This document shows, piece after piece, positions 1-64,000 of a stretch of DNA of 64,000 nt. The notes beneath the pieces are model-generated. The model saw only the letters and a list, made by a program, of their open reading frames with translations, did no database searches and was not told the origin of the DNA. The DNA is taken from contig NZ_QGHC01000002.1 in assembly GCF_003148905.1 (NCBI RefSeq), forward strand, positions 124,001 through 188,000, in the 5' to 3' direction. Numbering within the stretch: position 1 is the stretch's first letter; each line of letters starts with the position of its first letter. The stretch is from Fulvimonas soli (GTDB lineage Bacteria; Pseudomonadota; Gammaproteobacteria; Xanthomonadales; Rhodanobacteraceae). The translations under genes and the position numbers were made by a program.

Positions 1-1118
<1,118 letters not shown>

Positions 1119-1133
1119 GATCCAATCTAAAAA

Positions 1134-1163
1134 AGTATATCAGCGGGCCGTTTGCAGCGACAA
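1134..1163 (-). promoter_or_regulatory. Predicted promoter of the ATP synthase operon
   Basis: On the minus strand TTGTCG (1163-1158) and TATACT (1139-1134) are separated by 18 bases, a sigma-70-type arrangement. Transcription would start near 1127, leaving a leader of about 9 bases before the atpI GTG at 1118. Seen by eye only. Confidence 0.6.
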
Positions 1164-1216
1164 GCCGCGCGGCTGCGACATCTTGTCCGGCGCGGCCCGC
1201 CGTTCATGCTCCGCGC

Positions 1217-1249
1217 GCAAAGAAAAGGGCCGGTCACATGGACCGGCCC
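1217..1249 (-). terminator. Rho-independent terminator of the phasin gene
   Basis: Perfect 9-bp stem GGGCCGGTC/GACCGGCCC (1227-1235 with 1241-1249), 5-base loop, followed on the minus strand by the T-rich run TTTTCTTTG. It lies 50 bases past the phasin stop codon. Confidence 0.85.
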
Positions 1250-1299
1250 GGCGGCGTCGCAAGAGGGGGAGGGAGGCGGGCGGCGCCGGATGAAACGTG

Positions 1300-1689
1300 T
1301 TACTTGGCGGCGGCCTTCTTGGCCTCGACCACCGGCGCGGTCACGGCTTCCTTGACCACCTGCTGCTGCTCCTTGGCCAGCTCGCCGAGGGACTCGGCGG
1401 TCTTCTGCGTGACGGCGAGGATCTCGCGCGCCACCGTCACCGCGCGCTCGGCGCTGTCGCGGTTCAGGGCGAAGCCCTTTTCCCACAGCCCGCGCAGGCC
1501 ATCGGCGGTGCGCGCCTCGGCGGCGACGGCGAAGAAATCGTTGGCGGCGGCGGACTGCTTCTCCAGCACGCCCAGCTGCAGGCCGGCGATCTGCTCCAGG
1601 CCCTGCAGGGCGATCGACTGCGCCTTGAAGGCGCCGTCGGCGAACTGGCGTGCGTAGGCGAACACCTGGCTGTTGAGTTGCTGCGTCAT
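1300..1689 (-). CDS. Phasin family protein
   Basis: A 129-residue, mostly helical and amphipathic protein with the phasin look: N-terminal QQLNSQVFAYARQFADGAF, an ALQGLEQIAGLQL heptad-like region, and an Ala/Lys tail ending EAKKAAAK. Phasins coat polyhydroxyalkanoate granules or act as general granule- or membrane-associated proteins. No PHA synthase gene is in view, so the partner is unknown. The start at ATG 1689 has GAGGGG about 9 bases upstream. It is a single-gene unit with its own terminator (1217-1249). Confidence 0.8.
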   Translation of the reverse strand: MTQQLNSQVFAYARQFADGAFKAQSIALQGLEQIAGLQLGVLEKQSAAANDFFAVAAEARTADGLRGLWEKGFALNRDSAERAVTVAREILAVTQKTAESLGELAKEQQQVVKEAVTAPVVEAKKAAAK

Positions 1690-1844
1690 GATGCTTGACC
1701 CCTCGCGATGAGGTTGGGAAGTGGGATCAAGCCTAGCAAGGCTTTTTGTGCAATGCAATATATTTTTTCTTACCGCCCCGTTTCATCCATAGAAGTTATT
1801 TATTTACATTGTGTTACATAACGACCTCGTGTTGCCGCACCGCG

Positions 1845-2207
1845 TCAAAGGCTGGCTCGGCTGCAGCTGGCGCCGGCGGTGCAGGTCTCGTGCACGACCA
1901 CCTTGTCCAGCCCCGGCAGCGCCGGCTCCAGGCGGCTGAAGATCCAGCGCGCCAGGTTCTCGCTGGTCGGGTTCTCCAGGCCCTCGACGTCGTTGAGGTA
2001 GTGGTGGTCCAGCCGTTCGAACAGCGGCGCGAAGGCCGCCTTGACGTCGGCGAAGTCCATCACCCAGCCCAGGGCCGGATCGGGTTCGCCCTCGACGTGC
2101 ACCTCGATGCGGAAGGAATGCCCATGCAGGCGCGCGCACTTGTGTCCCGCCGGCACGTTCGGCAGGCGGTGGGCAGCTTCGATCTGGAACACCTTGAAGA
2201 TGTGCAT
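1845..2207 (-). CDS. queD: 6-carboxy-5,6,7,8-tetrahydropterin synthase (QueD)
   Basis: Converts 7,8-dihydroneopterin triphosphate to 6-carboxy-tetrahydropterin, the first committed step of queuosine (7-deazaguanine) synthesis in the cytoplasm. The 120-residue length is standard for the family. Zinc ligands H13, H28 and H30 are visible, with the catalytic cysteine C24 in the C-x3-H-G-H motif, the dimer-stabilising DHHYLND segment in the middle, and a C-terminal VVHETCTAG motif. The gene stands alone between the phasin and tRNA-Met. Other queuosine genes are not in the window. Confidence 0.93.
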
Positions 2208-2279
2208 GGCCTCGGAACACCTGGCGCGGCGCGGGACGATACGCCCGCCGCGCAGCAGTCTTCCGGGAAAATCAAGGCA

Positions 2280-2356
2280 TGGTGGCTATGGGTGGACTCG
2301 AACCACCGACCCCAGCATTATGAGTGCTGTGCTCTAACCGGCTGAGCTACATAGCC
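2280..2356 (-). tRNA. tRNA-Met (elongator, anticodon CAU)
   Basis: 77-nt cloverleaf on the minus strand with encoded CCA. Acceptor stem GGCTATG pairs with CATAGCC; the anticodon stem-loop is CAGCA-CTCATAA-TGCTG (anticodon CAT); the T arm contains GTTCGAGTC. The body closely resembles E. coli elongator tRNA-Met and has a paired first acceptor base, so it is not the initiator. The second CAU tRNA in this window (36258) has a different body and is tRNA-Ile2. Confidence 0.95.
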
Positions 2357-2525
2357 AAGCGATGTCGCCGTGCGAATCGACCGATCCCGGCGGGGCGCGG
2401 CAGTTTAGTCGCGCGGACGACCACGATCAAGCCCTCGCTTGTCGCTGCTTCGGCGGCTGTGCTTGAATCGGCGCGGGTGGCGATGCGCGCCGCAAGGGTC
2501 GCGCGCCGCCGCTCCTGGAGGCTAC

Positions 2526-3071
2526 ATGATCGACGTCGACGGCTACCGTCCCAATGTGGGCATCGTCCTGTTGAACGGGGACGGCCGCCTGTTCTGGGCG
2601 CGCCGCGTCAGCCGCGACGGCTGGCAGTTCCCGCAGGGCGGCATGCGCAGCGACGAGACGCCGCTGGAGGCGATGTACCGCGAGCTGCAGGAGGAAACCG
2701 GCCTCGCGCCGCAGCACGTGGAGGTGCTGGCCAGCACCCGCGGCTGGCTGCGCTACCGGCTGCCGAGCCGCTACGTGCGCCGCCACCAGCGGCCGACCTG
2801 CATCGGCCAGAAGCAGGTCTGGTTCCTGCTGCGGCTGGTCGGCGGCGAGCAGGCGCTGCGGCTGGACGCCGGCGAGAAGCCCGAGTTCGACCTCTGGCGC
2901 TGGGTGGACTTCTGGTACCCGGCGCGCCACGTGGTGAGCTTCAAGCGCGGCGTGTACGAGCGCGCGCTGCGCCATTTCGCGCCGGTGGTGGAATCGCTGC
3001 TCAGCGTGCAGCTGGGCAACCTGCCGCCGGAGCCGGCGCGCGACGGCGGCGGCGACTGCGCGGCCGCCTGA
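2526..3071 (+). CDS. rppH: RNA pyrophosphohydrolase RppH (Nudix)
   Basis: Removes pyrophosphate from the 5' end of triphosphorylated transcripts and so triggers RNase E decay. The protein is 181 residues. It opens with the family signature [17 protein letters not shown] and carries a full Nudix box at about residues 38-60 (GG-x5-E-x7-REL-x-EE-x-G). The ATG at 2526 is chosen over an upstream in-frame TTG because homologues begin at [10 protein letters not shown] and a GGAGG sequence sits a few bases before it. The C-terminus is short and low in complexity, as is usual. Confidence 0.94.
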
Positions 3072-3086
3072 GCCCCGGCCGGACGG

Positions 3087-3115
3087 TTGACAATCATTCG
3101 CATTTGCATTCCAAT
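3087..3115 (+). promoter_or_regulatory. Fur-box-overlapped promoter of bfd
   Basis: TTGACA at 3087-3092 is followed 17 bases later by TCCAAT (3110-3115). Bases 3089-3107 (GACAATCATTCGCATTTGC) match the 19-bp Fur consensus at 14 positions and cover the -35 and spacer, so Fur-Fe(II) would block the promoter. Iron repression of bfd is the known pattern in other proteobacteria. The predicted start point falls at or next to the bfd ATG. Confidence 0.7.
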
Positions 3116-3122
3116 GCGCCGC

Positions 3123-3323
3123 ATGTACATCTGCCTGTGCAACGCCGTCACCGATCACGACATCCGCCGCGCGGTCGCCGACGGCACGCGCTCGTTCGCG
3201 GAGCTGCAGGGCCGCACCGGCTGCTCGGACTGCTGCGGCACCTGCGAATCGGAAGCCCGCGCCTGCTTCGACCGCGCGGTCGGGCAGACCGCGCTGCTGC
3301 CGCTGCCGGCCGTCCCGGCCTGA
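3123..3323 (+). CDS. bfd: Bacterioferritin-associated ferredoxin
   Basis: A 66-residue [2Fe-2S] protein that delivers electrons to bacterioferritin to mobilise stored iron. Cysteines C4, C6, C38 and C41 match the cluster ligands of E. coli Bfd; additional cysteines are C34, C37 and C48. The N-terminus MYICLCNAVTDHDIR is typical. Start ATG 3123 was chosen for homology; ATG 3114 is in frame and possible. Neither has a Shine-Dalgarno, and the promoter position suggests a leaderless or nearly leaderless mRNA. Bacterioferritin follows 105 bases downstream. Confidence 0.92.
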   Translation: MYICLCNAVTDHDIRRAVADGTRSFAELQGRTGCSDCCGTCESEARACFDRAVGQTALLPLPAVPA

Positions 3324-3428
3324 TTCCCCCCACGCCGCGCACAATCCTCAATCGTTCTCGTTCCGTCATCGCGGCGGGCGGATTCGTATAGTTCCGGCGA
3401 CCCATCCCCGATCCGCCGGAGACAAGCC

Positions 3429-3899
3429 ATGAAAGGCGACGCCAAGGTCATCGAGTACCTCAACAAGGTGCTCTACAACGAGCTGACCGCGATCAGCCAG
3501 TATTTCCTGCACTACCGCATGTTCAAGGACTGGGGCTACCGGGAGCTGGCCGAGCACGAGTACAAGGAATCGATCGACGAGATGAAGCACGCCGATCGCC
3601 TGATCGAGCGCATCCTGTTCCTCGACGGCCTGCCCAACCTGCAGTACCTGGGCAAGCTGCGCATCGGCGAGAACCCGCTCGAATGCCTGCAGGGCGACCT
3701 CGACCTGGAGATGGCCGCCGCAGTGGACCTGCGCGCCGCCATCGCGCACAGCGAGGGCATCGCCGACTACGTCAGCCGCGACCTGTTCAAGGCCATCCTG
3801 CACGACGAGGAAGAGCACATCGACTGGCTGGAGACCCAGTTCGGCGTGGTCAAGGACATCGGCGCCGAGCGCTACCTGCAGAGCAAGCTGGGCGACTGA
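3429..3899 (+). CDS. bfr: Bacterioferritin
   Basis: Heme-containing 24-mer iron store. The protein is 156 residues, the standard length. All ferroxidase ligands are where expected: E18, E51, H54 and, in the [11 protein letters not shown] segment, the E127/H130 pair. M52 is the inter-subunit heme ligand, so this is a true bacterioferritin and not a plain ferritin. It follows bfd, its electron donor. AGACA lies just before the ATG. An AT-richer stretch with TATAGT at 3387-3392 may give it a separate promoter. Confidence 0.95.
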
Positions 3900-3992
3900 G
3901 GCGCACCGGGCGGCGCCCGAAAGCGTGCCGCCGTTCCTTGACGCTGCGCGCGGCCCGGGGCTATACCGGCGCTTTTCCCGGACAGCTTCCGC

Positions 3993-4742
3993 ATGGCCTC
4001 ACGCCCGCCGCCGCGTTACGTCGTGCGCACGCACGACGACGAAGCCTCCCGGCGCCGGCGCCGATGGTGGCTGGGCGCCGCCTGGCTGGGCAGCCTGGCG
4101 CTGACCGTCGCGCTCACCGCCGCGGCCGGCTGGCGCGATGCCGCGCCGGCCGGCGGCGACCGCCGCGCCCTCGCGCGGCTGGCCGCCGAGAACGAGGACC
4201 TGAAGCAGCAGCTGGCCAACCTGCAGCGCTCGCAGCAGGTCAACGAGATCGCCACCAAGGCCCTGCGCGGCACGCTGGCCGAGCGCGAGGAGGAGATCAA
4301 CGGCCTGCGCACCGACCTCGGCTTCTACGCCCGGCTGGTCGGCGGCGACGCGCAACGCCAGGGCCTCAAGGTGCAGGAGGTGCACCTGCAGCCGGTGGCC
4401 GGCTCGACCGGCTGGAACCTCACCGCGAGCCTGACCCAGAACGCGCGCCGCGGCGAGGAGGTCGCCGGCCTGCTCACGCTCAGCGTGGAGGGCCTGCGCG
4501 GCGACAAGGTGGTGCAGCTGGACTGGCCCACCCTCGGCGACCTCGCGCAGAAGGACGGCGTGCCGTTCCGCTTCAAGTACTTCCAGCAGCTGCACGCCAC
4601 CATCGTGCTGCCGCCGGACTTCCGCCCCACCCGCCTGCGCATCCACGCGCAGGCCGACGGCGCCGAGACGGCCGACCGCGTGGTCGCCTGGAACGAGGCG
4701 CTGGGCGGCAACCTCACCACCACGACCAGCCAGGGGATCTGA
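3993..4742 (+). CDS. DUF6776-type membrane-anchored coiled-coil protein
   Basis: Protein of 249 residues: a basic N-terminus, one membrane helix at about residues 25-45, a coiled coil at about 55-100 (LARLAAENEDLKQQLANLQ and following heptads), then a beta-rich C-terminal domain. It matches what I know as the DUF6776 family, which precedes bactofilin genes in Xanthomonadales. Here only one base separates it from the bactofilin, so the two are co-translated. The topology suggests an inner-membrane protein with its C-terminal domain in the periplasm. Biochemical role is unknown; a link to the bactofilin scaffold is inferred from position. Confidence 0.7.
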   Translation: MASRPPPRYVVRTHDDEASRRRRRWWLGAAWLGSLALTVALTAAAGWRDAAPAGGDRRALARLAAENEDLKQQLANLQRSQQVNEIATKALRGTLAEREEEINGLRTDLGFYARLVGGDAQRQGLKVQEVHLQPVAGSTGWNLTASLTQNARRGEEVAGLLTLSVEGLRGDKVVQLDWPTLGDLAQKDGVPFRFKYFQQLHATIVLPPDFRPTRLRIHAQADGAETADRVVAWNEALGGNLTTTTSQGI

Positions 4743-4743
4743 C

Positions 4744-5163
4744 ATGCTCAACCGCAAGCGCCAGGAGCGCCGACCCGACAGCCACGAGACCAGCCTGATC
4801 GCCCACGGCACCGTGATCGTGGGCGACCTGCGCTTCAGCGGCATGCTGCACCTGGACGGCCGCATCGAGGGCGCCGTGCTGGCGCAGGACGAGCACGCGG
4901 TGCTGACGGTGAGCGAGCGCGGCCACGTGCAGGGCGAGATCCGCGTACCGCACGCGGTCATCAACGGCAGCGTGCACGGCGACATCCACGCCGGCGAGAA
5001 GCTGGAGCTGGCGACGCAGGCGCGCGTGCACGGCGACGTGTACTACCGCACGCTGGAAATGGCCGCCGGCGCCCAGGTCAACGGCCGCATGAGCCACCAG
5101 CCGGCGGAGACCGCCACCCGCGAGCTGCCGGCGCCGGCGCTGGACGAGGCCGTGCCGGCCTGA
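4744..5163 (+). CDS. Bactofilin (polymer-forming cytoskeletal protein)
   Basis: Bactofilins self-assemble without nucleotide into filaments that place cell-wall or polar proteins. This 139-residue protein has a short basic N-terminal tail, a central right-handed beta-helix domain (about residues 15-115) with the repeating pattern of small hydrophobics and glycines ([40 protein letters not shown]), and a Pro/Ala-rich C-terminal tail. It follows the membrane coiled-coil gene by one base, and erpA follows. Family call is firm; cellular role in this species is not known. Confidence 0.9.
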
Positions 5164-5210
5164 ACGCGCTATCCTTGTGGCGGCCTCGCCGCAGCCGCAT
5201 ATCCGCCGTC

Positions 5211-5579
5211 ATGGAAACCATCGTCCCCGTCCCCGACTACCGTTCCGCCGGCGCGCCGCTGGTGTTCACCGAGGCGGCCGCCCGCAAGGTGCACGAGCTG
5301 ATCCAGGAGGAGGGCAACCCCGACCTCAAGCTGCGCGTGTACATCACCGGCGGCGGCTGCTCGGGTTTCCAGTACGGCTTCACCTTCGACGAGGCGCAGG
5401 CCGAGGACGACCTGGCGCTGAGCCGCGAGGGCGTCACCCTGCTGGTCGACCCGCTCTCGCTGCAGTACCTCGCCGGCGCCGAGATCGACTACGCCGAGAA
5501 CCTCTCCGGCGCGCAGTTCGTGATCCGCAATCCCAACGCCAGGACCACCTGCGGCTGCGGCTCCTCGTTCTCCACCTGA
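5211..5579 (+). CDS. erpA: Iron-sulfur cluster insertion protein ErpA
   Basis: A-type carrier that hands Fe-S clusters to client enzymes. The 122-residue protein carries the three invariant cysteines: C50 in [11 protein letters not shown] and C114/C116 in TTCGCGSSF. The start at ATG 5211 is preferred over an upstream in-frame TTG because the family begins close to this point. It is followed 19 bases later by nudC. Together with bfd/bfr it makes a small iron-related cluster, although only bfd shows a Fur box. Confidence 0.94.
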
Positions 5580-5598
5580 GCAGACCCGCCGCCGGCCG

Positions 5599-6558
5599 AT
5601 GAGCAGTGCCAGCCTCAACGTCTTCGCCGGCCTCAGCCTGGTGCTGGACCGCGTGGCCGAACGCCGCGACGAAGCCGACTGGGTGGACGCGCTGGCCGCC
5701 TCGGCCGAGGCGCGCTACCTGCTGCTCGACCCGGCCGGCGAGACCTGGCTGCACGAGGCCGGCGAGGCCCTGCGCTGGCTGAGCGACGCCGAGCGGCGCG
5801 CGCTGCTGCCGGCGCAGCCCGTGGCCAGCCTGCTCGGCCTGGCCGGCGGGCGAGCGCACTTCCTGCTGGCCCTGGACGCTGCCGACGCGCTGGACGAGCT
5901 GGACACGCGGCTGGCGGCGCGCCGCGCGAACCTGCGCGAGGCCGGCCTGCGCCTGTCCGCCGACGAGGCCGGGCTGTTCGCCTACGCCAAGGGCCTGGCG
6001 CACTGGCAGCGCGAGACGCGCTACTGCGCCGCCTGCGGCGCGCCGCTCAGGCTGGTCGCCAGCGGCCACCGCGCGCAGTGCACCAACCCGGCCTGCGGCC
6101 GCCTGCACTTCCCGCGCACCGACGCGGCGGTCATCGTGATCGTCGAGCACGAGGGCGCCTGCCTGCTCGGCCGCCAGGCCGGCTGGCCGCCGGGGCGCTA
6201 TTCCACCCTGGCCGGCTTCGTCGAGCCGGGCGAGTCGCTGGAGGACGCCGTGCGCCGCGAGGTGGCGGAGGAATCCGGCGTGCCGGTCGACGAGGTGCGC
6301 TACCACTCCTCGCAGCCCTGGCCGCTGCCGGCCTCGCTGATGGTCGGCTTCACCGCCACCGCGCGCTCGCGCGCGATTCGGCGGCGCGACGGAGAGCTGG
6401 AGGACGCGCGCTGGTTCACCCCCGCGGACATCGCCGCCGGCCTCGCCGACGGCAGCCTGGCGATGCCCTCGCGGCTGTCGGTGTCCTACCGGCTGATCGC
6501 GCACTGGCTGCGCGAGCGCGCCGGGCTGGAGCTCGACGCGCTCGTCGCCGGGCGCTGA
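5599..6558 (+). CDS. nudC: NAD(+)/NADH diphosphatase and RNA deNADding enzyme NudC
   Basis: Nudix hydrolase that cleaves NADH to NMNH and AMP and removes NAD caps from RNA. At 319 residues it has the N-terminal domain, a zinc ribbon (C143, C146, C161, C166), the Nudix box at about residues 206-228 (G-x5-E-x7-RE-x2-EE-x-G) and, directly after, the NudC-defining SQPWPLPASLM motif near residue 238. It follows erpA closely and may share its transcript. Confidence 0.94.
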   Translation: MSSASLNVFAGLSLVLDRVAERRDEADWVDALAASAEARYLLLDPAGETWLHEAGEALRWLSDAERRALLPAQPVASLLGLAGGRAHFLLALDAADALDELDTRLAARRANLREAGLRLSADEAGLFAYAKGLAHWQRETRYCAACGAPLRLVASGHRAQCTNPACGRLHFPRTDAAVIVIVEHEGACLLGRQAGWPPGRYSTLAGFVEPGESLEDAVRREVAEESGVPVDEVRYHSSQPWPLPASLMVGFTATARSRAIRRRDGELEDARWFTPADIAAGLADGSLAMPSRLSVSYRLIAHWLRERAGLELDALVAGR

Positions 6559-6625
6559 ACGCGCCGCGGTCGCGCGGCGGCGACCCGGTTCCTACAATGC
6601 GCGGCGTCCCCCGGGAGATTCCTGC

Positions 6626-7498
6626 ATGGCCATCCTTCTGCTCGCCGCCCTGGTCGCCCTCGGCCTGCTGCACGTCTGGCCGCGGCTGGCGCAGCGGCGC
6701 GCCGACCCGCTGTTCGGCCCGTGGCTGCGCCAGCTGGCCGACACCAGCGGCTGGGGGCGCGTGGTGCTGGCGGTGGGCGTGCCGCTGCTGCTCTGCGTCC
6801 TGCTCGAATGGCTGCTCGGCCGCTCGCCGCTGGGCGACCTCGCGCGGCTGCTGTTCGCCGTGCTGGTGCTGCTGTACTGCCTCGGCCCGCGCGAGTTCGA
6901 GGCGGATCTGGAGGCGATCCTCGCCGCGCCCGACCGCGTCGCCCGCGAGGCCGCGGCGCAGCGGCTGGCGCCCGACGCGGGCGACCGCGTCGCCTGGAAC
7001 GCGCACGCGCTGGGCGAGGCGATCGCGCTGGCCGCGCTGCGCCGGCGCTTCGGCGTGCTGCTGTGGTTCTTCCTGCTCGGCCCGGCCGGCGCGCTGCTGT
7101 ACCGGCTGGCGCAGACGCTGGGCCGCGAGGAGGACCTGCGGCTGGACCCGGCCGGTGGCCAGGCCGCGCGCTACCTGGCCAACGCGCTGGACTGGCTGCC
7201 GGCGCAGCTGCTGGTGTTCACCCTGGCGCTGGTCGGCCACTGGGACGCGGTGACCGGCGCCTGGCGACGCTGGCGCCAGGGCGCCGCCGCGGGCGACTGG
7301 TACGCGCGCGGCCCCGGCTTCCTCGGCGCCGCGGCCTGCGCCGACATCGCGGTGGAGATCGAGGCCGGCGACGGCTACGCGGAGGAGCGCGCCGACCCGC
7401 TGCTGGAACTGAAGCGCATGCGCAGCGCCTTCCTGCGCGCGCTGCTGGCCTGGCTGAGCGTGGTGGCGCTGGTGGTGCTGGGCGGCTGGATCGCCTGA
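6626..7498 (+). CDS. ampE: AmpE-like CobD-family membrane protein
   Basis: A 290-residue inner-membrane protein with hydrophobic segments at about residues 1-15, 48-95, 143-170 and 265-288. The central RRRFGVLLWFFLLGPAGALLYRL stretch is characteristic of AmpE, the membrane partner of AmpD in beta-lactamase regulation. No ampD is adjacent, so only the family is supported. GGAGA precedes the ATG by about 8 bases. The gene is followed by a long REP-type hairpin that may terminate its transcript. Confidence 0.82.
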   Translation: MAILLLAALVALGLLHVWPRLAQRRADPLFGPWLRQLADTSGWGRVVLAVGVPLLLCVLLEWLLGRSPLGDLARLLFAVLVLLYCLGPREFEADLEAILAAPDRVAREAAAQRLAPDAGDRVAWNAHALGEAIALAALRRRFGVLLWFFLLGPAGALLYRLAQTLGREEDLRLDPAGGQAARYLANALDWLPAQLLVFTLALVGHWDAVTGAWRRWRQGAAAGDWYARGPGFLGAAACADIAVEIEAGDGYAEERADPLLELKRMRSAFLRALLAWLSVVALVVLGGWIA

Positions 7499-7612
7499 GG
7501 CGGAGGCCTTTGGGGCCTGCCCACGATTTCCTCTGTGCCCCGCCGGAAGCCGCCCGCGGACGAGCCAGGCAAGAGCGCAGCAGCATGGCGGGAATGGGGC
7601 GATGGTTGGGGC

Positions 7613-7678
7613 ATCGCGGCCGGAGGCCGCTCCCACAAGGTCTGCGCGGCCCCTGCGGGAGCGGCCTCCGGCCGCGAT
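7613..7678. repeat. REP-type palindrome, family A (full hairpin)
   Basis: Two 22-base arms (7613-7634 and 7657-7678), perfectly complementary, around a 22-base loop; core GGGAGCGGCCTCCGGCCGCG. The same core occurs at 21304, 32417/32474 and 41764. It lies between the convergent ampE and MFS-acyltransferase genes, where it could stop transcription from both sides. Confidence 0.9.
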
Positions 7679-7768
7679 CAGCCTGACGCGAGACCGCCAA
7701 CGTGCTCGCCGAGGCCATGCCCCGCTGGCCTTCCTGACGCTCTCTCCCGGAAGATCTCGAGCAGGCCT

Positions 7769-9643
7769 TCAGGCCAGCTCGCCGCGCAGCATGCGCACGC
7801 GCGCCTCCAGCGCGTCCAGCCGCACCTGCGCGGGCGGCACCGGCGGGTCCGCCACCAGCTCCACCCGCGCGCGGAAGCGCCGCGGCAGGCGCGCGCGGCG
7901 CAGCATGTCGTCGCGCCGGCTCCACATGCTGCCCCACAGCCCGCGCAGCGCCATCGGCACCACCGGCACCGGGCGGCGCTCCAGGATGCGCAGCACGCCC
8001 GGCCGGAACGGCGCGACCGCGCCGTCGCGGGTCAGCCCGCCCTCGGGGAAGATGCACACCAGCTCGCCGTCGGCCAGCGCCGCGTCCACCGCGTCGTAGG
8101 CCCGCTGCAGCACCGCCGGGTCCTCCTTCTGCCCGGCGATCGGGATCGCCTTGGCGGTGCGGAACACGAAGCGCAGCAGCGGGATGTTGAAGATCCTGTA
8201 GTACATCACGAAGCGCACCGGGCGCCGCACGCAGGCCATCAGCAGCAGCGGGTCCATGAAGCTGACGTGGTTGCACACCAGCAGCGCCGGCCCCTCCTCG
8301 GGGATGCGGCCGAGGCCGTCCGCCCGCACCCGGTACAGCGTGTTCACCAGCACCCAGGTGATGAAGCGCATGATGAACTCGGGCACCAGGGTGAAGATGT
8401 ACGCCGCCACCGCCACGTTGAGCAGCGCGGCGGCGAGGAAGATCCGCGGCGCGTCGAGCCCCAGCGCGCCCAGCCCCAGGCCGAAGCCCGCCGCCAGCAC
8501 GATCAGCAGCGCGTTGAGGATGTTGTTGCCGGCGATGATGCGCGAGAGCTTCTCGCGCGGCGCGCGCGCCTGCACGAAGGCGAACAGCGGCACCACGTAG
8601 AAGCCGGCGAACACGCCGATCAGGGTGAGGTCCAGCGCCACGCGCCAGCTGCCCGGCGCGCGCAGGAACGCCAACCAGTCCAGCCCGTGCGCCGCCGCCG
8701 CGCCGTGCCGGGCCAGGTAGAGGTCCACGCCGAACGCGGTCAGCCCGAACGCGCCCAGCGGCACCAGGCCGATCTCCACGCGCCGCCCGGACAGCCGCTC
8801 GCACAGCAGCGCGCCGGCACCGGTGCCGATCGAGAACAGGGTCAGCACCAGCGTGTTCACCGAGCCGTCGCCGCCCAGCGCGTACTGCGTGTAGAGCGGC
8901 AGCTGCGCCACCAGCACGGTGCCGAAGAACCAGAACCAGGAGATGCCCAGCACCGCGTTGAACACCGCGCGGTCGGCGCGGGTGATGGCGAGCACGCGCG
9001 CGGTCTCGCCGAGCGGATTCCAGTTGAACCTGAGGTCCGGCGCGGTGGCCGGCGCGGGCGGGATGCGCCGGCTGGCCAGGTAGCCGGCCACCGCCACCGC
9101 GATCGTGGCCGCCGAGGCGGCCAGCGGCCCCGCGCCCGCGATCAGCATCAGCGAGTTGCCGGCGATCATGCCGACCAGCATCGCCAGCTGCGTGCCCATC
9201 TCCACCAGCCCGTTGCCGCCGACCAGCTCCTCCGGCCGGAGCGCCTGCGGCAGGATCGCGTACTTGATCGGCCCGAAGGTGGTCGAGTGCAGGCCCATCA
9301 TGAACAGCACCGCCAGCAGCAGCCCGGTGTGGTGGGTGTGGAAGCCCACCGCGGCGAGCAGCATCGCGCCGATCTCGAACAGCTTCACCCAGCGGATGAT
9401 GCGCGTCTTCTCGTACTTCTCCGCCAGCTGGCCGGCGGTGGCGGAGAACAGGAAGAACGGCAGGATGAACAGCGCCGGCGCGAGGTTGGTGTACAGCGCC
9501 ACCGTGCGCTCGCCCAGCCCCATCTGGAACGCCACCAGCATCACCATCGCGTTGCGGAACGCATTGTCGTTGAACGCGCCCAGCGCCTGGGTCCAGAAGA
9601 ACGGCGCGAAGCGGCGGCTGCCGAGCAGGGCGAATTGGCTCAT
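7769..9643 (-). CDS. MFS transporter fused to a PlsC-type acyltransferase
   Basis: One 624-residue protein with two parts. Residues 1 to about 400 form a 12-helix major facilitator related to the lysophospholipid transporter LplT (N-terminal FFWTQALGAFNDNAFRNA). Residues about 430-620 form a glycerophosphate/lysophospholipid acyltransferase with the HX4D motif NHVSFMD near residue 457 and FPEGGLTRDG near 532. The logical role is to flip lysophospholipids inward and re-acylate them. E. coli splits this between LplT and the larger Aas; the AMP-ligase part of Aas is missing here. The start MSQFALLGSRRFAP is typical of homologues. Confidence 0.87.
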   Translation of the reverse strand: MSQFALLGSRRFAPFFWTQALGAFNDNAFRNAMVMLVAFQMGLGERTVALYTNLAPALFILPFFLFSATAGQLAEKYEKTRIIRWVKLFEIGAMLLAAVGFHTHHTGLLLAVLFMMGLHSTTFGPIKYAILPQALRPEELVGGNGLVEMGTQLAMLVGMIAGNSLMLIAGAGPLAASAATIAVAVAGYLASRRIPPAPATAPDLRFNWNPLGETARVLAITRADRAVFNAVLGISWFWFFGTVLVAQLPLYTQYALGGDGSVNTLVLTLFSIGTGAGALLCERLSGRRVEIGLVPLGAFGLTAFGVDLYLARHGAAAAHGLDWLAFLRAPGSWRVALDLTLIGVFAGFYVVPLFAFVQARAPREKLSRIIAGNNILNALLIVLAAGFGLGLGALGLDAPRIFLAAALLNVAVAAYIFTLVPEFIMRFITWVLVNTLYRVRADGLGRIPEEGPALLVCNHVSFMDPLLLMACVRRPVRFVMYYRIFNIPLLRFVFRTAKAIPIAGQKEDPAVLQRAYDAVDAALADGELVCIFPEGGLTRDGAVAPFRPGVLRILERRPVPVVPMALRGLWGSMWSRRDDMLRRARLPRRFRARVELVADPPVPPAQVRLDALEARVRMLRGELA

Positions 9644-10022
9644 GCGGTTCCCGGACGGTGGCGACGGGCGCTAGCGTAGCGTGAAAGCGCGGGGGGCTCG
9701 CCATGGCGGCGCCGGGTGACGAAGCGGCGCGAGGGACGCCATGCGCTGCGGATCGCCGTCGGGAATGGCCCGGACGCGGAGACGGACGAGCAAGCCCGTG
9801 ACGTCCTGCATGGCCGCTGCAACTCGATGCTTGAACGTGGCATCGCCCAAGCCGTCATTCCGGCGCAGGCCGGGATGACGGGCAAAGACGCGGACGCCGG
9901 CAATACATGGTGCGGCCACGAGGTTCCGAACGTCCGCGGAACGGCCCTGATTGACACGCCCACGCCACCGGCCAACCATCCGGCGACGTCCGCGACACGG
10001 GCGGCCGAGAGGGGAGCATCCC
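9644..10022. other. Intergenic region with one family C palindrome and a possible promoter
   Basis: No credible gene in these 379 bases. An imperfect palindrome at 9852-9881 (CCGTCATTCCGGC and its complement) is a single unit of the repeat family also found at 23770 and 61052. TTGACA at 9951-9956 with a weak AACCAT 17 bases later may be the promoter of the VOC gene; GAGAGGGGAG before the ATG at 10023 is its ribosome-binding site. Confidence 0.6.
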
Positions 10023-10391
10023 ATGACGATCACCGGCATCGTTCCGCAGTTGCGCACCACGGACATGGACGCATCGATCGGCTTCTACACGCAGAAGCTG
10101 GGCTTCGCCGTGGAGTTCAACTACCAGGACTTCTACGCGGGCATCCGCGCCGGGAACCGGCTGTTCCACCTCAAGCGGGTCGACGCGGCGGACCCTTCCA
10201 TCCCGTTCGTGGCGGAAGGTGGGCACTTCCACCTCTACTTCCAGGCCGAGGGCGTGGCCGCGCTCGCCGCCGCGCTCAAGGCGAAAGGCGTCGCCCTGGT
10301 GGAAGACGTGCACGAGACGCCGTGGGGCACGCGCGAGATCGTGCTGCGCGACGACCAGGGCCACACCCTGTACATCGGCGAGCCGCTGTAG
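10023..10391 (+). CDS. VOC-superfamily (glyoxalase/bleomycin-resistance fold) protein
   Basis: A 122-residue single-domain protein with two beta-alpha-beta-beta-beta modules. It begins ITGIVPQLRTTDMDASIGFYTQKLGF and has the second-half pattern HFHLYFQAEG...TPWGTREIVLRDDQGHTLYIGE. Metal-ligand candidates are H175-type equivalents in the HFHLYF strand and the terminal glutamate, but the substrate cannot be told from sequence. The start at ATG 10023 has a strong GAGGGGAG upstream; longer in-frame extensions are arginine-rich artefacts. It is convergent with purD. Confidence 0.8.
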   Translation: MTITGIVPQLRTTDMDASIGFYTQKLGFAVEFNYQDFYAGIRAGNRLFHLKRVDAADPSIPFVAEGGHFHLYFQAEGVAALAAALKAKGVALVEDVHETPWGTREIVLRDDQGHTLYIGEPL

Positions 10392-10413
10392 CCGCCGCGC
10401 GCGGCCGTGCGCT

Positions 10414-11697
10414 TCAGCCCCGCCGCAGCGCCCGGTGCGCGATGTCGCGCCGGCAGAACGCGCCGTCGAAGCGGAGCTTCGCCACCGCGGCGTAGGCGTG
10501 CTCGCGCGCCGCGGCGATGTCCCTGCCCAGCGCGCACACCGTGAGCACGCGGCCGCCGGCGGTGACCGCGCGCCCCTGCGCGTCGAGCTTCGTGCCGGCA
10601 TGGAACACCTTCACGTCGGGGCCGAAGGCGCCGTCCAGCCCCTCGATCGGGTCGCCGCTCCTCACCTTGCCGGGATAGCCGGCGGCGGCCATCACCACGC
10701 CGATCGACGGGCGCGCGTCCCACTGCGCGCGGGTGTGGTGCAGCTCGCCGTCCAGCGCGGCCTCGATCAGCTCGACCAGGTCGGACTTCAGGCGCAGCAT
10801 GATCGGCTGCGTCTCCGGGTCGCCGAAGCGCACGTTGAACTCGATCACCTTCGGCGCGCCGTCCTTGTCGATCATCAACCCGGCGTAGAGGAAGCCGATG
10901 AACGGCGCACCCTCGGCGGCCATGCCGCGCAGGGTGGGCTCGATCACCTCCTTCAGGATGCGCTTCTCCACCGCCGGCGTGACCACCGGCGCGGGCGAGT
11001 AGGCGCCCATGCCGCCGGTGTTGGGGCCGAGGTCGTTCTCGTCGCGGCGCTTGTGGTCCTGGCTGGACGCCATCGGCAGCGCGTGGCTGCCGTCGCTCAT
11101 CACGATGTAGCTGGCTTCCTCGCCTTCCAGGAATTCCTCGATCACCACCCGCGCGGAGGCGTCGCCGAAGGCGTGCGCGCCGAGCATGTCGCGCAGCGCC
11201 TGCTCGGCGTCGGCCAGGGTCAGCGCCACCACCACGCCCTTGCCCGCGGCCAGGCCGTCGGCCTTGATGACGATGGGCGCGCCGTGCTCGCGCACGTAGG
11301 CCAGCGCGCGGTTCAGTTCGGTGAACACCGCGTAGCGCGCGGTGGGGATGTTGTGGCGGAGCAGGAAGTCCTTGGCGAAGGCCTTGGAGCCCTCCAGCTG
11401 CGCGGCGATCGCGCGCGGGCCGAAGATGCGCAGGCCCGCGGCGCGGAACTTGTCCACCACGCCGGCCACCAGCGGCACCTCGGGGCCGACCACGGTGAGA
11501 TCGACCTTCTCGGCGCGGGCCAGCCGCAGCAGGCCGTCGACGTCGGCCGCCGCGACGTCCGCGTTGCGCACGCCGCGCTCACGCGCGGTGCCGGCGTTGC
11601 CGGGGGCGACGATCACCTCGTCCACGCGCGGCGACTGCTTGAGCTTCCACGCCAGCGCGTGCTCGCGCCCGCCGTTGCCGATGACCAGGACCTTCAT
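10414..11697 (-). CDS. purD: Phosphoribosylamine-glycine ligase
   Basis: Second step of purine synthesis: phosphoribosylamine plus glycine and ATP gives GAR. The 427-residue protein has the N-terminal [19 protein letters not shown] signature, the ATP-grasp domain with [18 protein letters not shown], the [14 protein letters not shown] motif, and the metal-binding [11 protein letters not shown] segment. The longer reading frame upstream of ATG 11697 belongs to the antisense of a neighbouring gene and is not part of it. purH is not next to it in this window. Confidence 0.97.
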
Positions 11698-11780
11698 GAC
11701 TGCTCCGCTGCCGGGGGATCGCGCCGTGGCCGGCGCGGCGCGCCATTGTAGAGGCTGGCCGCCGGCGCGGCGACGCGGCT

Positions 11781-12398
11781 TCAGCCGGGCGCCGGCGCGG
11801 CCGCTTCCCGCCAGGGTTGCCAGCGGTACCAGGGTTCGTGGGCGAGGCGCAGCAGCGCGTGGTCCTCGTGGGTGTCGCCGTAGGCGTAGACGCGCGGGAA
11901 TCCGGCCAGCGCGAAGGCCTCGCGCACGCGCCGCGCCTTCTCCTCGCCCACGCACTGCGCGCCCAGATACCGGCCGGTGAGGTAACCCTCGCGCACGGCC
12001 AGCCGCGAGCCGATCAGCGCCAGCCCGTGCCGCCGGCACCACGGCGCCAGGAAGAGCTCCAGCCCGCCGGACACCACCGCCACGCAATCGCCGCGCGCGC
12101 GGTGCCAGGCGAGGCGCTCCATCGCCGCCGCGCGCAGCAGCCCGGGCAGCACCTGCGCGGCGAAGCGCTCGCCCGCCGCGGCCACCCGCGCCGCGGACAC
12201 GCCGCGGAAGGCGAAACCGATGGCCGCGGCGCGGATGCGGCAGCCCGAGACCAGGCCGGCCTTGTAGCCCACGTAGAGCGGCGCCAGCGCGATGCGGCCC
12301 GCCGCGACGCGGGCCGGCGGCGCGGCGAACGCGAGGAAATCGGGAAAGGTCTCGCGCGTGGTGAGGGTGCCGTCGAAGTCGAACAGGGCGAGGTTCAT
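11781..12398 (-). CDS. HAD-IB family phosphatase (SerB-like)
   Basis: A 205-residue HAD hydrolase. Motif I is DFDGTLT (nucleophile D8, acid/base D10), the SGG motif follows in [13 protein letters not shown], and motif IV is [11 protein letters not shown]. The helical cap between motifs I and II is of the C1 type found in phosphoserine phosphatase-like proteins. True SerB proteins are longer and this one lacks the ACT region, so a different phosphomonoester is likely. Start ATG 12398 agrees with family starts; the in-frame extension upstream runs through an intergenic repeat. Confidence 0.85.
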
Positions 12399-12413
12399 GC
12401 GCAACGCTCCAGC

Positions 12414-12550
12414 CTTGCTCCCTCTCCCCGCCGGGGAGAGGGCCGGGGTGAGGGGATGGGGCCTGCGCCGGCGGCGATCGAAGCGCGCTTCGGCCCAACG
12501 ATGCCGCAAGATCGGCCCCTCACCTCATGCCTCTCCCCGGAGGGGAGAGG
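12414..12550. repeat. Inverted pair of intergenic repeats, family B
   Basis: One unit at 12414-12455 reads CTTGCTCCCTCTCCCCGCC followed by GGGGAGAGGGCCGGGGTGAGGGG; a second, opposite unit ends at 12550 (CCCCTCACCTCATGCCTCTC, then CCGGAGGGGAGAGG). Each contains its own CTCTCCCC/GGGGAGAG stem. The same head-to-head arrangement is repeated between fmt and rsmB (21231-21434). Confidence 0.85.
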
Positions 12551-12582
12551 ATGCGCATGGGCGAGGCCCCTGGGGCAGGCCT

Positions 12583-13953
12583 TCAGGCGTGGTGCGCCAG
12601 CAAAGCCAGCAGCGCCGCGCGCGGCAGCTTGCCGGTCTCGTTGCGTGGCAGCGCGTCGACCAGCCGCAGCGGGCGCGGCAGGAACACCGGGTCGATGGCG
12701 CGGCGCAGCGCGTCGAGGATGGCGTGCTCATCGAGGCCCGGCGCCACCGCCAGCGCGGCGATGCGGCGCACGCCGATCGGGTCGGCCTCGTCGAGCTGGA
12801 ACACCACGCCGTCGATGACGCCCGGGACCGCCAGCAGGCGGTGCGTGAGGTCGCCCAGCGAGGCGCGCTTGCCGGCGATCTCCAGCAGGTCGGCCTGGCG
12901 CCCGCGCAGGCGGAAGCGGCGGCCGCCGTCGTGCAGGCTGACGATGTCGGCCAGCGTGGCCGGCGCCTCCAGCTGCGGCGCCTGCACCAGCGTGCCGTCG
13001 GGCTGCGGGTGCAGCGCGACGCCGGGATAGAGCCGCCAGTCCTCGTCCACCACGAGCCGGCGGTGGGCGAAGGCGCAGGTCTCGGTGGAGCCGAACACCT
13101 CCAGCAGCGGCGCGCCGAAGCGGCGCTCCGCCGCCCGCGCCAGGTCCGCCGGCAGCGGCGCGGTGGCCGACAGCATCGCCGCCAGCGGCGGCAGCCCGAT
13201 GCCCGAGTCGACCAGCGCGCGCAGGTGCACCGGCGTGGTCACCAGCACGCGCGGCGCCGGCGCCTCGGCCAGCGCGCGCGCGACGTCGGCGGGGAAGAAC
13301 GGCCGCGCCGCGTGCACCGCCACGCCGCCGAGCAGCGGCAGCAGCACCGACATCTCCAGCCCGAAGGTGTGCTGCGGCGGCACCGTGGCGACCACGGTGA
13401 ACGACTCGCCCGCGACCGCCGCCAGCATCGCGCGGTTGCCCGCGGTGCCGGCGTGCAGGCCACGCCAGGTCTTCGGATGCGGGCGCGGCGCGCCGGTGGA
13501 GCCGGAGGTGTAGGCGATCGACGCCACCTGGCCGGCCGGCAGCAACGGCAGCGCGAGGTCGCTGCCGGCGGCGACGCCGTCCAGCGGCGGCAGGCGGTGG
13601 TAGCCCGGCGGCGCCGGGTCCAGCGCCTGGTCGCCCAGCGCGTAGCTGCCCGGGTGCGCCGCCATCGCCTCCTCCACCGCCTGCGGCGCGCGCGAGGGCG
13701 GCAGCAGGTTGGCCTGGCCGCGCAGCGCGATGGCGCAGAAGGCGACCAGGAAGGCGTAGCGGTCCTCGCACAGGTTCACCGCCGCCGGTGCGGGCGGCAG
13801 CGCGGCGGCCACCGCCTGCACCTGCGCCAGGAAGGCGGCGGCGCTCACCGCGCGGCCGTCGCGCCAGGCCAGGACGCGCGCCGGGTCGTCCATGCACAGC
13901 AGCGGCAGCGGCTCGCCGGACTCGTGCTGGTAGGTGTCGTAGACGATCGCCAC
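12583..13953 (-). CDS. AMP-dependent acyl/aryl-CoA or carrier-protein ligase
   Basis: ANL-superfamily adenylating enzyme of 456 residues, on the short side for the family. The ATP P-loop is YTSGSTGAPRPHPKTW near residue 148, the A5 motif is VFGSTETCAFAHRR, the A8 hinge is GRQADLLEIAGKR, and the A10 lysine sits in NETGKLPRAALL close to the C-terminus. The size and the HRR after the STE motif recall ligases of xanthomonadin/aryl polyene clusters, but no ketosynthase, dehydratase or carrier gene is next to it, so substrate is open. It lies downstream of tsaC and topA. Confidence 0.75.
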   Translation of the reverse strand: MAIVYDTYQHESGEPLPLLCMDDPARVLAWRDGRAVSAAAFLAQVQAVAAALPPAPAAVNLCEDRYAFLVAFCAIALRGQANLLPPSRAPQAVEEAMAAHPGSYALGDQALDPAPPGYHRLPPLDGVAAGSDLALPLLPAGQVASIAYTSGSTGAPRPHPKTWRGLHAGTAGNRAMLAAVAGESFTVVATVPPQHTFGLEMSVLLPLLGGVAVHAARPFFPADVARALAEAPAPRVLVTTPVHLRALVDSGIGLPPLAAMLSATAPLPADLARAAERRFGAPLLEVFGSTETCAFAHRRLVVDEDWRLYPGVALHPQPDGTLVQAPQLEAPATLADIVSLHDGGRRFRLRGRQADLLEIAGKRASLGDLTHRLLAVPGVIDGVVFQLDEADPIGVRRIAALAVAPGLDEHAILDALRRAIDPVFLPRPLRLVDALPRNETGKLPRAALLALLAHHA

Positions 13954-14086
13954 GCCGAAACGCTCCCGAATGCGCCCATGCCGGCAGCTATGCCGCCGGG
14001 CGTCGCAATCCCATGTGAATGCCCCCGTTGCCCATCCCGCGCCGGTTCATCTTCGCCCGCGGCGTCCGCCGGCGCGCCCCGGATGG

Positions 14087-14659
14087 TCAGCCGCGGATGA
14101 TAGCGCCGGTGCGCGCATCGCGGATCGTGGTGGGGCTGGCCAGCCCGCCGAGCGGCGCGTCGAGCACGCCGTCCAGCGCGTCGCCGAAGTAGTCCAGCGC
14201 GGCCTGCGCGGAACGCGCCGGCGGCTGGCCGTGCGGGTTGGCGCTGGTGGATACCAGCGCGCCGCCGAAGGCGCGGCACAGCGCGGCGGCCGGCGCGTGC
14301 GCGGTGACGCGCAGCGCGATGCCCTCGTGCGCGCCGGCCACCCAGGGCGGCACCGCGGCCGAGCGCGGGAAGATCCAGGTGTGCGGGCCCGGCCAGCTGG
14401 CCTGCGCGCGCGCCAGCGCCTCGGCCGGCAGCGCGGCGAGGTCGACGTAGCGCTCGACCTGCGCGAACCCGGCGGCGATCAGCAGCACGCCCTGCGTGGA
14501 CGGGCGCCGCTTGAGCGCGAAGATCCGCTCGAAGGCGTCGCGGTCGTGCGGATCGCAGCCCAGCCCGTACACCGCCTCGGTGGGATAGGCCAGCACGCCG
14601 CCCGCGCGCAGCAGCGCGGCGGCGGCGTCCAGCTCGGCCAGGGTGTAGCGGCGCGTCAC
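14087..14659 (-). CDS. tsaC: Threonylcarbamoyl-AMP synthase (TsaC/Sua5/YrdC)
   Basis: Makes threonylcarbamoyl-AMP for the t6A37 modification of ANN-decoding tRNAs. The 190-residue single YrdC domain has the KxR-type site in FALKRRPSTQGVLLI, the PTEAVYGLGCDP motif and STSANPHGQP. Its start is GTG at 14659, overlapping the topA stop in a GTGA four-base overlap, which supports translational coupling. The C-terminal extension of Sua5 is absent, so it is the short TsaC form. Confidence 0.92.
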   Translation of the reverse strand: MTRRYTLAELDAAAALLRAGGVLAYPTEAVYGLGCDPHDRDAFERIFALKRRPSTQGVLLIAAGFAQVERYVDLAALPAEALARAQASWPGPHTWIFPRSAAVPPWVAGAHEGIALRVTAHAPAAALCRAFGGALVSTSANPHGQPPARSAQAALDYFGDALDGVLDAPLGGLASPTTIRDARTGAIIRG

Positions 14660-17115
14660 TCGGCGCCGCTCTGCTTCGCCGCCGTCTTGCGGGCCGTGGC
14701 CTTCTTCGCCGCGGTCTTCTTGGCGGCGGTCTTCTTCGCCGCGGCCTTTCTGGCCGTGCCCTTCTTCGCCGCCGGCTCCTTCGCCGCTGCGGCCTTCTTC
14801 GCGGCGAAGCGGCCCTTCTTGGCCGGCGCGGCGGCGAGCAGCTCCAGGCACTGCGCCTCGGTGAGGTCCTTCGGCTCGACGTCCTTGGGGATGCGCGCGT
14901 TCTTCGCGCCGTCGGTGATGTACGGGCCGTAGCGGCCGTTGAGCACCTGCACGCCGTTGCCGAAGTCCTTGATCACGCGGTTGGCGATCAGCTCCAGCTT
15001 CTCGCGCACGATCTGCAGCGCGCGCGGCAGCTCGATGGTGTAGGGGTCGTCCTCCGGCTTGAGCGAGGCGTAGGTCGAGCCCTGCTTGACGAACGGCCCG
15101 AAGCGGCCGATGCCCACGCTCACCTCCTCGCCGTTCTCGGCGACGCCGAGCTTGCGCGGCAGCCTGAACAGCTCCAGCGCTTCCTCCAGCGTGATGGTGT
15201 GCATGCTCTGGCCGGGGCGCAGCGAGGCGAACTGCAGCTTCTCGTCCGCGTCCTTGTCGCCGATCTGCGCGTACGGCCCGTAGCGGCCCAGCCGCACCGA
15301 CACCGGCTTGCCGCTCTTGGGATCGACGCCCAGCTCGCGCGCGCCGGTGGCCTCGCTGCGGTCCACCGTCTCGGTCTTCTCCTCCACCTGGCGCTTGAAC
15401 GGCTGCCAGAAGCGCTGCATCAGCGGCACCCAGGCCTCCTCGCCGCGGCTGACCGCGTCCAGCTCGTCCTCCAGCTTGGCGGTGAAGTCGTAGTCGACGT
15501 AGCGGGTGAAGTGCTGGGTGAGGAACTTGCTCACCGCGCGGCCCACGTCGGTGGGCTTGAAGCGGCGGTTGTCCAGGAACACGTACTCGCGGTTGAGCAG
15601 CACCTGGATGATGCTGGCGTAGGTGGACGGGCGGCCGATGCCGTACTCCTCCAGCGCCTTGACCAGGCTCGCCTCCGAGTAGCGCGGCGGCGGCTCGGTG
15701 AAGTGCTGCTCGGCGAGGATGTCGGAGAGCGCCACCTGCTCGCCCACCGCCAGCCTCGGCAGGCGGCGGCCCTCGTCGTCGTCCTCGGCGTTCTTCTGGT
15801 CGCGGCCCTCCTCGTACACGGCGAGGAAGCCCGGGTCGACCACGGTGGTGCCGGTGGCGCGGAACGCGGCCGGGCCGCCCGCGGCGTGCGGCAGCTCGAA
15901 GTCCACCGACACCGTGTTGAGCGTGGCGTGGACCATCTGGCAGGCCACGGTGCGCTTCCAGATCAGCTCGTACAGCTTGCGCTGCTCGTCGGTGAGGAAG
16001 GCGGCCACCTCGCGCGGCATGCGCAGCGCCGAGGTGGGACGGATCGCCTCGTGCGCCTCCTGCGCGTTCTTCGACTTGGCCTTGTAGACCTGCGCGTGGT
16101 CCGGCAGCGCCTTGGCGCCGAAGTCGCGCGCGATCAGCTGGCGCAGCTCGGCCACCGCGTCGTCGGCCAGCGCCACCGAGTCGGTGCGCATGTAGGTGAT
16201 CAGGCCGACGTTGCCCTCGCTGCCCAGCGCCACGCCCTCGTACAGGCCCTGCGCCACCTTCATCGTGCGGCTGGTGGAGAAGCCGAGCTTGCGCGCGGCC
16301 TCCTGCTGCAGGGTGGAGGTGGTGAACGGCGGCGCCGGGCGGCGCTTGCGCTCCTTGGAGCCGACCTCGCTGACGGTGAGGCGGCCGTGCGCGGCCTCCT
16401 TCAGCGCCGCGCGCGCGGCCATCGCGTCGGCCTCGTTGGTGAGGTCGAACTGCTCGAACTTCTTGCCGTGGAGCCTGGTGAGCTTGGCGCCGAAGTCGCC
16501 TTCCGGGTGGCGCAGCCGGGCCTCGACGGTCCAGTACTCGCGCGCCCGGAACGCCTCGATCTCCTCCTCGCGCTCGACGATCATGCGCAGCGCCGGCGAC
16601 TGCACGCGGCCGGCGGACAGGCCGCGCTGCACCTTGCGCCACAGCACCGGCGAGAGGTTGAAGCCGACCAGGTAGTCCAGCGCGCGGCGCGCCTGCTGGG
16701 CGTCGACCAGGTCGTGCGAGAGCTGGCGCGGGTTGGCCACGGCGGCCTTGATCGCCTTGGGCGTGATCTCGGAGAACACCACCCGGTGCAGCTGCTTGCC
16801 GTCGGTGAGGCCGCGCTGCTTGAGGATCTCGCTGATGTGCCAGCTGATCGCCTCGCCCTCGCGGTCCAAGTCGGTGGCGAGGTAGATGTCGTCGGCCTGC
16901 CTGGCCGCCTTGGCGATGGCGTCGACGTGCTTCTCGTTGCGCTCGATCACCTCGTAGTTCATGGCGAAGCCGCGCTCGGGGTCGACCGCGCCCTCCTTCG
17001 GCACCAGGTCGCGCACATGGCCGTAGGAGGCCAGGACCTGGAAGTCCTTGCCGAGGTATTTGTTGATCGTCTTGGCCTTGGCGGGCGACTCGACGATGAG
17101 CAGGTTCTTGGCCAT
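14656..17115 (-). CDS. topA: DNA topoisomerase I
   Basis: Type IA topoisomerase that relaxes negative supercoils. The 819-residue protein begins with the Toprim domain (AKNLLIVESPAKAKTINKYL) and has the catalytic tyrosine Y308 in LITYMRTDS. After the core come topoisomerase C-terminal repeats of the GRFGPFVKQG / GRYGPYI type instead of cysteine zinc ribbons. The last 45 residues are a lysine-alanine tail of repeated AAKK units, resembling histone H1. ATG 17115 is favoured because the upstream frame has no family similarity. Confidence 0.96.
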   Translation of the reverse strand: MAKNLLIVESPAKAKTINKYLGKDFQVLASYGHVRDLVPKEGAVDPERGFAMNYEVIERNEKHVDAIAKAARQADDIYLATDLDREGEAISWHISEILKQRGLTDGKQLHRVVFSEITPKAIKAAVANPRQLSHDLVDAQQARRALDYLVGFNLSPVLWRKVQRGLSAGRVQSPALRMIVEREEEIEAFRAREYWTVEARLRHPEGDFGAKLTRLHGKKFEQFDLTNEADAMAARAALKEAAHGRLTVSEVGSKERKRRPAPPFTTSTLQQEAARKLGFSTSRTMKVAQGLYEGVALGSEGNVGLITYMRTDSVALADDAVAELRQLIARDFGAKALPDHAQVYKAKSKNAQEAHEAIRPTSALRMPREVAAFLTDEQRKLYELIWKRTVACQMVHATLNTVSVDFELPHAAGGPAAFRATGTTVVDPGFLAVYEEGRDQKNAEDDDEGRRLPRLAVGEQVALSDILAEQHFTEPPPRYSEASLVKALEEYGIGRPSTYASIIQVLLNREYVFLDNRRFKPTDVGRAVSKFLTQHFTRYVDYDFTAKLEDELDAVSRGEEAWVPLMQRFWQPFKRQVEEKTETVDRSEATGARELGVDPKSGKPVSVRLGRYGPYAQIGDKDADEKLQFASLRPGQSMHTITLEEALELFRLPRKLGVAENGEEVSVGIGRFGPFVKQGSTYASLKPEDDPYTIELPRALQIVREKLELIANRVIKDFGNGVQVLNGRYGPYITDGAKNARIPKDVEPKDLTEAQCLELLAAAPAKKGRFAAKKAAAAKEPAAKKGTARKAAAKKTAAKKTAAKKATARKTAAKQSGAE

Positions 17116-17247
17116 GCGGGGGAAATTCCTGGGAAGGCGCCTCCCGGCAGGGCGGCGGACGCATATATCTAGTTGAGCCATGCCCCTGCGACGGCTGTCA
17201 AGCTGGATCGAGTGAAATCGCGGCGGGGCAAGGGCTTGCGTGATTTT

Positions 17248-18381
17248 TCAGCCGGGCAGGCGCTGGTAGCGGTTGCCGGGCAGGCCGGCGACGGCCCCCT
17301 CCAGCTCCAGCATCAGCAGCATCGAGGACAGCGCCGGCGCGGACAGGCCGGTGCGGCCGGCCAGCTCGTCCAGCCCGGCCGGCTCGTGGCCCAGCGCGTC
17401 GAGCAGGGCGCGGTAGTCGGGATCGTCCCGCCAGGTGGCGGGGGCGGCCGCCCCGGCCGACGGCTCCTCCTCCGCCAGCCGCGCCGCCAGCACGCCGCCC
17501 TGCGCCCGCGCGGCCGGGGCCAGCGCCTCGGACACCTCGGCCGGCTCCTCCACCAGCCGGGCACCGTCGCGGATCAGCCGGTGGCAGCCGCGCGCCAGCG
17601 GGTTGTCGATCGAGCCGGGCAGGGCGAACACCTCGCGGCCTTCCTCGCCGGCCAGCCGCGCGGTGATCAGCGAGCCGGACTGCAGGCCCGCCTCGACCAC
17701 CAGCGTGCCCAGGCTCAGCCCCGCGATGATGCGGTTGCGGCGCGGGAAATGGTCGGCGCGCGCGGCGGTGCCGGGCGGGAATTCGCTGACCAGCGCGCCC
17801 TGCGCCGCGATCCGCCGCGCCAGCTCCTGGTGCTTGCGCGGATACACCCGGTCCGGCCCGGTGCCGACCACCGCCACGGTGGGCGCGCCGGCGTCCAGCG
17901 CGGCCGCGTGGGCGGCGCCGTCGATGCCGTCGGCCATGCCGCTGGTGACCACGTAGCCGGCCAGCGCCAGCGCGCGGGCGAAGCGCTTGGCGTGCGCGAG
18001 GCCGGCCGGGCTGGCGCCGCGCGCGCCCACCACGGCCACCTGCGGGCGCAGCAGCAGCGCCGCGTCGCCGGCCACGAACAGCGCCGCCGGCGGCTGCGCG
18101 AGGGCGTCCAGCTGCGGCGGGAAGTCCGCCTCGTCGCAGCGCAGCAGGCGGTGGCCGGGCGCGGCCAGCCAGGCCAGGTCGGCGGCCAGGCGCGCCTCGT
18201 CCGGCCGCTCCAGCCAGGCGCGCGCCGGCTCGTCCAGGCCGGCGCCGGGCCGGCGCAGGCGCGCCAGCGCGGCCAGCACGTCGCCGCCGGCGTCGGCCAG
18301 CCGCGCGCGCAGGCCGCCCGGCCCGAGGCCGGGCGTGCGCAGCAGGACCAGCCAGGCGCGGGTTCGCTCGTCGGCGTGCAT
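17248..18381 (-). CDS. dprA: DNA-processing protein DprA
   Basis: Loads RecA on single-stranded DNA entering during natural transformation. The 377-residue protein has an N-terminal helical SAM-like region, a Rossmann domain with [11 protein letters not shown] and the downstream [12 protein letters not shown] and [12 protein letters not shown] motifs, and a C-terminal winged-helix (about residues 320-375) ending NRYQRLPG. It sits between topA and the LysM gene, the usual place in this order of bacteria. A terminator of the LysM gene lies just upstream, so dprA needs its own promoter or read-through. Confidence 0.95.
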
Positions 18382-18410
18382 CGGGCGCAGTCTACGTGCC
18401 GGCGGGCAAG

Positions 18411-18437
18411 AAAAACGGCGCGGCCAAGGCCGCGCCG
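18411..18437 (-). terminator. Rho-independent terminator of the LysM gene
   Basis: Perfect 10-bp stem CGGCGCGGCC/GGCCGCGCCG (18416-18425 with 18428-18437) with a two-base loop; on the minus strand it is followed by TTTTT. It is 26 bases past the LysM stop codon. Confidence 0.9.
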
Positions 18438-18462
18438 TGCTGTCGGAGAATGCCGATCGGAG

Positions 18463-19590
18463 CTATTCCGGCAGGGTCAGCTTGCCGCCGACGTGCACCG
18501 GCTTGAGGCCGTCCATGATCAGCCCGTAGCTGACCCGGTCGAAGGTGCGGAACACCATCACGTGGCCGACGAACTCGTCGGGCAGGGTGACGCGGTGGCC
18601 GGTGCCGCGGTTCCAGCTGTTGCTGGCCACGTCGTCGGCGATGGTCTCGCCCGGCTGCCAGATCGAGTAGGTCTGGCCGTTCTCCACGCCGTCCTTCGCG
18701 CCGATCGACAGCGCCACCACCTGGCGGCGGCCGGCGGCGTCCAGCACGTCCTCGCTGAAGGCGATCACGCGCGCGTTGCCGGGCACCGCCTTGGGCGCGT
18801 GCGGGTAGTAGTAGGCGTCGTAGGGCTTGTCGTCGATCGGCAGGATGCGGTCGCCCTTGCGGATCTCCTCGGTGGAGTCGAGCAGCAGCAGGGTGCTCGG
18901 GTCGCCGCCGCGCAGCACCTCGGCGGTGCCGATCACGCTGACCTCCACGCCCAGGTCCCTGCCGCGGCCGTAGTGGCCGTCGTTGCGGAAGTCCTCCGAC
19001 CAGGGCGTGCGCACGGTCGACACGTCGCTGTCGAGCATGTGGCCGACGATCTCCTCGCTGTCGCCGGCGTCGTTCTTGCCGAAGCCGCGGAACACGTGGG
19101 TGGGGCGCACGATCGCCCAGCGCTGGCCGGGCTGGGCGTCGAGCCTGCGCACGTAGACGTTCTGGCCCACCGCGCCGCGCAGGCGCGCCTCCTCGAAGCC
19201 GACCACGTAGGGCGCGTCGCGCAGCTGGCCGGAATCGACCACGCGCATCTCCTTGAGGAACATGCGCAGCTCCGACAGCGGGATCGCCGGCACCGGCTCG
19301 CCCTCGGTGCGCACGCGCGGCTGCAGGCCCAGGCGCGGGCCGTTGATGAAGGACAGGTTGAGCACGTCGCCCGGGTAGATCAGGTGCGGGTTCCGCACCT
19401 GCGGGTTGGCCTGCCAGATTTCCGGCCACAGCCAGGGCTTGGAGAGGAACTTGGCGGAGATGTCCCACAGCGTGTCGCCGCGGCGCACGGTATAGGTGTC
19501 CGGGTGGTCGGCGCGCAGCTGGGCGCCGGCGGCGTAGACGGCCACGGTGACCAGCATGCCGGCCAGCAGCCCGATGGACTTTCTGAACAT
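18463..19590 (-). CDS. Exported LysM-domain protein
   Basis: A 375-residue protein with an N-terminal signal or anchor segment (about residues 5-25), then one LysM domain at about 32-82 ([17 protein letters not shown]...[10 protein letters not shown]) that binds peptidoglycan, then a 290-residue beta-rich region of unknown fold. The gene sits divergently from def, an arrangement typical of Xanthomonadales and other gammaproteobacteria. No peptidase motif is seen, so a structural or regulatory wall role is more likely than hydrolysis. Confidence 0.87.
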
Positions 19591-19649
19591 AAGCGGGATT
19601 CCCCCTACCCCCGAGGCTTTTCGAGTGTATCCGAACCGTTAACACGCGC

Positions 19650-19675
19650 AACTGGGCCCAGTTGGCAAAATTGCC
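19650..19675. promoter_or_regulatory. Twin palindromes in the LysM-def divergent region
   Basis: AACTGGGCCCAGTT (19650-19663) is a perfect 14-bp palindrome, directly followed by GGCAAAATTGCC (19664-19675), a 5-bp inverted repeat around AA. They lie in the 190-base region between the divergent LysM and def genes, upstream of a TACAAT (-10 like) at 19699-19704. Shape suggests binding sites, but the factor is unknown. Confidence 0.45.
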
Positions 19676-19780
19676 TGCCGGACACTGGCTTGGCGGCGTA
19701 CAATAAGGCGCATTCTAGATTGCGCCCGGGCTTCGGTTTTACCGATTCGCCCGCATTTTCGGCGCACGAGGTGAATCCCC

Positions 19781-20290
19781 ATGTCCGTGCTCAGCATTCT
19801 CGAGTTCCCCGATCCGCGCCTGCGCACCAGGGCCGCGCCGGTCACCGCGTTCGACGGCGGCCTGAAGCAGCTGGTGGCCGACCTGTTCGAGACCATGTAC
19901 GCCGCCAACGGCGTCGGCCTGGCCGCCACCCAGGTCAACGTGCACCAGCACGTGCTGGTGATCGACATGAGCGAGGAGCGCAACCGGCCGCTGGTGCTGA
20001 TCAACGCCGAGATCCTGGAGAAGGACGGCGCGCAGGTCTACCAGGAGGGCTGCCTGTCCTTCCCCGGCATCTACGCCGACGTCACCCGCGCGCTGAAGGT
20101 GAAGGTCAGGGCGCAGGACGTGGACGGCAAGGAGTTCACCTACGAGGCCGAGGGCCCGCTGGCCGTGGCCATCCAGCACGAGATGGACCACCTGGCCGGC
20201 AAGGTGTTCGTGGACTACCTCTCCCCGCTCAAGCGCTCGCTGCTGCTCAAGCGGATGGAGAAGCAGCGCAAGCAGGCGGCCAGCGCTTGA
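19781..20290 (+). CDS. def: Peptide deformylase
   Basis: Removes the N-formyl group from nascent proteins. The 169-residue protein shows the three family motifs in order: GVGLAATQ (near residue 45), EGCLSFPG (near 89) and QHEMDHLAG (near 132); the cysteine and the two histidines bind the catalytic metal and the glutamate is the general base. It overlaps the start of fmt by four bases, so synthesis of the formylating and deformylating enzymes is coupled. Confidence 0.97.
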
Positions 20291-21222
20291 GCCTGCGCGT
20301 CGTCTTCGCCGGCACGCCCGAGTTCGCCGTTCCCTGCCTGGCCGCCTGCCGCGCCAGCGGCGCCGAGGTGGTCGCCGTCTACACCCAGCCCGACCGTCCC
20401 GCCGGGCGCGGCCGCAGGCTCGCGCCCAGCCCGGTGAAGCAGGCGGCGCTGGAAGCCGGCCTGCCGGTCGAGCAGCCCGAGTCGCTGAAATCCGCCGAGG
20501 TGCAGGCGCGGCTGGCCGCCTACGCGCCGGACCTGATGGTGGTGGTGGCCTACGGCCTGATCCTGCCGCGCAAGGTGCTGGCGATCCCGCGGCTGGGCTG
20601 CTGGAACGTGCACGCCAGCCTGCTGCCGCGCTGGCGCGGCGCGGCGCCGATCCAGCGCGCGATCCTCGCCGGCGACGCCGAGACCGGGGTGGACCTGATG
20701 CGCATGGAGGCCGGCCTGGACACCGGCCCGGTGCTGCTGGAGAAGCGCACCCCGATCCGCCCCGACGACACCGGCGGCACGCTGCACGACCGCCTCGCCG
20801 CGCTGGGCGCCGAGGCGCTGGCCGAGGGGCTGGCGCGCACGCAGGCCGGCGAGGTGCTGGCCGCGGTGCCGCAGCCGGCCGAGGGCGTCACCTACGCGCA
20901 CAAGCTGGACAAGGCCGAGGCGCGGCTGGACTTCGCCCGCCCCGCGATCGAGCTGGAGCGCCAGGTGCGCGCCTTCGACCCGTGGCCGGTGGCCGAGGGC
21001 GAGATCGCCGGCGAGCCGCTGCGCATCTGGGCCGCGCAGGCGCTCGACCGGCCGCACGCGGCCGCGCCGGGCAGCGTGCTCGCCGCCGGCCGCGAGGGCA
21101 TCGAGCTTGCCTGCGGCAAGGGCGTGCTGCGCGTCACCGTCGTGCAGCGCGCGGGCGGCAGGCGCATCAGCGCCGCCGACTACCTCAACGCGCGCCCCGA
21201 GCTGCGCGGGGCGCCGCGGTGA
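20287..21222 (+). CDS. fmt: Methionyl-tRNA formyltransferase
   Basis: Formylates initiator Met-tRNA. The 311-residue protein has the N-terminal [16 protein letters not shown], the formyl-donor site segment [17 protein letters not shown] and the GxxxGVxxMRMExGLDTG region, with an OB-fold C-terminal domain. There is no ATG at the right place: the start is TTG at 20287, forming a TTGA overlap with the def stop. No other in-frame start candidate fits the conserved N-terminus. The long open frame reaching further upstream is antisense to dprA and LysM. Confidence 0.95.
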
Positions 21223-21230
21223 GCGCCGCG

Positions 21231-21434
21231 CTTGCTCCCTCTCCCCGCCGGGGTGAGGGCCGGGGTGAGGGGCCGACCCTTGCGCCCGCCTCCCGATCCA
21301 TTTGTGGGAGCGGCCCCCGGCCGCGATGGCCCGCCAGCAGCAAGAGCCAGACACCAGACCGACGCACGAGGTTGCGCTGCCGCAAGCCCCGTCCCCTCAC
21401 CCCGGCCCTCTTCCCGGCGGGAAGAGGGAGTGAA
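21231..21434. repeat. Composite repeat B-A-B' between fmt and rsmB
   Basis: A family B unit at 21231-21272, a single family A core at 21304-21327 (GTGGGAGCGGCCCCCGGCCG and on), and an opposite family B unit at 21392-21434. The right-hand B unit ends GAAGAGGGAGTGAAG, which provides the GGGAG Shine-Dalgarno of rsmB. Confidence 0.85.
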
Positions 21435-21439
21435 GAAGC

Positions 21440-22741
21440 ATGAGCGCCGACGTGCGCGCGCTGGCCGCGCAGGCGCTGGCGCGGGTCGCGCTGCGCGGCG
21501 TTTCGCTGCGCGAGGCGATGGAGCGCCACGCGCCGAAGCTGCCCGACCCGCGCGACCGCGCCCTGCTGACCGCCCTGCTGAGCGACGGCGCACGCTGGTG
21601 GCCGCGCTTCGACGCCGCGCTCGACCGCCTGCTCGACCAGCCGCTGCGCCAGAAGGAGCCCGAGGTCCACGCCCTGCTGGTGCTCGGCCTGGTGCAGCTG
21701 GAGATCCTCGAACTGGCCGACTACGCCGCGGTGGCCGCCACCGTGGAGGCGACGCGCGCGCTCAAGCGCCCGCGGCTGGCCGGGCTGGCCAACGCCGTGC
21801 TGCGCCGCTGGCAGCGCGAGCGCGCCACGCACCTGGCCGCGCTCGACGCCGACCCGCGCACCCGCCACGCCCATCCGGCCTGGCTGGCGCGGGCCATCGC
21901 GCGCGACTGGCCCGCGCAGGCCGACGCGGTGATGGCCGCCGACAACCGCGAGCCGCCGCTGACGCTGCGCGTCAACCGTCGCCGCACCACCCGCGCGGCG
22001 CTGCTCGAGCGCCTGCGCGCGGACGGCCAGACGGCCGAACCGCACGCCTGGCTCGCCGACGCCGTCGTGCTGCCGCACAGCACCGACGTCACCCGCCTGC
22101 CCGGCTTCGCCGAGGGCTGGTTCGCGGTGCAGGACGGCGCCGCGCAGGTCGCCGCCGACCTGCTCGACGCGCGCGGCGGCCAGCGCGTGCTGGACGCCTG
22201 CGCCGCGCCGGGCGGCAAGGCCTGCCACCTGCTCGAGCGCGCCGACGTGGCGCTCGTCGCGCTGGAATCCGATCCCGCGCGCGCCCGGCGCATCGCGCAG
22301 AACCTCGACCGGCTCGGCCTGTCGGCGCAGGTGGCGGTCGGCGATGCCGGCGACCCGCCCGCGTGGTGGGACGGCCGCCCGTTCGGGCGCATCCTGATCG
22401 ACGCGCCCTGCTCGGCCAGCGGCGTGCTGCGCCGCCGCCCCGACGTGCGCCTGCACCGGCGCGAGCGCGACATCGCCGCGCTGGCGGCGCAGCAGCGGCG
22501 CATCCTCGACGCGCTGTGGCCGCTGCTCGCGCCGGGCGGCCGGCTGGTCTACGCCACCTGCTCGCTGCTGCGCGCGGAGAACGAGGGCGTGGTCGCGCCC
22601 TTCCTCGCCGCGCACGCCGACGCATGCGCGCTGCCGTTCGCGCTGCCGGCCGGCCAGGCCGCCGCGGTGGGCTGGCAGCTCCTGCCCGGCGACGACGACC
22701 TCGACGGCATGTACTACGCCGTCCTCGGGAAAGCGGCCTGA
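21440..22741 (+). CDS. rsmB: 16S rRNA m5C967 methyltransferase
   Basis: SAM-dependent methyltransferase acting on C967 of 16S rRNA. The 433-residue protein has an N-terminal NusB-like RNA-binding domain (about residues 1-135) and a C-terminal NOL1/NOP2/sun catalytic domain with DACAAPGGKACHLLE, the DAPCSASGVLRRRPDV motif (catalytic-cycle cysteine) and YATCSLLRAENEG (nucleophile cysteine). It follows fmt, the usual def-fmt-rsmB order. The ribosome-binding site falls within an intergenic repeat. Confidence 0.96.
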   Translation: MSADVRALAAQALARVALRGVSLREAMERHAPKLPDPRDRALLTALLSDGARWWPRFDAALDRLLDQPLRQKEPEVHALLVLGLVQLEILELADYAAVAATVEATRALKRPRLAGLANAVLRRWQRERATHLAALDADPRTRHAHPAWLARAIARDWPAQADAVMAADNREPPLTLRVNRRRTTRAALLERLRADGQTAEPHAWLADAVVLPHSTDVTRLPGFAEGWFAVQDGAAQVAADLLDARGGQRVLDACAAPGGKACHLLERADVALVALESDPARARRIAQNLDRLGLSAQVAVGDAGDPPAWWDGRPFGRILIDAPCSASGVLRRRPDVRLHRRERDIAALAAQQRRILDALWPLLAPGGRLVYATCSLLRAENEGVVAPFLAAHADACALPFALPAGQAAAVGWQLLPGDDDLDGMYYAVLGKAA

Positions 22742-22745
22742 CGCC

Positions 22746-23714
22746 ATGCCCACGCCCGCTCCCCGCATCCAGCTGCTCGGCCGCGACAACGGCGCCGGGC
22801 TGTCGCGCGACCTCGCCCTGTTCGCCGCCGCGCTGCGCGGGGCGGGCGCGGCGGTGGACGCGCGCGGCCTGCCGCATCGCGGCCGCCTCGCCGAAGCGTT
22901 GACCCGCCTGCGCCTCGCCGCCGGCGCGCCGCGCTACGACCTCAACCTGATGCTGGAGCGCGTCCGCCCCGAATTCGCGCGCGCGGCGCGGCGCAACGTG
23001 CTGGTGCCCAACCCCGAGTACTTCCGCGCGAAGGACCGCGCCGCGCTGCGCGGCATCGACGAGGTGTGGGTGAAGACCCGCCACGCAGCGCCGCTGATCG
23101 AGGCGCTGGGCGCGCGCACGCGCTACATCGGCTTCGCCAGCCCGGACCGCAACGATCCCTCGGTGCCGCGCCGCCACGCCTTCTTCCACGGCCCCGGCCG
23201 CAGCAACAACAAGGGCACCGCGGCGCTGCTGCGGCTATGGGCGCGGCACCCGGAATGGCCCACGCTGACCGTCGTGTGGCGGCGCAAGCGGGTGGAGCTG
23301 GACGCCGTGCCCGCCAACGTGCGGCTGCTGCGCGAGCACCTGGACGACGACGCCTACCGCCGCCTGCAGAACGAGCACCGCTTCCACCTGTGCCCCTCGC
23401 AGACCGAGGGCTACGGCCACTACCTGGTCGAGGCGATGAGCTGCGGCGCCGTCGTGGTGACGCTGGACGCGCCGCCGATGCACGAGCTGGTGACGCCCGC
23501 GCGCGGCGTGCTGGTGGCGGCGCACGCGGTCGGCCGGCAGGACCTCGCCACGCTCTACGGCTTCGACGAGGACGCCATGCGCGCGGCAATCGAGCGCTGC
23601 GTAGCGATGGAGGCCGCCGAAACCGAACGGCTGGGCGCCGCCGCGCGCGCCTGGTTCGAGGCCAACCGCGACGCCTTCCCGCAACGCCTGCGCGAGGCGC
23701 TGCGCGGCGAGTAA
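22746..23714 (+). CDS. GT-B fold glycosyltransferase (group 1, GT4-like)
   Basis: Cytoplasmic transferase of 322 residues that starts four bases after rsmB. The C-terminal half has the retaining GT-B signature CPSQTEGYGHYLVEAMSCGAV with the E-x7-E pair, and an earlier FHGPGRSNNKG loop that likely binds the donor nucleotide. It starts the envelope-glycan region, in tail-to-tail orientation with the next transferase across a long hairpin repeat. Donor and acceptor cannot be told. Confidence 0.8.
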   Translation: MPTPAPRIQLLGRDNGAGLSRDLALFAAALRGAGAAVDARGLPHRGRLAEALTRLRLAAGAPRYDLNLMLERVRPEFARAARRNVLVPNPEYFRAKDRAALRGIDEVWVKTRHAAPLIEALGARTRYIGFASPDRNDPSVPRRHAFFHGPGRSNNKGTAALLRLWARHPEWPTLTVVWRRKRVELDAVPANVRLLREHLDDDAYRRLQNEHRFHLCPSQTEGYGHYLVEAMSCGAVVVTLDAPPMHELVTPARGVLVAAHAVGRQDLATLYGFDEDAMRAAIERCVAMEAAETERLGAAARAWFEANRDAFPQRLREALRGE

Positions 23715-23769
23715 CCGTGTCGATCCGGGTGTGCGCTCGAACCACCCGGCCATCCGGCCCACCCTCACC

Positions 23770-23884
23770 GTCATTCCGGCGGAAGCCGGAATCCAGTCAG
23801 GTAATCCCGCGCGAAGCGCACGAAATCTGTTTCGTGTGCTTCGCACGCCGCATTTCACTGGATTCCGGCTTCCGCCGGGATGAC
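23770..23884. repeat. Long palindrome, family C (doublet hairpin)
   Basis: Outer arms GTCATTCCGGCGGAAGCCGG (from 23770) and its near-complement ending at 23884 enclose an inner hairpin GCGAAGCGCACGAAA...TTTCGTGTGCTTCGC. The whole 115 bases can fold back on itself. It lies exactly between two convergent glycosyltransferase genes and would end both transcripts. Related copies are at 9852 and 61052. Confidence 0.9.
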
Positions 23885-23936
23885 GACAAGGGGAGCGTGA
23901 CGACGGGGGAGAGCACGCGCCGCGAATCGGAAAACC

Positions 23937-24779
23937 CTAGCTTCCCTCCGTCGACGGCGCGAACTCCGCCAGGTGCGCGTCGATGCCGCGCTCGCAGCGC
24001 ACGATGCGCTGCTCCAGCGTGGCGCGGAACAGGCGGTTGTTGGGCAGGCTCATGTCGTCCACGTCCGGCTGCGCGCGCGAGGCGTGCTCCAGGTGCACCG
24101 CCAGCGCCGCCCACTTGAGCTGGCGGCGGCGCACGCCGGCGTTGCCCAGGCGCGCGGCCAGCTCGCGGTCCTCCGCGCCGTAGCCTTCCATGCGCTCGTC
24201 GAAGCCGTTGACGCGCAGCAGGTCCTCGCGCCAGAAGCTCATGTTGCAGCTCATCACCCGGCCACCGCGGCGGCTGCGCGCCTTCCAGCGCGCGAGCCAG
24301 GGCGCGCGGAAGGCGTAGTGGCGGCGGGTGCCGTCGAAGGCGGCGAAGTCGGCCGGCGACCACGGCGCGAACACCGGCCGCTTGCCGGCCAGCAGGCGCG
24401 CGGTCTCCGCCGCGGTCGCCTTGATCCGCCCGCCCTGCAGGAAGAAGCCGCGTTCGGCGAAGGCCAGGTGGTCGGCGACGAAGGCTGGGTGCAGCAGCAT
24501 GTCGCCGTCGATCAGGATCACGTAGTCGCCGCGGCAGGCGGCGATGCCGCGGTTGCGCGCGCGCGCGGCGCGGAAGCCCTGGTCCTCCTGCCAGACGTGG
24601 CGCAGCGGCACGGGGAAGCGCGCGGCCCAGCGCCCGACCAGCGCGCGCGTGGCCTCGCCGGAGCCGTCGTCGGCCACGATCACCTCGTCGGGCAGGCGCG
24701 CCTGCGCGGCCACGCCGGCGAGCACGCGGTCCAGCGCCTCGGGCCAGTTGTAGGTGAGCACGATCAGGCTGGCGCGCAT
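23937..24779 (-). CDS. Family 2 glycosyltransferase with GT2_7 C-terminal domain
   Basis: 280-residue GT-A fold enzyme. SLIVLTYNWPEAL opens the nucleotide-binding domain; DDGS near residue 39 and the metal-binding DGDM near 99 follow. The C-terminal part has GFDERMEGYGAEDRELAARL, the galactosyltransferase-like domain seen in chondroitin-type and LPS enzymes. The membrane-free sequence suggests a soluble enzyme at the inner membrane face. It is the last gene of a leftward run of four to five glycan genes. Confidence 0.87.
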   Translation of the reverse strand: MRASLIVLTYNWPEALDRVLAGVAAQARLPDEVIVADDGSGEATRALVGRWAARFPVPLRHVWQEDQGFRAARARNRGIAACRGDYVILIDGDMLLHPAFVADHLAFAERGFFLQGGRIKATAAETARLLAGKRPVFAPWSPADFAAFDGTRRHYAFRAPWLARWKARSRRGGRVMSCNMSFWREDLLRVNGFDERMEGYGAEDRELAARLGNAGVRRRQLKWAALAVHLEHASRAQPDVDDMSLPNNRLFRATLEQRIVRCERGIDAHLAEFAPSTEGS

Positions 24780-24789
24780 GGCTCGACGC

Positions 24790-25719
24790 TCACGCGCCCG
24801 CTTTCGTTCCGCGCCGCGCGCGCAGGCCGCGCAGCAGGATCGCCAGCGCGCGCTCGCTGCGCTTCCACCACGGCGCGGGGCCGCGCATGGCGATGTCGGC
24901 GTACACGCAGGCGTCGTCCCAGCTCGGCCGCGCGCGCGACTTGAACTCGGCCTTGGCCAGGTCCAGCGCGTGCGCGTCCAGCCCCATGCGCTGCGCGTAG
25001 TGGTTGACCAGGCAGCGCGAGCGGAACTGCGCGGCGAACTCGCGCATGCGCGCCTGCTGGTGCCACCAGCCGTTGCGGCCGTGGATGCGGTAGTCCACCT
25101 GGCCGGTGGGCAGGTAGTACTTGCGCGCGCCCAGCACGCTGGCGCCGAACACCAGGCAGTTGTCGGCGGAGAGGCGCCAGTTCGCCACGAAATCGCGCGG
25201 CAGGTCGAGCACGCGCGCGGCCAGCGCGCGGCGCAGCGCCAGCGCCGAGGTGGGCGCGCCGTACCAGCGCATGCGCACCCAGGTGCCGAGCACGGTGTAG
25301 CCCAGGTCCGCCGCTTCCGGGCCGTGGCCCTGCACGCCGGACTCGTTGCCGACCAGGCGCACGTCGGAGAACGCGAAGTCGACGTCCGCGCGCGCCTCGA
25401 ACAGTTCACCGACCTGGCGCAGGTAGTCCGGCCCCCAGCGGTCGTCGGCGTCGAGGAAGCACACCACCTCGCCGGTGGCCGCGGCCAGGCCGCGCTGGAA
25501 GGCGGCGAGCTGGCCGCCGTTCTCGCCGCACAGCAGGGTCACGCGCGGATCGGCGCCGTAGCGCTCGCGCAGGTACTCCGGCGAGCCGTCGGCGGAGCCG
25601 TCGTCCACCACGATCACCTCGTGCGGCGCGCGCGTCTGCGCCAGCGCGCCGTCCACCGCCTCGGCGACGAACTCGCGGTAGTTGTAGTTGGTGACGACCA
25701 CCGAGAGGGCGAGCGGCAT
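24790..25719 (-). CDS. Family 2 glycosyltransferase
   Basis: 309-residue inverting GT-A transferase: N-terminal LSVVVTNYNYREFVAEAVDG, DDGSADGSPEYL, and the metal-binding DADD at about residue 97. The C-terminal 100 residues carry RIHGRNGWWHQQ and are less conserved. It starts two bases after the decarboxylase/epimerase gene stop and ends ten bases before the next transferase, so these three are one operon. Sugar specificity unknown. Confidence 0.87.
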   Translation of the reverse strand: MPLALSVVVTNYNYREFVAEAVDGALAQTRAPHEVIVVDDGSADGSPEYLRERYGADPRVTLLCGENGGQLAAFQRGLAAATGEVVCFLDADDRWGPDYLRQVGELFEARADVDFAFSDVRLVGNESGVQGHGPEAADLGYTVLGTWVRMRWYGAPTSALALRRALAARVLDLPRDFVANWRLSADNCLVFGASVLGARKYYLPTGQVDYRIHGRNGWWHQQARMREFAAQFRSRCLVNHYAQRMGLDAHALDLAKAEFKSRARPSWDDACVYADIAMRGPAPWWKRSERALAILLRGLRARRGTKAGA

Positions 25720-25721
25720 CC

Positions 25722-26660
<939 letters not shown>

Positions 26661-26707
26661 GGAAATCCTGCAGCCGGAATGCCGCGCGGCGGCGGCGCCA
26701 AGGGCCG

Positions 26708-28078
26708 CTAGTCTACGCGAGCGGGCGCCGCCCGCCGTGCCCGGTCGCGCGCTTCCAGCCCCAGCGCCAGCGCGAACGGCAGCCAGATCAGCAGCCAGCC
26801 CGGCCGCGGGCTGTCCAGCAGCTGCGGCATGTCGAACTGCAGCGCCACGCTGGCATACACCCACAGCGCCAGCACCACCCGGCCCAGCGGCTCGGCGCGG
26901 TGGCGCCAGCCGCTCCAGGCGGTCAGCGCCCACAGCGGCAGCAGCAGGGCCAGGCCGGGCAGGCCCAGCTCGATCGCGGTCTGGGTGAGCACGTTGTGGC
27001 TGTGCGTCAGCTGCTGCCCGCCCGCCTCGATCACGAACGGCGTGCCCTGGCCCAGGCCCAGCCAGGGATGCGCGGCGATCAGGTGCAGGGCCTGGCGGAA
27101 GATCTCGGGGCGGTACGAGGCGCCGCGCTCCAGCAGGATCGGCAGCGGCCAGAGCACCGCCGCCAGCACCGCCAGCAGCACCAGCGCGGCGATCATCCGG
27201 GCCGTGCGCCCGGGCCACCACAGCGGCGCCAGCAGGGCGCAGGCCGCCAGCGCGAGCCAGACGCCGCGGCTCTGGGTCAGCCCCACGAACAGCAGCAGCA
27301 TCGCCATCGCCACCCACGTCGCCGCACGCCGCGGCCAGCGGCGCTGCGGGAACTGCGCCAGCCACACGCAGGCCGCGCCCATCGCGGCGGCGGCGTAGTT
27401 GGCGGTGGCCACCACGCCCTCGCCGACGATGCGGTCGTCCTCGTCGTGGCCCTGCGCCAGGAAGACGATGCTGTAGGCCAGCGCGCACAGCGCCATGCCC
27501 CAGGCCACCACGGCCAGCAGGCGGGCGGCGCGATGCGGCGCGGCGCCGGCCCAGGCATGCCAGCCGAGCACGAACAGCAGCACCGTGCACAGCCGGCCGA
27601 ACTCGTCGCCCGGATGGCGCAGCTGCGCCCAGGCCAGCGACAGCGCGGCCCAGCCCAGCAGCAGCAGGAACGCGCGGAAGGCGGGCAGCGGCCACAGCTC
27701 GCGCCACAGCCGCGCGCGATCGCGCAGGGCGAACCACAACGCCGGCAGGTAGAGCAGCGCCGCCAGGGTGAACTGGTACAGCCGGCCGGGGTTGTAGGAG
27801 ACGCCGGCCGGCATCAGCAGCATGCCGACCATCAGCCAGGCCAGGCCCAGCCCCAGCACCGCCTCGCGGCAGGACAGGCAGGCGCGCACCGCCGCCATGC
27901 ACAGCGCGGCCGGGCCGGGCCGCGCGTCGCGCGCAAGCGGCAGCGCGGGAGAGCTTCCTCCGCCCTGCGTGCCCAGCCCCGCCAGGTCCTTCAATCCATG
28001 CCGTGCCACCGTCACAACCACCTCGCCACGCAGACAACCTGTAGAGCAGCCCCCTTTTCCGTCGCTCCCATCGGGCAA
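26708..28078 (-). CDS. O-antigen ligase/polymerase-like membrane protein
   Basis: A 456-residue protein with about eleven hydrophobic segments and the Wzy_C/WaaL-type periplasmic loop, ending with [18 protein letters not shown] (the conserved H-x-H-N region). Such proteins join O-antigen to lipid A core or polymerise glycan units. The N-terminal 60 residues in this reading are unlike a signal or helix; translation may start at GTG 28009 (VARHGLKD, with GAGG upstream) or ATG 27898. It is in one direction with the sugar enzyme and transferases downstream. Confidence 0.8.
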
Positions 28079-28166
28079 CGGCCTGCCGGTTCGGAACTGG
28101 GATCATGCGGCGGCGCGGCTGAAGATCAGCCCACCGGGGGAACCGCCTGTCGGGCCAGTGTAAGGC

Positions 28167-28934
28167 CTACGGCCGCAGGCCGTGTTGCAGCAGCCACAAT
28201 TTCACGAACTTTCGACGCACGTACTCCACGCGCACCAGCGCGTAGACCAGCCCGCGCCAGCCGTCGAGGAAGCCGCCGCGCAGCACGTAGCCGCGCACGA
28301 AGCGCCACCACGGGTTGAGCAGGATCTTGCCGAGCGTGGCGCGCCTGCCCTGCGCGTGCAGGTGCTCGGCCATCATCTGCGCGTAGCGCTCCTGCTTGGC
28401 CAGCTGCTCGCTGAGCGAGCGGTAGGGGTGGTGCTCCAGGTCGCCGCGCAGCCATGCCACCGGGCCGTCGACGCTGGCCGCCTCGTGGATCTCGCGGCCG
28501 CCGCGCCAGCCGCCGCGGCGGCGGTCGAACAGGCGCAGCACGCGGTCGGGATAGGCGTTGCCGTGGCGCAGGTACGCGCCGAAGTACTCGCTGAGGCGGT
28601 TGAAGCGGTAGCCGGCCGCGCCCGCGAAGCCCGCCGCGCGCGCCGCCTCGATGCTGGCGCGCAGCTCCGCGCCCACGCGCTCGTCGGCGTCCAGGCACAG
28701 CACCCAGTCGTGGCGGGCCTGCGCCACCGCGTAGGCCTTCTGGCTGCGGAAGCCGTCGAACGGCCGCTCCAGCACGCGCGCGCCGCGCGCCGCCGCGCGC
28801 TCGCGGGTGCCGTCGGTGGAGCCGGAATCGACCACCACGACCTCGTCGCAGAACGCCAGCGAGGCCAGGCAGTCGTCGATGCGGTCGGCCTCGTTGAAGG
28901 TGATGATGCAGGCGGAGAGCGGGACGCGGTTCAT
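28167..28934 (-). CDS. WaaE/KdtX-like family 2 glycosyltransferase
   Basis: 255-residue GT2 enzyme of the LPS core glucosyltransferase type. LSACIITFNEADRIDDCL starts the fold; DSGSTDGT and LDADERVG hold the nucleotide and metal sites; EIHEAASVDGPVAWLRGDLEHHPYRS is typical for WaaE. The C-terminal region (RFVRGYVLRGGFLDGWRGL) is amphipathic and probably touches the membrane. ATG 28934 is chosen over an upstream frame extension that lacks the family N-terminus. Divergent from the CDP-glycerol-type gene. Confidence 0.88.
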   Translation of the reverse strand: MNRVPLSACIITFNEADRIDDCLASLAFCDEVVVVDSGSTDGTRERAAARGARVLERPFDGFRSQKAYAVAQARHDWVLCLDADERVGAELRASIEAARAAGFAGAAGYRFNRLSEYFGAYLRHGNAYPDRVLRLFDRRRGGWRGGREIHEAASVDGPVAWLRGDLEHHPYRSLSEQLAKQERYAQMMAEHLHAQGRRATLGKILLNPWWRFVRGYVLRGGFLDGWRGLVYALVRVEYVRRKFVKLWLLQHGLRP

Positions 28935-29119
28935 GCGCGGCAAGGGCTTGGGTATCCGGACAGACGCGGCCGCGGGCAGCGGCCACGCCGACGTGCAGCA
29001 TGGCCGGGGCGCGCGCTTTTGAAAAGCCCGCACAAGGGATGCGCCGGTCTTTTGCGAGGGACTCGCACACGGCCGGGATTCGCCATAATCGCGGCCCGTG
29101 CCCTGCCGACGCCGCCGAT

Positions 29120-30163
29120 GTGGACGCCTGCCTGCTGTTCGCCACCGAGCTGTACGCCCTGCCGATCCTGCGCCCGCTGGCCGCGGCCGCGCGCCGCGCC
29201 GGGCAGCGCGTGGGCTGGGTGGTGCCCGGGGCGGTGGCCGCCTACCTGCGCGAGGACGAGCCGCGCCTGCGCTCGATGCGCGCGGTGCGCGCGCTGAAGC
29301 CCGACGCGGTGTACTGCGCGGCCAACTGGGTGGCGCCGGCCTTCCCCGGCGCCAAGGTGCAGGTGTTCCACGGCTTCAACGCCGAGAAGCGCGAGCCGGA
29401 CCGCGGCCACTTCCGCCTGCGCGGCTTCTTCGACCTGTACTGCACGCAGGGGCCGGCCACCACCGCGCCGTTCCGGGCGCTGGCGCGCGAGCACCGCTAC
29501 TTCGCGGTGGAGGAGACCGGCTGGCCCAAGCTGGACCCGCTGTTCGCGCCGCCCGCCGGCGCGGCCGACCTCAACCCGCGCGACGGTCGCCCGGTGGCGA
29601 TGTACGCGGCCACCTTCACCGAGTCGCTGAGCTCGGCGCGCGCGATGCTCGACACCCTGCGCGCGCTCGTCGCGCGCGGCGACCGCCACTGGCTGCTCAC
29701 CCTGCATCCCAAGTGCGACCCGGAGCTGTTCGCGCAGTACCGCGCGCTGGAAGGCCCGCACGCGCGCTTCCTCGAATCCGACCGTCTGCTCGACATGCTG
29801 CGCGCCGCCGACGTGCTGGTGTGCGACACCTCCTCGGTGATCGACGAGTTCGCGGTGCAGCTCAAGCCGGTGGTGACCGTGCGCAACCGCCGGCCCAAGC
29901 CGTTCATGCTGGACGTGCAGGCGCCGGCCGAGGTGGACGCCGCGATCGGCCGCGCGCTGCAGCTGCCGCCGGCGCTGCGCGAGGCGCTGGCCGCGCACGC
30001 GGCGGCGATCCATCCCTACCGCGACGGCCGCTCCAGCGAGCGCGTGCTGGCCGCCACGCAGCGGCTGCTCGACGGCGGCGACGGCCCGCTCGCGCGCAAG
30101 CCGCTCAACCTGTGGCGGCGCTGGCAGAGCGCGCGCGACGTGCGCGCGCTGCTGCCGGGCTGA
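29120..30163 (+). CDS. CDP-glycerol glycerophosphotransferase family protein
   Basis: 347-residue GT-B-like protein. The C-terminal half shows LLTLHPKCDPELF, a LDMLRAADVLVCDTSSVIDEF segment and VVTVRNRRPKPFMLD, typical of the CDP-glycerol glycerophosphotransferase/TagB-like family that transfers polyol-phosphates in wall polymers. In Gram-negative bacteria members occur in LPS and capsule loci, sometimes with Kdo or other donors. The start is probably GTG 29120 (VDACLLFATELYALP), since no ATG is in the right place and upstream frame sequence is unrelated. Confidence 0.8.
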   Translation: MDACLLFATELYALPILRPLAAAARRAGQRVGWVVPGAVAAYLREDEPRLRSMRAVRALKPDAVYCAANWVAPAFPGAKVQVFHGFNAEKREPDRGHFRLRGFFDLYCTQGPATTAPFRALAREHRYFAVEETGWPKLDPLFAPPAGAADLNPRDGRPVAMYAATFTESLSSARAMLDTLRALVARGDRHWLLTLHPKCDPELFAQYRALEGPHARFLESDRLLDMLRAADVLVCDTSSVIDEFAVQLKPVVTVRNRRPKPFMLDVQAPAEVDAAIGRALQLPPALREALAAHAAAIHPYRDGRSSERVLAATQRLLDGGDGPLARKPLNLWRRWQSARDVRALLPG

Positions 30164-30336
30164 GCCGGCCAGGGGCGGTCCGCCGCGCCCGCCTTCCGCC
30201 GCGCGGGCGCGCCGCCGTCGCGCGAGGCGCCCCCGCCCCGGAGAGCCGCGTGAACGGGGCGCCGGCGGGTCCGCGGACCAGCCGCCGCCCGGCGAGGGCG
30301 GGTTAAACTGCCCCATCCTTGCTGCCGACGACGCCC

Positions 30337-32055
30337 GTGTCCGCCTACACCCGTTCCGAACACCTGCGCGCCCTCTGGCCCTGGCTGCCGCTGTGGAGCG
30401 CGGCGGCGCTGCTGGCGATCTTCTCGCACGGGCCGATGCCGCTGTTCTCCACCCGCACGCTGGCGGTGGCCTGGGAGATGTGGAGCCAGCACCACTGGCT
30501 GGTGCCGTACATCAACGGCGAGCCGTACAGCGAGAAGGTGCCGCTCCTGTTCTGGATGATCCACGCCGGCTGGTTCGCGTTCGGGGTGAACGACGTGTGG
30601 CCGCGCGTGCTGGAGGTGGCCTTCGGCGCGATCCAGCTGGTGCTGGCGGCGACGCTGGCGCGGCGGCTGTTCCCGGACCGCCCGTGGATCGCCAAGGCCA
30701 CGCCGTGGCTGCTGATGGCGCTGTCCTACGCCTTCCTGTTCGGCCTGCAGATCATGTACGAGGTGCTGCTGGCGGCGTGGGTGCTGGGCGCGCTGCTGTG
30801 CCTGACGCCCTCGCCGCGGCGCGCGGAGCCGCGCTGGCTGCTGTTCGGCCTGCTGCTCGGCGCCGGCCTGCTGACCAAGGGGCCGGTGATGCTGCTGCAC
30901 GTGGCGTTCCCCTGGCTGCTCGGCCCGCTGTGGAGCGAGTGGGCGCGCGAACACCGCGCGCGCTGGTACGGCCGCGGCCTGCTGGCGGTGCTGCTGGGGC
31001 TGGCGATCCTGCTGGCCTGGGCGCTGCCGGCCGGCTTCAGCGGCGGCGAGGCCTACCGGCACCGGCTGTTCTTCACCCAGACCGCCGGCCGCGTGGTCGA
31101 CGGCGTGGCGCCGCCGGACACGCTGCAGAACCACGCGCAGCCGTTCTGGTGGTACCTGCTGTGCCTGCCGGTGCTGATGTTCCCGCTCAGCGCCTGGCCG
31201 CGCGCCACTGCCGCGCTGGCGATGCTGCGCCGGCCGCTGGAGCCGGGGCTGCGCTTCCTGCTGTGCTGGCTGCTGCCCAACTTCGTCGCCTTCTCGCTGG
31301 TCAGCGGCAAGCAGGCCTACTACCCGCTGCCGGAGTTCGGCGGCGGGGTGATGCTGATCGCCGCCGCGGTGGCGCTGCTGCGCGAGCGGCACCCGCGGCT
31401 GGGCGCGAACGGCTGGCTCGGCACCTGGCCGCTGGGCGTGGGCGGCCTGCTGCTCGCCGCGCTGCTGTTCGCGTTGCCCGACCTGGTCGCCAGCGGCCGG
31501 CTGCACGGCGAATGGCTGGACGCGGCCTCGCTCTACAGCCGCTCCTTCAGCGTGGTGTTCCTGCTGCTGGGCCTGCTGCTGCTGCTGCGCGGCCGCGGCG
31601 AGATGCGCCGGCTCGCCTTCGCCGGCCTGGCCGGCACGCTGGCGATGAACACGCTGTTCACCCTGACCCTGTGGCCCAACTACGACCTGCGCCCGGCCAC
31701 CGACCTGCTCCGCGCCGCCGACGGCAGCGGCCGCGCCATCGGCATCGTCGGCGGCTACGACGGCCAGTTCCACTTCGCCGGGCGGCTGACCCGGCCGCTC
31801 GCGCGCCTGCAGTACGACGCCTCGCTGCAGGCGTTCGCCCAGGCCCATCCGGACGGGCTGGTGGTCACCCACCTCAACCATCCCGGCGCGGACGCGATGC
31901 GCTACGCGCTGCTGGTGCAGCCGTTCCGCTCGTCCTGGCTGGTGGTCTGGCCGGCCGCGACGCTGGCCAGCCTGCAGGCCGGGCACGCGCCGCCCGAGCC
32001 GGCGCAGCCGCCGCGCTTCTACCCGCGCGCCGGCGGGCTGCGCGCCTCGCCATGA
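30337..32055 (+). CDS. GT39/ArnT-like membrane glycosyltransferase
   Basis: About 572 residues with a dozen hydrophobic helices. Early residues HGPMPLFSTRTLAVAWEMW and the KVPLLFWMIHAGWFAFG loop correspond to the first periplasmic loop of ArnT/PMT-type enzymes, which use polyprenyl-phosphate sugars in the periplasm (for example adding aminoarabinose to lipid A). The C-terminal 90 residues form a soluble domain. Start is GTG 30337 or TTG 30319; neither has a good Shine-Dalgarno. It overlaps the small TPR gene by four bases. Confidence 0.82.
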   Translation: MSAYTRSEHLRALWPWLPLWSAAALLAIFSHGPMPLFSTRTLAVAWEMWSQHHWLVPYINGEPYSEKVPLLFWMIHAGWFAFGVNDVWPRVLEVAFGAIQLVLAATLARRLFPDRPWIAKATPWLLMALSYAFLFGLQIMYEVLLAAWVLGALLCLTPSPRRAEPRWLLFGLLLGAGLLTKGPVMLLHVAFPWLLGPLWSEWAREHRARWYGRGLLAVLLGLAILLAWALPAGFSGGEAYRHRLFFTQTAGRVVDGVAPPDTLQNHAQPFWWYLLCLPVLMFPLSAWPRATAALAMLRRPLEPGLRFLLCWLLPNFVAFSLVSGKQAYYPLPEFGGGVMLIAAAVALLRERHPRLGANGWLGTWPLGVGGLLLAALLFALPDLVASGRLHGEWLDAASLYSRSFSVVFLLLGLLLLLRGRGEMRRLAFAGLAGTLAMNTLFTLTLWPNYDLRPATDLLRAADGSGRAIGIVGGYDGQFHFAGRLTRPLARLQYDASLQAFAQAHPDGLVVTHLNHPGADAMRYALLVQPFRSSWLVVWPAATLASLQAGHAPPEPAQPPRFYPRAGGLRASP

Positions 32056-32384
32056 GCGGCGGGGCGCTGATCGCCGGCCTGCGCGCGCAATGCGGCGGCC
32101 CGCGCGACGGCGCGCTGCTGCGCTTCTCGCTGGGCAACGCGCTGCTGCAGGCGGGCGACGCGGCGGCGGCCGCCGAGGAACTGCAGCGCGCGGTGGGCTT
32201 CGACCCGCTCTACTCGGCCGCCTGGAAGCTGCTCGGCAAGGCGCGCCAGGCCGCCGGCGACGCGGCGGGCGCCGCCGCGGCCTGGCGGCAGGGCATCGCC
32301 GTCGCGCGGCAGCGCGGCGACAAGCAGGCGGAGAAGGAGATGGCGGTGTTCCTGCGCCGGGTGGAGGGCGGGGCGCAGGGCTGA
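32052..32384 (+). CDS. Small tetratricopeptide-repeat protein
   Basis: 110 residues comprising two to three TPR units (LLRFSLGNALLQAGDAAAAAEELQRAV and AAWKLLGKARQAAGDAAGAAAAW) and an alanine-rich helix. No signal peptide. It begins in an ATGA overlap with the GT39 gene, so it is made with it and may act as an adaptor for the envelope enzyme; that role is a guess from position. A family A hairpin directly follows. Confidence 0.78.
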   Translation: MSGGALIAGLRAQCGGPRDGALLRFSLGNALLQAGDAAAAAEELQRAVGFDPLYSAAWKLLGKARQAAGDAAGAAAAWRQGIAVARQRGDKQAEKEMAVFLRRVEGGAQG

Positions 32385-32416
32385 GCGAGCGCTGGCCATC
32401 AAGCTATTCGGGGGAC

Positions 32417-32493
32417 CGCGGCCGGAGGCCGCTCCCACAGGGTCGCGGTAAGTCTTGCGGGGGCAGCCTCTGGGGGAGCGGCCTCCGGCCGCG
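32417..32493. repeat. REP-type palindrome, family A
   Basis: Arms CGCGGCCGGAGGCCGCTCCC (32417-32436) and its exact complement (32474-32493) around a 37-base spacer, between the convergent TPR and acyltransferase genes. Same core as at 7613. Probable bidirectional transcription end. Confidence 0.9.
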
Positions 32494-32520
32494 ATCGATC
32501 CCTGCCGCCGCCCCGTCCGG

Positions 32521-33405
32521 CTACTGCTTGTAGGGATTGGGCAACCCGTGCCCCGACCAGCGCCGGTACTGCCACTGGTACTGCGCGAAGGCGCGCTCCA
32601 CGCAGGCCTCCACGCCGCGGTTGAGCGCCGCGCAGGCCACGCCCAGGTCGGCATCGGCCAGCCCCGCCGGCGCCGGCAGGATGTGGATGCGGAAACCCGC
32701 CCCGCGCGGCAGCCGCTCGGCGAAGGCGAACAGCACCGTGGCCCCGGTGCGCGCGGCCAGCCGCGGCAGCAGCACCATGGTCAGCGCGTCGCGGCCGAAG
32801 AACGGCGCGAACTCGCCCTCGCCGGCGCGCGGCTTCTGGTCGGGCAGGATGCCCACCGTGCCGCCGGCGGCCAGCCGCTTGTACAGCGTGCGCACGCCGG
32901 CGCCCTCGGCGCGCACCTGCTCCGGCGCCAGCGCGCCGCGCACCTTCCGCAGCAGCTGCTCCACCGCCGCCACGCGCGGCGGCCGGTACAGGATCGCCAT
33001 CGGCGTGCGGCTGCACAGCCAGTAGTTGAGCAGCTCCCAGCAGCCCAGGTGCGGCGCGGCGACGATCACGCCCTTGCCGGCGGCCAGCGCGGCGTCGAAC
33101 AGCTCGCCGCCGCGCACCTCGCGCACCAGGCCCAGCGCGCGCTGCGCGCCGCCGCCCCAGATCTTGACGATCTCGGTGATCGTCTTGCCGCCCTCGGCCA
33201 TCGCCTCGCGCAGCAGCGCCGCCCGCGCGGCGGCGTCCAGGCCGGGCCGCGCGATGGCCAGGTTGGCGGCGACGACGCGCGCGGTGCGGCCGCGTCGCCA
33301 CAGCAGCAGCCGCCCCAGCCCGGCACCGACCGCGTGCAGCGCGCGCAGCGGCAGCAGGGCGAGCAGGCGCAGCAGCAGGTAGAGGAGGTGGATGTCGGGG
33401 CGCAT
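32521..33405 (-). CDS. LpxL/HtrB-type lipid A acyltransferase
   Basis: 294-residue inner-membrane acyltransferase. An N-terminal hydrophobic segment (about residues 5-35) anchors it; the H-x4-E catalytic motif is HLGCWE near residue 120, followed by [10 protein letters not shown] and [23 protein letters not shown], all typical of late lipid A acyltransferases that add secondary acyl chains. The position near the LPS core genes fits. The start ATG 33405 is the family-consistent one; sequence upstream in the frame is intergenic. Confidence 0.88.
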
Positions 33406-33673
33406 GGGGGGACGGTGGGAGGGGCGAGGGACGAGTAGCGAGGGCGCAAGATGCCGATTGTGCCGCAAGCTCCCCAGTCCGCGGCCACGACAAGTGGACG
33501 GCGGCGCGCAGGGAGGGGCCCATCAGCCGAGGGGCGAGCAGCGCGGGGGCGCGGGCAGCGGATCGTGCCGCGCGGCCTGCCACCTCCGCGGCCGCAGCGG
33601 GCATACTTGCTCGCGGCGGGCCGCGCCGGCCAGCATCCCGTCACTCGTCCCCATCCGCATTCCGCCGCCCCGA

Positions 33674-34114
33674 ATGATCGCCCTGATCCAGCGCGTCAGC
33701 CGCGCGCACGTCGAAGTGGAGAACGAAGTGGTCGGCCGCATCGGCGCCGGCCTGCTGGCGCTGGTGGCGGTGCAGCCGGACGACGGCGAGCCGCAGGCCC
33801 GGCGCATGCTCGAGCGCCTGCTCGGCTACCGCGTGTTCCCCGACGACGCCGGCCGCATGAACCGCTCGCTCGCCGACGCCGGCGGCGGCCTGCTGCTGGT
33901 CAGCCAGTTCACCCTCGCCGCCGACACCCGCGCCGGCATGCGGCCCAGCTTCACCACCGCGGCGCCGCCCGAGCACGGCCGGCGCTGGTTCGAGCGGCTG
34001 GTCGAGCTGGCGCGCGCGGCGCATCCGGGGGTGGAAACCGGGCGCTTCGGCGCCCATATGCAGGTGCATCTGGTCAACGACGGGCCGGTCACCTTCTGGC
34101 TCGAGGTGCGCTGA
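33674..34114 (+). CDS. dtd: D-aminoacyl-tRNA deacylase
   Basis: Hydrolyses D-amino acids (and glycine mischarged on tRNA-Ala) from tRNA. 146 residues, standard length. Begins [16 protein letters not shown]; the substrate site motifs [17 protein letters not shown] (catalytic threonine/serine region) and [10 protein letters not shown] (cross-dimer Gly-Pro motif) are intact. A short monocistronic gene in front of the rpoD promoter. Confidence 0.96.
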
Positions 34115-34210
34115 ATGCGCCGCATGCCTCCTGCGCTCCCGATCCCCTCGCAAACCCTTGTCTGGCGCGTTTCTTGCTGCGCAGGCGCGCGCCTCCACTC
34201 ACCTTGAAAC

Positions 34211-34239
34211 TGGTCAAAAAAGCAGCACATCGCTATACT
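34211..34239 (+). promoter_or_regulatory. Predicted rpoD promoter
   Basis: TGGTCA at 34211-34216, spacer 17, TATACT at 34234-34239, in an AT-richer patch of otherwise very GC-rich sequence. Transcription would begin near 34246, about 23 bases before the rpoD ATG. Confidence 0.55.
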
Positions 34240-34268
34240 GATCGGTTCCGGCATCCGCGGCGGTAGGT

Positions 34269-36125
<1,857 letters not shown>

Positions 36126-36146
36126 GATCGCCCAAGCCGTACATGA

Positions 36147-36176
36147 GAAAGCCCCGCGCGAGCGGGGCTTCTTTTT
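36147..36176 (+). terminator. Rho-independent terminator of rpoD
   Basis: AAGCCCCG (36149-36156) pairs with CGGGGCTT (36163-36170) across a six-base loop, followed by CTTTTT. It lies 22 bases after the rpoD stop codon. Confidence 0.92.
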
Positions 36177-36257
36177 GGGGCCCGCCCGCCCTCGACGCCC
36201 CCGGATCGCATCGCTACCATGACGCTCCCCGCGCCGGCTTCCCCGCCGACCACGCAC

Positions 36258-36333
<76 letters not shown>

Positions 36334-36369
36334 TATTGCCGTCCTATCTCATCCAAGTGTGCGGCAAAC

Positions 36370-36423
36370 CATAAAGTGGCCGCTTTGGCCACTTTATGAT
36401 CTCGTTGAAAGCATAAAGTGGCC
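36370..36423. repeat. Three copies of CATAAAGTGGCC, two as a perfect hairpin
   Basis: CATAAAGTGGCC (36370-36381), a five-base loop, then GGCCACTTTATG (36387-36398), and a third direct copy at 36412-36423. The 262-base stretch 36334-36595 is visibly AT-richer than its surroundings. The pattern resembles an operator array whose gene has been lost, or a hairpin end of a mobile remnant. Confidence 0.75.
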
Positions 36424-36431
36424 ATCTTCCG

Positions 36432-36599
36432 CTACACAGCAAATTTTCCGAGCTGATCGAAGCCGAGCTCCCATGCGCTGGCCGCAAACCGCCTCGACTC
36501 CGTTCTAACGGTAATTAGGGTCCTTGCAGTTGTTAGATTGATGCCAAGCCGACCACTCAGGCGCTCCTCGCTCCCTGGTGCAACTATCAGCACCATCAC
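36432..36599 (-). CDS. Possible 55-residue ORF coupled to the MFS gene (uncertain)
   Basis: An open frame from GTG 36599 (or ATG 36596) to TAG at 36432 that overlaps the MFS stop in a GTGA overlap. It would encode 55 residues with a basic middle (RTLITVRTESRRF) and a C-terminus AWELGFDQLGKFAV. I do not recognise it. The four-base overlap favours translation, but the AT-richer composition and position in a tRNA-proximal scar make it equally likely to be the tail of a decayed foreign gene. Confidence 0.3.
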   Translation of the reverse strand: MMVLIVAPGSEERLSGRLGINLTTARTLITVRTESRRFAASAWELGFDQLGKFAV

Positions 36600-37663
36600 C
36601 GCGATAGGATGTCAGAGGAAAGCGGCCGGTAGAAGAACGCGCCCGCCGAGGCGGCGAGGTAGGTGACGGTGCCGTACAGGCCCATGACCGCGCCCCGCCG
36701 GGCGGGGTTCAGCGCCGTCAGCCGGCCGACGATCAGGTTGAGGCCGACGTGGTTGGCCAGGCCCCAGGCCAGGCACATGGCGATCAGGACGGCCGCCTGG
36801 CCCGACGCCGCTGCCAGACCGGCGTAGACCAGCACGAGGCCCAGGAACGCCAGCGGCGCGGCGGCAACGGCGCCGTGGCGGTCGAGCAGGCGGTCCATGA
36901 AGGCGGCGAGCCCGAAGCCGAGGCCATAGGCGGCCGGCGCCAGGCCGGCCGATGCCGTCGGCAGCCGCAGCACGCCGGTGAGATGCGGGCCCAGGTAGGC
37001 GTACAGCCCGTAGAAGGCCGTCATGTAGACGGCGACCACCACGAGCGCGGGGACCATGCCGCGCACGCGCAGGGCGCTCAGCGGCGAGCTCGGCCGCGCG
37101 GGGAGCACGGGCAGGTCCCAGTCCCGGTTGCGGCCGACCCCGCGGGCAAGCCAGGCCGCCGCGACCGCGAGCCCCGCGAAGACGAGGCGCCAGTGGGCGA
37201 GGTCGGCGACCAGGGCCGACAGGCCGACCCCCGCCACGAGGCTGACGGTCCATCCCGTGAGGACGATCCCGAGCGTCTCGCTCTCGCGTCCCTTTTCCGC
37301 GATGCGGGCCGACAGCGCATAGATCGCCGGCAAGGCGCAGCCCGCGGCCAGGCCGGCGAGCGCCTGGCCGAGGCAGAGCACCGGCAGGCTGGGCGCGCCC
37401 GCCGAGACCGCGAGCGCCGCGACCAGCGCGGCCAGCGCGCGGAGCAGCCCCCGCCGCTGGCCGATCCTGTCGATCGCCGGCGCCCACAGCAGCGAGCCGA
37501 CCGCGGTGGCGAGCCCGTAGACGGCGGCCGCCTTCATGACGCCGGGCGCATCGACGCCGGGGAAGGAGGCCGCGACCGCGCCGGCGATCGGGCTCAGCGT
37601 CAGCGCGTTCGCGCCGACCACGGCGATCGATCCGGCGAGCATGAGGACCTTGCGCGACAACAT
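36596..37663 (-). CDS. MFS transporter, apparently missing the last helix
   Basis: 355-residue drug or metabolite efflux-type major facilitator (arabinose-efflux/CynX-like class) with about eleven hydrophobic helices. GRESETLGIVLTGWTVSLVAG is the typical helix 5 motif. Related proteins run to about 390 residues; here the sequence leaves the family after YLAASAGAFFYRP and ends SSDILSR, exactly where base composition changes at the edge of the tRNA-proximal region. This suggests a 3' truncation by recombination. Transcribed divergently from the AsnC-type regulator, probably its controller. Confidence 0.8.
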   Translation of the reverse strand: MLSRKVLMLAGSIAVVGANALTLSPIAGAVAASFPGVDAPGVMKAAAVYGLATAVGSLLWAPAIDRIGQRRGLLRALAALVAALAVSAGAPSLPVLCLGQALAGLAAGCALPAIYALSARIAEKGRESETLGIVLTGWTVSLVAGVGLSALVADLAHWRLVFAGLAVAAAWLARGVGRNRDWDLPVLPARPSSPLSALRVRGMVPALVVVAVYMTAFYGLYAYLGPHLTGVLRLPTASAGLAPAAYGLGFGLAAFMDRLLDRHGAVAAAPLAFLGLVLVYAGLAAASGQAAVLIAMCLAWGLANHVGLNLIVGRLTALNPARRGAVMGLYGTVTYLAASAGAFFYRPLSSDILSR

Positions 37664-37680
37664 ACGATGCCTCTAAATTC

Positions 37681-37710
37681 CATTCGGTAATACGATTAAA
37701 CATCCGAATG
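37681..37710. promoter_or_regulatory. Inverted repeat in the MFS-regulator divergent region
   Basis: CATTCGG (37681-37687) and CCGAATG (37704-37710), perfect 7-bp arms 16 bases apart, in an AT-rich 68-base divergent intergenic region. Likely binding site of the AsnC/Lrp protein encoded next to it. Confidence 0.6.
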
Positions 37711-37731
37711 ACATTCCGAGGAATCGTCCAG

Positions 37732-38253
37732 ATGCCAAACGCCAGAAATACAGAAGCCGTTCGGAAACCGGCTTCGGCCGCGCGCCCGCTGGACGGGTTC
37801 GACCGAAAGATATTAGGCGCCCTCGCCGCCGACGCGGACCTCAGCTACGCGGAACTCGGCCAGCGCGTCTGCCTGTCGGCCCCCGCGGTCCACGACCGGG
37901 TGAAGAAGCTGCGCGCCTCGGGCTGCCTGCGCCGCACGGCGGCGATACTCGACGGCCCCGCGCTCGGCAAGCCGCTGCTCGCCTTCGTGCACGTCGACAG
38001 CGCCGGCTGGGGCAAGACGCAGGAGCTGATGGCCATGGCGGAGCTGCCGGAGGTGGAGGAAATCCACTGCGTCACGGGCGACACGTGCATGCTGCTCAAG
38101 GTGCGCTGCGCGTCGAGCCGCGCGCTCGAGGCGCTGCTCGCGCGCATCTACGCCACGCCGGGCGTGAAGGGCACGCGCAGCTACGTCGTGCTCTCGACCT
38201 ATCTCGAGCGCACGCCGCAGGCGGAGATCACGGAATCCCTCGAAGCGGATTGA
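37732..38253 (+). CDS. AsnC/Lrp-family transcriptional regulator
   Basis: About 173 residues. An N-terminal tail of about 20 residues precedes the winged helix-turn-helix (LDGFDRKILGALAADADLSYAELGQRV...SAPAVHDRVKKL), followed by the RAM/AsnC ligand-binding domain (about residues 85-165; EVEEIHCVTGDTCMLLKV). ATG 37732 is preferred over ATG 37708 because GAGGAA stands 8 bases before it. Divergent from the MFS gene and followed 24 bases later by a methyltransferase, forming a three-gene cassette probably controlled by this protein through the inverted repeat at 37681. Confidence 0.87.
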   Translation: MPNARNTEAVRKPASAARPLDGFDRKILGALAADADLSYAELGQRVCLSAPAVHDRVKKLRASGCLRRTAAILDGPALGKPLLAFVHVDSAGWGKTQELMAMAELPEVEEIHCVTGDTCMLLKVRCASSRALEALLARIYATPGVKGTRSYVVLSTYLERTPQAEITESLEAD

Positions 38254-38277
38254 TCGGCCGGCCGGGAGGTGCAGGCG

Positions 38278-39048
38278 ATGGCGCTGAATCGCGCGGACTT
38301 CTACGACGCCGAGCTGCGGCGGCACCACGCGCACTTCCGCGCCGCCCTCGGCGTGGGCCCGCGCGACCGCGTGCTCGACATCGGCTGCGGCGCGGGGCAG
38401 TCCACCCGGGAAGCCGCCGCCGCCGCGGCGCAGGGAAGCGCGCTCGGCGTGGACGTGTCGGAGGAGCTGCTGCGGGTGGCGCGCCGGCGCAGCGCGCAGG
38501 CGGGGCTGCGGAACGTCGCATTCGAGCTGGGCGACGCGCAGGCGCACGCCTTTCCGGCCGCGCGCTTCGACCTGTGCATCAGCCGTTTCGGCGTGATGTT
38601 CTTCGCCGATCCGGCCGCCGCCTTCGCCAACATCGCCCGGGCGCTGCGTCCGGGCGCCCGCCTCGTGCTGATGGTGTGGCAGGGCCATCGCCGCAACGAG
38701 TGGGCCGTGGCGCTCCGGGACGTGCTGGGACCGGACGCCGGTCCGGCCGCGGACGCCGCGATGTTCTCGCTCGGCGATCCGGCCGCCACGACGGGCCTCC
38801 TGGCCGCGGCCGGCTTCGCGTCGGTCGGCTTCGCCGAAGTGCGCGAGCCGGTGTTCTATGGCCCGGACGTCGATGCGGCGCAGGAGGCCATGGTCGAGCT
38901 GTTCCTGCCGAAGGATGCGCCCGCCCGCGCGGATGCGGCGGCCGACGGGCGGATGCGGCGCCTGCGCGCGCTGCTGGAGGCGCACCTGACCGCGGATGGC
39001 GTGCTGTTCGACTCGCGCGCCTGGATCGTCACCGCGCACAAGGCATGA
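38278..39048 (+). CDS. Class I SAM-dependent methyltransferase
   Basis: 256 residues with Rossmann motif I VLDIGCGAGQST near residue 36, an acidic ribose-binding residue in GVDVSEELL, the motif II/post-I GDAQAHAFP, and LRPGARLVLMVWQG. It belongs to the UbiE/Methyltransf_11-type small-molecule methyltransferases; substrate unknown. GGGAGG stands 8 bases before ATG 38278; the in-frame GTG 38269 is a weaker option. The gene shares the AsnC regulator and efflux pump cassette, suggesting modification of a toxic small molecule. Confidence 0.82.
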   Translation: MALNRADFYDAELRRHHAHFRAALGVGPRDRVLDIGCGAGQSTREAAAAAAQGSALGVDVSEELLRVARRRSAQAGLRNVAFELGDAQAHAFPAARFDLCISRFGVMFFADPAAAFANIARALRPGARLVLMVWQGHRRNEWAVALRDVLGPDAGPAADAAMFSLGDPAATTGLLAAAGFASVGFAEVREPVFYGPDVDAAQEAMVELFLPKDAPARADAAADGRMRRLRALLEAHLTADGVLFDSRAWIVTAHKA

Positions 39049-39052
39049 ATCC

Positions 39053-39077
39053 CCCGCCGCCTTTTTCCGGCGGCGGG
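39053..39077. terminator. Hairpin between convergent genes
   Basis: CCCGCCGCC (39053-39061) and GGCGGCGGG (39069-39077), perfect 9-bp stem, loop TTTTTCC. No T-run follows on either side, so intrinsic termination is only possible, not shown. Confidence 0.4.
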
Positions 39078-39091
39078 AGCCGCGGCAGCGC

Positions 39092-40087
39092 TCACCCGCC
39101 CGCCGGTCCCACGCCCGGCTCGCCGAAGTCCGGCCGGCCCCGCGCGTCCCAGCGGAAGGGCTGGATGCGCGGCGCGCGGCGCGCCGTGCACTTCCAGCCG
39201 GGGCCGCCGTTGGCGTGGTAGATGATCCAGTCCCTGCCGTCGGGCATCTTGAAGAAGCCGTTGTGGCCCGGCGCGTAGACGCCGGTCCTGGCCGAGCTGG
39301 CGAAGACCGGGCGCGGCGACTTGCGCCAGGACGCCGGGTCGAGCGGGTCGGCCCGCCCGTCCGCGCCGAGCAGGCCCAGCGCGTAGCCGTCGGACCAGCA
39401 CGCGCTGGCCGAGTAGGTGAGGAACATCTGGCCGTCCGGGCCGGCCAGGAACTCCGGGGCCTCGAGGATCTTGCGCCCGCCCTGCATCTCCCAGGCGTAG
39501 GTGGGCGCGGCGATGTCCACCTGCGGCCGCGCCAGCGTCCACGGGTTGGCCATCGGCGCGATCACCAGGTCGCTGTGGTCGCCCACGTAGGCCGAGTAGA
39601 CGAAGTAGCGCCGGCCGCGGTGCTCGAACACGGTGCCGTCGATGCCGGTGCGCTCGGTCCCGAGCATGCCCCTGTCGATCCAGCGGCCCCGCGTCGGGTC
39701 GGGCGAGGCGTTCTCCAGCACGAACACGTGGCGGTGCGCGTCGTCGTCGTGCGCGCGGTCGGCGGCGGTGTAGTACAGGTACCACTTGCCGTCGAGGTAG
39801 TGCAGCTCCGGCGCCCACACCGACGCCGAGTTCGGGCCGCGCGCGGGCGGGCGCCACACCACCACCGGCGGCGCCTCGGCCAGGCGCCGCATGTCGGCGG
39901 TCTTGCGCAGCTCGATGCGGTCGCCGGAGGTGCTGGTGTAGTAGTAGAAGCCGTCGCGCTGCGCCACCCACGGGTCCGGGCCGGAGGGCAGCAGCGGCGC
40001 CGCGTAGCGCTGCGCGCCGGCGGCGTGCCAGGGGCCGGCCAGCAGCAGGAACAGGAGCGCAAGGCGCCGGTGGCGCGTGTCGTTCAT
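39092..40087 (-). CDS. Secreted GH43 glycosidase (arabinan-active type)
   Basis: 331 residues with a signal peptide (about 1-25). Five-bladed propeller family 43: catalytic base Asp in SGPDPWVAQRDG, the pKa-modulating Asp in GIDGTVFEHRG and the acid Glu in LEAPEFLAGPDG. The pattern, with SVWAPELHYLDGKWYLYYTA, best fits exo-alpha-1,5-L-arabinofuranosidases (subfamily 26 type). It is the last gene of the leftward polysaccharide-degradation group, whose other members also point to arabinan. Subfamily is my judgement from motifs. Confidence 0.85.
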   Translation of the reverse strand: MNDTRHRRLALLFLLLAGPWHAAGAQRYAAPLLPSGPDPWVAQRDGFYYYTSTSGDRIELRKTADMRRLAEAPPVVVWRPPARGPNSASVWAPELHYLDGKWYLYYTAADRAHDDDAHRHVFVLENASPDPTRGRWIDRGMLGTERTGIDGTVFEHRGRRYFVYSAYVGDHSDLVIAPMANPWTLARPQVDIAAPTYAWEMQGGRKILEAPEFLAGPDGQMFLTYSASACWSDGYALGLLGADGRADPLDPASWRKSPRPVFASSARTGVYAPGHNGFFKMPDGRDWIIYHANGGPGWKCTARRAPRIQPFRWDARGRPDFGEPGVGPAGG

Positions 40088-40170
40088 CGTCGTCGTGCCC
40101 GTGGGCCGGCCGGCCGCGCCTTGCGTGCGGGGAGTCGTCCGCGCGGGGCACCGCGCGACGCGCGGCCGGC

Positions 40171-41733
40171 TCAATGCAGCGTCCACTGCTGCGTGCCCAG
40201 CCCGTTGTCGGTGTAGATCTGCAACTGCGTGCCGGCGGTGGTGGAGCCGGCCGGGTCGTCCAGGACCAGCGCGCCGGCGGCGCGGTTCTTCAGCTTGTAG
40301 CTGCCGTTGCCCAGGTCGATCACCTGCCAGCTCTGGTTGGCGTTGCCCACGCAGCCCCACAGCGTCACCGGATTGCCCGGCGCGGTGCTGCCGCCGGTGT
40401 TGTCCAGGCACAGGCCGGTGGCCTGGTTCTGCAGGCTGTAGTAGCCCTCGCCCTGCGCGTGGAAGGTCCAGCGCTGCACGCCGAGGCCGTTGCAGGTCCA
40501 CAGTTCCGCGCTGGTGCCGTTCTGGTTCGACCAGCCGGTGTCGTCCAGGCACAGCGCGGGCGCGTAGACGCTCTGCAGCGCGTAGGTGGCGCCGTCGGCC
40601 GGCAGCCGGTTCCACGGCTCGCTGGCGAAGTAGGTGATGCAGCCGCCATCGAGGTAGTCCGAGGCCAGCTCCAGGATGCCCGAGCCGTCCGCCGCGGGCA
40701 GCAGTGCCGAGGAGTAGTTGGGGCAGTAGTTGTCATATGCGGTGGGCACCTGCACCGGCGCGGCGATGGTGAACCAGTCGCCGCTGCCGTCGGCGTTGGT
40801 GTTGGCGAACAGCACCTTGCCGTTGGACGGCGAGACGCTGCCGCCGGCTTCGTACATCACCTGGCCGACCAGCAGGATCGCGCCGCCGGCGGACAGCGGC
40901 GTGGGGCTCCAGCGGTTGAGCGGCGCGTGCTCCAGGTACTGGCCGGTGGCGGTGTGCACCTTGGTGCCCATGTCGGCGGGGTCGCCGAAGTTCCAGCCGT
41001 CCACCGAGACGCGCGAGAACACCGTGCACGCCGCCGGCCCGCACAGCTCGTAGCTCATGAAGAAGTGCCCGTCGGGCAGCGGGCTCACCGTGATCATGCC
41101 CGGCCGGTCGGCCGGGATGGTGCTGCGCACGGTGTCGGCGCGGTCGCGCCAGATGGCGCCGTCGTAGCTGCGGATCTGCGCCAGCTTCTGGCTGCAGCAG
41201 GGGTCGGTCTCGTCGGACCAGAACATCACCAGCGCGCCGTCGTTGGCGACCTCGAACTCCGGCTCCCACAGGCCGTGGCTGGCGTCGCCGCCGAGCACGG
41301 GCGTGCCGTGGTAGCTCCAGGTCGCGCCCTGGTCGGTGCTGGTGTAGACCTCGATGGCCGGCGTGCCGCCGGAGAAGTAGGAGGCGGCGAACAGCAGCGT
41401 GCCCGCGGCCAGGCCGCCCACCGGCTGCGGCAGCTCGTACAGCGTGGCGCAGCAGCGCTCGCTGCTGCCGGCGGCGGTGGGCACGCTGCCGAGCCGCGTC
41501 CAGCTCGCGCCGTTGTCGGTGCTGCGGAAGATCACCCCGTTGGTGCTGGCGACGAGCTGGCCGTTGACCATGGCCGTGCCGTGCGCCAGCCGCACCACGC
41601 GCGGGTACAGCGTGCTTCCCTGCAACACGGTGCCGGTGGCCGCCTGCGCGGCGCCGTGCGCCAGGCCCAGCAGGCAGAGCGCGAGCGCCAGGCGGACGCG
41701 CCAGCGAGCGATGATCCGACCGAAGGCTTGCAT
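40171..41733 (-). CDS. GH93-like exo-arabinanase with C-terminal ricin-type lectin
   Basis: 520-residue exported protein (signal peptide about 1-32). Residues about 33-385 form a sialidase-like propeller with Asp-boxes STDNGASW and STDQGATW. Two glutamates in conserved motifs, E157 in GLWEPEF and E229 in FFMSYE, are 72 residues apart, the spacing I recall for the GH93 catalytic pair. Residues about 395-520 are a beta-trefoil (CBM13/ricin-B) with repeated LCLDDTG / LCLDNTG and QxW-type ends. Likely releases arabinobiose from alpha-1,5-arabinan; the lectin would hold galactose- or arabinose-rich chains. Confidence 0.75.
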   Translation of the reverse strand: MQAFGRIIARWRVRLALALCLLGLAHGAAQAATGTVLQGSTLYPRVVRLAHGTAMVNGQLVASTNGVIFRSTDNGASWTRLGSVPTAAGSSERCCATLYELPQPVGGLAAGTLLFAASYFSGGTPAIEVYTSTDQGATWSYHGTPVLGGDASHGLWEPEFEVANDGALVMFWSDETDPCCSQKLAQIRSYDGAIWRDRADTVRSTIPADRPGMITVSPLPDGHFFMSYELCGPAACTVFSRVSVDGWNFGDPADMGTKVHTATGQYLEHAPLNRWSPTPLSAGGAILLVGQVMYEAGGSVSPSNGKVLFANTNADGSGDWFTIAAPVQVPTAYDNYCPNYSSALLPAADGSGILELASDYLDGGCITYFASEPWNRLPADGATYALQSVYAPALCLDDTGWSNQNGTSAELWTCNGLGVQRWTFHAQGEGYYSLQNQATGLCLDNTGGSTAPGNPVTLWGCVGNANQSWQVIDLGNGSYKLKNRAAGALVLDDPAGSTTAGTQLQIYTDNGLGTQQWTLH

Positions 41734-41763
41734 GGTTCCTCCTTCGCCGCGCATGCGGCATGC

Positions 41764-41786
41764 GTGGGAGCGGCTTCCGGCCGCGA
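41764..41786. repeat. Single unit of family A repeat
   Basis: GTGGGAGCGGCTTCCGGCCG and following bases match one arm of the REP-type palindrome at 7613. It lies in the 86-base gap between the two propeller-enzyme genes. Confidence 0.75.
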
Positions 41787-41819
41787 CCCGGCGATCCATC
41801 CGCATGTCCGGTCCGCCGC

Positions 41820-43409
41820 TCAAGGCGGCCCGTCCGGCGTGAGCGGATCGAGTTGCAGATAGTCGACGTCGGCCGCATGGGCCGCGCCTTCCAGCGTCAC
41901 CTGGTGGTCGCCCGCGGCCAGGCGGCCGGAGGCGGTGGCGACATGCCAGCCGTCGCGCCCGGCGCGGTCGCTGGCGGGCCAGGCGGCGCCGTCGACATGG
42001 ATCGCCGGCTGCGCGGGCCGGAAGCCGAGGTCCTGCCAGCGCAGCGTCGCGCGGTACATGCCCGCCGCGGCGACGTGCAGCGCGAACGCGAGCTGCCCCT
42101 GCGGCGCCGAGGCCAGGCGGGCCTTCGCATGGTTGGACGCGGAGGGGTCGCCGATGCGCACCGCCGCGCGCCGCGCCGCGTCCTCCGCCTCGTAGCGGCC
42201 GAAGCGCGGCGCGGCCGTGGCGAACAGGATGCTGTTGCGGCGCTCGTCCTCCGGCTGCTGCGGCGAGGAGGACGAGGTGGCGTGCCACAGGCGGCCGTCC
42301 GGCAGCGCCAGCAGCGCCTGCGTCCAGCCGGCGTGGATGTTGCCGGTGAGCTTCTGCACCGGCGCGGGCATCTCCCACCACGGGCCGCGGCCGCCGTCGC
42401 CGTTCCAGTACAGGCTGCGCCCGGAAGGATCGCCGTCGCCGCCCGCGCGCTCGGCCAGCACGGCGAGCACGCCGCCGCCCGCGCCCGGCAGCCAGCGCAC
42501 CACGGGCGAGGCCGCCGGCCAGGCGCCCGCGGCGGTCTGCACCGGCGTGCCGCGGTCGGCCGGGTCGCCCCAGTCCAGCCCGTCGCGGCTGAACTTCACG
42601 TACACCTGGCCGTTGCGCGGGCCGTCGATGTCCTCGTAGCTCATCGCGTAGCGGCCGTCGGGCAGGCGCTCGACCACCGCCATGCCGGGCCGCTCCACGC
42701 CGCCGGGCACGGCCACGTCGACGGTCTCCGCGCCCCAGCTGCGGCCGCCGTCGGCGGACAGCCTGTGCGCCAGCAGCTGGTTGTAGCCCTCGGCCTTGTG
42801 CTGCTCGCTGGAGTAGTAGGCGACCAGGCGGCCGTCGTCGAGCCGGTGCACGTTGGGCTCCCACACGCCGTGGTTGTCCTTGTCCGAGGGATGGCCGCCG
42901 CCCTTGACGATGGAGCCGCGGTAGCGCCAGCTGCGGCCGCCGTCGGTGGAGGCGTACAGCTGCAGGTCCTGCCGGGCGAGATGCCCCTGCGCGTCGTTGC
43001 CGCCGGCGTTGGCGGCCAGCAGCAGGGTGCCCGCCGGCAGGTCGCCGCTCGCTCGCGCCAGCTCGGAGAGGTGCGGCTGCCAGCGCAGCTGCCAGCGCGG
43101 GTCGCCCGCGTGCGCCTGGTCGGTGACATTCAGCAGGAAATGCCAGTGCGCGCCGCCGTCGCGGCTCTCGTACAGCGGGATGCCGTCCATGCCCTCGCGC
43201 TCGAACACCAGCAGCAGGCGGCCGTCGTCCTCGCGCCGCGGCTGGTGTTCCAGGCGGACCGCCGAGACGTAGCCGATGCCGTCGGCGAGCACCTCGCCGC
43301 CGGCCTGCGCGGGCGCGGCGGCGGCGGCGGCCGGCAGCCAGGCGAGCGCGAGCAGGCACGGCAGCGTCCGCAGCATGGGCGGCCTGCGGCGGAAAGCGTC
43401 GGGGGTCAT
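41820..43409 (-). CDS. GH93-like exported propeller enzyme with carbohydrate-binding-like C-terminus
   Basis: 529 residues (529 from ATG 43409; ATG 43376 also possible), signal peptide ending near AAAAAPAQA. Paralogue of the previous gene: Asp-boxes SRDGGAHW, STDGGRSW and SADGGRSW; GVWEPN with E184 and YAMSYE with E259, 75 residues apart, aligned to the E157/E229 pair. Residues about 405-525 form a beta-sandwich beginning RYEAEDAARR and ending VDYLQLDPL, as in CBM6/35-type modules. Its start overlaps the SGNH hydrolase stop by four bases, so the two are co-translated. Confidence 0.75.
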   Translation of the reverse strand: MTPDAFRRRPPMLRTLPCLLALAWLPAAAAAAPAQAGGEVLADGIGYVSAVRLEHQPRREDDGRLLLVFEREGMDGIPLYESRDGGAHWHFLLNVTDQAHAGDPRWQLRWQPHLSELARASGDLPAGTLLLAANAGGNDAQGHLARQDLQLYASTDGGRSWRYRGSIVKGGGHPSDKDNHGVWEPNVHRLDDGRLVAYYSSEQHKAEGYNQLLAHRLSADGGRSWGAETVDVAVPGGVERPGMAVVERLPDGRYAMSYEDIDGPRNGQVYVKFSRDGLDWGDPADRGTPVQTAAGAWPAASPVVRWLPGAGGGVLAVLAERAGGDGDPSGRSLYWNGDGGRGPWWEMPAPVQKLTGNIHAGWTQALLALPDGRLWHATSSSSPQQPEDERRNSILFATAAPRFGRYEAEDAARRAAVRIGDPSASNHAKARLASAPQGQLAFALHVAAAGMYRATLRWQDLGFRPAQPAIHVDGAAWPASDRAGRDGWHVATASGRLAAGDHQVTLEGAAHAADVDYLQLDPLTPDGPP

Positions 43410-44674
43410 GGCGATGCTCCTCGGTGTGCGGAGGCCGGGGGACAGTCGAACAGCGCCAGCGGCACGGCCGCGGCCATCGCGCGGTAGCCGGCGTCGCTGG
43501 GATGCAGGCTGTCGCCGCTGTCGTAGTCCGCGCGCAGCCGCTCCGGGTGCGCGGGATCGCGCAGCGCGCGGTCGAAGTCGATCACGCCGTCGTAGCCGGC
43601 GGGCCCGCGGATCCAGGCGTTGAGTTGCCGGCGCGCCGCCTCGCCCGCGGCGGTGTAGGTCCGCGTGGTGCCCGCATAGGGCAGCACGGTGCCGCCGTAG
43701 ACGCGCACGCCCCGGGCGCGCGCGGCCGCGATGATCGCCCGCTGCGCCGCGATGACCGGCGCGGCCAGCGCCTGCGCGGACGGCGTGGCCGCGCCGCGCG
43801 CGTGCGCGGCGGCGGCGGCGGCCAGGCCGATGTCGTTGATGCCGCCCAGCACGATCAGGTAGCGCACCCCGGGTACGGCCAGCGCGTCGTGGGCGACGCG
43901 CTCGCGCATCGCCTCGCCCAGGCCGAAGTTGCCCTGCTCGGCCGCGACCTGGTTGGCATTGATGCCGGCGTTGAGCACCGCGCGCGGGCAGCGCGCGGCG
44001 GCGAGGCGGTCCTGCAGCGCGTCGGGCCAGGCGGCGAGCTGGCTGGCCTGGAAGCCGTTGGTGATGGAGTCGCCCAGCGCCACCACCGCGCTGGCCGGCG
44101 CGGTCGGCCGCACGTCGATGCGCGCCAGCCACGCCACGCCGGGCAGGCCCTCGGCGTCGGCCAGCGCGGGATCGCGGGTGTGGTCGCCCGCGCCGGAAAG
44201 GTATTGCGCGTTGCGCGGGTCGGGATGCCAGGTGCCGGCCACGCTGCGGCCGGCCACGTACAGGCTCACGCCGAGCACGTCGCCCGGCTGCACCGCCAGG
44301 TCCAGCGGATCGCTCTGCGCCTCCTGGCCCGGCGCCACCGTCACCGCCGTCCGGCCGCCGAAGCGCAGCGCGCGCAGGCTGTCCGGGCGCAGGTTGGCGC
44401 CCACGTCGCGCAGGCCCACCGAGGCGGCGTCGAAGGTGACCGGCGCGTCGCCGTAGCGGTTGTCCAGCACGATGCGCAGCTGCGCGCCGGCCACGCCGAC
44501 GCGGGCCAGCGCGCGCAGCGTCCGGTGCTCCACGACCGGCGCCGGCGCCGCGCGGAGCATCGCGGCGCTCCACGCGCCCACCCAGGGCGCGTCGGCCGCC
44601 GCCGCGGGCAGGACGGCGAGGGCGGCGGCCAGGGCAAGCGTCGCGCGGTGGCGAAGTGCGAGGCCTTTGGACAT
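43406..44674 (-). CDS. Exported SGNH/GDSL hydrolase
   Basis: 422-residue esterase-type protein with signal peptide (about 1-27), a beta-rich N-terminal domain (28-195) and an SGNH catalytic domain: ALGDSITNG (serine, block I), the NAGINANQ block, GGINDIGLA (block III Asn) and DSLHPSDAGYRAMA (Asp/His, block V). Such enzymes remove acetyl or other acyl groups from plant polysaccharides. It overlaps the start of the GH93-like gene and follows the receptor gene by 103 bases, so it belongs to the same uptake locus. Confidence 0.84.
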   Translation of the reverse strand: MSKGLALRHRATLALAAALAVLPAAAADAPWVGAWSAAMLRAAPAPVVEHRTLRALARVGVAGAQLRIVLDNRYGDAPVTFDAASVGLRDVGANLRPDSLRALRFGGRTAVTVAPGQEAQSDPLDLAVQPGDVLGVSLYVAGRSVAGTWHPDPRNAQYLSGAGDHTRDPALADAEGLPGVAWLARIDVRPTAPASAVVALGDSITNGFQASQLAAWPDALQDRLAAARCPRAVLNAGINANQVAAEQGNFGLGEAMRERVAHDALAVPGVRYLIVLGGINDIGLAAAAAAHARGAATPSAQALAAPVIAAQRAIIAAARARGVRVYGGTVLPYAGTTRTYTAAGEAARRQLNAWIRGPAGYDGVIDFDRALRDPAHPERLRADYDSGDSLHPSDAGYRAMAAAVPLALFDCPPASAHRGASP

Positions 44675-44777
44675 CGTTCGGGCTCCGATCGCAGGGACGG
44701 TCCGTTCCGCCGGCCGGCGGCGGCGCGAGCGGCGGCGGCGACGGCGGGGGGAGGGTTTCCGCCGTCGCCGCCGGCAC

Positions 44778-47579
44778 TCACATCTTGAAGCGCACGCCCA
44801 GGCCCACGGTGCGGTCCTGGTAGCGGATGTCGCGCGGGCGGGTGTCGCCGTCGCCCCAGAACTGGTGCAGGTCCGCGCCGAAGATGTTGGTCGCGTTGAG
44901 CACCACGGTACAGTTCGGGTTGACGTCGTAGCCCAGCGAGAAATCCACCTGGTTGGCCGGCTTGATCTCGTCGTTCACGCCGGCCACGGTGGGCTGGTTG
45001 AAGCCGTCGATGAAGCGGCTGCGGTAGTTGTAGGCCAGGCGCGCCGACCAGCCGTACTTCTCGTACATCAGCACGGCGTTGCCGTTGTTGCGCGACACGT
45101 TCTGCAGCGGCGACACCACCACCGGGCCGCCGATGTACTGCGGCGAGCGCGTGGAGCCCTCGATGTAGGTGTAGTTGAGCTGCACGCCCAAGCCGCTCCA
45201 TGCGCCGGGCAGGAAGTCGAAGAACTGCTGGTAGGCCACCTCGGCGCCGTCCAGGTGGCCCGAGCCCGCGCTCTGCGGCGAGTTGAGCTGGTACGGCTGG
45301 CCGCCGATGGTCACGTCGGTGACGTAGTTCTGGATGTAGCCGTCGATGTCGCGGTAGAACACGCCGCCGCTCAGGTAGCTGGCCGGCGCGAAGTACCATT
45401 CCAGCGAGGCGTCGTAGTTGTTGGAGCGGACCGGCTTCAGGTCCGGGTTGCCGCTGCTGGCGATGCCGGCGCGGTTGATCGTGCCGGGGTTGAGCGACAG
45501 CGACGGGTTGAGCTGGCCGAAGTCCGGGTAGGTGAGCGTCTTGGCCGCCACCAGGCGCAGCTGCAGGCTGTCGGTGAAGTGCAGGTTGAAGCTCAGGTTC
45601 GGCAGGTACACCGGCTTGCTGGTGCTGGCCGAGAGCGGCGTGTAGAGGTTGGTCGAGGCGTCGTAGGAGAACGCATCGAGGTTGCGCTTGACGCGCTCCA
45701 CGCGCATGCCCATCAGGCCGTCGAACGGCAGGCCGAACAGCTCGTTGCCGTAGGCGGCCTGGAAATAGCCGGCGTAGGACTTCTCGTCGATGTGGTAGTA
45801 GCGGCCCGGGTTCTCCGGCGCCAGGCCCGGCGGCAGGCCGTAGAGCTGGCGGATCGCGTCGGCGTTGTCGACCAGGAAGTCGTAGCAGCCGCTGAGCCAG
45901 GACACCGGGATCGCCGAGGTGGTCGGCTGGCGGCAGAAGTAGCCGTTCGGGAAGCGCGCGATCACCTGGTTGGCCGGGTTCGGGTTGAGCGAGATGTCGC
46001 CGGTGCCGCCGGGCGGCGGCGTGGAGATCTCCACGCTGCCGTGGTACTCGGCCTTGTGGTCGGAGTAGCGCAGGCCGAAGTCCAGGTACTGGAAGAAGCT
46101 GCCGTCGATGTCGTAGTTGCCGTCGCCGCGCCACGCGACCTGCTTGCCGCGCTGGTCGTTCCAGGTCTGGAACAGGCCGTTGAGGTAGTAGTTGGCCGGG
46201 TCGAGCTGCGGGTTGCCGGCCAGCGTCCAGTTCTGCTGGTCGCCGTGCGTGCCGCTCCACACCGTGGTGATCGGCGCCTTGAGGAAGGTGTCGACGATGA
46301 AGGTCTGCTCGTGGAACGAGGTGGAGTTGAACGACAGGTCGGTGGACAGGCGCAGGCGGTCGCCGTGCCACTTCACGCCGATCGAGTTCTGGATGTCGTG
46401 GCCCCATTCCTCGTGCGCCTGGGTGCTGGTGGCCGCGTAGGTGTTGCCGGTCCAGCTGCCGCTGGCGGCGTCGCAGATGGTCTGGCCGTAGTAGGGCGAG
46501 CCGGTCAGCTGGTTGGGGTAGCAGTGGCCGGTCACGGTGAGGTTGGTCGGGTCGACCGCGCCCACCGGGAAGCTGAAGTAGAACGGCTGGTTGTAGTCGT
46601 CCGAGTCCCAGTCGTAGAGGCCCTCGAGGTACACCTCGGTGCTGTCGTTGGGCTTCCACTGCAGCGCGTAGTTCATCTCCTCGCGCTGGCGGTTGCCGAT
46701 GTTGTAGTCGGCGCCCCAGCCGTTGGGCGCGGCGATGAGGTTGCCGTCGGCGGTGCGGATCGGGTCGCCCGAGGCGCCGGTGAGCAGCTTCGGGAAGTCG
46801 CCCCACACGGCGTTGTAGTCGTAGTGCTGGCCCATGAAGCCCATGTTGAACAGCGCGCCGATCTCGCCGATGCCGGTCTGCCAGCGGTCGCTGAGCAGCA
46901 CGCTCAGGTTCGGGTCGGTGTGGCCGCCGTACTTGCTGTGCGTGCCGGTGGCGGTCACCGCCGCCTTGGCGCCGTCGAAGTCGAACGGCCGGTACAGCTG
47001 CATGTCCACCAGGCCGGCGATGCCGCCGTCGGGCAGGCTGGCCTCGCTGGTCTTGTACACCTGCACCGTCTTCACCGCGGTGGCCGGCAGGTTCTGGAAG
47101 GCGAACGCGCGGCCCACGCCGCTGAAGATCTCGCGGCCGTTGAGGGTGGTGATGACGTTGGGCAGGCCGCGGATCACCACCGAGCTGGTCTCGCCCTGGA
47201 AGCCCTGCGCGATCTGCACGCCGGTGATGCGCTGCATGGCGTCGGCCACGCTGTTGTCGGGCAGCTTGCCGATGTCCTCGGCGACGATCGAGTCCACGAT
47301 CATGCGCGCGTCCTGCTTGATCGTCTGCGCGCTCTGCAGGCTCTCGCGCAGCGGCGTCACCACCACGCCGGAGAGGTTCACCGCGTTCTGCGCGGACGTC
47401 TCGGTGGCGGTGGCGGCCTTTTTCTTCGGCGCGGCCTGCGGCTGCGGCGTGGTGTCCTGCGGCGGGGCGTCCGCGGCGGACGGGGCGGCGGACGGCGGCG
47501 AATCGGCGGCGTGCGCGGCGGCGAGGCTCGCCGCGATCATCGTCGCGAGCAGGGTCAGATGGATGCGCTTGCGGTTCAT
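44778..47579 (-). CDS. TonB-dependent outer-membrane receptor
   Basis: 933 residues. Signal peptide (about 1-25), a Pro/Ala/Lys-rich linker, then a TonB-box-like VNLSGVVVTPLRES, plug domain (about 75-215) with SVADAMQRITGVQI and VVIRGLPNVITTLNGRE, and a 22-strand barrel ending RTVGLGVRFKM. Sequence pattern is that of the Xanthomonas/Caulobacter receptors in carbohydrate-utilisation loci, which take up oligosaccharides, rather than siderophore receptors; no Fur box is upstream. It is the uptake port for the products of the surrounding hydrolases. Confidence 0.9.
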   Translation of the reverse strand: MNRKRIHLTLLATMIAASLAAAHAADSPPSAAPSAADAPPQDTTPQPQAAPKKKAATATETSAQNAVNLSGVVVTPLRESLQSAQTIKQDARMIVDSIVAEDIGKLPDNSVADAMQRITGVQIAQGFQGETSSVVIRGLPNVITTLNGREIFSGVGRAFAFQNLPATAVKTVQVYKTSEASLPDGGIAGLVDMQLYRPFDFDGAKAAVTATGTHSKYGGHTDPNLSVLLSDRWQTGIGEIGALFNMGFMGQHYDYNAVWGDFPKLLTGASGDPIRTADGNLIAAPNGWGADYNIGNRQREEMNYALQWKPNDSTEVYLEGLYDWDSDDYNQPFYFSFPVGAVDPTNLTVTGHCYPNQLTGSPYYGQTICDAASGSWTGNTYAATSTQAHEEWGHDIQNSIGVKWHGDRLRLSTDLSFNSTSFHEQTFIVDTFLKAPITTVWSGTHGDQQNWTLAGNPQLDPANYYLNGLFQTWNDQRGKQVAWRGDGNYDIDGSFFQYLDFGLRYSDHKAEYHGSVEISTPPPGGTGDISLNPNPANQVIARFPNGYFCRQPTTSAIPVSWLSGCYDFLVDNADAIRQLYGLPPGLAPENPGRYYHIDEKSYAGYFQAAYGNELFGLPFDGLMGMRVERVKRNLDAFSYDASTNLYTPLSASTSKPVYLPNLSFNLHFTDSLQLRLVAAKTLTYPDFGQLNPSLSLNPGTINRAGIASSGNPDLKPVRSNNYDASLEWYFAPASYLSGGVFYRDIDGYIQNYVTDVTIGGQPYQLNSPQSAGSGHLDGAEVAYQQFFDFLPGAWSGLGVQLNYTYIEGSTRSPQYIGGPVVVSPLQNVSRNNGNAVLMYEKYGWSARLAYNYRSRFIDGFNQPTVAGVNDEIKPANQVDFSLGYDVNPNCTVVLNATNIFGADLHQFWGDGDTRPRDIRYQDRTVGLGVRFKM

Positions 47580-47688
47580 GGATGCTGCCTCCCCTACGAG
47601 GTGGTGGTGCGCCGGCTCGTGCCGGCGGCATTCGTTGTGCTGGTTGTCGCCGCCCGGCCGCGTCTCGCGCGCGGTCCGGGCGGGCCGG

Positions 47689-48870
47689 TCAGTGCTTGCC
47701 GTCGGCGGCGGCCGGGTAGCTCGCCGCCTCGGCGGGCACCTGGCCGCGCGGCGCGCGCGAAAGGGCGCGCAGGATGTCCGCCTCGCGCTGGCGGTACGGC
47801 GTGCCGTCGGCATGCAGCAGGTCGTGGAACCACAGCGTGGGCGGCTGCAGGGTGTACGGGCGCTGCCACGAATCCCACGGCAGCGTGGTCTGCGTGCGGC
47901 CTTCCACGAAGCCCCAGTTCACCATGCCCACGTCGAGCTTCTTCGCCAGCGGCAGCACGCCGTCGATGGTGGAGCCGGCGCCGCGCGCCATGTACTCGGT
48001 GCAGATCAGCGGGCGGCCGTAGCCTCGCAGCTGCTCCACGCGCGCGGCGAACTCCTCCGGCCAGCCGTAGTTGTGGAAGCTGATCACGTCGGACTGCTCG
48101 ACCTGCGTGCGCTCCACCGCGTTGAGCCTGGCCGGGTCGGACCAGTCCGCGTCGTGCCACAGGCCGCTGGTGAGCGGCTGCGTGGGCGAGGCGCTGCGCG
48201 CCCAGGCGAACACCTGCGGCAGCAGCTTCGCCACCAGCGCGGTCTTGTCCTTCGGCTCCCGCGCGTCGTAGTCGCCGCCGCCGGGGTTGTCCGGCTCGTT
48301 CCACACGTCCCAGGCGAGGATGCGCGGGTCCTTGGCGAAACTGCCCACGACGTCCTTCACGTAGCGCTCCAGCCGCGGGTACTGGCCGGGGTCGGCCAGC
48401 GCCACGCCGGGGCTCTGCACCCAGCCGGAGTTGTGCACGCCGGGGATCGGCGGGTGCTGCGGGCCGAGCCTGGGCTCCGGGTCCCAGCACGAGTCGAACA
48501 GCACGAGGATCGGCTTGATGCCGTGCCGGCTGGCGATGGCGAGGAACTGGTCGATGCGCTTCTTGAAGCCCGCCGCGTCCTGCTGCCACAGCAGGTCGTG
48601 CAGGAACACGCGCATGGTGTTCATGCCCAGCCGCTGCGCCCAGCCCAGCTCGCGGTCGATGCGCGCCGGGTCGAACGTGTCCGCCTGCCACATCTCCAGC
48701 TCGTTGACGGCATTGGCCGGCACGTAGTTGCTGCCCAGCGGCCACGCCTGCCTCGCGTACCAGGCCCTGGCCTCGGCGGGCGTCCAGCGCGCCGCGGCGT
48801 CGTGCGCCGGCGCCGCCGCGGCGAGGCTCGCCGCCAGTCCGAAGGCCATCGCCCGTAGTGCGTGCTTCAT
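47689..48870 (-). CDS. Exported GH5-like (clan A) glycoside hydrolase
   Basis: 393 residues with signal peptide (about 1-22). A (beta/alpha)8 enzyme of clan GH-A: the acid/base glutamate lies in AWDVWNEPDNPGG and the nucleophile glutamate in ICTEYMARG, with HNYGWPEE between. The N-terminal RAWYARQAWPLGSNYVPANAVNELEMW is typical of bacterial cellulase-family proteins annotated as 1,4-beta-xylanases, but specificity is not known. Given the locus, cleavage of a galactan or arabinoxylan backbone is possible. It lies between the receptor and the mutarotase. Confidence 0.82.
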   Translation of the reverse strand: MKHALRAMAFGLAASLAAAAPAHDAAARWTPAEARAWYARQAWPLGSNYVPANAVNELEMWQADTFDPARIDRELGWAQRLGMNTMRVFLHDLLWQQDAAGFKKRIDQFLAIASRHGIKPILVLFDSCWDPEPRLGPQHPPIPGVHNSGWVQSPGVALADPGQYPRLERYVKDVVGSFAKDPRILAWDVWNEPDNPGGGDYDAREPKDKTALVAKLLPQVFAWARSASPTQPLTSGLWHDADWSDPARLNAVERTQVEQSDVISFHNYGWPEEFAARVEQLRGYGRPLICTEYMARGAGSTIDGVLPLAKKLDVGMVNWGFVEGRTQTTLPWDSWQRPYTLQPPTLWFHDLLHADGTPYRQREADILRALSRAPRGQVPAEAASYPAAADGKH

Positions 48871-48990
48871 CGGTCTCCCCTTGCGGATCGCGGGCTCGCG
48901 CCCGCGCTGTGTCGGTCCGGCGCCGCGCGCGGGGCAAAACGCCCCTGGGGGCGCCGCCTGCGTGGCGTCCCTGCCGCGGAACGTGCTCGG

Positions 48991-50139
48991 TCAGCGCGCG
49001 CCGCGCGCCGGCCCGGTGGTGAACTCGTAAACGATCAGGTTGCGGTAGACATGGCCGGGCTCCAGTCGCGCCGAGCCGAACGCGGGCCGGTTCGGCGTGT
49101 CCGGGTAGAGCTGCGGTTCCAGCACGAAGGCGTCGCCCTGGCGGTACACGTGCCCGCCGGTGCCCACCGTCGTGCCGTCGAGGAAGTTGCCGGAGTAGAA
49201 CTGCAGGCCCGGCTGCGCGGACTTGAGCGTCAGCACGCGGCCGGACGCCGGGTCCTCCACGCGCGCGACCACGCGCGGCGCGGCGGCCTCGGCGCGGCTG
49301 ATCACCCAGTTGTGGTCGTAGCCGCGCCCGTTGAGCAGCTGCTGGTCGGCGACGCGGATGTCGCGGCCGATCGGCTTGCCCCGGCGGAAGTCGAACGGCG
49401 TGCCGTCCACCTTGCGGATCTCGCCGGTGGGGATGGCGGTCGCGTCCACCGGCAGGTAGGCGTCGGCGGGGATGGTCAGGCGCTGCCCCATCACGCTGCC
49501 CGAGCCCTCGCCGGCGAGGTTCCAGTAGGCGTGGTTGCTCAGGTTGACGATGGTGGGCTTGTCGGTGGTGGCGCGGTAGTCGATCGACAGCCGGTTCGCA
49601 TCGTCGAGCGTGTAGGTCGCCGTGACGGCCAGCCGGCCGGGATAGCCCATCTCGCCGTCGGGGCTCGCGTAGCTCAGCGTGACGCTGGCCTTGCCGGCGT
49701 CGTGCCTCACCTCGCCGATGGTCCACAGCGCCTTGTCGAAGCCGCGGGTGCCGCCGTGCAGCGAGTTCGGGCCGTCGTTCACCGGCACCTGGTAGGCCTT
49801 GCCGTCGAGCGTGAAGCGCCCGCCGGCGATGCGGTTGGCGTAGCGCCCCACGGTGGCGCCGAAGTACTGCGGCTTCTTCAGGTAGCCGTCCAGCGTGGCG
49901 TAGCCGAGCACGACGTTGGCGGCCTTGCCGTCGCGGCCGGGCACGCTCAGCGACTGCAGGCTGGCGCCCAGCGCCAGCACGCGCGCGGTCATGCCGTGGC
50001 CGTTGTCCAGCACGACCGCCTCCACGCGGGTGCCGTCGGGCAGGCGGCCGAACGTCTCGCGCCGCGCGTCGGCGGCCTGCGCGGCCGACGCGAGGGCCGC
50101 CAGGCCGAGTATCGAACCGATCAGTGCTGCGCGCCGCAT
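48991..50139 (-). CDS. galM: Exported aldose 1-epimerase (galactose mutarotase)
   Basis: 382 residues; unlike cytoplasmic GalM it begins with a signal peptide (RRAALIGSILGLAALASAAQA), so it works in the periplasm. The catalytic histidine motifs GPNSLHGG and NLSNHAYWNL and the general-base glutamate in VLEPQLYPDTPNRPAF are intact. It interconverts alpha and beta anomers of released galactose (or arabinose) before transport and oxidation. It is the first leftward gene opposite the regulator, with a -10-like TACAAT inside the operator at 50188-50207. Confidence 0.92.
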   Translation of the reverse strand: MRRAALIGSILGLAALASAAQAADARRETFGRLPDGTRVEAVVLDNGHGMTARVLALGASLQSLSVPGRDGKAANVVLGYATLDGYLKKPQYFGATVGRYANRIAGGRFTLDGKAYQVPVNDGPNSLHGGTRGFDKALWTIGEVRHDAGKASVTLSYASPDGEMGYPGRLAVTATYTLDDANRLSIDYRATTDKPTIVNLSNHAYWNLAGEGSGSVMGQRLTIPADAYLPVDATAIPTGEIRKVDGTPFDFRRGKPIGRDIRVADQQLLNGRGYDHNWVISRAEAAAPRVVARVEDPASGRVLTLKSAQPGLQFYSGNFLDGTTVGTGGHVYRQGDAFVLEPQLYPDTPNRPAFGSARLEPGHVYRNLIVYEFTTGPARGAR

Positions 50140-50187
50140 GCTCTCGGATGCCCTCTGCGTGACCGCGGGATGAAGGCATCCAAGCAC

Positions 50188-50207
50188 ATTGTATGATTAT
50201 CGTGCAA
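50188..50207. promoter_or_regulatory. 19-bp palindromic operator in front of galM
   Basis: TTGTATGATTATCGTGCAA (50189-50207) is a near-perfect palindrome of the form TTGyAyGAT-w-ATCrTrCAA. On the minus strand it contains TACAAT (50193-50188), a -10 element for galM. The half-site TTGTATGA recurs at 50463, next to the regulator promoter. Probable site for the FadR-type repressor. Confidence 0.65.
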
Positions 50208-50428
50208 GTGTTTCCGGGTGCCCGGAAAACCCTTTGTGCGGCGCGCCACGAGGCCTTGCGATGCCCGCCGCGCGGCGCAAAGCGCGGCACGATGCGCGGC
50301 ATGCGCCGGCGGCGAAGGATCGACGGGAGGCGAACGCGCGCCGACATTCCGCAATGCGTCATCGACGGGCGCGCCGCGGGCGGCGCATCATCGGCGCGTC
50401 GTGCGGCGGAAAGCGCGCGCGGCGCGGC

Positions 50429-50473
50429 TTGGCAGGACGCGCGCAAAGTGCTTATAGTCCGTTTGTATGACAA
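50429..50473 (+). promoter_or_regulatory. Regulator-operon promoter with overlapping TTGTATGACAA
   Basis: TTGGCA (50429-50434), 18-base spacer, TATAGT (50453-50458); predicted start near 50465. The inverted repeat TTGTATGACAA (50463-50473) covers the start point and shares TTGTATGA with the galM operator, so the regulator would control its own operon. Confidence 0.65.
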
Positions 50474-50523
50474 TTGGCCCGCGGGCCAACCTTCATCGCC
50501 GGGACCAGGGGTCAGAGGATCTC

Positions 50524-51249
50524 ATGAGGAAGCCGATCGCAGTCCGCAGCCTGTACGGGCACGTCATGCACGAGCTCGGCCGGCGCATCGTCAGCGGCAA
50601 GGTGAAGCCGGGCGAGGTGCTGCCGCGCGAGGAGACCCTGGCCGAAAGCCTCCAGGTCAGCCGCACCGCGCTGCGCGAGGCGCTCAAGGTGCTCTCCGCC
50701 AAGGGCCTGATCGAGTCGCGCACCGGCGTGGGCGCGCGCGTGCTGGAGGAGCGCTACTGGAACCAGCTCGACGCCGACGTACTGGCCTGGCGCTGCGCCT
50801 CGATGCCCACCGACGACTTCGTCGACAAGCTGGTGGAGATGCGCGAGGTGATCGAGCCGGCCGCCGCCGCCGCCGCCGCGCGCCGGCGCACCGCCGCGCA
50901 GCTGGCCGCCATCGACGCCGCCTACCGGGCGATGGACGCGGCGCAGACGCTGGAGGCGTGGACCGAGGCCGACCTGCAGTTCCACGACGCGGTGCTGCAC
51001 GCCACCGGCAACGAGCTGCTGCAGTCGCTGTTCTCGGTGGTGGAGACCGCGCTGGGCACCTTCTTCACCCTGTCCGCGCGCAACGCCAGCAACTTCAAGT
51101 ACTCGCTGCCGCACCACCAGAAGGTGCTGGAGGCGATCCGCCGCCGGCAGCCGGAAGTGGCGCGCAAGGCGATGCAGGCGATGATCGCCGACTCGCAGGC
51201 CAACCTGCAGCGCAGCCGTAGCCGCGCGCGCCGGAAGGCGACGGCATGA
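50524..51249 (+). CDS. FadR-subfamily GntR transcriptional regulator (DgoR-like)
   Basis: 241 residues: N-terminal winged helix (about 10-75; LGRRIVSGKVKPGEVLPREETLAESLQVSRTALREALKVLSAKGL) and the all-helical FCD effector domain with the metal-binding histidines in DLQFHDAVLHATGN and YSLPHHQKVLEAI. It heads the galactonate operon, overlapping dgoK by four bases, the same place DgoR has in E. coli. The effector is likely galactonate or a related acid. The start is ATG 50524; ATG 50467 sits inside the operator and lacks a ribosome site. Confidence 0.88.
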   Translation: MRKPIAVRSLYGHVMHELGRRIVSGKVKPGEVLPREETLAESLQVSRTALREALKVLSAKGLIESRTGVGARVLEERYWNQLDADVLAWRCASMPTDDFVDKLVEMREVIEPAAAAAAARRRTAAQLAAIDAAYRAMDAAQTLEAWTEADLQFHDAVLHATGNELLQSLFSVVETALGTFFTLSARNASNFKYSLPHHQKVLEAIRRRQPEVARKAMQAMIADSQANLQRSRSRARRKATA

Positions 51250-52172
51250 CGGCAGCGCTGATCGGCCTGGACTGGGGCAGCACGCAGCTGCGCGCGTACC
51301 GCTACGGCGAACGCGGCGCGGTGGAGGCCGTGCGGACCCTGCCCTGCGGCGTGCGCCAGCTGCCCGCGGGCGGCTTCGCGCAGGCGTTCGCGCAGGCGCT
51401 CGAGGGCTGGCCGGCAGCGCCGGTGATCGCCTGCGGCATGGTCGGCAGCCGCAACGGCTGGCGCGAGACGCCCTACCTGGACACGCCCGCGGACCTCGAC
51501 CGCCTCGCCGCGGCGCTGACGCCGCTGGCCGCGCCGGACGGCCGCGCGGTGCATCTGGTGCCGGGCCTGCGTGATCCCGCGCGGCCCGACGTGATGCGCG
51601 GCGAGGAGACCCAGGTGGCCGGCGCGCTCGCGCTGGAGCCGCCGATGGCGCGGCGCGCGCGCCTGCTGCTGCCCGGCACGCACAGCAAGTGGGTGGAGGT
51701 GCGCGACGGCGCGGTCGTCGGCTTCGCCACCATGATGACCGGCGAGCTGTACGCGCTGCTGCGCCAGCACTCGATCCTCGGCGCGGCGCTGCCCGCGCCG
51801 GTCCCCGACGGGGACGCCTTCCGGCGCGGCGTGCGCGCCGCGCGCGACAGCGGCGCCGCCGGCATGCTCTCGCGGCTGTTCTCCGCGCGCGCGCTGCTGC
51901 TCGACGGCGCGCTCGCGCCCTCCTCCGTGGCGGACTACCTGTCCGGCCTGCTGCTCGGCGAGGAGCTGCGCGCCGCGCTCGCCGCCGGCTGGGCGGCGCC
52001 GGGCGAGCCGGTGCTGGTGGTCGGCGACGAAGCGCTGTGCGAGCGCTACCTGCGCGCCGCCGAGGCGTTCGGCATCGGCTTGCGCCGCGCGCCCGGCGAC
52101 GCCGCCGCGCACGGCCTCTGGCGCATCGCCGCCGCGGCCGCCCTGGTCCCCGGCCACGCGACGGCGGCATGA
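51246..52172 (+). CDS. dgoK: 2-dehydro-3-deoxygalactonokinase
   Basis: Phosphorylates 2-keto-3-deoxygalactonate with ATP at C6. 308 residues; GLDWGSTQLRAYRY at the N-terminus is the ASKHA-type phosphate-binding motif, LLPGTHSKWVEVRDG the DgoK signature and MTGELYALLRQHSIL the substrate region. ATGA overlaps at both ends join it to the regulator and to dgoA, so translation is coupled. Confidence 0.94.
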   Translation: MTAALIGLDWGSTQLRAYRYGERGAVEAVRTLPCGVRQLPAGGFAQAFAQALEGWPAAPVIACGMVGSRNGWRETPYLDTPADLDRLAAALTPLAAPDGRAVHLVPGLRDPARPDVMRGEETQVAGALALEPPMARRARLLLPGTHSKWVEVRDGAVVGFATMMTGELYALLRQHSILGAALPAPVPDGDAFRRGVRAARDSGAAGMLSRLFSARALLLDGALAPSSVADYLSGLLLGEELRAALAAGWAAPGEPVLVVGDEALCERYLRAAEAFGIGLRRAPGDAAAHGLWRIAAAAALVPGHATAA

Positions 52173-52816
52173 CTTCGATGGACGCCTGGCTCGCCCCGCT
52201 CCCGCTGGTCGCCATCCTGCGCGGGCTGCGCCCCGGGGAGGCGCTCGACGTCGGCCGCGCGCTGCTCGACGCGGGCTTCCGCGTGCTGGAGGTGCCGCTC
52301 AACTCGCCCGAGCCGTGCGAGAGCATCCGCCGCCTCGCCGACGCCTTCGGCGACCGCGCGCTGGTCGGCGCGGGCACCGTGCTCGACCCCGCGCGCGTGC
52401 GCGAGGTCGCCGCGGCGGGCGGCCGCCTGGTGGTGATGCCGCACGCGGACGCCGGGGTGATCCGCGCGGCCAAGCAGGCCGGGCTGTACTGCGTGCCGGG
52501 CGTCGCCACGCCCACCGAGGCGTTCGCCGCGCTCGGCGCCGGCGCGGACGCGCTCAAGCTGTTCCCGGCCGAGCAGGCCAGCCCCGCCGTGCTCCGGGCC
52601 TGGCGCGCCGTGCTGCCCGCCGGCACGCGCGTGCTGCCGGTCGGCGGCATCACCCCCGACGGCATGGCGCCCTGGCTCGCGGCCGGCGCCGCCGGCTTCG
52701 GCATCGGCTCCTCGCTCTACGCCCCCGGCCGCGCGGCCGGCGACGTCGCCGCGCGCGCGCGCGCCTTCGCCGACGCCTGGCGGCGCCACCTCGCATCGAA
52801 AGGAACCGCTCCATGA
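52169..52816 (+). CDS. dgoA: 2-dehydro-3-deoxy-6-phosphogalactonate aldolase
   Basis: Splits KDPGal to pyruvate and glyceraldehyde 3-phosphate. 215-residue class I aldolase: Schiff-base lysine K130 in GADALKLFPAEQ and proton-transfer glutamate E41 in RVLEVPLNSPEP; PVGGITPDGMAPW binds phosphate. The KDPGal form is favoured over KDPG (Eda) by the dgoK and dgoD neighbours and by LEVPLNSP. Overlaps both neighbours by four bases. Confidence 0.93.
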   Translation: MTSMDAWLAPLPLVAILRGLRPGEALDVGRALLDAGFRVLEVPLNSPEPCESIRRLADAFGDRALVGAGTVLDPARVREVAAAGGRLVVMPHADAGVIRAAKQAGLYCVPGVATPTEAFAALGAGADALKLFPAEQASPAVLRAWRAVLPAGTRVLPVGGITPDGMAPWLAAGAAGFGIGSSLYAPGRAAGDVAARARAFADAWRRHLASKGTAP

Positions 52817-53961
52817 AGATCACCCGCCTGACCACCTTCCTCGTGCCGCCGCGCTGGCTGTTCCTGCGCATCGACACCGACGCCGGCGTCAGCGGCTGGG
52901 GCGAGCCGATCGTCGAGGGCCGCGCGCACACCGTGGCGGCGGCGGTGGACGAGCTGGCCGACTACCTGGTCGGCAGGGACCCGCGCCACGTCGAGGACCT
53001 GTGGAGCGTGATGTACCGCGGCGGCTTCTACCGCGGCGGGCCGGTGCTGATGAGCGCCATCGCCGGCATCGACCAGGCGCTGTGGGACATCAAGGGCAAG
53101 GACCTGGGCCAGCCGGTGCACGCGCTGCTGGGCGGCCCGGTGCGCGGGCGCATCCGCGTGTACTCGTGGATCGGCGGCGACCGCCCCGCCGACACCGCGC
53201 GCGCGGCGCGCGACGCGGTGGCGCGCGGCTTCACCGCGGTGAAGATGAACGCCACCGAGGAAATGCAGTACGTGGACACCTACGACAAGGTCGAGCAGGT
53301 GCTGGCCAACGTGCAGGCGATCCGCGACGCGGTGGGCCCGCACATCGGCATCGGCCTGGACTTCCACGGCCGCGTGCACAAGCCGATGGCCAAGGTGCTG
53401 ATGCGCGAGCTGGCGCCGTTCCGGCTGATGTTCATCGAGGAGCCGGTGCTGTCGGACCACCTGGAGGCGCTGCCGGAGCTGGCCGCGGTCTCGCCCGCGC
53501 CGATCGCGCTGGGCGAGCGGCTGTACTCGCGCTACGACTTCAAGCGCGTGCTGCAGACCGGCGGCGTGGACATCCTGCAGCCGGACCCCTCGCACTCGGG
53601 CGGCATCACCGAGACGCGCAAGATCGCCGCGATGGCCGAGGCCTACGACGTGGCGGTGGCGCTGCACTGCCCGCTCGGCCCGATCGCGCTGGCGGCGAAC
53701 CTGCAGCTGGACGCGGTGTGCCACAACGCCTTCATCCAGGAGCAGAGCCTGGGCATCCACTACAACGCGGCGAACGACCTGCTCGACTACGTGCGCGACC
53801 GCGACGTGTTCGCCTACCAGGACGGCTTCGTCGCCATCCCGGACGGCCCCGGCCTGGGCATCGAGGTCAACCAGGACTACGTGGCCGAGCGCGCCGCGGT
53901 GGGCCACCGCTGGCGCAACCCGATCTGGCGCCACGCCGACGGCAGCGTGGCCGAGTGGTGA
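52813..53961 (+). CDS. dgoD: D-galactonate dehydratase
   Basis: Enolase-superfamily enzyme (382 residues) that dehydrates D-galactonate to 2-keto-3-deoxygalactonate. Metal ligands D183, E209 and E235 and catalytic H185 and H285 are at exactly the numbers of the E. coli enzyme (GLDFHGRV, IEEPVL, GERLYSR, HCPLGP). The ends KITRLTTFLVPPRWLFL and WRNPIWRHADGSVAEW are also DgoD-like. This identity fixes the pathway as galactonate degradation. Confidence 0.97.
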   Translation: MKITRLTTFLVPPRWLFLRIDTDAGVSGWGEPIVEGRAHTVAAAVDELADYLVGRDPRHVEDLWSVMYRGGFYRGGPVLMSAIAGIDQALWDIKGKDLGQPVHALLGGPVRGRIRVYSWIGGDRPADTARAARDAVARGFTAVKMNATEEMQYVDTYDKVEQVLANVQAIRDAVGPHIGIGLDFHGRVHKPMAKVLMRELAPFRLMFIEEPVLSDHLEALPELAAVSPAPIALGERLYSRYDFKRVLQTGGVDILQPDPSHSGGITETRKIAAMAEAYDVAVALHCPLGPIALAANLQLDAVCHNAFIQEQSLGIHYNAANDLLDYVRDRDVFAYQDGFVAIPDGPGLGIEVNQDYVAERAAVGHRWRNPIWRHADGSVAEW

Positions 53962-53966
53962 GCACG

Positions 53967-54734
53967 ATGGCCGACGCCTACGCGACCTATCCCAGCCTGC
54001 GCGACCGCGCCGTGCTGGTAACCGGCGGCGCCAGCGGCATCGGCGCGTCCTTCGTCGAGCACTTCGCGCGGCAGGGCGCGAAGGTGGCTTTCCTCGACGT
54101 GGACGACGCGAGTGCGGCGAAGCTGCGCGTTTCCATCAGCGGCGTACCGCATGACCCCCTGTACGTGCATTGCGACATCACCGACCTGGATGCGCTGCAT
54201 GCGGCGATCGACAAGGCACGCGCGTTCGTCGGCCCGGTCGCGGTGCTGGTGAACAACGCCGCCAACGACGCCCGCCACGCCTTCGGCGACACCACGCCGG
54301 CGGACTTCGACCGCAGCATCGCGGTCAACCTGCGCCACCAGTACTTCGCCACCCAGGCGGTGCGCGGGGACATGCGGCGCTCAGGCGGCGGCTCGGTGAT
54401 CTGCCTGGGCTCCACCGGCTGGATGAAGAAGAACGCCGGCTACCCGCTGTACGCGATGGCCAAGGCCGCGGTGCACGGCCTGGTCAACGGCCTGGCGCGC
54501 GAGCTGGGCCGCGAGCGCATCCGCATCAACGCGCTGGTGCCCGGCTGGGTGATCACCGAGAAGCAGCGCCGGCTGTGGCTGGACGCCGAGGGCGAGGCGG
54601 AGATCGCGCGCGTGCAGTGCCTGCCCGGCTACCTGATGGCCGACGACCTGGCGCGCGCGGCGCTGTTCCTGGCCGCCGACGACAGCCGCATGTGCACCGG
54701 GCAGTCCTTCGTCGTGGACGGCGGCTGGGTATGA
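53967..54734 (+). CDS. SDR-family sugar 1-dehydrogenase (galactose/arabinose type)
   Basis: 255-residue short-chain dehydrogenase. LVTGGASGIGASFVEHFARQ binds NAD(P) (Asp of FLDVDD after strand 2 favours NAD), NNAAND is the structural motif, serine in CLGSTGWM and Y-x3-K in YAMAKAAVHG are catalytic; C-terminal VPGWVITEKQ and FVVDGGWV complete it. By position it oxidises D-galactose to galactonolactone; such enzymes often also take L-arabinose. ATG 53967 has GGTGAG upstream; GTG 53958, in a GTGA overlap with dgoD, is an alternative fitting the operon's habit. Confidence 0.87.
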   Translation: MADAYATYPSLRDRAVLVTGGASGIGASFVEHFARQGAKVAFLDVDDASAAKLRVSISGVPHDPLYVHCDITDLDALHAAIDKARAFVGPVAVLVNNAANDARHAFGDTTPADFDRSIAVNLRHQYFATQAVRGDMRRSGGGSVICLGSTGWMKKNAGYPLYAMAKAAVHGLVNGLARELGRERIRINALVPGWVITEKQRRLWLDAEGEAEIARVQCLPGYLMADDLARAALFLAADDSRMCTGQSFVVDGGWV

Positions 54735-55669
54735 GCCTGCGCGCCGCCGTCGCCCTGCAGGCGCGCGACGCGCTCGGCGAGGGCCTGCTGTGGGACGCGC
54801 GCGGGCAGGCGCTGTACTGGACCGACATCCACGCCGCCGTGCTGTGGCGCTACCGCCCGCGCGACGGCGCGCTGCACTCGTGGGCGATGCCCGAGCGGCT
54901 GGCCTGCCTGGCGCTGTGCGAGGCCGACGGCTGGCTGCTGCTCGGGCTCGCCTCGCGGCTGGCGTTCTTCCACCCGGACACGCGCGCGCTGCTGCCGGTG
55001 GCGGAGGTGGAGGCGGGCCTACCCACGCGGCTCAACGACGGTGCCTGCGACCGCCAGGGCCGCTTCGTGTTCGGCACCCTGCACGAGCCGCCGGGCGGCG
55101 GCCCCAGGCAACCGCTGGGCGGCTTCTACCGGCTGAACCCCGACCTCTCGCTCGAACGCCTGCCGCTGCCCGGCGTGGCGATCAGCAACAGCGTGGCGTT
55201 CAGCCCCGACGGCGGCACGATGTACTTCTGCGACTCGCCGGCGCGCGCGATCCAGTGCTGCGCCTACGGCGACACACTGGGCGCGCCGCGCGCATTCGCG
55301 CGGATCGACGATGAGCGCGGCGAGCCCGACGGCTCCTGCGTGGACCGCGAGGGCGGCCTGTGGAACGCGCAGTGGGGCCTGGGCCGCGTGGTGCGCTACG
55401 CGCCGGACGGGCGGCCCGACCGCGTGGTCGAGCTGTCCGCCGCGCAGCCCACCCGCCCCGCCTTCGGCGGCGCCGGCCTCGCCGCGCTGTACGTCACCAG
55501 CGCGCGCGACGGCCTGGACGCGGCCGCGCTCGCGGCGCAGCCCGACGCCGGCGCGCTGTTCGTGGCCGAGCCGGGCGCACGCGGCCTGCCGGAGCCGCGC
55601 TTCGCCGGCCCGCCGCCGCACGTCATCGCCGCCGCGCAGGGAGCGCGGCCCACCCACCATCGCCCATAG
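54731..55669 (+). CDS. SMP-30/gluconolactonase-family lactonase
   Basis: 312-residue six-bladed propeller that hydrolyses aldonolactones (galactono- and possibly arabinonolactone). GEGLLWDARGQALYWTDIHAAVLWRY holds the first metal-ligand glutamate; RLNDGACDRQGRFVFGTLH the asparagine; VAISNSVAFSPDGGTMYFCDS the second asparagine; and EPDGSCVDREGGLWNAQWG the aspartate. ATGA overlap with the dehydrogenase gene couples oxidation and ring opening. Confidence 0.92.
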   Translation: MSLRAAVALQARDALGEGLLWDARGQALYWTDIHAAVLWRYRPRDGALHSWAMPERLACLALCEADGWLLLGLASRLAFFHPDTRALLPVAEVEAGLPTRLNDGACDRQGRFVFGTLHEPPGGGPRQPLGGFYRLNPDLSLERLPLPGVAISNSVAFSPDGGTMYFCDSPARAIQCCAYGDTLGAPRAFARIDDERGEPDGSCVDREGGLWNAQWGLGRVVRYAPDGRPDRVVELSAAQPTRPAFGGAGLAALYVTSARDGLDAAALAAQPDAGALFVAEPGARGLPEPRFAGPPPHVIAAAQGARPTHHRP

Positions 55670-55701
55670 AGGCGCTCGACACCACCCGCGGGGGAGTTTC
55701 C

Positions 55702-57093
55702 ATGCATGCCCAAGCCATCGCGCCGACCGCGGCGCACCCGAAGGCCACCGTCGTCTTCACCTGCGTGCTCGCCGCGCTGGCGGGACTGATGTTCGGCCTG
55801 GACATCGGCGTGATCGCCGGCGCCACCCAGTTCATCCAGGCCGAGTTCAAGGTCGGCGACCACACCATCGAGTGGATCGTCAGCGCGATGATGTTCGGCG
55901 CGGCGGTCGGCGCGCTGTTCGCCGGCTGGCTGTCGGCCACGCTCGGGCGCAAGCGCTCGCTGATCCTGGGCGCGCTGCTGTTCGTGCTCGGTTCGCTGCT
56001 GTGCGGCCTGGCCTGGTCGCCGGCCTCGCTGATCGCCGCGCGCGTGGTGCTGGGCCTGGCCATCGGCCTGGCCACCTTCACCGCGCCGCTGTACCTGGCC
56101 GAGGTGGCGCCGGAGCACATCCGCGGCGCGATGATCTCCACCTACCAGCTGATGATCACCATCGGCATCCTGGTGGCGTTCCTGTCCGACACCGCGCTCA
56201 GCTACAGCGGCGCGTGGCGCTGGATGCTGGGGGTGATCGCGGTCCCCGGCGCGCTGTTCCTGCTCGGCGTGCTGCTGCTGCCGGACAGCCCGCGCTGGCT
56301 GATGATGCGCGGCCGCCGCGAGGAGGCGCTGGGCGTGCTGCGCCGCCTGCGCGGCGACGCCGAGGTGGTGGCGCGCGAGGCGGCCGACATCGAGGAGCAG
56401 CTCAGGACGCCGCAGCGCGGCTGGCACCTGTTCCGCGAGAACGCCAACTTCCGCCGCTCGGTGGGCCTGGGCGTGCTGCTGCAGCTGATGCAGCAGTTCA
56501 CCGGCATGAACGTGGTGATGTACTACGCGCCGCGCATCTTCAAGGAGATGGGCTACGACACCGCCGCGCAGATGTGGTTCACCGCGCTGGTGGGCCTGAC
56601 CAACGTGCTGGCCACCTTCATCGCCATCGCGCTGATCGACCGCTGGGGGCGCAAGCCGATCCTCTACACCGGCTTCGCGGTGATGGCCGCGGGGCTGGGC
56701 GTGGTCGGCGCGATGATGCACGGCGGCATCGTCGGCCACGGCGAGCAGATCTTCACCGTGGCGATGCTGCTGGTGTTCATCGTCGGCTTCGCGATGTCCG
56801 CCGGCCCGCTGGTGTGGACGCTGTGCTCGGAGATCCAGCCGCTGAAGGGCCGCGACTTCGGCATCGGCTGCTCCACCTTCACCAACTGGGTGTGCAACAT
56901 GATCGTGGGCTTCACCTTCCTGAGCCTGCTCAACGGCATCGGCAACGCCGCCACGTTCTGGCTGTACGCCGCGCTCAACCTGCTGTTCATCGGCCTGACC
57001 TTCTGGCTGGTGCCCGAGACCAGGGGCGTCACCCTGGAGCAGATCGAGCGCAACCTGATGGCCGGCCGGCGGCTGCGCGAGATCGGCCGCTGA
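55702..57093 (+). CDS. Sugar:proton symporter, MFS sugar-porter family (GalP-like)
   Basis: 463 residues and twelve helices. Sugar-porter signatures are complete: GLDIGVIAGA in helix 1, GRKRSL after helix 2, LLPDSPRWLMMRGR after helix 6, QQFTGMNVVMYYAPRIF in helix 7, DRWGRKP after helix 8 and VPETRGVTLEQIE at the end. Closest in look to GalP/AraE, which carry galactose and arabinose. It ends the operon, bringing the monosaccharide to the dehydrogenase. Confidence 0.9.
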   Translation: MHAQAIAPTAAHPKATVVFTCVLAALAGLMFGLDIGVIAGATQFIQAEFKVGDHTIEWIVSAMMFGAAVGALFAGWLSATLGRKRSLILGALLFVLGSLLCGLAWSPASLIAARVVLGLAIGLATFTAPLYLAEVAPEHIRGAMISTYQLMITIGILVAFLSDTALSYSGAWRWMLGVIAVPGALFLLGVLLLPDSPRWLMMRGRREEALGVLRRLRGDAEVVAREAADIEEQLRTPQRGWHLFRENANFRRSVGLGVLLQLMQQFTGMNVVMYYAPRIFKEMGYDTAAQMWFTALVGLTNVLATFIAIALIDRWGRKPILYTGFAVMAAGLGVVGAMMHGGIVGHGEQIFTVAMLLVFIVGFAMSAGPLVWTLCSEIQPLKGRDFGIGCSTFTNWVCNMIVGFTFLSLLNGIGNAATFWLYAALNLLFIGLTFWLVPETRGVTLEQIERNLMAGRRLREIGR

Positions 57094-57097
57094 AGGC

Positions 57098-57121
57098 CGC
57101 GCCGCGCGCCCGCGCGGCGCG
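57098..57121. terminator. GC hairpin between convergent symporter and GH31 genes
   Basis: CGCGCCGCGC (57098-57107) pairs perfectly with GCGCGGCGCG (57112-57121), loop GCCC. No T-run follows. It is the only structure in the 39-base gap of two convergent genes, so a role in ending both is likely but unproven. Confidence 0.4.
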
Positions 57122-57132
57122 CGGCGGCGCCT

Positions 57133-59907
57133 TCACCGCCACGCCACGTCGAGCCGCTCGCCAACCGGGTGCGCGGGCAGGCGCGCCGTGGCCACGCCGG
57201 TCCGCGCGTCCCACTGCCACGCCGCGGCAGCGGGCCGGCCGTCCACGGTCAACCAGGACGGCCGCGCCTGCGCATGCACGCGCAGCACGTAGGCGCGCTG
57301 CTGCACCTGGCCGGCGAAGCGGCCCTGCGCGGGCCCGACCGCCAGCTCGTGGCTGCCGTCGGCGCGGGTGGCGTGGCGGATCGGCGTGATGGCGTGGCGG
57401 TCCGGCGCGTCGTAGTCGGCCGAAACGCCGTCGTCCTCGTACAGCCGGAAGTCGTCCGCGCCGTCGCCGTAGACGTCCAGCACCAGCGTGTCCAGCGGGC
57501 GCTGGTCGGAATACGCGCTGTCCGGCTGCGAGGGCACGACCGCGCCCTCGCGCGCGAACACCGGCGTCTCGTCCACCGCGTAGCGGCGGGTGAAGCTCGC
57601 GCCGCCCGCGTAGCGCCGGCCGTCGAAGAAGCCGATCCACCGCCCCGGCGGCAGGTACACCGTGCGCTCGCCGCCGGGCGCCAGCACCGGCGCCACCAGC
57701 AGCTCGTCGCCGAGCAGGTACTCGTGCGTCTGCCGGTAGGCCTCCTCCAGGTCCGGGTAGGTCAGGTACAGCGGGCGCAGCAGCGGCAGCGAGGTCTCGT
57801 GCGCCGTCCAGGCGTGGCTGTAGAGGTAGGGGATCAGCCGCGTGCGCAGCGCGAAGTACTTGCGCATCAGCGCCACGCCCCGGTCGCCGTACACCCACGG
57901 CATGCGCAGGTTGCCCTCGCGCGGGTTGGCGTGGGCGCTGTGCATGCGCAGGATCGGGCTGAAGGCGCCGAACTCGATCCAGCGCGCGTAGAGCTCGAAA
58001 TCGATCCTGCCGCCGTGGAAGCCGCCGATGTCGTGGCTGACGTAGGGCACCAGCACGTTGCCGGCGCGCGCGGTGTAGGCCACCTCGTAGGCCAGCACCG
58101 GCCACTCCGAGTAGGTGTCGCCGGTGAAGAACGCCGGGTAGCGCTCGCTGCCCCAGTCGCCGTAGCGGCTCAAGATGAAGCCGCGTCTGCCGGTGCCCTG
58201 GGCGAAGTCGTAGAACACCTTGTTGGTCCACAGCTGCGGGTCGAGCCCCGGCATGTCGGCCGCGCCGCCGCCGCCGTCCACCCACCACAGGTCCACGCCC
58301 TGCCGCATCAGCGGCCGGTGCAGTTCGCGCATGAACACGTCGGCCTGGTGCCGGTCGGCCAGGTCGAAGGCGATGCGCTCGGGCGGCGGCGCGTCGCGGA
58401 AGGCCACCGGGCCGCGCAGCAGGCCGCCACCGCGCGGGCCGGGCTCCACGCGCAGCGCGATCGCGTTGCGCCGGCCCGGCCGGGCGTAGGCGGCGACGTC
58501 GGCATAGGTGACGTGCTGCGGCCACTGCACGCGGCTGTGCTCGACCTCCTGGCCGTTGACGAACAGGCGGTAGTCCTTCGCCACCTCGCCGAACTGCAGG
58601 TAGAGCTTCGCGGGCAGCCGTTCGGGCAGCGTCACCTCGGCGCGGTACCACGCCACGCCCTGGCCGGCGTGGCCCTGCTCCTGCCAGGACGCGCCCGCGC
58701 GGATCGGCGCCCAGCGGCGGTCGTCGTGGCCGGGGGCGTACCAGTGCCCGGCCAGGCCGCGGTCGCGCGGGTCGGCGGCGAAGCGCCAGCGCGCGGCGGT
58801 GACGTCCAGCTCGAACGCGGGCCTGGGCGGCGGCGGCCGGCCCAGCGCGCGCAGCACCGCGGGCGCGTGGCTGTCGTCGTGCGAGAGGATGCTCTCCCGC
58901 GTGTTGGCGTAGCCGGGATGGTCGTTGAGCGCGAGCTTGATGCCGCGCGCGTGCAGCCAGCGGATGAAAGCGTCCGGCTGCGGGACCAGCGGGCTCCAGT
59001 CGTAGCCGCCGTCCCAGCCGTAGTTGTGCCAGGCGAAGTCCAGCACCAGCGTGTCGAACGGGATGCCGTCGGCGCGCAGCCGGGCCAGCTCGTCCTCCAG
59101 CATGCGCTGGTCGTAGCGGCGGAACGCCGGCTGGCGCGCCTGCGCCGTGCCGGGGAAGTACTCGAAGTTGAAGTCGGTGATCCACGGGCCCAGCGTGTAG
59201 CGCGGGATCATCGGCACCGGGCCGCACAACCGCGCGTACTCGCGCAGCACCCGCGGGTAGTCGCGGCCGTAGGCGAACAGGTACCAGTCCTGGCCGCCCT
59301 GCTCCGCGCGCGGCTCGATCCACTGCGCGCGCGCGTTCCACAGCGGCGTGCGGCTGTCGTCGATGAAGGCGTAGCCGCTGCGGCTCAAGAGGCCCGGCTT
59401 GGCCTTCTCCAGCTTCACCTCGATGCCGGGGATCACGTCGTTCACCGGGCTGTCCAGGTCCAGGCCGTCGGTGGGCAGGTTGGGCTGGCTGATGTTGTCC
59501 AGCGAGTAGGTGAGCCCGCCCAGGTTGCGCGGGTCCTCCTGGCCGGGATGCCAGCCCTGCGCGCCGCCGCCGTTCCAGGTCACCTTAAGGTTGCCGGCGG
59601 CGAACGGCCCGGAGCCGAGCCGGTAGCGCAGCGTCATCGCCTCCGTGCGGGCGACCAGCCAGCCGTCGCGGCGCTCGGTGCGCACCGCCACCGCCGGCCA
59701 GTCGCGCTTTTGCACCACCGCGGTGGGCGCATCGACGAAGCGGCCGGACGGCGCGTACTCCATGCGCACCAGCGTGGGCGTGAGGAACTCGAAGCGCGCG
59801 TGGTCCGCGGTCACCACCGGCTTGTCCGGCGCCAGCGCGCAGCACGCCAGCCCCAGCGGCAGCAGCGCCGCCAGCACGCCCTTCATCGCCCATCGGTGGA
59901 CGGCCAT
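57133..59907 (-). CDS. GH31 alpha-glycosidase lipoprotein with domain inserted in the barrel
   Basis: 924 residues. N-terminus has a lipoprotein signal (LLPLGLACC, lipidation at the first cysteine). The barrel starts with TLGPWITDFNFEYFPGTAQ, is interrupted at about residues 365-500 by a beta-sandwich (GWYRAEVTLPERLPAKLYLQFG-like, as in GH2 sugar-binding domains, with LFVNGQEV), then resumes with the nucleophile D544 in WWVDGGGG and acid/base D597 in FTGDTYSEW and VSHDIGGFHGG. ATG 59907 has GGAGG 7 bases upstream. Substrate (alpha-galactoside, -xyloside or -glucoside) cannot be told; neighbouring galactose genes favour the first. Confidence 0.85.
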   Translation of the reverse strand: MAVHRWAMKGVLAALLPLGLACCALAPDKPVVTADHARFEFLTPTLVRMEYAPSGRFVDAPTAVVQKRDWPAVAVRTERRDGWLVARTEAMTLRYRLGSGPFAAGNLKVTWNGGGAQGWHPGQEDPRNLGGLTYSLDNISQPNLPTDGLDLDSPVNDVIPGIEVKLEKAKPGLLSRSGYAFIDDSRTPLWNARAQWIEPRAEQGGQDWYLFAYGRDYPRVLREYARLCGPVPMIPRYTLGPWITDFNFEYFPGTAQARQPAFRRYDQRMLEDELARLRADGIPFDTLVLDFAWHNYGWDGGYDWSPLVPQPDAFIRWLHARGIKLALNDHPGYANTRESILSHDDSHAPAVLRALGRPPPPRPAFELDVTAARWRFAADPRDRGLAGHWYAPGHDDRRWAPIRAGASWQEQGHAGQGVAWYRAEVTLPERLPAKLYLQFGEVAKDYRLFVNGQEVEHSRVQWPQHVTYADVAAYARPGRRNAIALRVEPGPRGGGLLRGPVAFRDAPPPERIAFDLADRHQADVFMRELHRPLMRQGVDLWWVDGGGGAADMPGLDPQLWTNKVFYDFAQGTGRRGFILSRYGDWGSERYPAFFTGDTYSEWPVLAYEVAYTARAGNVLVPYVSHDIGGFHGGRIDFELYARWIEFGAFSPILRMHSAHANPREGNLRMPWVYGDRGVALMRKYFALRTRLIPYLYSHAWTAHETSLPLLRPLYLTYPDLEEAYRQTHEYLLGDELLVAPVLAPGGERTVYLPPGRWIGFFDGRRYAGGASFTRRYAVDETPVFAREGAVVPSQPDSAYSDQRPLDTLVLDVYGDGADDFRLYEDDGVSADYDAPDRHAITPIRHATRADGSHELAVGPAQGRFAGQVQQRAYVLRVHAQARPSWLTVDGRPAAAAWQWDARTGVATARLPAHPVGERLDVAWR

Positions 59908-60040
59908 GCCATCGCCTCCTCTGCCGGAACGGGAGCGCGGCGGCGCGGGCGGGTCGGCCCGACGTCCGTGTCGATGCGCGGCGCGGGCGCGGCCGCCGGT
60001 GCCGTGCCGCCGCGCGGGCGCGGGCACGGCCTGCGGAAAG

Positions 60041-60952
60041 CTACCGCAACCGCGGCGCGCGCGCGCGGCCCTTCACGGCGGCGGCGCACGGCCGGGCGTG
60101 CGGCGCGACGGCGCCGGCCTGCCGGCGGTAGGCCCTGGGCGTCAGGCCGAAGCGGCGGTGGAACAGCTCGCCGAAGTGCGAGGGCGTGGCGAAGCCCAGG
60201 TCGTAGGCGATCGAGGCGATGCTCTGCGTGGTCTCCAGCAGGCGGCGGCTGGCCAGGTGCAGGCGGTGCGTGCGCACGTAGTCGCTCCAGCTCATGCCGA
60301 CCTGCTGCTTGAAGCGGCGGCTGAAGTAGGCCGGCGACAGCGCGCACAGCGCCGCGGCCTGCTCCGCGCCGGGCGCGCTGGCGGGATCGCGGCGCAGGCG
60401 GTCGATCGCCGGGCGCAGGCGCTGCAGGCCGTCGCCGTCGGCGGCCAGCGGCGCGCCCGCCATGCCCGGCGCGCGCACGGCGGCGCGCAGCAGCAGCTCG
60501 ACCAGCGGCAGCGCCAGCGGGTCGGCCGCGTCCAGCTCCGCCAGCCAGCGCGCCAGCTCCATCAGGCGGCGGTGCAGCGTCGCGCCGGGCCGCGCGCAGA
60601 ACGGCTCGCGCAGGCGCTCCAGCCCCGGCGCGCGCGCCAGCGCCTCGCCGGCGGCGGCCTCCACCTGCACCAGCACCCAGTCGCGCGGGCCCGGCGCCAG
60701 CGCGAAGTCGTGGTGCTGCAGCGAGGGCACGAAGGCCAGGCAGCGCGGCGCCAGCGCGTAGCGCCGGTCGGCGGCGTCGAAGTGCCCGCCGACGCGGCCG
60801 AACAGCACCAGCTCGTGCACGTCGTGGAAGTGCACGAAGGGTTCGCTGGCGGCCGCCTCGCGGCCCTGCCGCACGCGCTCGGCGCGCACCGGCGCGCCCG
60901 GCCGCAGCTCGACGGGTTCGCAGATCGGGCGCTCGATGTGGGGCAGGGCCAT
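60041..60952 (-). CDS. AraC-family transcriptional regulator
   Basis: 303 residues: N-terminal cupin-like sensing domain (about 20-120; HFHDVHELVLFGRVGGHF and LAFVPSLQHHDFAL) and a C-terminal double helix-turn-helix (about 190-285) with SRRFKQQVGMSWSDYVRTHRLHLASRRLL and YDLGFATPSHFGELFHRRFGLTPRAYR. Organisation is that of sugar-sensing AraC proteins. It is upstream of GH31 in the same direction and a probable controller of it or of the GH13 group. Confidence 0.88.
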   Translation of the reverse strand: MALPHIERPICEPVELRPGAPVRAERVRQGREAAASEPFVHFHDVHELVLFGRVGGHFDAADRRYALAPRCLAFVPSLQHHDFALAPGPRDWVLVQVEAAAGEALARAPGLERLREPFCARPGATLHRRLMELARWLAELDAADPLALPLVELLLRAAVRAPGMAGAPLAADGDGLQRLRPAIDRLRRDPASAPGAEQAAALCALSPAYFSRRFKQQVGMSWSDYVRTHRLHLASRRLLETTQSIASIAYDLGFATPSHFGELFHRRFGLTPRAYRRQAGAVAPHARPCAAAVKGRARAPRLR

Positions 60953-61261
60953 GGCGGGGGCGGTGCGGGGGCGTCGCTCGTGGTGGGCCGATTGTGGCGC
61001 ATGGGGCGGTGGCTGGGTGACTGAACTCCGTTTCTCCGCCCGCCTCCACTGCCCGTCGTTCCGGCGCAAGCCGGAATCCAGTCGAAATACGTCCCGCGAA
61101 GCGGACAAAACCACTTTGTGTGCTTCGCACGTCGTGCTTGCGCTGGATGACCCGCTACGCTCGCCCCTTCGGGGCCGTCTGCTGCGCAGACGTTCTTCGC
61201 GCTACGCGCTCGTCCGGCTTGCGCCGGAACGACGGGCAGGAGCAACCCGGGCGGGGCCCCG
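60953..61261. repeat. Intergenic region filled by a family C long palindrome
   Basis: No gene in 309 bases. From 61052 (CCCGTCGTTCCGGCGCAAG) to 61236 (its complement CTTGCGCCGGAACGACGGG) two matching arms enclose further inverted repeats, including GCGAAGCGGACAAA...TGTGTGCTTCGC and GTCTGCTGCGCAGAC. Counterpart of the repeat at 23770. A separating element between the AraC promoter and the GH13 end. Confidence 0.85.
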
Positions 61262-62833
61262 CTAGCGCGTGCCGAGGATGCGCACCTGCATCGGATGGAG
61301 CAGCGCAGCGGGCGAGGCGTCCGCGCCGCCGTGCAGCAGGTCGGCCCACGCCGCGCCGGCGAGCTTCGCGCCGAGCGCGGGCCGCGCGTCGGCCGCGCCC
61401 AGGTTGACCAGCAGCAGGGTGCGCCGCGCGCCGTCCTCGCGCAGCAGGCACAGCACGGCGGAGGCGTCGTCGCAGAGGATGCGCTGGCCGCCCTCGCGCA
61501 GCTCCGGCCGCGCCCGGCGCAGCGCCAGCAGGGTGCGGTACCAGTGGTACAGCGAGTCCGGGTCGGCCTGCTCCTCCTCCAGCGACACGCCGTCGTGCGA
61601 GCGGTTGTAGCGGCCGGTCCACCAGGGCCGGTCGCCGCGGTACCAGATCGCCGAGCCCGGCGCCTCCAGCTCGGCCTGCCAGCGGAACGCCTCGCGCATC
61701 GGGATCTGGATGGCGTCGGACACCGGCACGTCCTTGAGCGGCCGCCCGCGCATGCCCAGCTCCTGCCCGTAGTAGACCAGCGGCTCGCCCTTGAGCAGCA
61801 GCGCGATCGCCGCGCCGGCGCGCGCCTTCGCCGGGTCGCCGCCGACCAGCGACATGTAGCGGTCGATGTCGTGGTTCTCCAGGAACACGATCTGGTCCTT
61901 GCCCGGCGGCGTGTCCCGCGCGGTGGCGCGCAGCGTGTCGACGATGGCGCGCTTGTCCAGCTTCGCCAGCGCGCCGCGCAGCGGGAAGGCGAACACCAGG
62001 TCGACGTGGCCGCGCACCAGCCAGTCGCGGCCGTAGCCCCAGCCGGCCTGCTCGGCGATCAGCCGCAGCCCCGGCCGGCGCGCCTTCAGCGCGCGGAACA
62101 GCGGGGTCCAGAACCCGGCGAACAGGTCCCTGTCCACGCCCTTGCGGTCGAGGTCGTCCATCATGTGGTCGAGGCGGAAGCCGTCGACGCCGTCGCGGCC
62201 GCTGCCGTCGCCGTGCGGGTCGGCCCAGTACAGCAGCAGCTCGCGGAAGTAGCGCTGCACCCCGGGGTCGTGCAGGTCGACCATGGCGATGCCGATGTCG
62301 CGGCCGTCGTAGCCCTGCCAGCGCGCGCGGTCGAGGAAGGGCTCGGCGGTGCAGTGCTGCGCGTCGCGCCACAGCAGGTGGCCGGCGTAGGGCGCGCGCG
62401 GCTGGCAGATCGCGTTGTCCCACCACGGATGGCCCTCGGCGACGTACTGGAACTCCTCGTCCAGGTACACCTTCAGCCCCCGCGCGTGCGCGGCGCGCAC
62501 GAAGGCGAAGTAGTCGTCCAGGCTGCCGTAGGCCGGCTCGATCGCCTTGAACGCGGTGGCGAAGTAGTTGTGGTAGTACGGCGAGGGCTGCAGCGGGGTG
62601 AGCAGGATCGAGGTGGCGCCGAGGTCCCTGATGTAGTCCAGCTTGCCGGTCAGCCCCCTGAGGTCGCCGATGCGGTCGCCGTCGGAGTCGCGGAAGCTGC
62701 GCTCGAAGACCTGGTAGAACACCTCGTCGGCGGCCCGCGGCGGCGGCGCGTCGCCGGCCGGGGCGGAAGCCGCCGCCAGCGCCAGCAGCAGCGCGGCCGG
62801 GGCGGCGGCGAACCATCGGCGGATCGTATGCAT
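61262..62833 (-). CDS. Exported GH13 alpha-amylase-family enzyme
   Basis: 523 residues with signal peptide (about 1-27). A GH13 barrel: region I in VYLDEEFQYV, nucleophile Asp in GFRLDHMMDD (near residue 221), acid/base Glu in LIAEQAGWGYG (near 259) and stabilising Asp in LENHDIDRYMS (near 320), then a C-terminal sandwich domain. The ENHD and absence of a starch-binding module fit a maltodextrin-type glucosidase or cyclomaltodextrinase-like enzyme acting in the periplasm. Its link to the galactose genes is by proximity only. Confidence 0.85.
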   Translation of the reverse strand: MHTIRRWFAAAPAALLLALAAASAPAGDAPPPRAADEVFYQVFERSFRDSDGDRIGDLRGLTGKLDYIRDLGATSILLTPLQPSPYYHNYFATAFKAIEPAYGSLDDYFAFVRAAHARGLKVYLDEEFQYVAEGHPWWDNAICQPRAPYAGHLLWRDAQHCTAEPFLDRARWQGYDGRDIGIAMVDLHDPGVQRYFRELLLYWADPHGDGSGRDGVDGFRLDHMMDDLDRKGVDRDLFAGFWTPLFRALKARRPGLRLIAEQAGWGYGRDWLVRGHVDLVFAFPLRGALAKLDKRAIVDTLRATARDTPPGKDQIVFLENHDIDRYMSLVGGDPAKARAGAAIALLLKGEPLVYYGQELGMRGRPLKDVPVSDAIQIPMREAFRWQAELEAPGSAIWYRGDRPWWTGRYNRSHDGVSLEEEQADPDSLYHWYRTLLALRRARPELREGGQRILCDDASAVLCLLREDGARRTLLLVNLGAADARPALGAKLAGAAWADLLHGGADASPAALLHPMQVRILGTR

Positions 62834-62847
62834 CGGCGTTCTCCGTG

Positions 62848-63666
62848 TCAGAGGCCGGCGCGCAGCGCGTCGCCGAAGAAGCGCAGCACGCCGGCCAGCG
62901 CGGCCGACCAGTACGGCCAGTCGTGCCCGCCGGCGCCCTCGACGTAGCGATGCGCGATGCCGGCCCGTTGCAGCGCGCGGTGCAGCGCGCGGTTGGCTTC
63001 CAGGTAGGGATCGTCCCACCCGCAGCCCAGGTACAGCGGCGGCGGCGAGCCGGGCGCGCCGGCCAGCGCGGCCAGCACGCTGCGGTCCGCGTCCGCCGCG
63101 CTCCAGCCGGCGCGGGATTCCCCGATCAGCCCGTCGAACTGCGCCGCCTGGGTGACCGCCGACAGCGCCGCGGCCGCGGCGATGCGCTGCGGGTACTTGC
63201 CGGCCAGGCGCAGCGCGCCGAAGCCGCCCATGCTCAGGCCCGCCAGCAGCAGCGGCGAGCGCTCGCTGCAGCCCTCGACCAGCTCGCGCGCCAGCGCCGG
63301 CACGTCCTCGACGATCCAGCGCTCGGCGTCGTGGTCGGCGTGCCGCACGTAGCCCGAGCCGTCGCCCCACAGGCCGTCCGACGGCATCAGCAGCGCCAGC
63401 GGCGGCAGCGCGCCCTCGGCGAGCAGCCGCGCGGCGGTGCGGTGCGCGCCGCCCTTGAGCGCCCACGCCCAGTGCGAGCCGAACACGCCGTGCAGCAGCA
63501 CCGCGACCGGCAGGTCGGCCACGCCGCGCGCCGCGGGCGGCACGTACACGGTGACGTCGGCGCGCCGTCCCAGCGCCGGGCTCTTCACGGTGACGAACTC
63601 CAGGCCGTCCGCCGCGATGGCCGGATCGGAGCGCTCCACGGTGCGGAAGGACGACGGCGTGCTCAT
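62848..63666 (-). CDS. Esterase D/enterochelin-esterase-type alpha/beta hydrolase
   Basis: 272-residue cytoplasmic-looking protein with the hydrolase core VAVLLHGVFGSHWAW (oxyanion HG), serine nucleophile in GLSMGGFGALRLAGKYP near residue 146, acid in CGWDDPYLEAN and terminal histidine in GGHDWPYWSAAL. It resembles the esterase family that includes S-formylglutathione hydrolase-like and xylan/feruloyl esterase-like proteins. No signal is evident. Placed 14 bases upstream of the GH13 gene in the same direction, so probably co-transcribed. Confidence 0.83.
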   Translation of the reverse strand: MSTPSSFRTVERSDPAIAADGLEFVTVKSPALGRRADVTVYVPPAARGVADLPVAVLLHGVFGSHWAWALKGGAHRTAARLLAEGALPPLALLMPSDGLWGDGSGYVRHADHDAERWIVEDVPALARELVEGCSERSPLLLAGLSMGGFGALRLAGKYPQRIAAAAALSAVTQAAQFDGLIGESRAGWSAADADRSVLAALAGAPGSPPPLYLGCGWDDPYLEANRALHRALQRAGIAHRYVEGAGGHDWPYWSAALAGVLRFFGDALRAGL

Positions 63667-63676
63667 GCGCGGCGGC

Positions 63677-64000
63677 TCATGCGATCTGCAGCACGCCCTT
63701 GGCGCTGCGCCCGGCCAGCATGTCGTCGAAGGCGCGCGCCAGCGCGTCCAGCGGATAGCGGTGGCTGATCAGCGAGGCCACTTCCAGCTCGCCGCGCGCG
63801 GCCCAGTCGAACAGGCGCGGGAAGTCGCGCGCGGGCACGCAGCCGCCGTACAGCGGGGCGAGGTAGCGCTTGTTCCAGAACAGCCGCGGCAGCTCCAGCG
63901 TGGCCGGGCCGTGCGCGCCGCTCACCTGCAGGGCGTTGCCGCCGTTGCGCGCCAGCGCGAGCGGCAGGAAGGCCAGCGCGGGCGCGCCGGTGGCCTCGAA
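63677..64000 (-). CDS. Zinc-type (medium-chain) alcohol/sugar dehydrogenase, C-terminal part
   Basis: The last 107 codons are in the window; the N-terminus lies beyond 64000. FEATGAPALAFLPLALARNGG is the end of the NAD-binding Rossmann domain and the rest (KRYLAPLYGGCVPARDFPRLFDWAARGEL, HRYPLDALARAFDDMLAGRSAKGVLQIA) is the typical MDR C-terminus. No catalytic zinc ligand is in view, so substrate is unknown. It may share the transcript with the downstream esterase, ten bases away. Confidence 0.8.
   Translation of the reverse strand, partial: FEATGAPALAFLPLALARNGGNALQVSGAHGPATLELPRLFWNKRYLAPLYGGCVPARDFPRLFDWAARGELEVASLISHRYPLDALARAFDDMLAGRSAKGVLQIA

Follow-up and report, generated by a model that had tools for sequence, protein, structure and literature searches.

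The divergent gene cluster of Fulvimonas soli described here is probably a TonB-type carbohydrate utilization locus whose substrates are α-1,5-arabinan and, from the side chains of pectin, short arabino-oligosaccharides. The analyzed window comprises 64,000 nt (NZ_QGHC01000002.1, positions 124,001–188,000) of this member of the Rhodanobacteraceae (Rhodanobacter-Dyella group). Two arms diverge from one common region (Table 1). The leftward arm holds seven genes in the order GalM, GH5-like enzyme (GH5L), TonB receptor, SGNH esterase, propellers P2 and P1, and GH43; besides the TonB receptor, the six others carry export signals recognized by eye. In the rightward arm, a regulator and a sugar porter frame five oxidation enzymes. 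The recognizable hydrolases of the locus belong to GH93 and GH43, both arabinan-directed. No endo-arabinanase and no recognized xylanase, galactanase or galactosidase were found in the locus, GH5L being without a family. An earlier reading of this DNA made from the sequence alone had proposed a leftward arabinan group with a TonB receptor, and the genes are as claimed. The span given then (39092–50139) is exact, from the GH43 stop to the start of the epimerase gene, but incomplete: it omitted the divergent galactonate-type operon, with which the locus is about 1.6 times as long.

Table 1 Features of the locus, in window coordinates
Feature	Coordinates	Strand	Basis
GH43, exported, probable exo-α-1,5-L-arabinofuranosidase type, 331 aa	39092..40087	-	Pfam GH43 193.8 bits; PDB 9nxj 6.5e-64, 3akf 5.5e-60
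P1, GH93 propeller (Tyr type, Y340) with C-terminal ricin-type β-trefoil, 520 aa	40171..41733	-	PDB 3a71 3.9e-21; E157/E229; signal peptide by eye
P2, GH93 propeller (Trp type, W351) with CBM35-like C-terminal domain, 518 aa	41820..43376	-	PDB 3a71 1.4e-30; E173/E248; signal peptide by eye
SGNH esterase, two-domain, accessory, 422 aa	43406..44674	-	Pfam Lipase_GDSL_2 94.9 bits; PDB 7tog 1.8e-57
TonB-dependent receptor, 933 aa	44778..47579	-	TIGR01782 627.1 bits (cut-off 310)
GH5L, GH5-like exported TIM-barrel enzyme, 393 aa	47689..48870	-	Sub-threshold to GH10 and GH5; putative catalytic E192 (NEP), E292
Aldose 1-epimerase, GalM type, exported	48991..50139	-	Pfam 306.7 bits; PRK11055 323.4 bits (cut-off 240)
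Divergent control region, two TTGTATGA sites (50189, 50463), putative GntR operators	50140..50523		Only copies in 64 kb
GntR/FCD regulator	50524..51249	+	Pfam GntR and FCD
DgoK, 2-keto-3-deoxygalactonokinase	51246..52172	+	Pfam DGOK 317.8 bits; no NCBIfam match at 1e-10
2-Dehydro-3-deoxy-6-phosphogalactonate aldolase	52169..52816	+	PRK09140 290.9 bits (cut-off 207)
DgoD, galactonate dehydratase (enolase superfamily)	52813..53961	+	PRK14017 684.8 bits (cut-off 311); PDB 3rr1 1.5e-159
SDR aldose 1-dehydrogenase	53967..54734	+	PDB 4lvu 3e-103, 7wwx 8.5e-76
SMP-30-type sugar lactonase	54731..55669	+	Pfam SGL 237.4 bits
MFS sugar porter	55702..57093	+	TIGR00879 441 bits (cut-off 237.8)

P1 and P2 are the only GH93 genes of the genome. 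Pfam recognizes BNR repeats alone in their propeller parts, as would be expected of sialidases (GH33) or non-catalytic BNR proteins. In single-sequence searches, however, the match of P1 to the GH93 structure 3a71 compares with 8.6e-4 for the best other propeller, and P2 had no sialidase match at E up to 1. A profile built on both types retrieved 3a71 at 3.3e-55 and 2w5n at 3.7e-47, with the best sialidase (2.5e-7) about 48 orders of magnitude behind. The AF2 model of P2 (pLDDT 84.2) aligned to 3a71 with a Z of 41.5 (2.2 Å over 327 residues), the next non-GH93 chain reaching 29.7 and sialidases at most 28.4, 13 Z units lower; families absent from the fold lists were given no evidential weight. 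Both GH93 glutamates are also invariant, contrary to a sialidase or BNR identity, which we consider highly improbable and dropped on the profile E-values and the fold comparison. Neither propeller had GH33 or a non-catalytic BNR family as its best match, the outcome set beforehand as a refutation of the GH93 assignment; that assignment is supported for both.

The glutamates E157 (GLWEP) and E229 (MSYE) of P1 lie 72 residues apart, and E173 and E248 of P2 75 residues apart. The spacing reported earlier is real; the P2 pair had been given as E184/E259, the right residues numbered from an ATG that lies 11 codons before the start used here. In the alignments of P1 (n=9) and P2 (n=20) and in 80/80 GH93 catalytic domains both glutamates are invariant, and hence the pair is not due to chance. 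The 80-domain alignment leaves out L115 and three partial second matches (L073–L075). Only L051 was retained from the first 20 relative stretches, most others repeating named loci. P1 matches all three Arb93A positions Glu170, Glu242 and Tyr337 (E157, E229 and Y340). The predicted ricin-type lectin on one propeller was confirmed in P1 (residues ~383–519, Pfam RicinB_lectin_2 108.3 bits). The proposed CBM-like domain on the other (P2, ~390–511) gave no Pfam match in P2 itself, but among the 20 aligned P2 sequences 8 matched CBM_35 (best E 7.2e-7, limit 0.1).

In a phylogenetic reconstruction with the 43 of 80 rows left after thinning at 80% identity, P1 and P2 fell into separate, deep GH93 clades. 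The Tyr and Trp groups lie on opposite sides of one branch (100/100; in 100% of 200 bootstrap trees), which rules out a recent tandem duplication, and the local paralogous pair proposed earlier was not borne out. The residues E170, E242 and Y337 are listed as catalytic for fungal GH93 in a 2025 review (PMC11813348). The position of Tyr337, one of eight type-specific columns separating the two types, is Trp in 31/31 rows of the P2 clade (W351 in P2). Since P2 has no equivalent of Tyr337, a residue outside the family's sequence definition, it is classed on sequence grounds as a Trp-type variant clade and not as a standard GH93 member, and because of this substitution the two propellers probably do not share the same specificity or mode. 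The Trp column and a C-terminal module unlike that of P1 would also suit P2 as a GH93-fold enzyme for another furanoside, with P1 alone a true GH93 exo-arabinanase. We regard this as unlikely: single-sequence searches place P2 nearer than P1 to the fungal enzymes, its two glutamates and RPGM motif are retained, and its model has the high Z to 3a71.

The fungal enzymes Abnx (3a71/3a72) and Arb93A (2w5n/2ydt) share the sequence family and both catalytic glutamates with P1 and P2, the predicted propeller fold with P2 and the Tyr337 position with P1. In contrast, they are chains of 355–367 aa, whereas P1 and P2 are bacterial and carry an added ricin-type lectin or CBM35-like module, and their Tyr337 is replaced by Trp in P2. 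Neither the literature nor the listings examined gave an activity for any bacterial GH93, and the product of P1 and P2 is therefore inferred from the fungal enzymes.

The GH43 had been described as of arabinan type, which probably holds for an exo-1,5-arabinofuranosidase (the type we take to be GH43 subfamily 26) but not for an endo-arabinanase: PDB matches to endo-arabinanases were far weaker and NCBIfam AbnA scored 24.2 bits (cut-off 480). Of its nearest solved chains, the top two (9nxj, 9nxg) are not named by activity, and 3k1u in third place is labelled a β-xylosidase. The SaAraf43A-type enzymes 3akf (annotated arabinofuranosidase) and 5m8e are among the nearest relatives by sequence, with the β-xylosidase-named 3k1u and 5m8b scoring alike; the 3akf chain has 468 aa compared to 331 aa here. 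The SGNH esterase resembles the two-domain FjoAcXE-like acetyl xylan esterases (7tog, 7toj; E 1.8e-57 and 8.8e-45), but its motif reads GDSI instead of their GNSI signature (PMC9105624). A homolog was present in 4 of 20 relative stretches, and the TonB receptor in all 20. 'GH5-like' is a fair label for GH5L, which however reaches the Pfam cut-off of neither GH5 (20.8 vs 23.5 bits) nor GH10 (21.4 vs 22.1 bits); E192 and E292 are invariant in 16 aligned sequences. Family assignment by profile and a poor model (pLDDT 61) was abandoned, as generic TIM barrels, β-mannanases and a GH164 mannosidase among the first rows were not interpretable. The epimerase remained below the stricter galM_Leloir equivalog (335.8, cut-off 397.65). 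The arabinan cluster of Bifidobacterium longum subsp. suis encodes an exo-1,5-arabinofuranosidase GH43, the type that is probable for the locus, but unlike the locus also two endo-GH43, a GH51, an ara operon and ABC transport; GH93 is not mentioned in the text examined (PMC10970622).

In the 64-kb window, TTGTATGA occurs twice, both times in the control region, with 0.08 copies expected. The motif ATTGTATGAT was present in 22 of 24 control regions of this kind, which include several same-genome locus pairs and are not independent. TTGTATGA was absent around the other GH43 genes (L129, L130) and in the 12 kb around the GH35 gene (L131) of the genome, all named by eye. Translation of the regulator probably starts at 50524; an alternative ATG at 50467 falls within the second TTGTATGA site. 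The operon was counted into the locus because of this common control region with two putative operators and because P1 stands at the operon end in Dyella: eight of the named loci, seven from Dyella records and one from a Lysobacterales bin, have P1 after the porter on the same strand within 260 bases. DgoD, DgoK and the KDPGal aldolase together present the De Ley-Doudoroff gene set; sugar dehydrogenase and lactonase genes stand in the same operon, as for that D-galactose pathway. Unlike that pathway, the operon shares its control region with an arabinan-degrading arm, and the best curated model of the SDR is D-xylose dehydrogenase (299.6 bits, below the cut-off of 400). By family the catabolic arm is galactose-type, which speaks against a pure arabinan reading and fits arabinogalactan at least as well.

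GH93 was detected in 43 of 233 Rhodanobacteraceae genomes, after removal of a partial match (G033, 22.6 bits) from 44, with relatives in Acidobacteriota, Actinomycetota, Bacillota and other groups; the supposed rarity of bacterial GH93 was not borne out. A class-wide search of 369 genomes, which may miss some as at most 3 candidates were scored in each, found real GH93 only in the window's own; five other matches were discarded as fragments of 19–24 bits. Joint conservation of the arms was indicated by their gene order, compared in 20 relative stretches and in 66 named loci. GH5L was found in 40/43 GH93-positive and 4/190 GH93-negative family genomes, and DgoD (E up to 1e-120) in 42/43 and 77/190, the latter count speaking against the arabinan reading. 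Within 20 kb of GH93 on the same contig lay GH5L in 39 and DgoD in 35 of the 43 genomes. In the other eight, DgoD was on another contig (G071, G083, G097, G145, G198), 3.4 Mb (G102) or 1.5 Mb (G120) away on the same contig, or not found at this threshold (G165). DgoD was absent from 34 of the 66 named loci, mostly of other phyla or incomplete. These gaps also weigh against the arabinan reading, as do the lack of an endo-arabinanase, the Tyr337 replacement in P2 and the poor GH5L model.

The fate of the released arabinose bears directly on the substrate. Arabinose isomerase (AraA) was found neither in this genome nor in the 233 family genomes; this genome also has no galactokinase, no IlvD/EDD proteins beyond the housekeeping IlvD and Edd, and a single, housekeeping DHDPS-family protein. 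The galactonate operon is thus left as the only candidate arabinose route within the families searched. L-Arabinose and D-galactose have the same C2–C4 configuration, which suggests a dual-use operon oxidizing both sugars alike, DgoD dehydrating L-arabinonate and the 2-keto-3-deoxypentonate being cleaved, phosphorylated or not. Besides the missing routes, this proposal draws on the SDR, related to 7wwx (8.5e-76), presumably the Herbaspirillum L-arabinose dehydrogenase. For the Herbaspirillum SDR enzyme, PMC6336799 gives a kcat/Km for arabinose only 2.9-fold above galactose. As read from sequence, a Sphingomonas GH93 locus adjoins an IlvD/EDD-type dehydratase instead. On the other hand, no enzyme of the DgoD (enolase) type active on L-arabinonate was found in the literature examined, the kinase step would give the unusual glycolaldehyde phosphate, and another arabinose route, such as route III or an aldolase route, may exist outside the families searched. 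We therefore hold dual use to be tentative and rather unlikely. More doubtful still is the full combination, in which the operon as an arabinose and galactose pathway would replace the missing isomerase and IlvD/DHDPS routes and be fed by two ancient GH93 clades, the Trp type working without the tyrosine.

Alternatively, galactose is the target of an arabinogalactan locus whose arabinan enzymes strip side chains, the arabinose being wasted or consumed by an unrecognized route. DgoD and the aldolase exceed galactonate-specific cut-offs, DgoK falls within its Pfam family, the epimerase clears the cut-off of the GalM subfamily model but misses that of the stricter equivalog, and the missing galactokinase is in line with galactose oxidation by the operon. 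In Dyella sp. OK004, GH35-like and GH27-like genes and a second similar GntR (named by reading the sequences) adjoin the locus, and F. soli has one GH35 elsewhere (L131). This alternative is a real possibility but falls short of probable: the locus has no recognized galactanase or galactosidase, its GH93 and GH43 are arabinan-directed, and TTGTATGA is missing around that GH35.

For arabinan as the substrate, P1 and P2, each anchored on the polymer through a lectin or CBM of its own, would act as retaining enzymes with two catalytic glutamates and split arabinobiose off the non-reducing ends of the chains, arabinobiose being the GH93 product according to PMC11813348. The GH43 would convert arabino-oligosaccharides to arabinose, while the SGNH esterase and GH5L may take off decorations or linkages that block the exo-enzymes. 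Oligosaccharides would be imported by the TonB receptor and monosaccharides by the MFS porter. The mutarotase may supply the SDR dehydrogenase, and the galactonate-type enzymes could then handle the lactone. Both arms are most likely repressed by the GntR protein, acting through the two putative sites.

The six GH93 exo-arabinanases tabulated in the 2025 review are all fungal (PMC11813348). The locus supplies bacterial members in their genetic context, with two clades within one host, and the natural Tyr-to-Trp active-site variant offers a test of the role of the tyrosine. GH5L is a candidate new arabinan- or arabinogalactan-active enzyme, given its distribution with GH93. An arabinan arm and a galactose-type catabolic arm stand under one control region in hosts without a recognized arabinose pathway among the families searched, and the fate of arabinose in Rhodanobacteraceae thereby becomes directly testable. 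A galactonate operon usually ascribed to galactose appears here wired to arabinan degradation built on two bacterial versions of GH93.

The genome of Fulvimonas soli (3.77 Mb, 44 contigs, completeness 100) contains a real, conserved, multi-gene arabinan locus. All seven leftward genes proposed by the sequence-only reading were recovered, namely those for the aldose 1-epimerase GalM, the GH5-like exported TIM-barrel enzyme GH5L, a TonB receptor, an SGNH esterase, the exported GH93 propellers P2 and P1, and a GH43 enzyme. The left border of the locus lies at ~39.0 kb, and an RpoD-like RNA polymerase sigma-70 protein (named by eye) is encoded to the left of it. The group adjoining the other side is likely to be an independent set for alpha-glucans or alpha-xylosides.

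Features of the arabinan locus and its surroundings (window coordinates)
Feature	Position	Strand
RpoD-like sigma-70 protein	34269-36125	
Leftward arm, arabinan genes	39092-50139	-
P1	40171..41733	-
P2	41820..43376	-
GH5L	47689..48870	-
TTGTATGA, two copies	50189 and 50463	
Rightward galactonate-type arm, divergent to the leftward arm, in order: GntR/FCD regulator, DgoK, KDPGal aldolase, DgoD, SDR aldose dehydrogenase, SMP-30 lactonase, MFS sugar porter	about 50524 to 57093	+
Adjoining leftward group: GH31 (DUF5110 type), AraC regulator, GH13, putative esterase	57133-63666	

Pfam recognized only BNR repeats in the propeller parts of P1 and P2. In searches of solved structures, P1 and P2 matched the Penicillium exo-arabinanase 3a71 (3.9e-21 and 1.4e-30, respectively), and a profile built from both types favoured GH93 (3a71, 3.3e-55; Fusarium Arb93A, 3.7e-47) over sialidases (2.5e-7 or weaker). 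The structural overlay, run for P2, concurs with this affiliation: an AlphaFold2 model (20 sequences, mean pLDDT 84.2, pTM 0.84) gave Z 41.4 with Arb93A and Z 41.5 with 3a71, on which 327 residues superimposed at 2.2 A, the next chain, of unknown function, reaching Z 29.7 and sialidases at most 28.4. The ricin-type lectin ascribed to P1 is present as a beta-trefoil at about 383-519. The CBM-like domain ascribed to P2 held in part, as 8 of 20 alignment members matched CBM_35 (E<=0.1) but the window's own protein did not; its C-terminal domain is all-beta in the predicted model. No further GH93 genes were found in the host genome, and by P2 the nearest named relatives are Frateuria and Rhodanobacter (75-76% identity).

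Among solved structures, the GH43 protein matched the exo-alpha-1,5-arabinofuranosidases 3akf (5.5e-60), which we take to be SaAraf43A, and 5m8e (9.8e-55), with similar scores from 9nxj and 9nxg, which carry no activity name, and from 3k1u and 5m8b, named beta-xylosidase. Enzymes of the SaAraf43A type convert small alpha-1,5-linked arabino-oligosaccharides to L-arabinose, according to PMC10970622. An endo-arabinanase reading was rejected (24.2 bits against a model cut-off of 480). By sequence, the SGNH protein is similar to acetyl xylan esterases of the two-domain kind (7tog, 1.8e-57), but has GDSI where these enzymes have GNSI (PMC9105624); just 4 of the 20 relative stretches carry a homologue. 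GH5L scored below the GH5 and GH10 Pfam cut-offs. Its residues E192, part of a WNEP motif, and E292 are shared by all 16 aligned sequences, and two such glutamates are expected in a retaining TIM-barrel hydrolase of clan GH-A.

A 2025 review (PMC11813348) gives E170, E242 and Y337 as the GH93 catalytic residues and arabinobiose, released from the non-reducing end, as the product; all six enzymes in its table are fungal. The legend there assigns these residues to Penicillium 3A72, but the spacings of 72 and 95 match Arb93A instead, in whose chain the three residues carry the indices 156, 228 and 323 in our alignments (a constant offset of 14) and whose PDB title names E242. They align with E157, E229 and Y340 of P1 and with E173, E248 and W351 of P2. 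Both glutamates were conserved in all 80 GH93 catalytic domains compared (78 bacterial, 2 fungal fragments). The third column held Tyr in 48, Trp in 31 and a gap in one, the Arb93A fragment, which ends before it. After thinning, 43 rows were used to build a tree, in which a branch with 100/100 support separated all 13 Trp rows from all 29 Tyr rows. P1 grouped with Acidobacteriota, among them Granulicella, and with a bin that bears the label Eremiobacteraeota, and P2 with other Xanthomonadales, an Acidobacteriaceae bin and a Gemmatimonadetes bin. Since P1 and P2 fall in separate clades, the proposed local paralogous tandem pair has to be given up: judging from the tree, they are ancient relatives joined in one locus and no local duplication. 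From its grouping in this unrooted tree, P1 was plausibly acquired laterally from Acidobacteriota.

Other arrangements of GH93 genes were also seen. A Clostridiales bin (L099, 7805-11389) has three consecutive GH93-type genes, a true tandem array, and one relative (L051 8782-10959, genome G206) encodes a longer, divergent Tyr-type protein of 725 aa with a long tree branch in place of P1 and P2. In the P2 homologues of four genomes (L021, L028 and the matches in G102 and G142), the matched frame is interrupted by a single stop; they represent either decayed genes or matches overrunning the gene end.

The TonB receptor, GH5L and GalM were each found in 20/20 relative stretches and DgoD in 15. 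Three of the five stretches lacking it (L032, L042 and L044) are cut within the operon and L038 starts at a contig end; in L050, GntR is present and the galactonate genes are not beside it. The Pinirhizobacter locus L070, from the same genome as L050, likewise has the leftward arm and GntR with no adjacent galactonate genes. The 66 named loci span many phyla; 34 of them lack DgoD, and the 32 that have it all come from Rhodanobacter, Frateuria, Dyella, Pseudoxanthomonas or one Lysobacterales bin. Rearrangements of the two arms were seen: P1 directly follows the porter in eight named loci (seven Dyella records and the Lysobacterales bin; L091-L094, L097, L098, L100 and L117), and GH43 does so in three Rhodanobacter loci (L056, L058 and L061). 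In Pseudoxanthomonas (L073-L075, L078 and L079), DgoK is distant (35-40% identity) and located apart; in L079 the lactonase is followed by a sodium/solute symporter-like gene (by eye).

A survey of 233 family genomes yielded 43 with GH93 after one dubious match was left out, the P2 type in 38, the P1 type in 22 and both in 19. DgoD (E<=1e-120) occurred in 42/43 GH93-positive versus 77/190 negative genomes (Fisher p 2e-13) and GH5L in 40/43 versus 4/190 (p 9e-37), values that overstate independence because the genomes are related. DgoD lay within 20 kb of GH93 in 35 of the 43 and GH5L in 39. Gilvimarinus loci L085 and L110 encode a TonB receptor, two P1-like GH93 proteins, a GH43 match (26% identity), GalM and GH5L (48-49%), and the sequence around them lacks the galactonate operon; the GH93-GH5L association thus extends to another gammaproteobacterial family. 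In acidobacterial L104, L107 and L113, no more than 10 kb separates the GH93 genes from homologues of GH5L (61-63% identity), and the GH93 genes adjoin one for a large protein of outer membrane type whose start is carboxypeptidase-regulatory-like (named by eye).

Both copies of TTGTATGA in the 64 kb window, where a first-order model expects 0.08, lie between GalM and the regulator. Of 24 divergent regions, which include several pairs from one genome, 22 contain ATTGTATGAT. Because the ATG at 50467 is overlapped by the second TTGTATGA copy, 50524 is the likelier start of the regulator. We infer that the GntR regulator binds these sites as putative operators. In Dyella sp. OK004 (L041), a second GntR gene, 82% identical to that of the window, adjoins the locus.

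In the rightward arm, the KDPGal aldolase (290.9 bits, cut-off 207) and DgoD (684.8, cut-off 311) scored above their models' cut-offs. L-arabinose isomerase is absent from the host genome and from all 233 family genomes, and galactokinase is absent from the host genome. The IlvD/EDD proteins there, read by eye, are limited to IlvD and Edd, and the DHDPS family has a single member; the isomerase and IlvD/DHDPS routes for arabinose are therefore unrecognisable in this genome. The operon may serve either galactose out of arabinogalactan, as the GH35-like and GH27-like genes adjoining the locus in Dyella sp. OK004 (L041 2054-5288; read from sequence) would suggest, or both arabinose and galactose. 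Arabinose is favoured by the Sphingomonas GH93 locus L114, which holds homologues of the lactonase and epimerase and adjoins genes for a Gfo/Idh protein and a dehydratase of IlvD/EDD type (both read from sequence). Sequence comparison relates the SDR to 7wwx (8.5e-76), presumably the Herbaspirillum L-arabinose 1-dehydrogenase. The Herbaspirillum SDR L-arabinose dehydrogenase is reported to prefer arabinose only 2.9-fold over galactose (PMC6336799), and other dehydrogenases and an IlvD-type dehydratase are reported to take the arabinose and galactose series alike (PMC9795676).

Bacterial GH93 genes are known from annotation, e.g. in Saccharopolyspora and a termite gut metagenome; the literature searched, which covers few subscription papers, yielded no GH93 of bacterial origin that had been studied biochemically. 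The GH93 pair had been expected to be new or little described, which stands in that the locus is not described in the literature examined and fails in that the locus is ordinary for part of the family. Its distinguishing features are two GH93 clades, one with an altered active-site residue, and the joining of arabinan degradation to a galactose-type catabolic arm.
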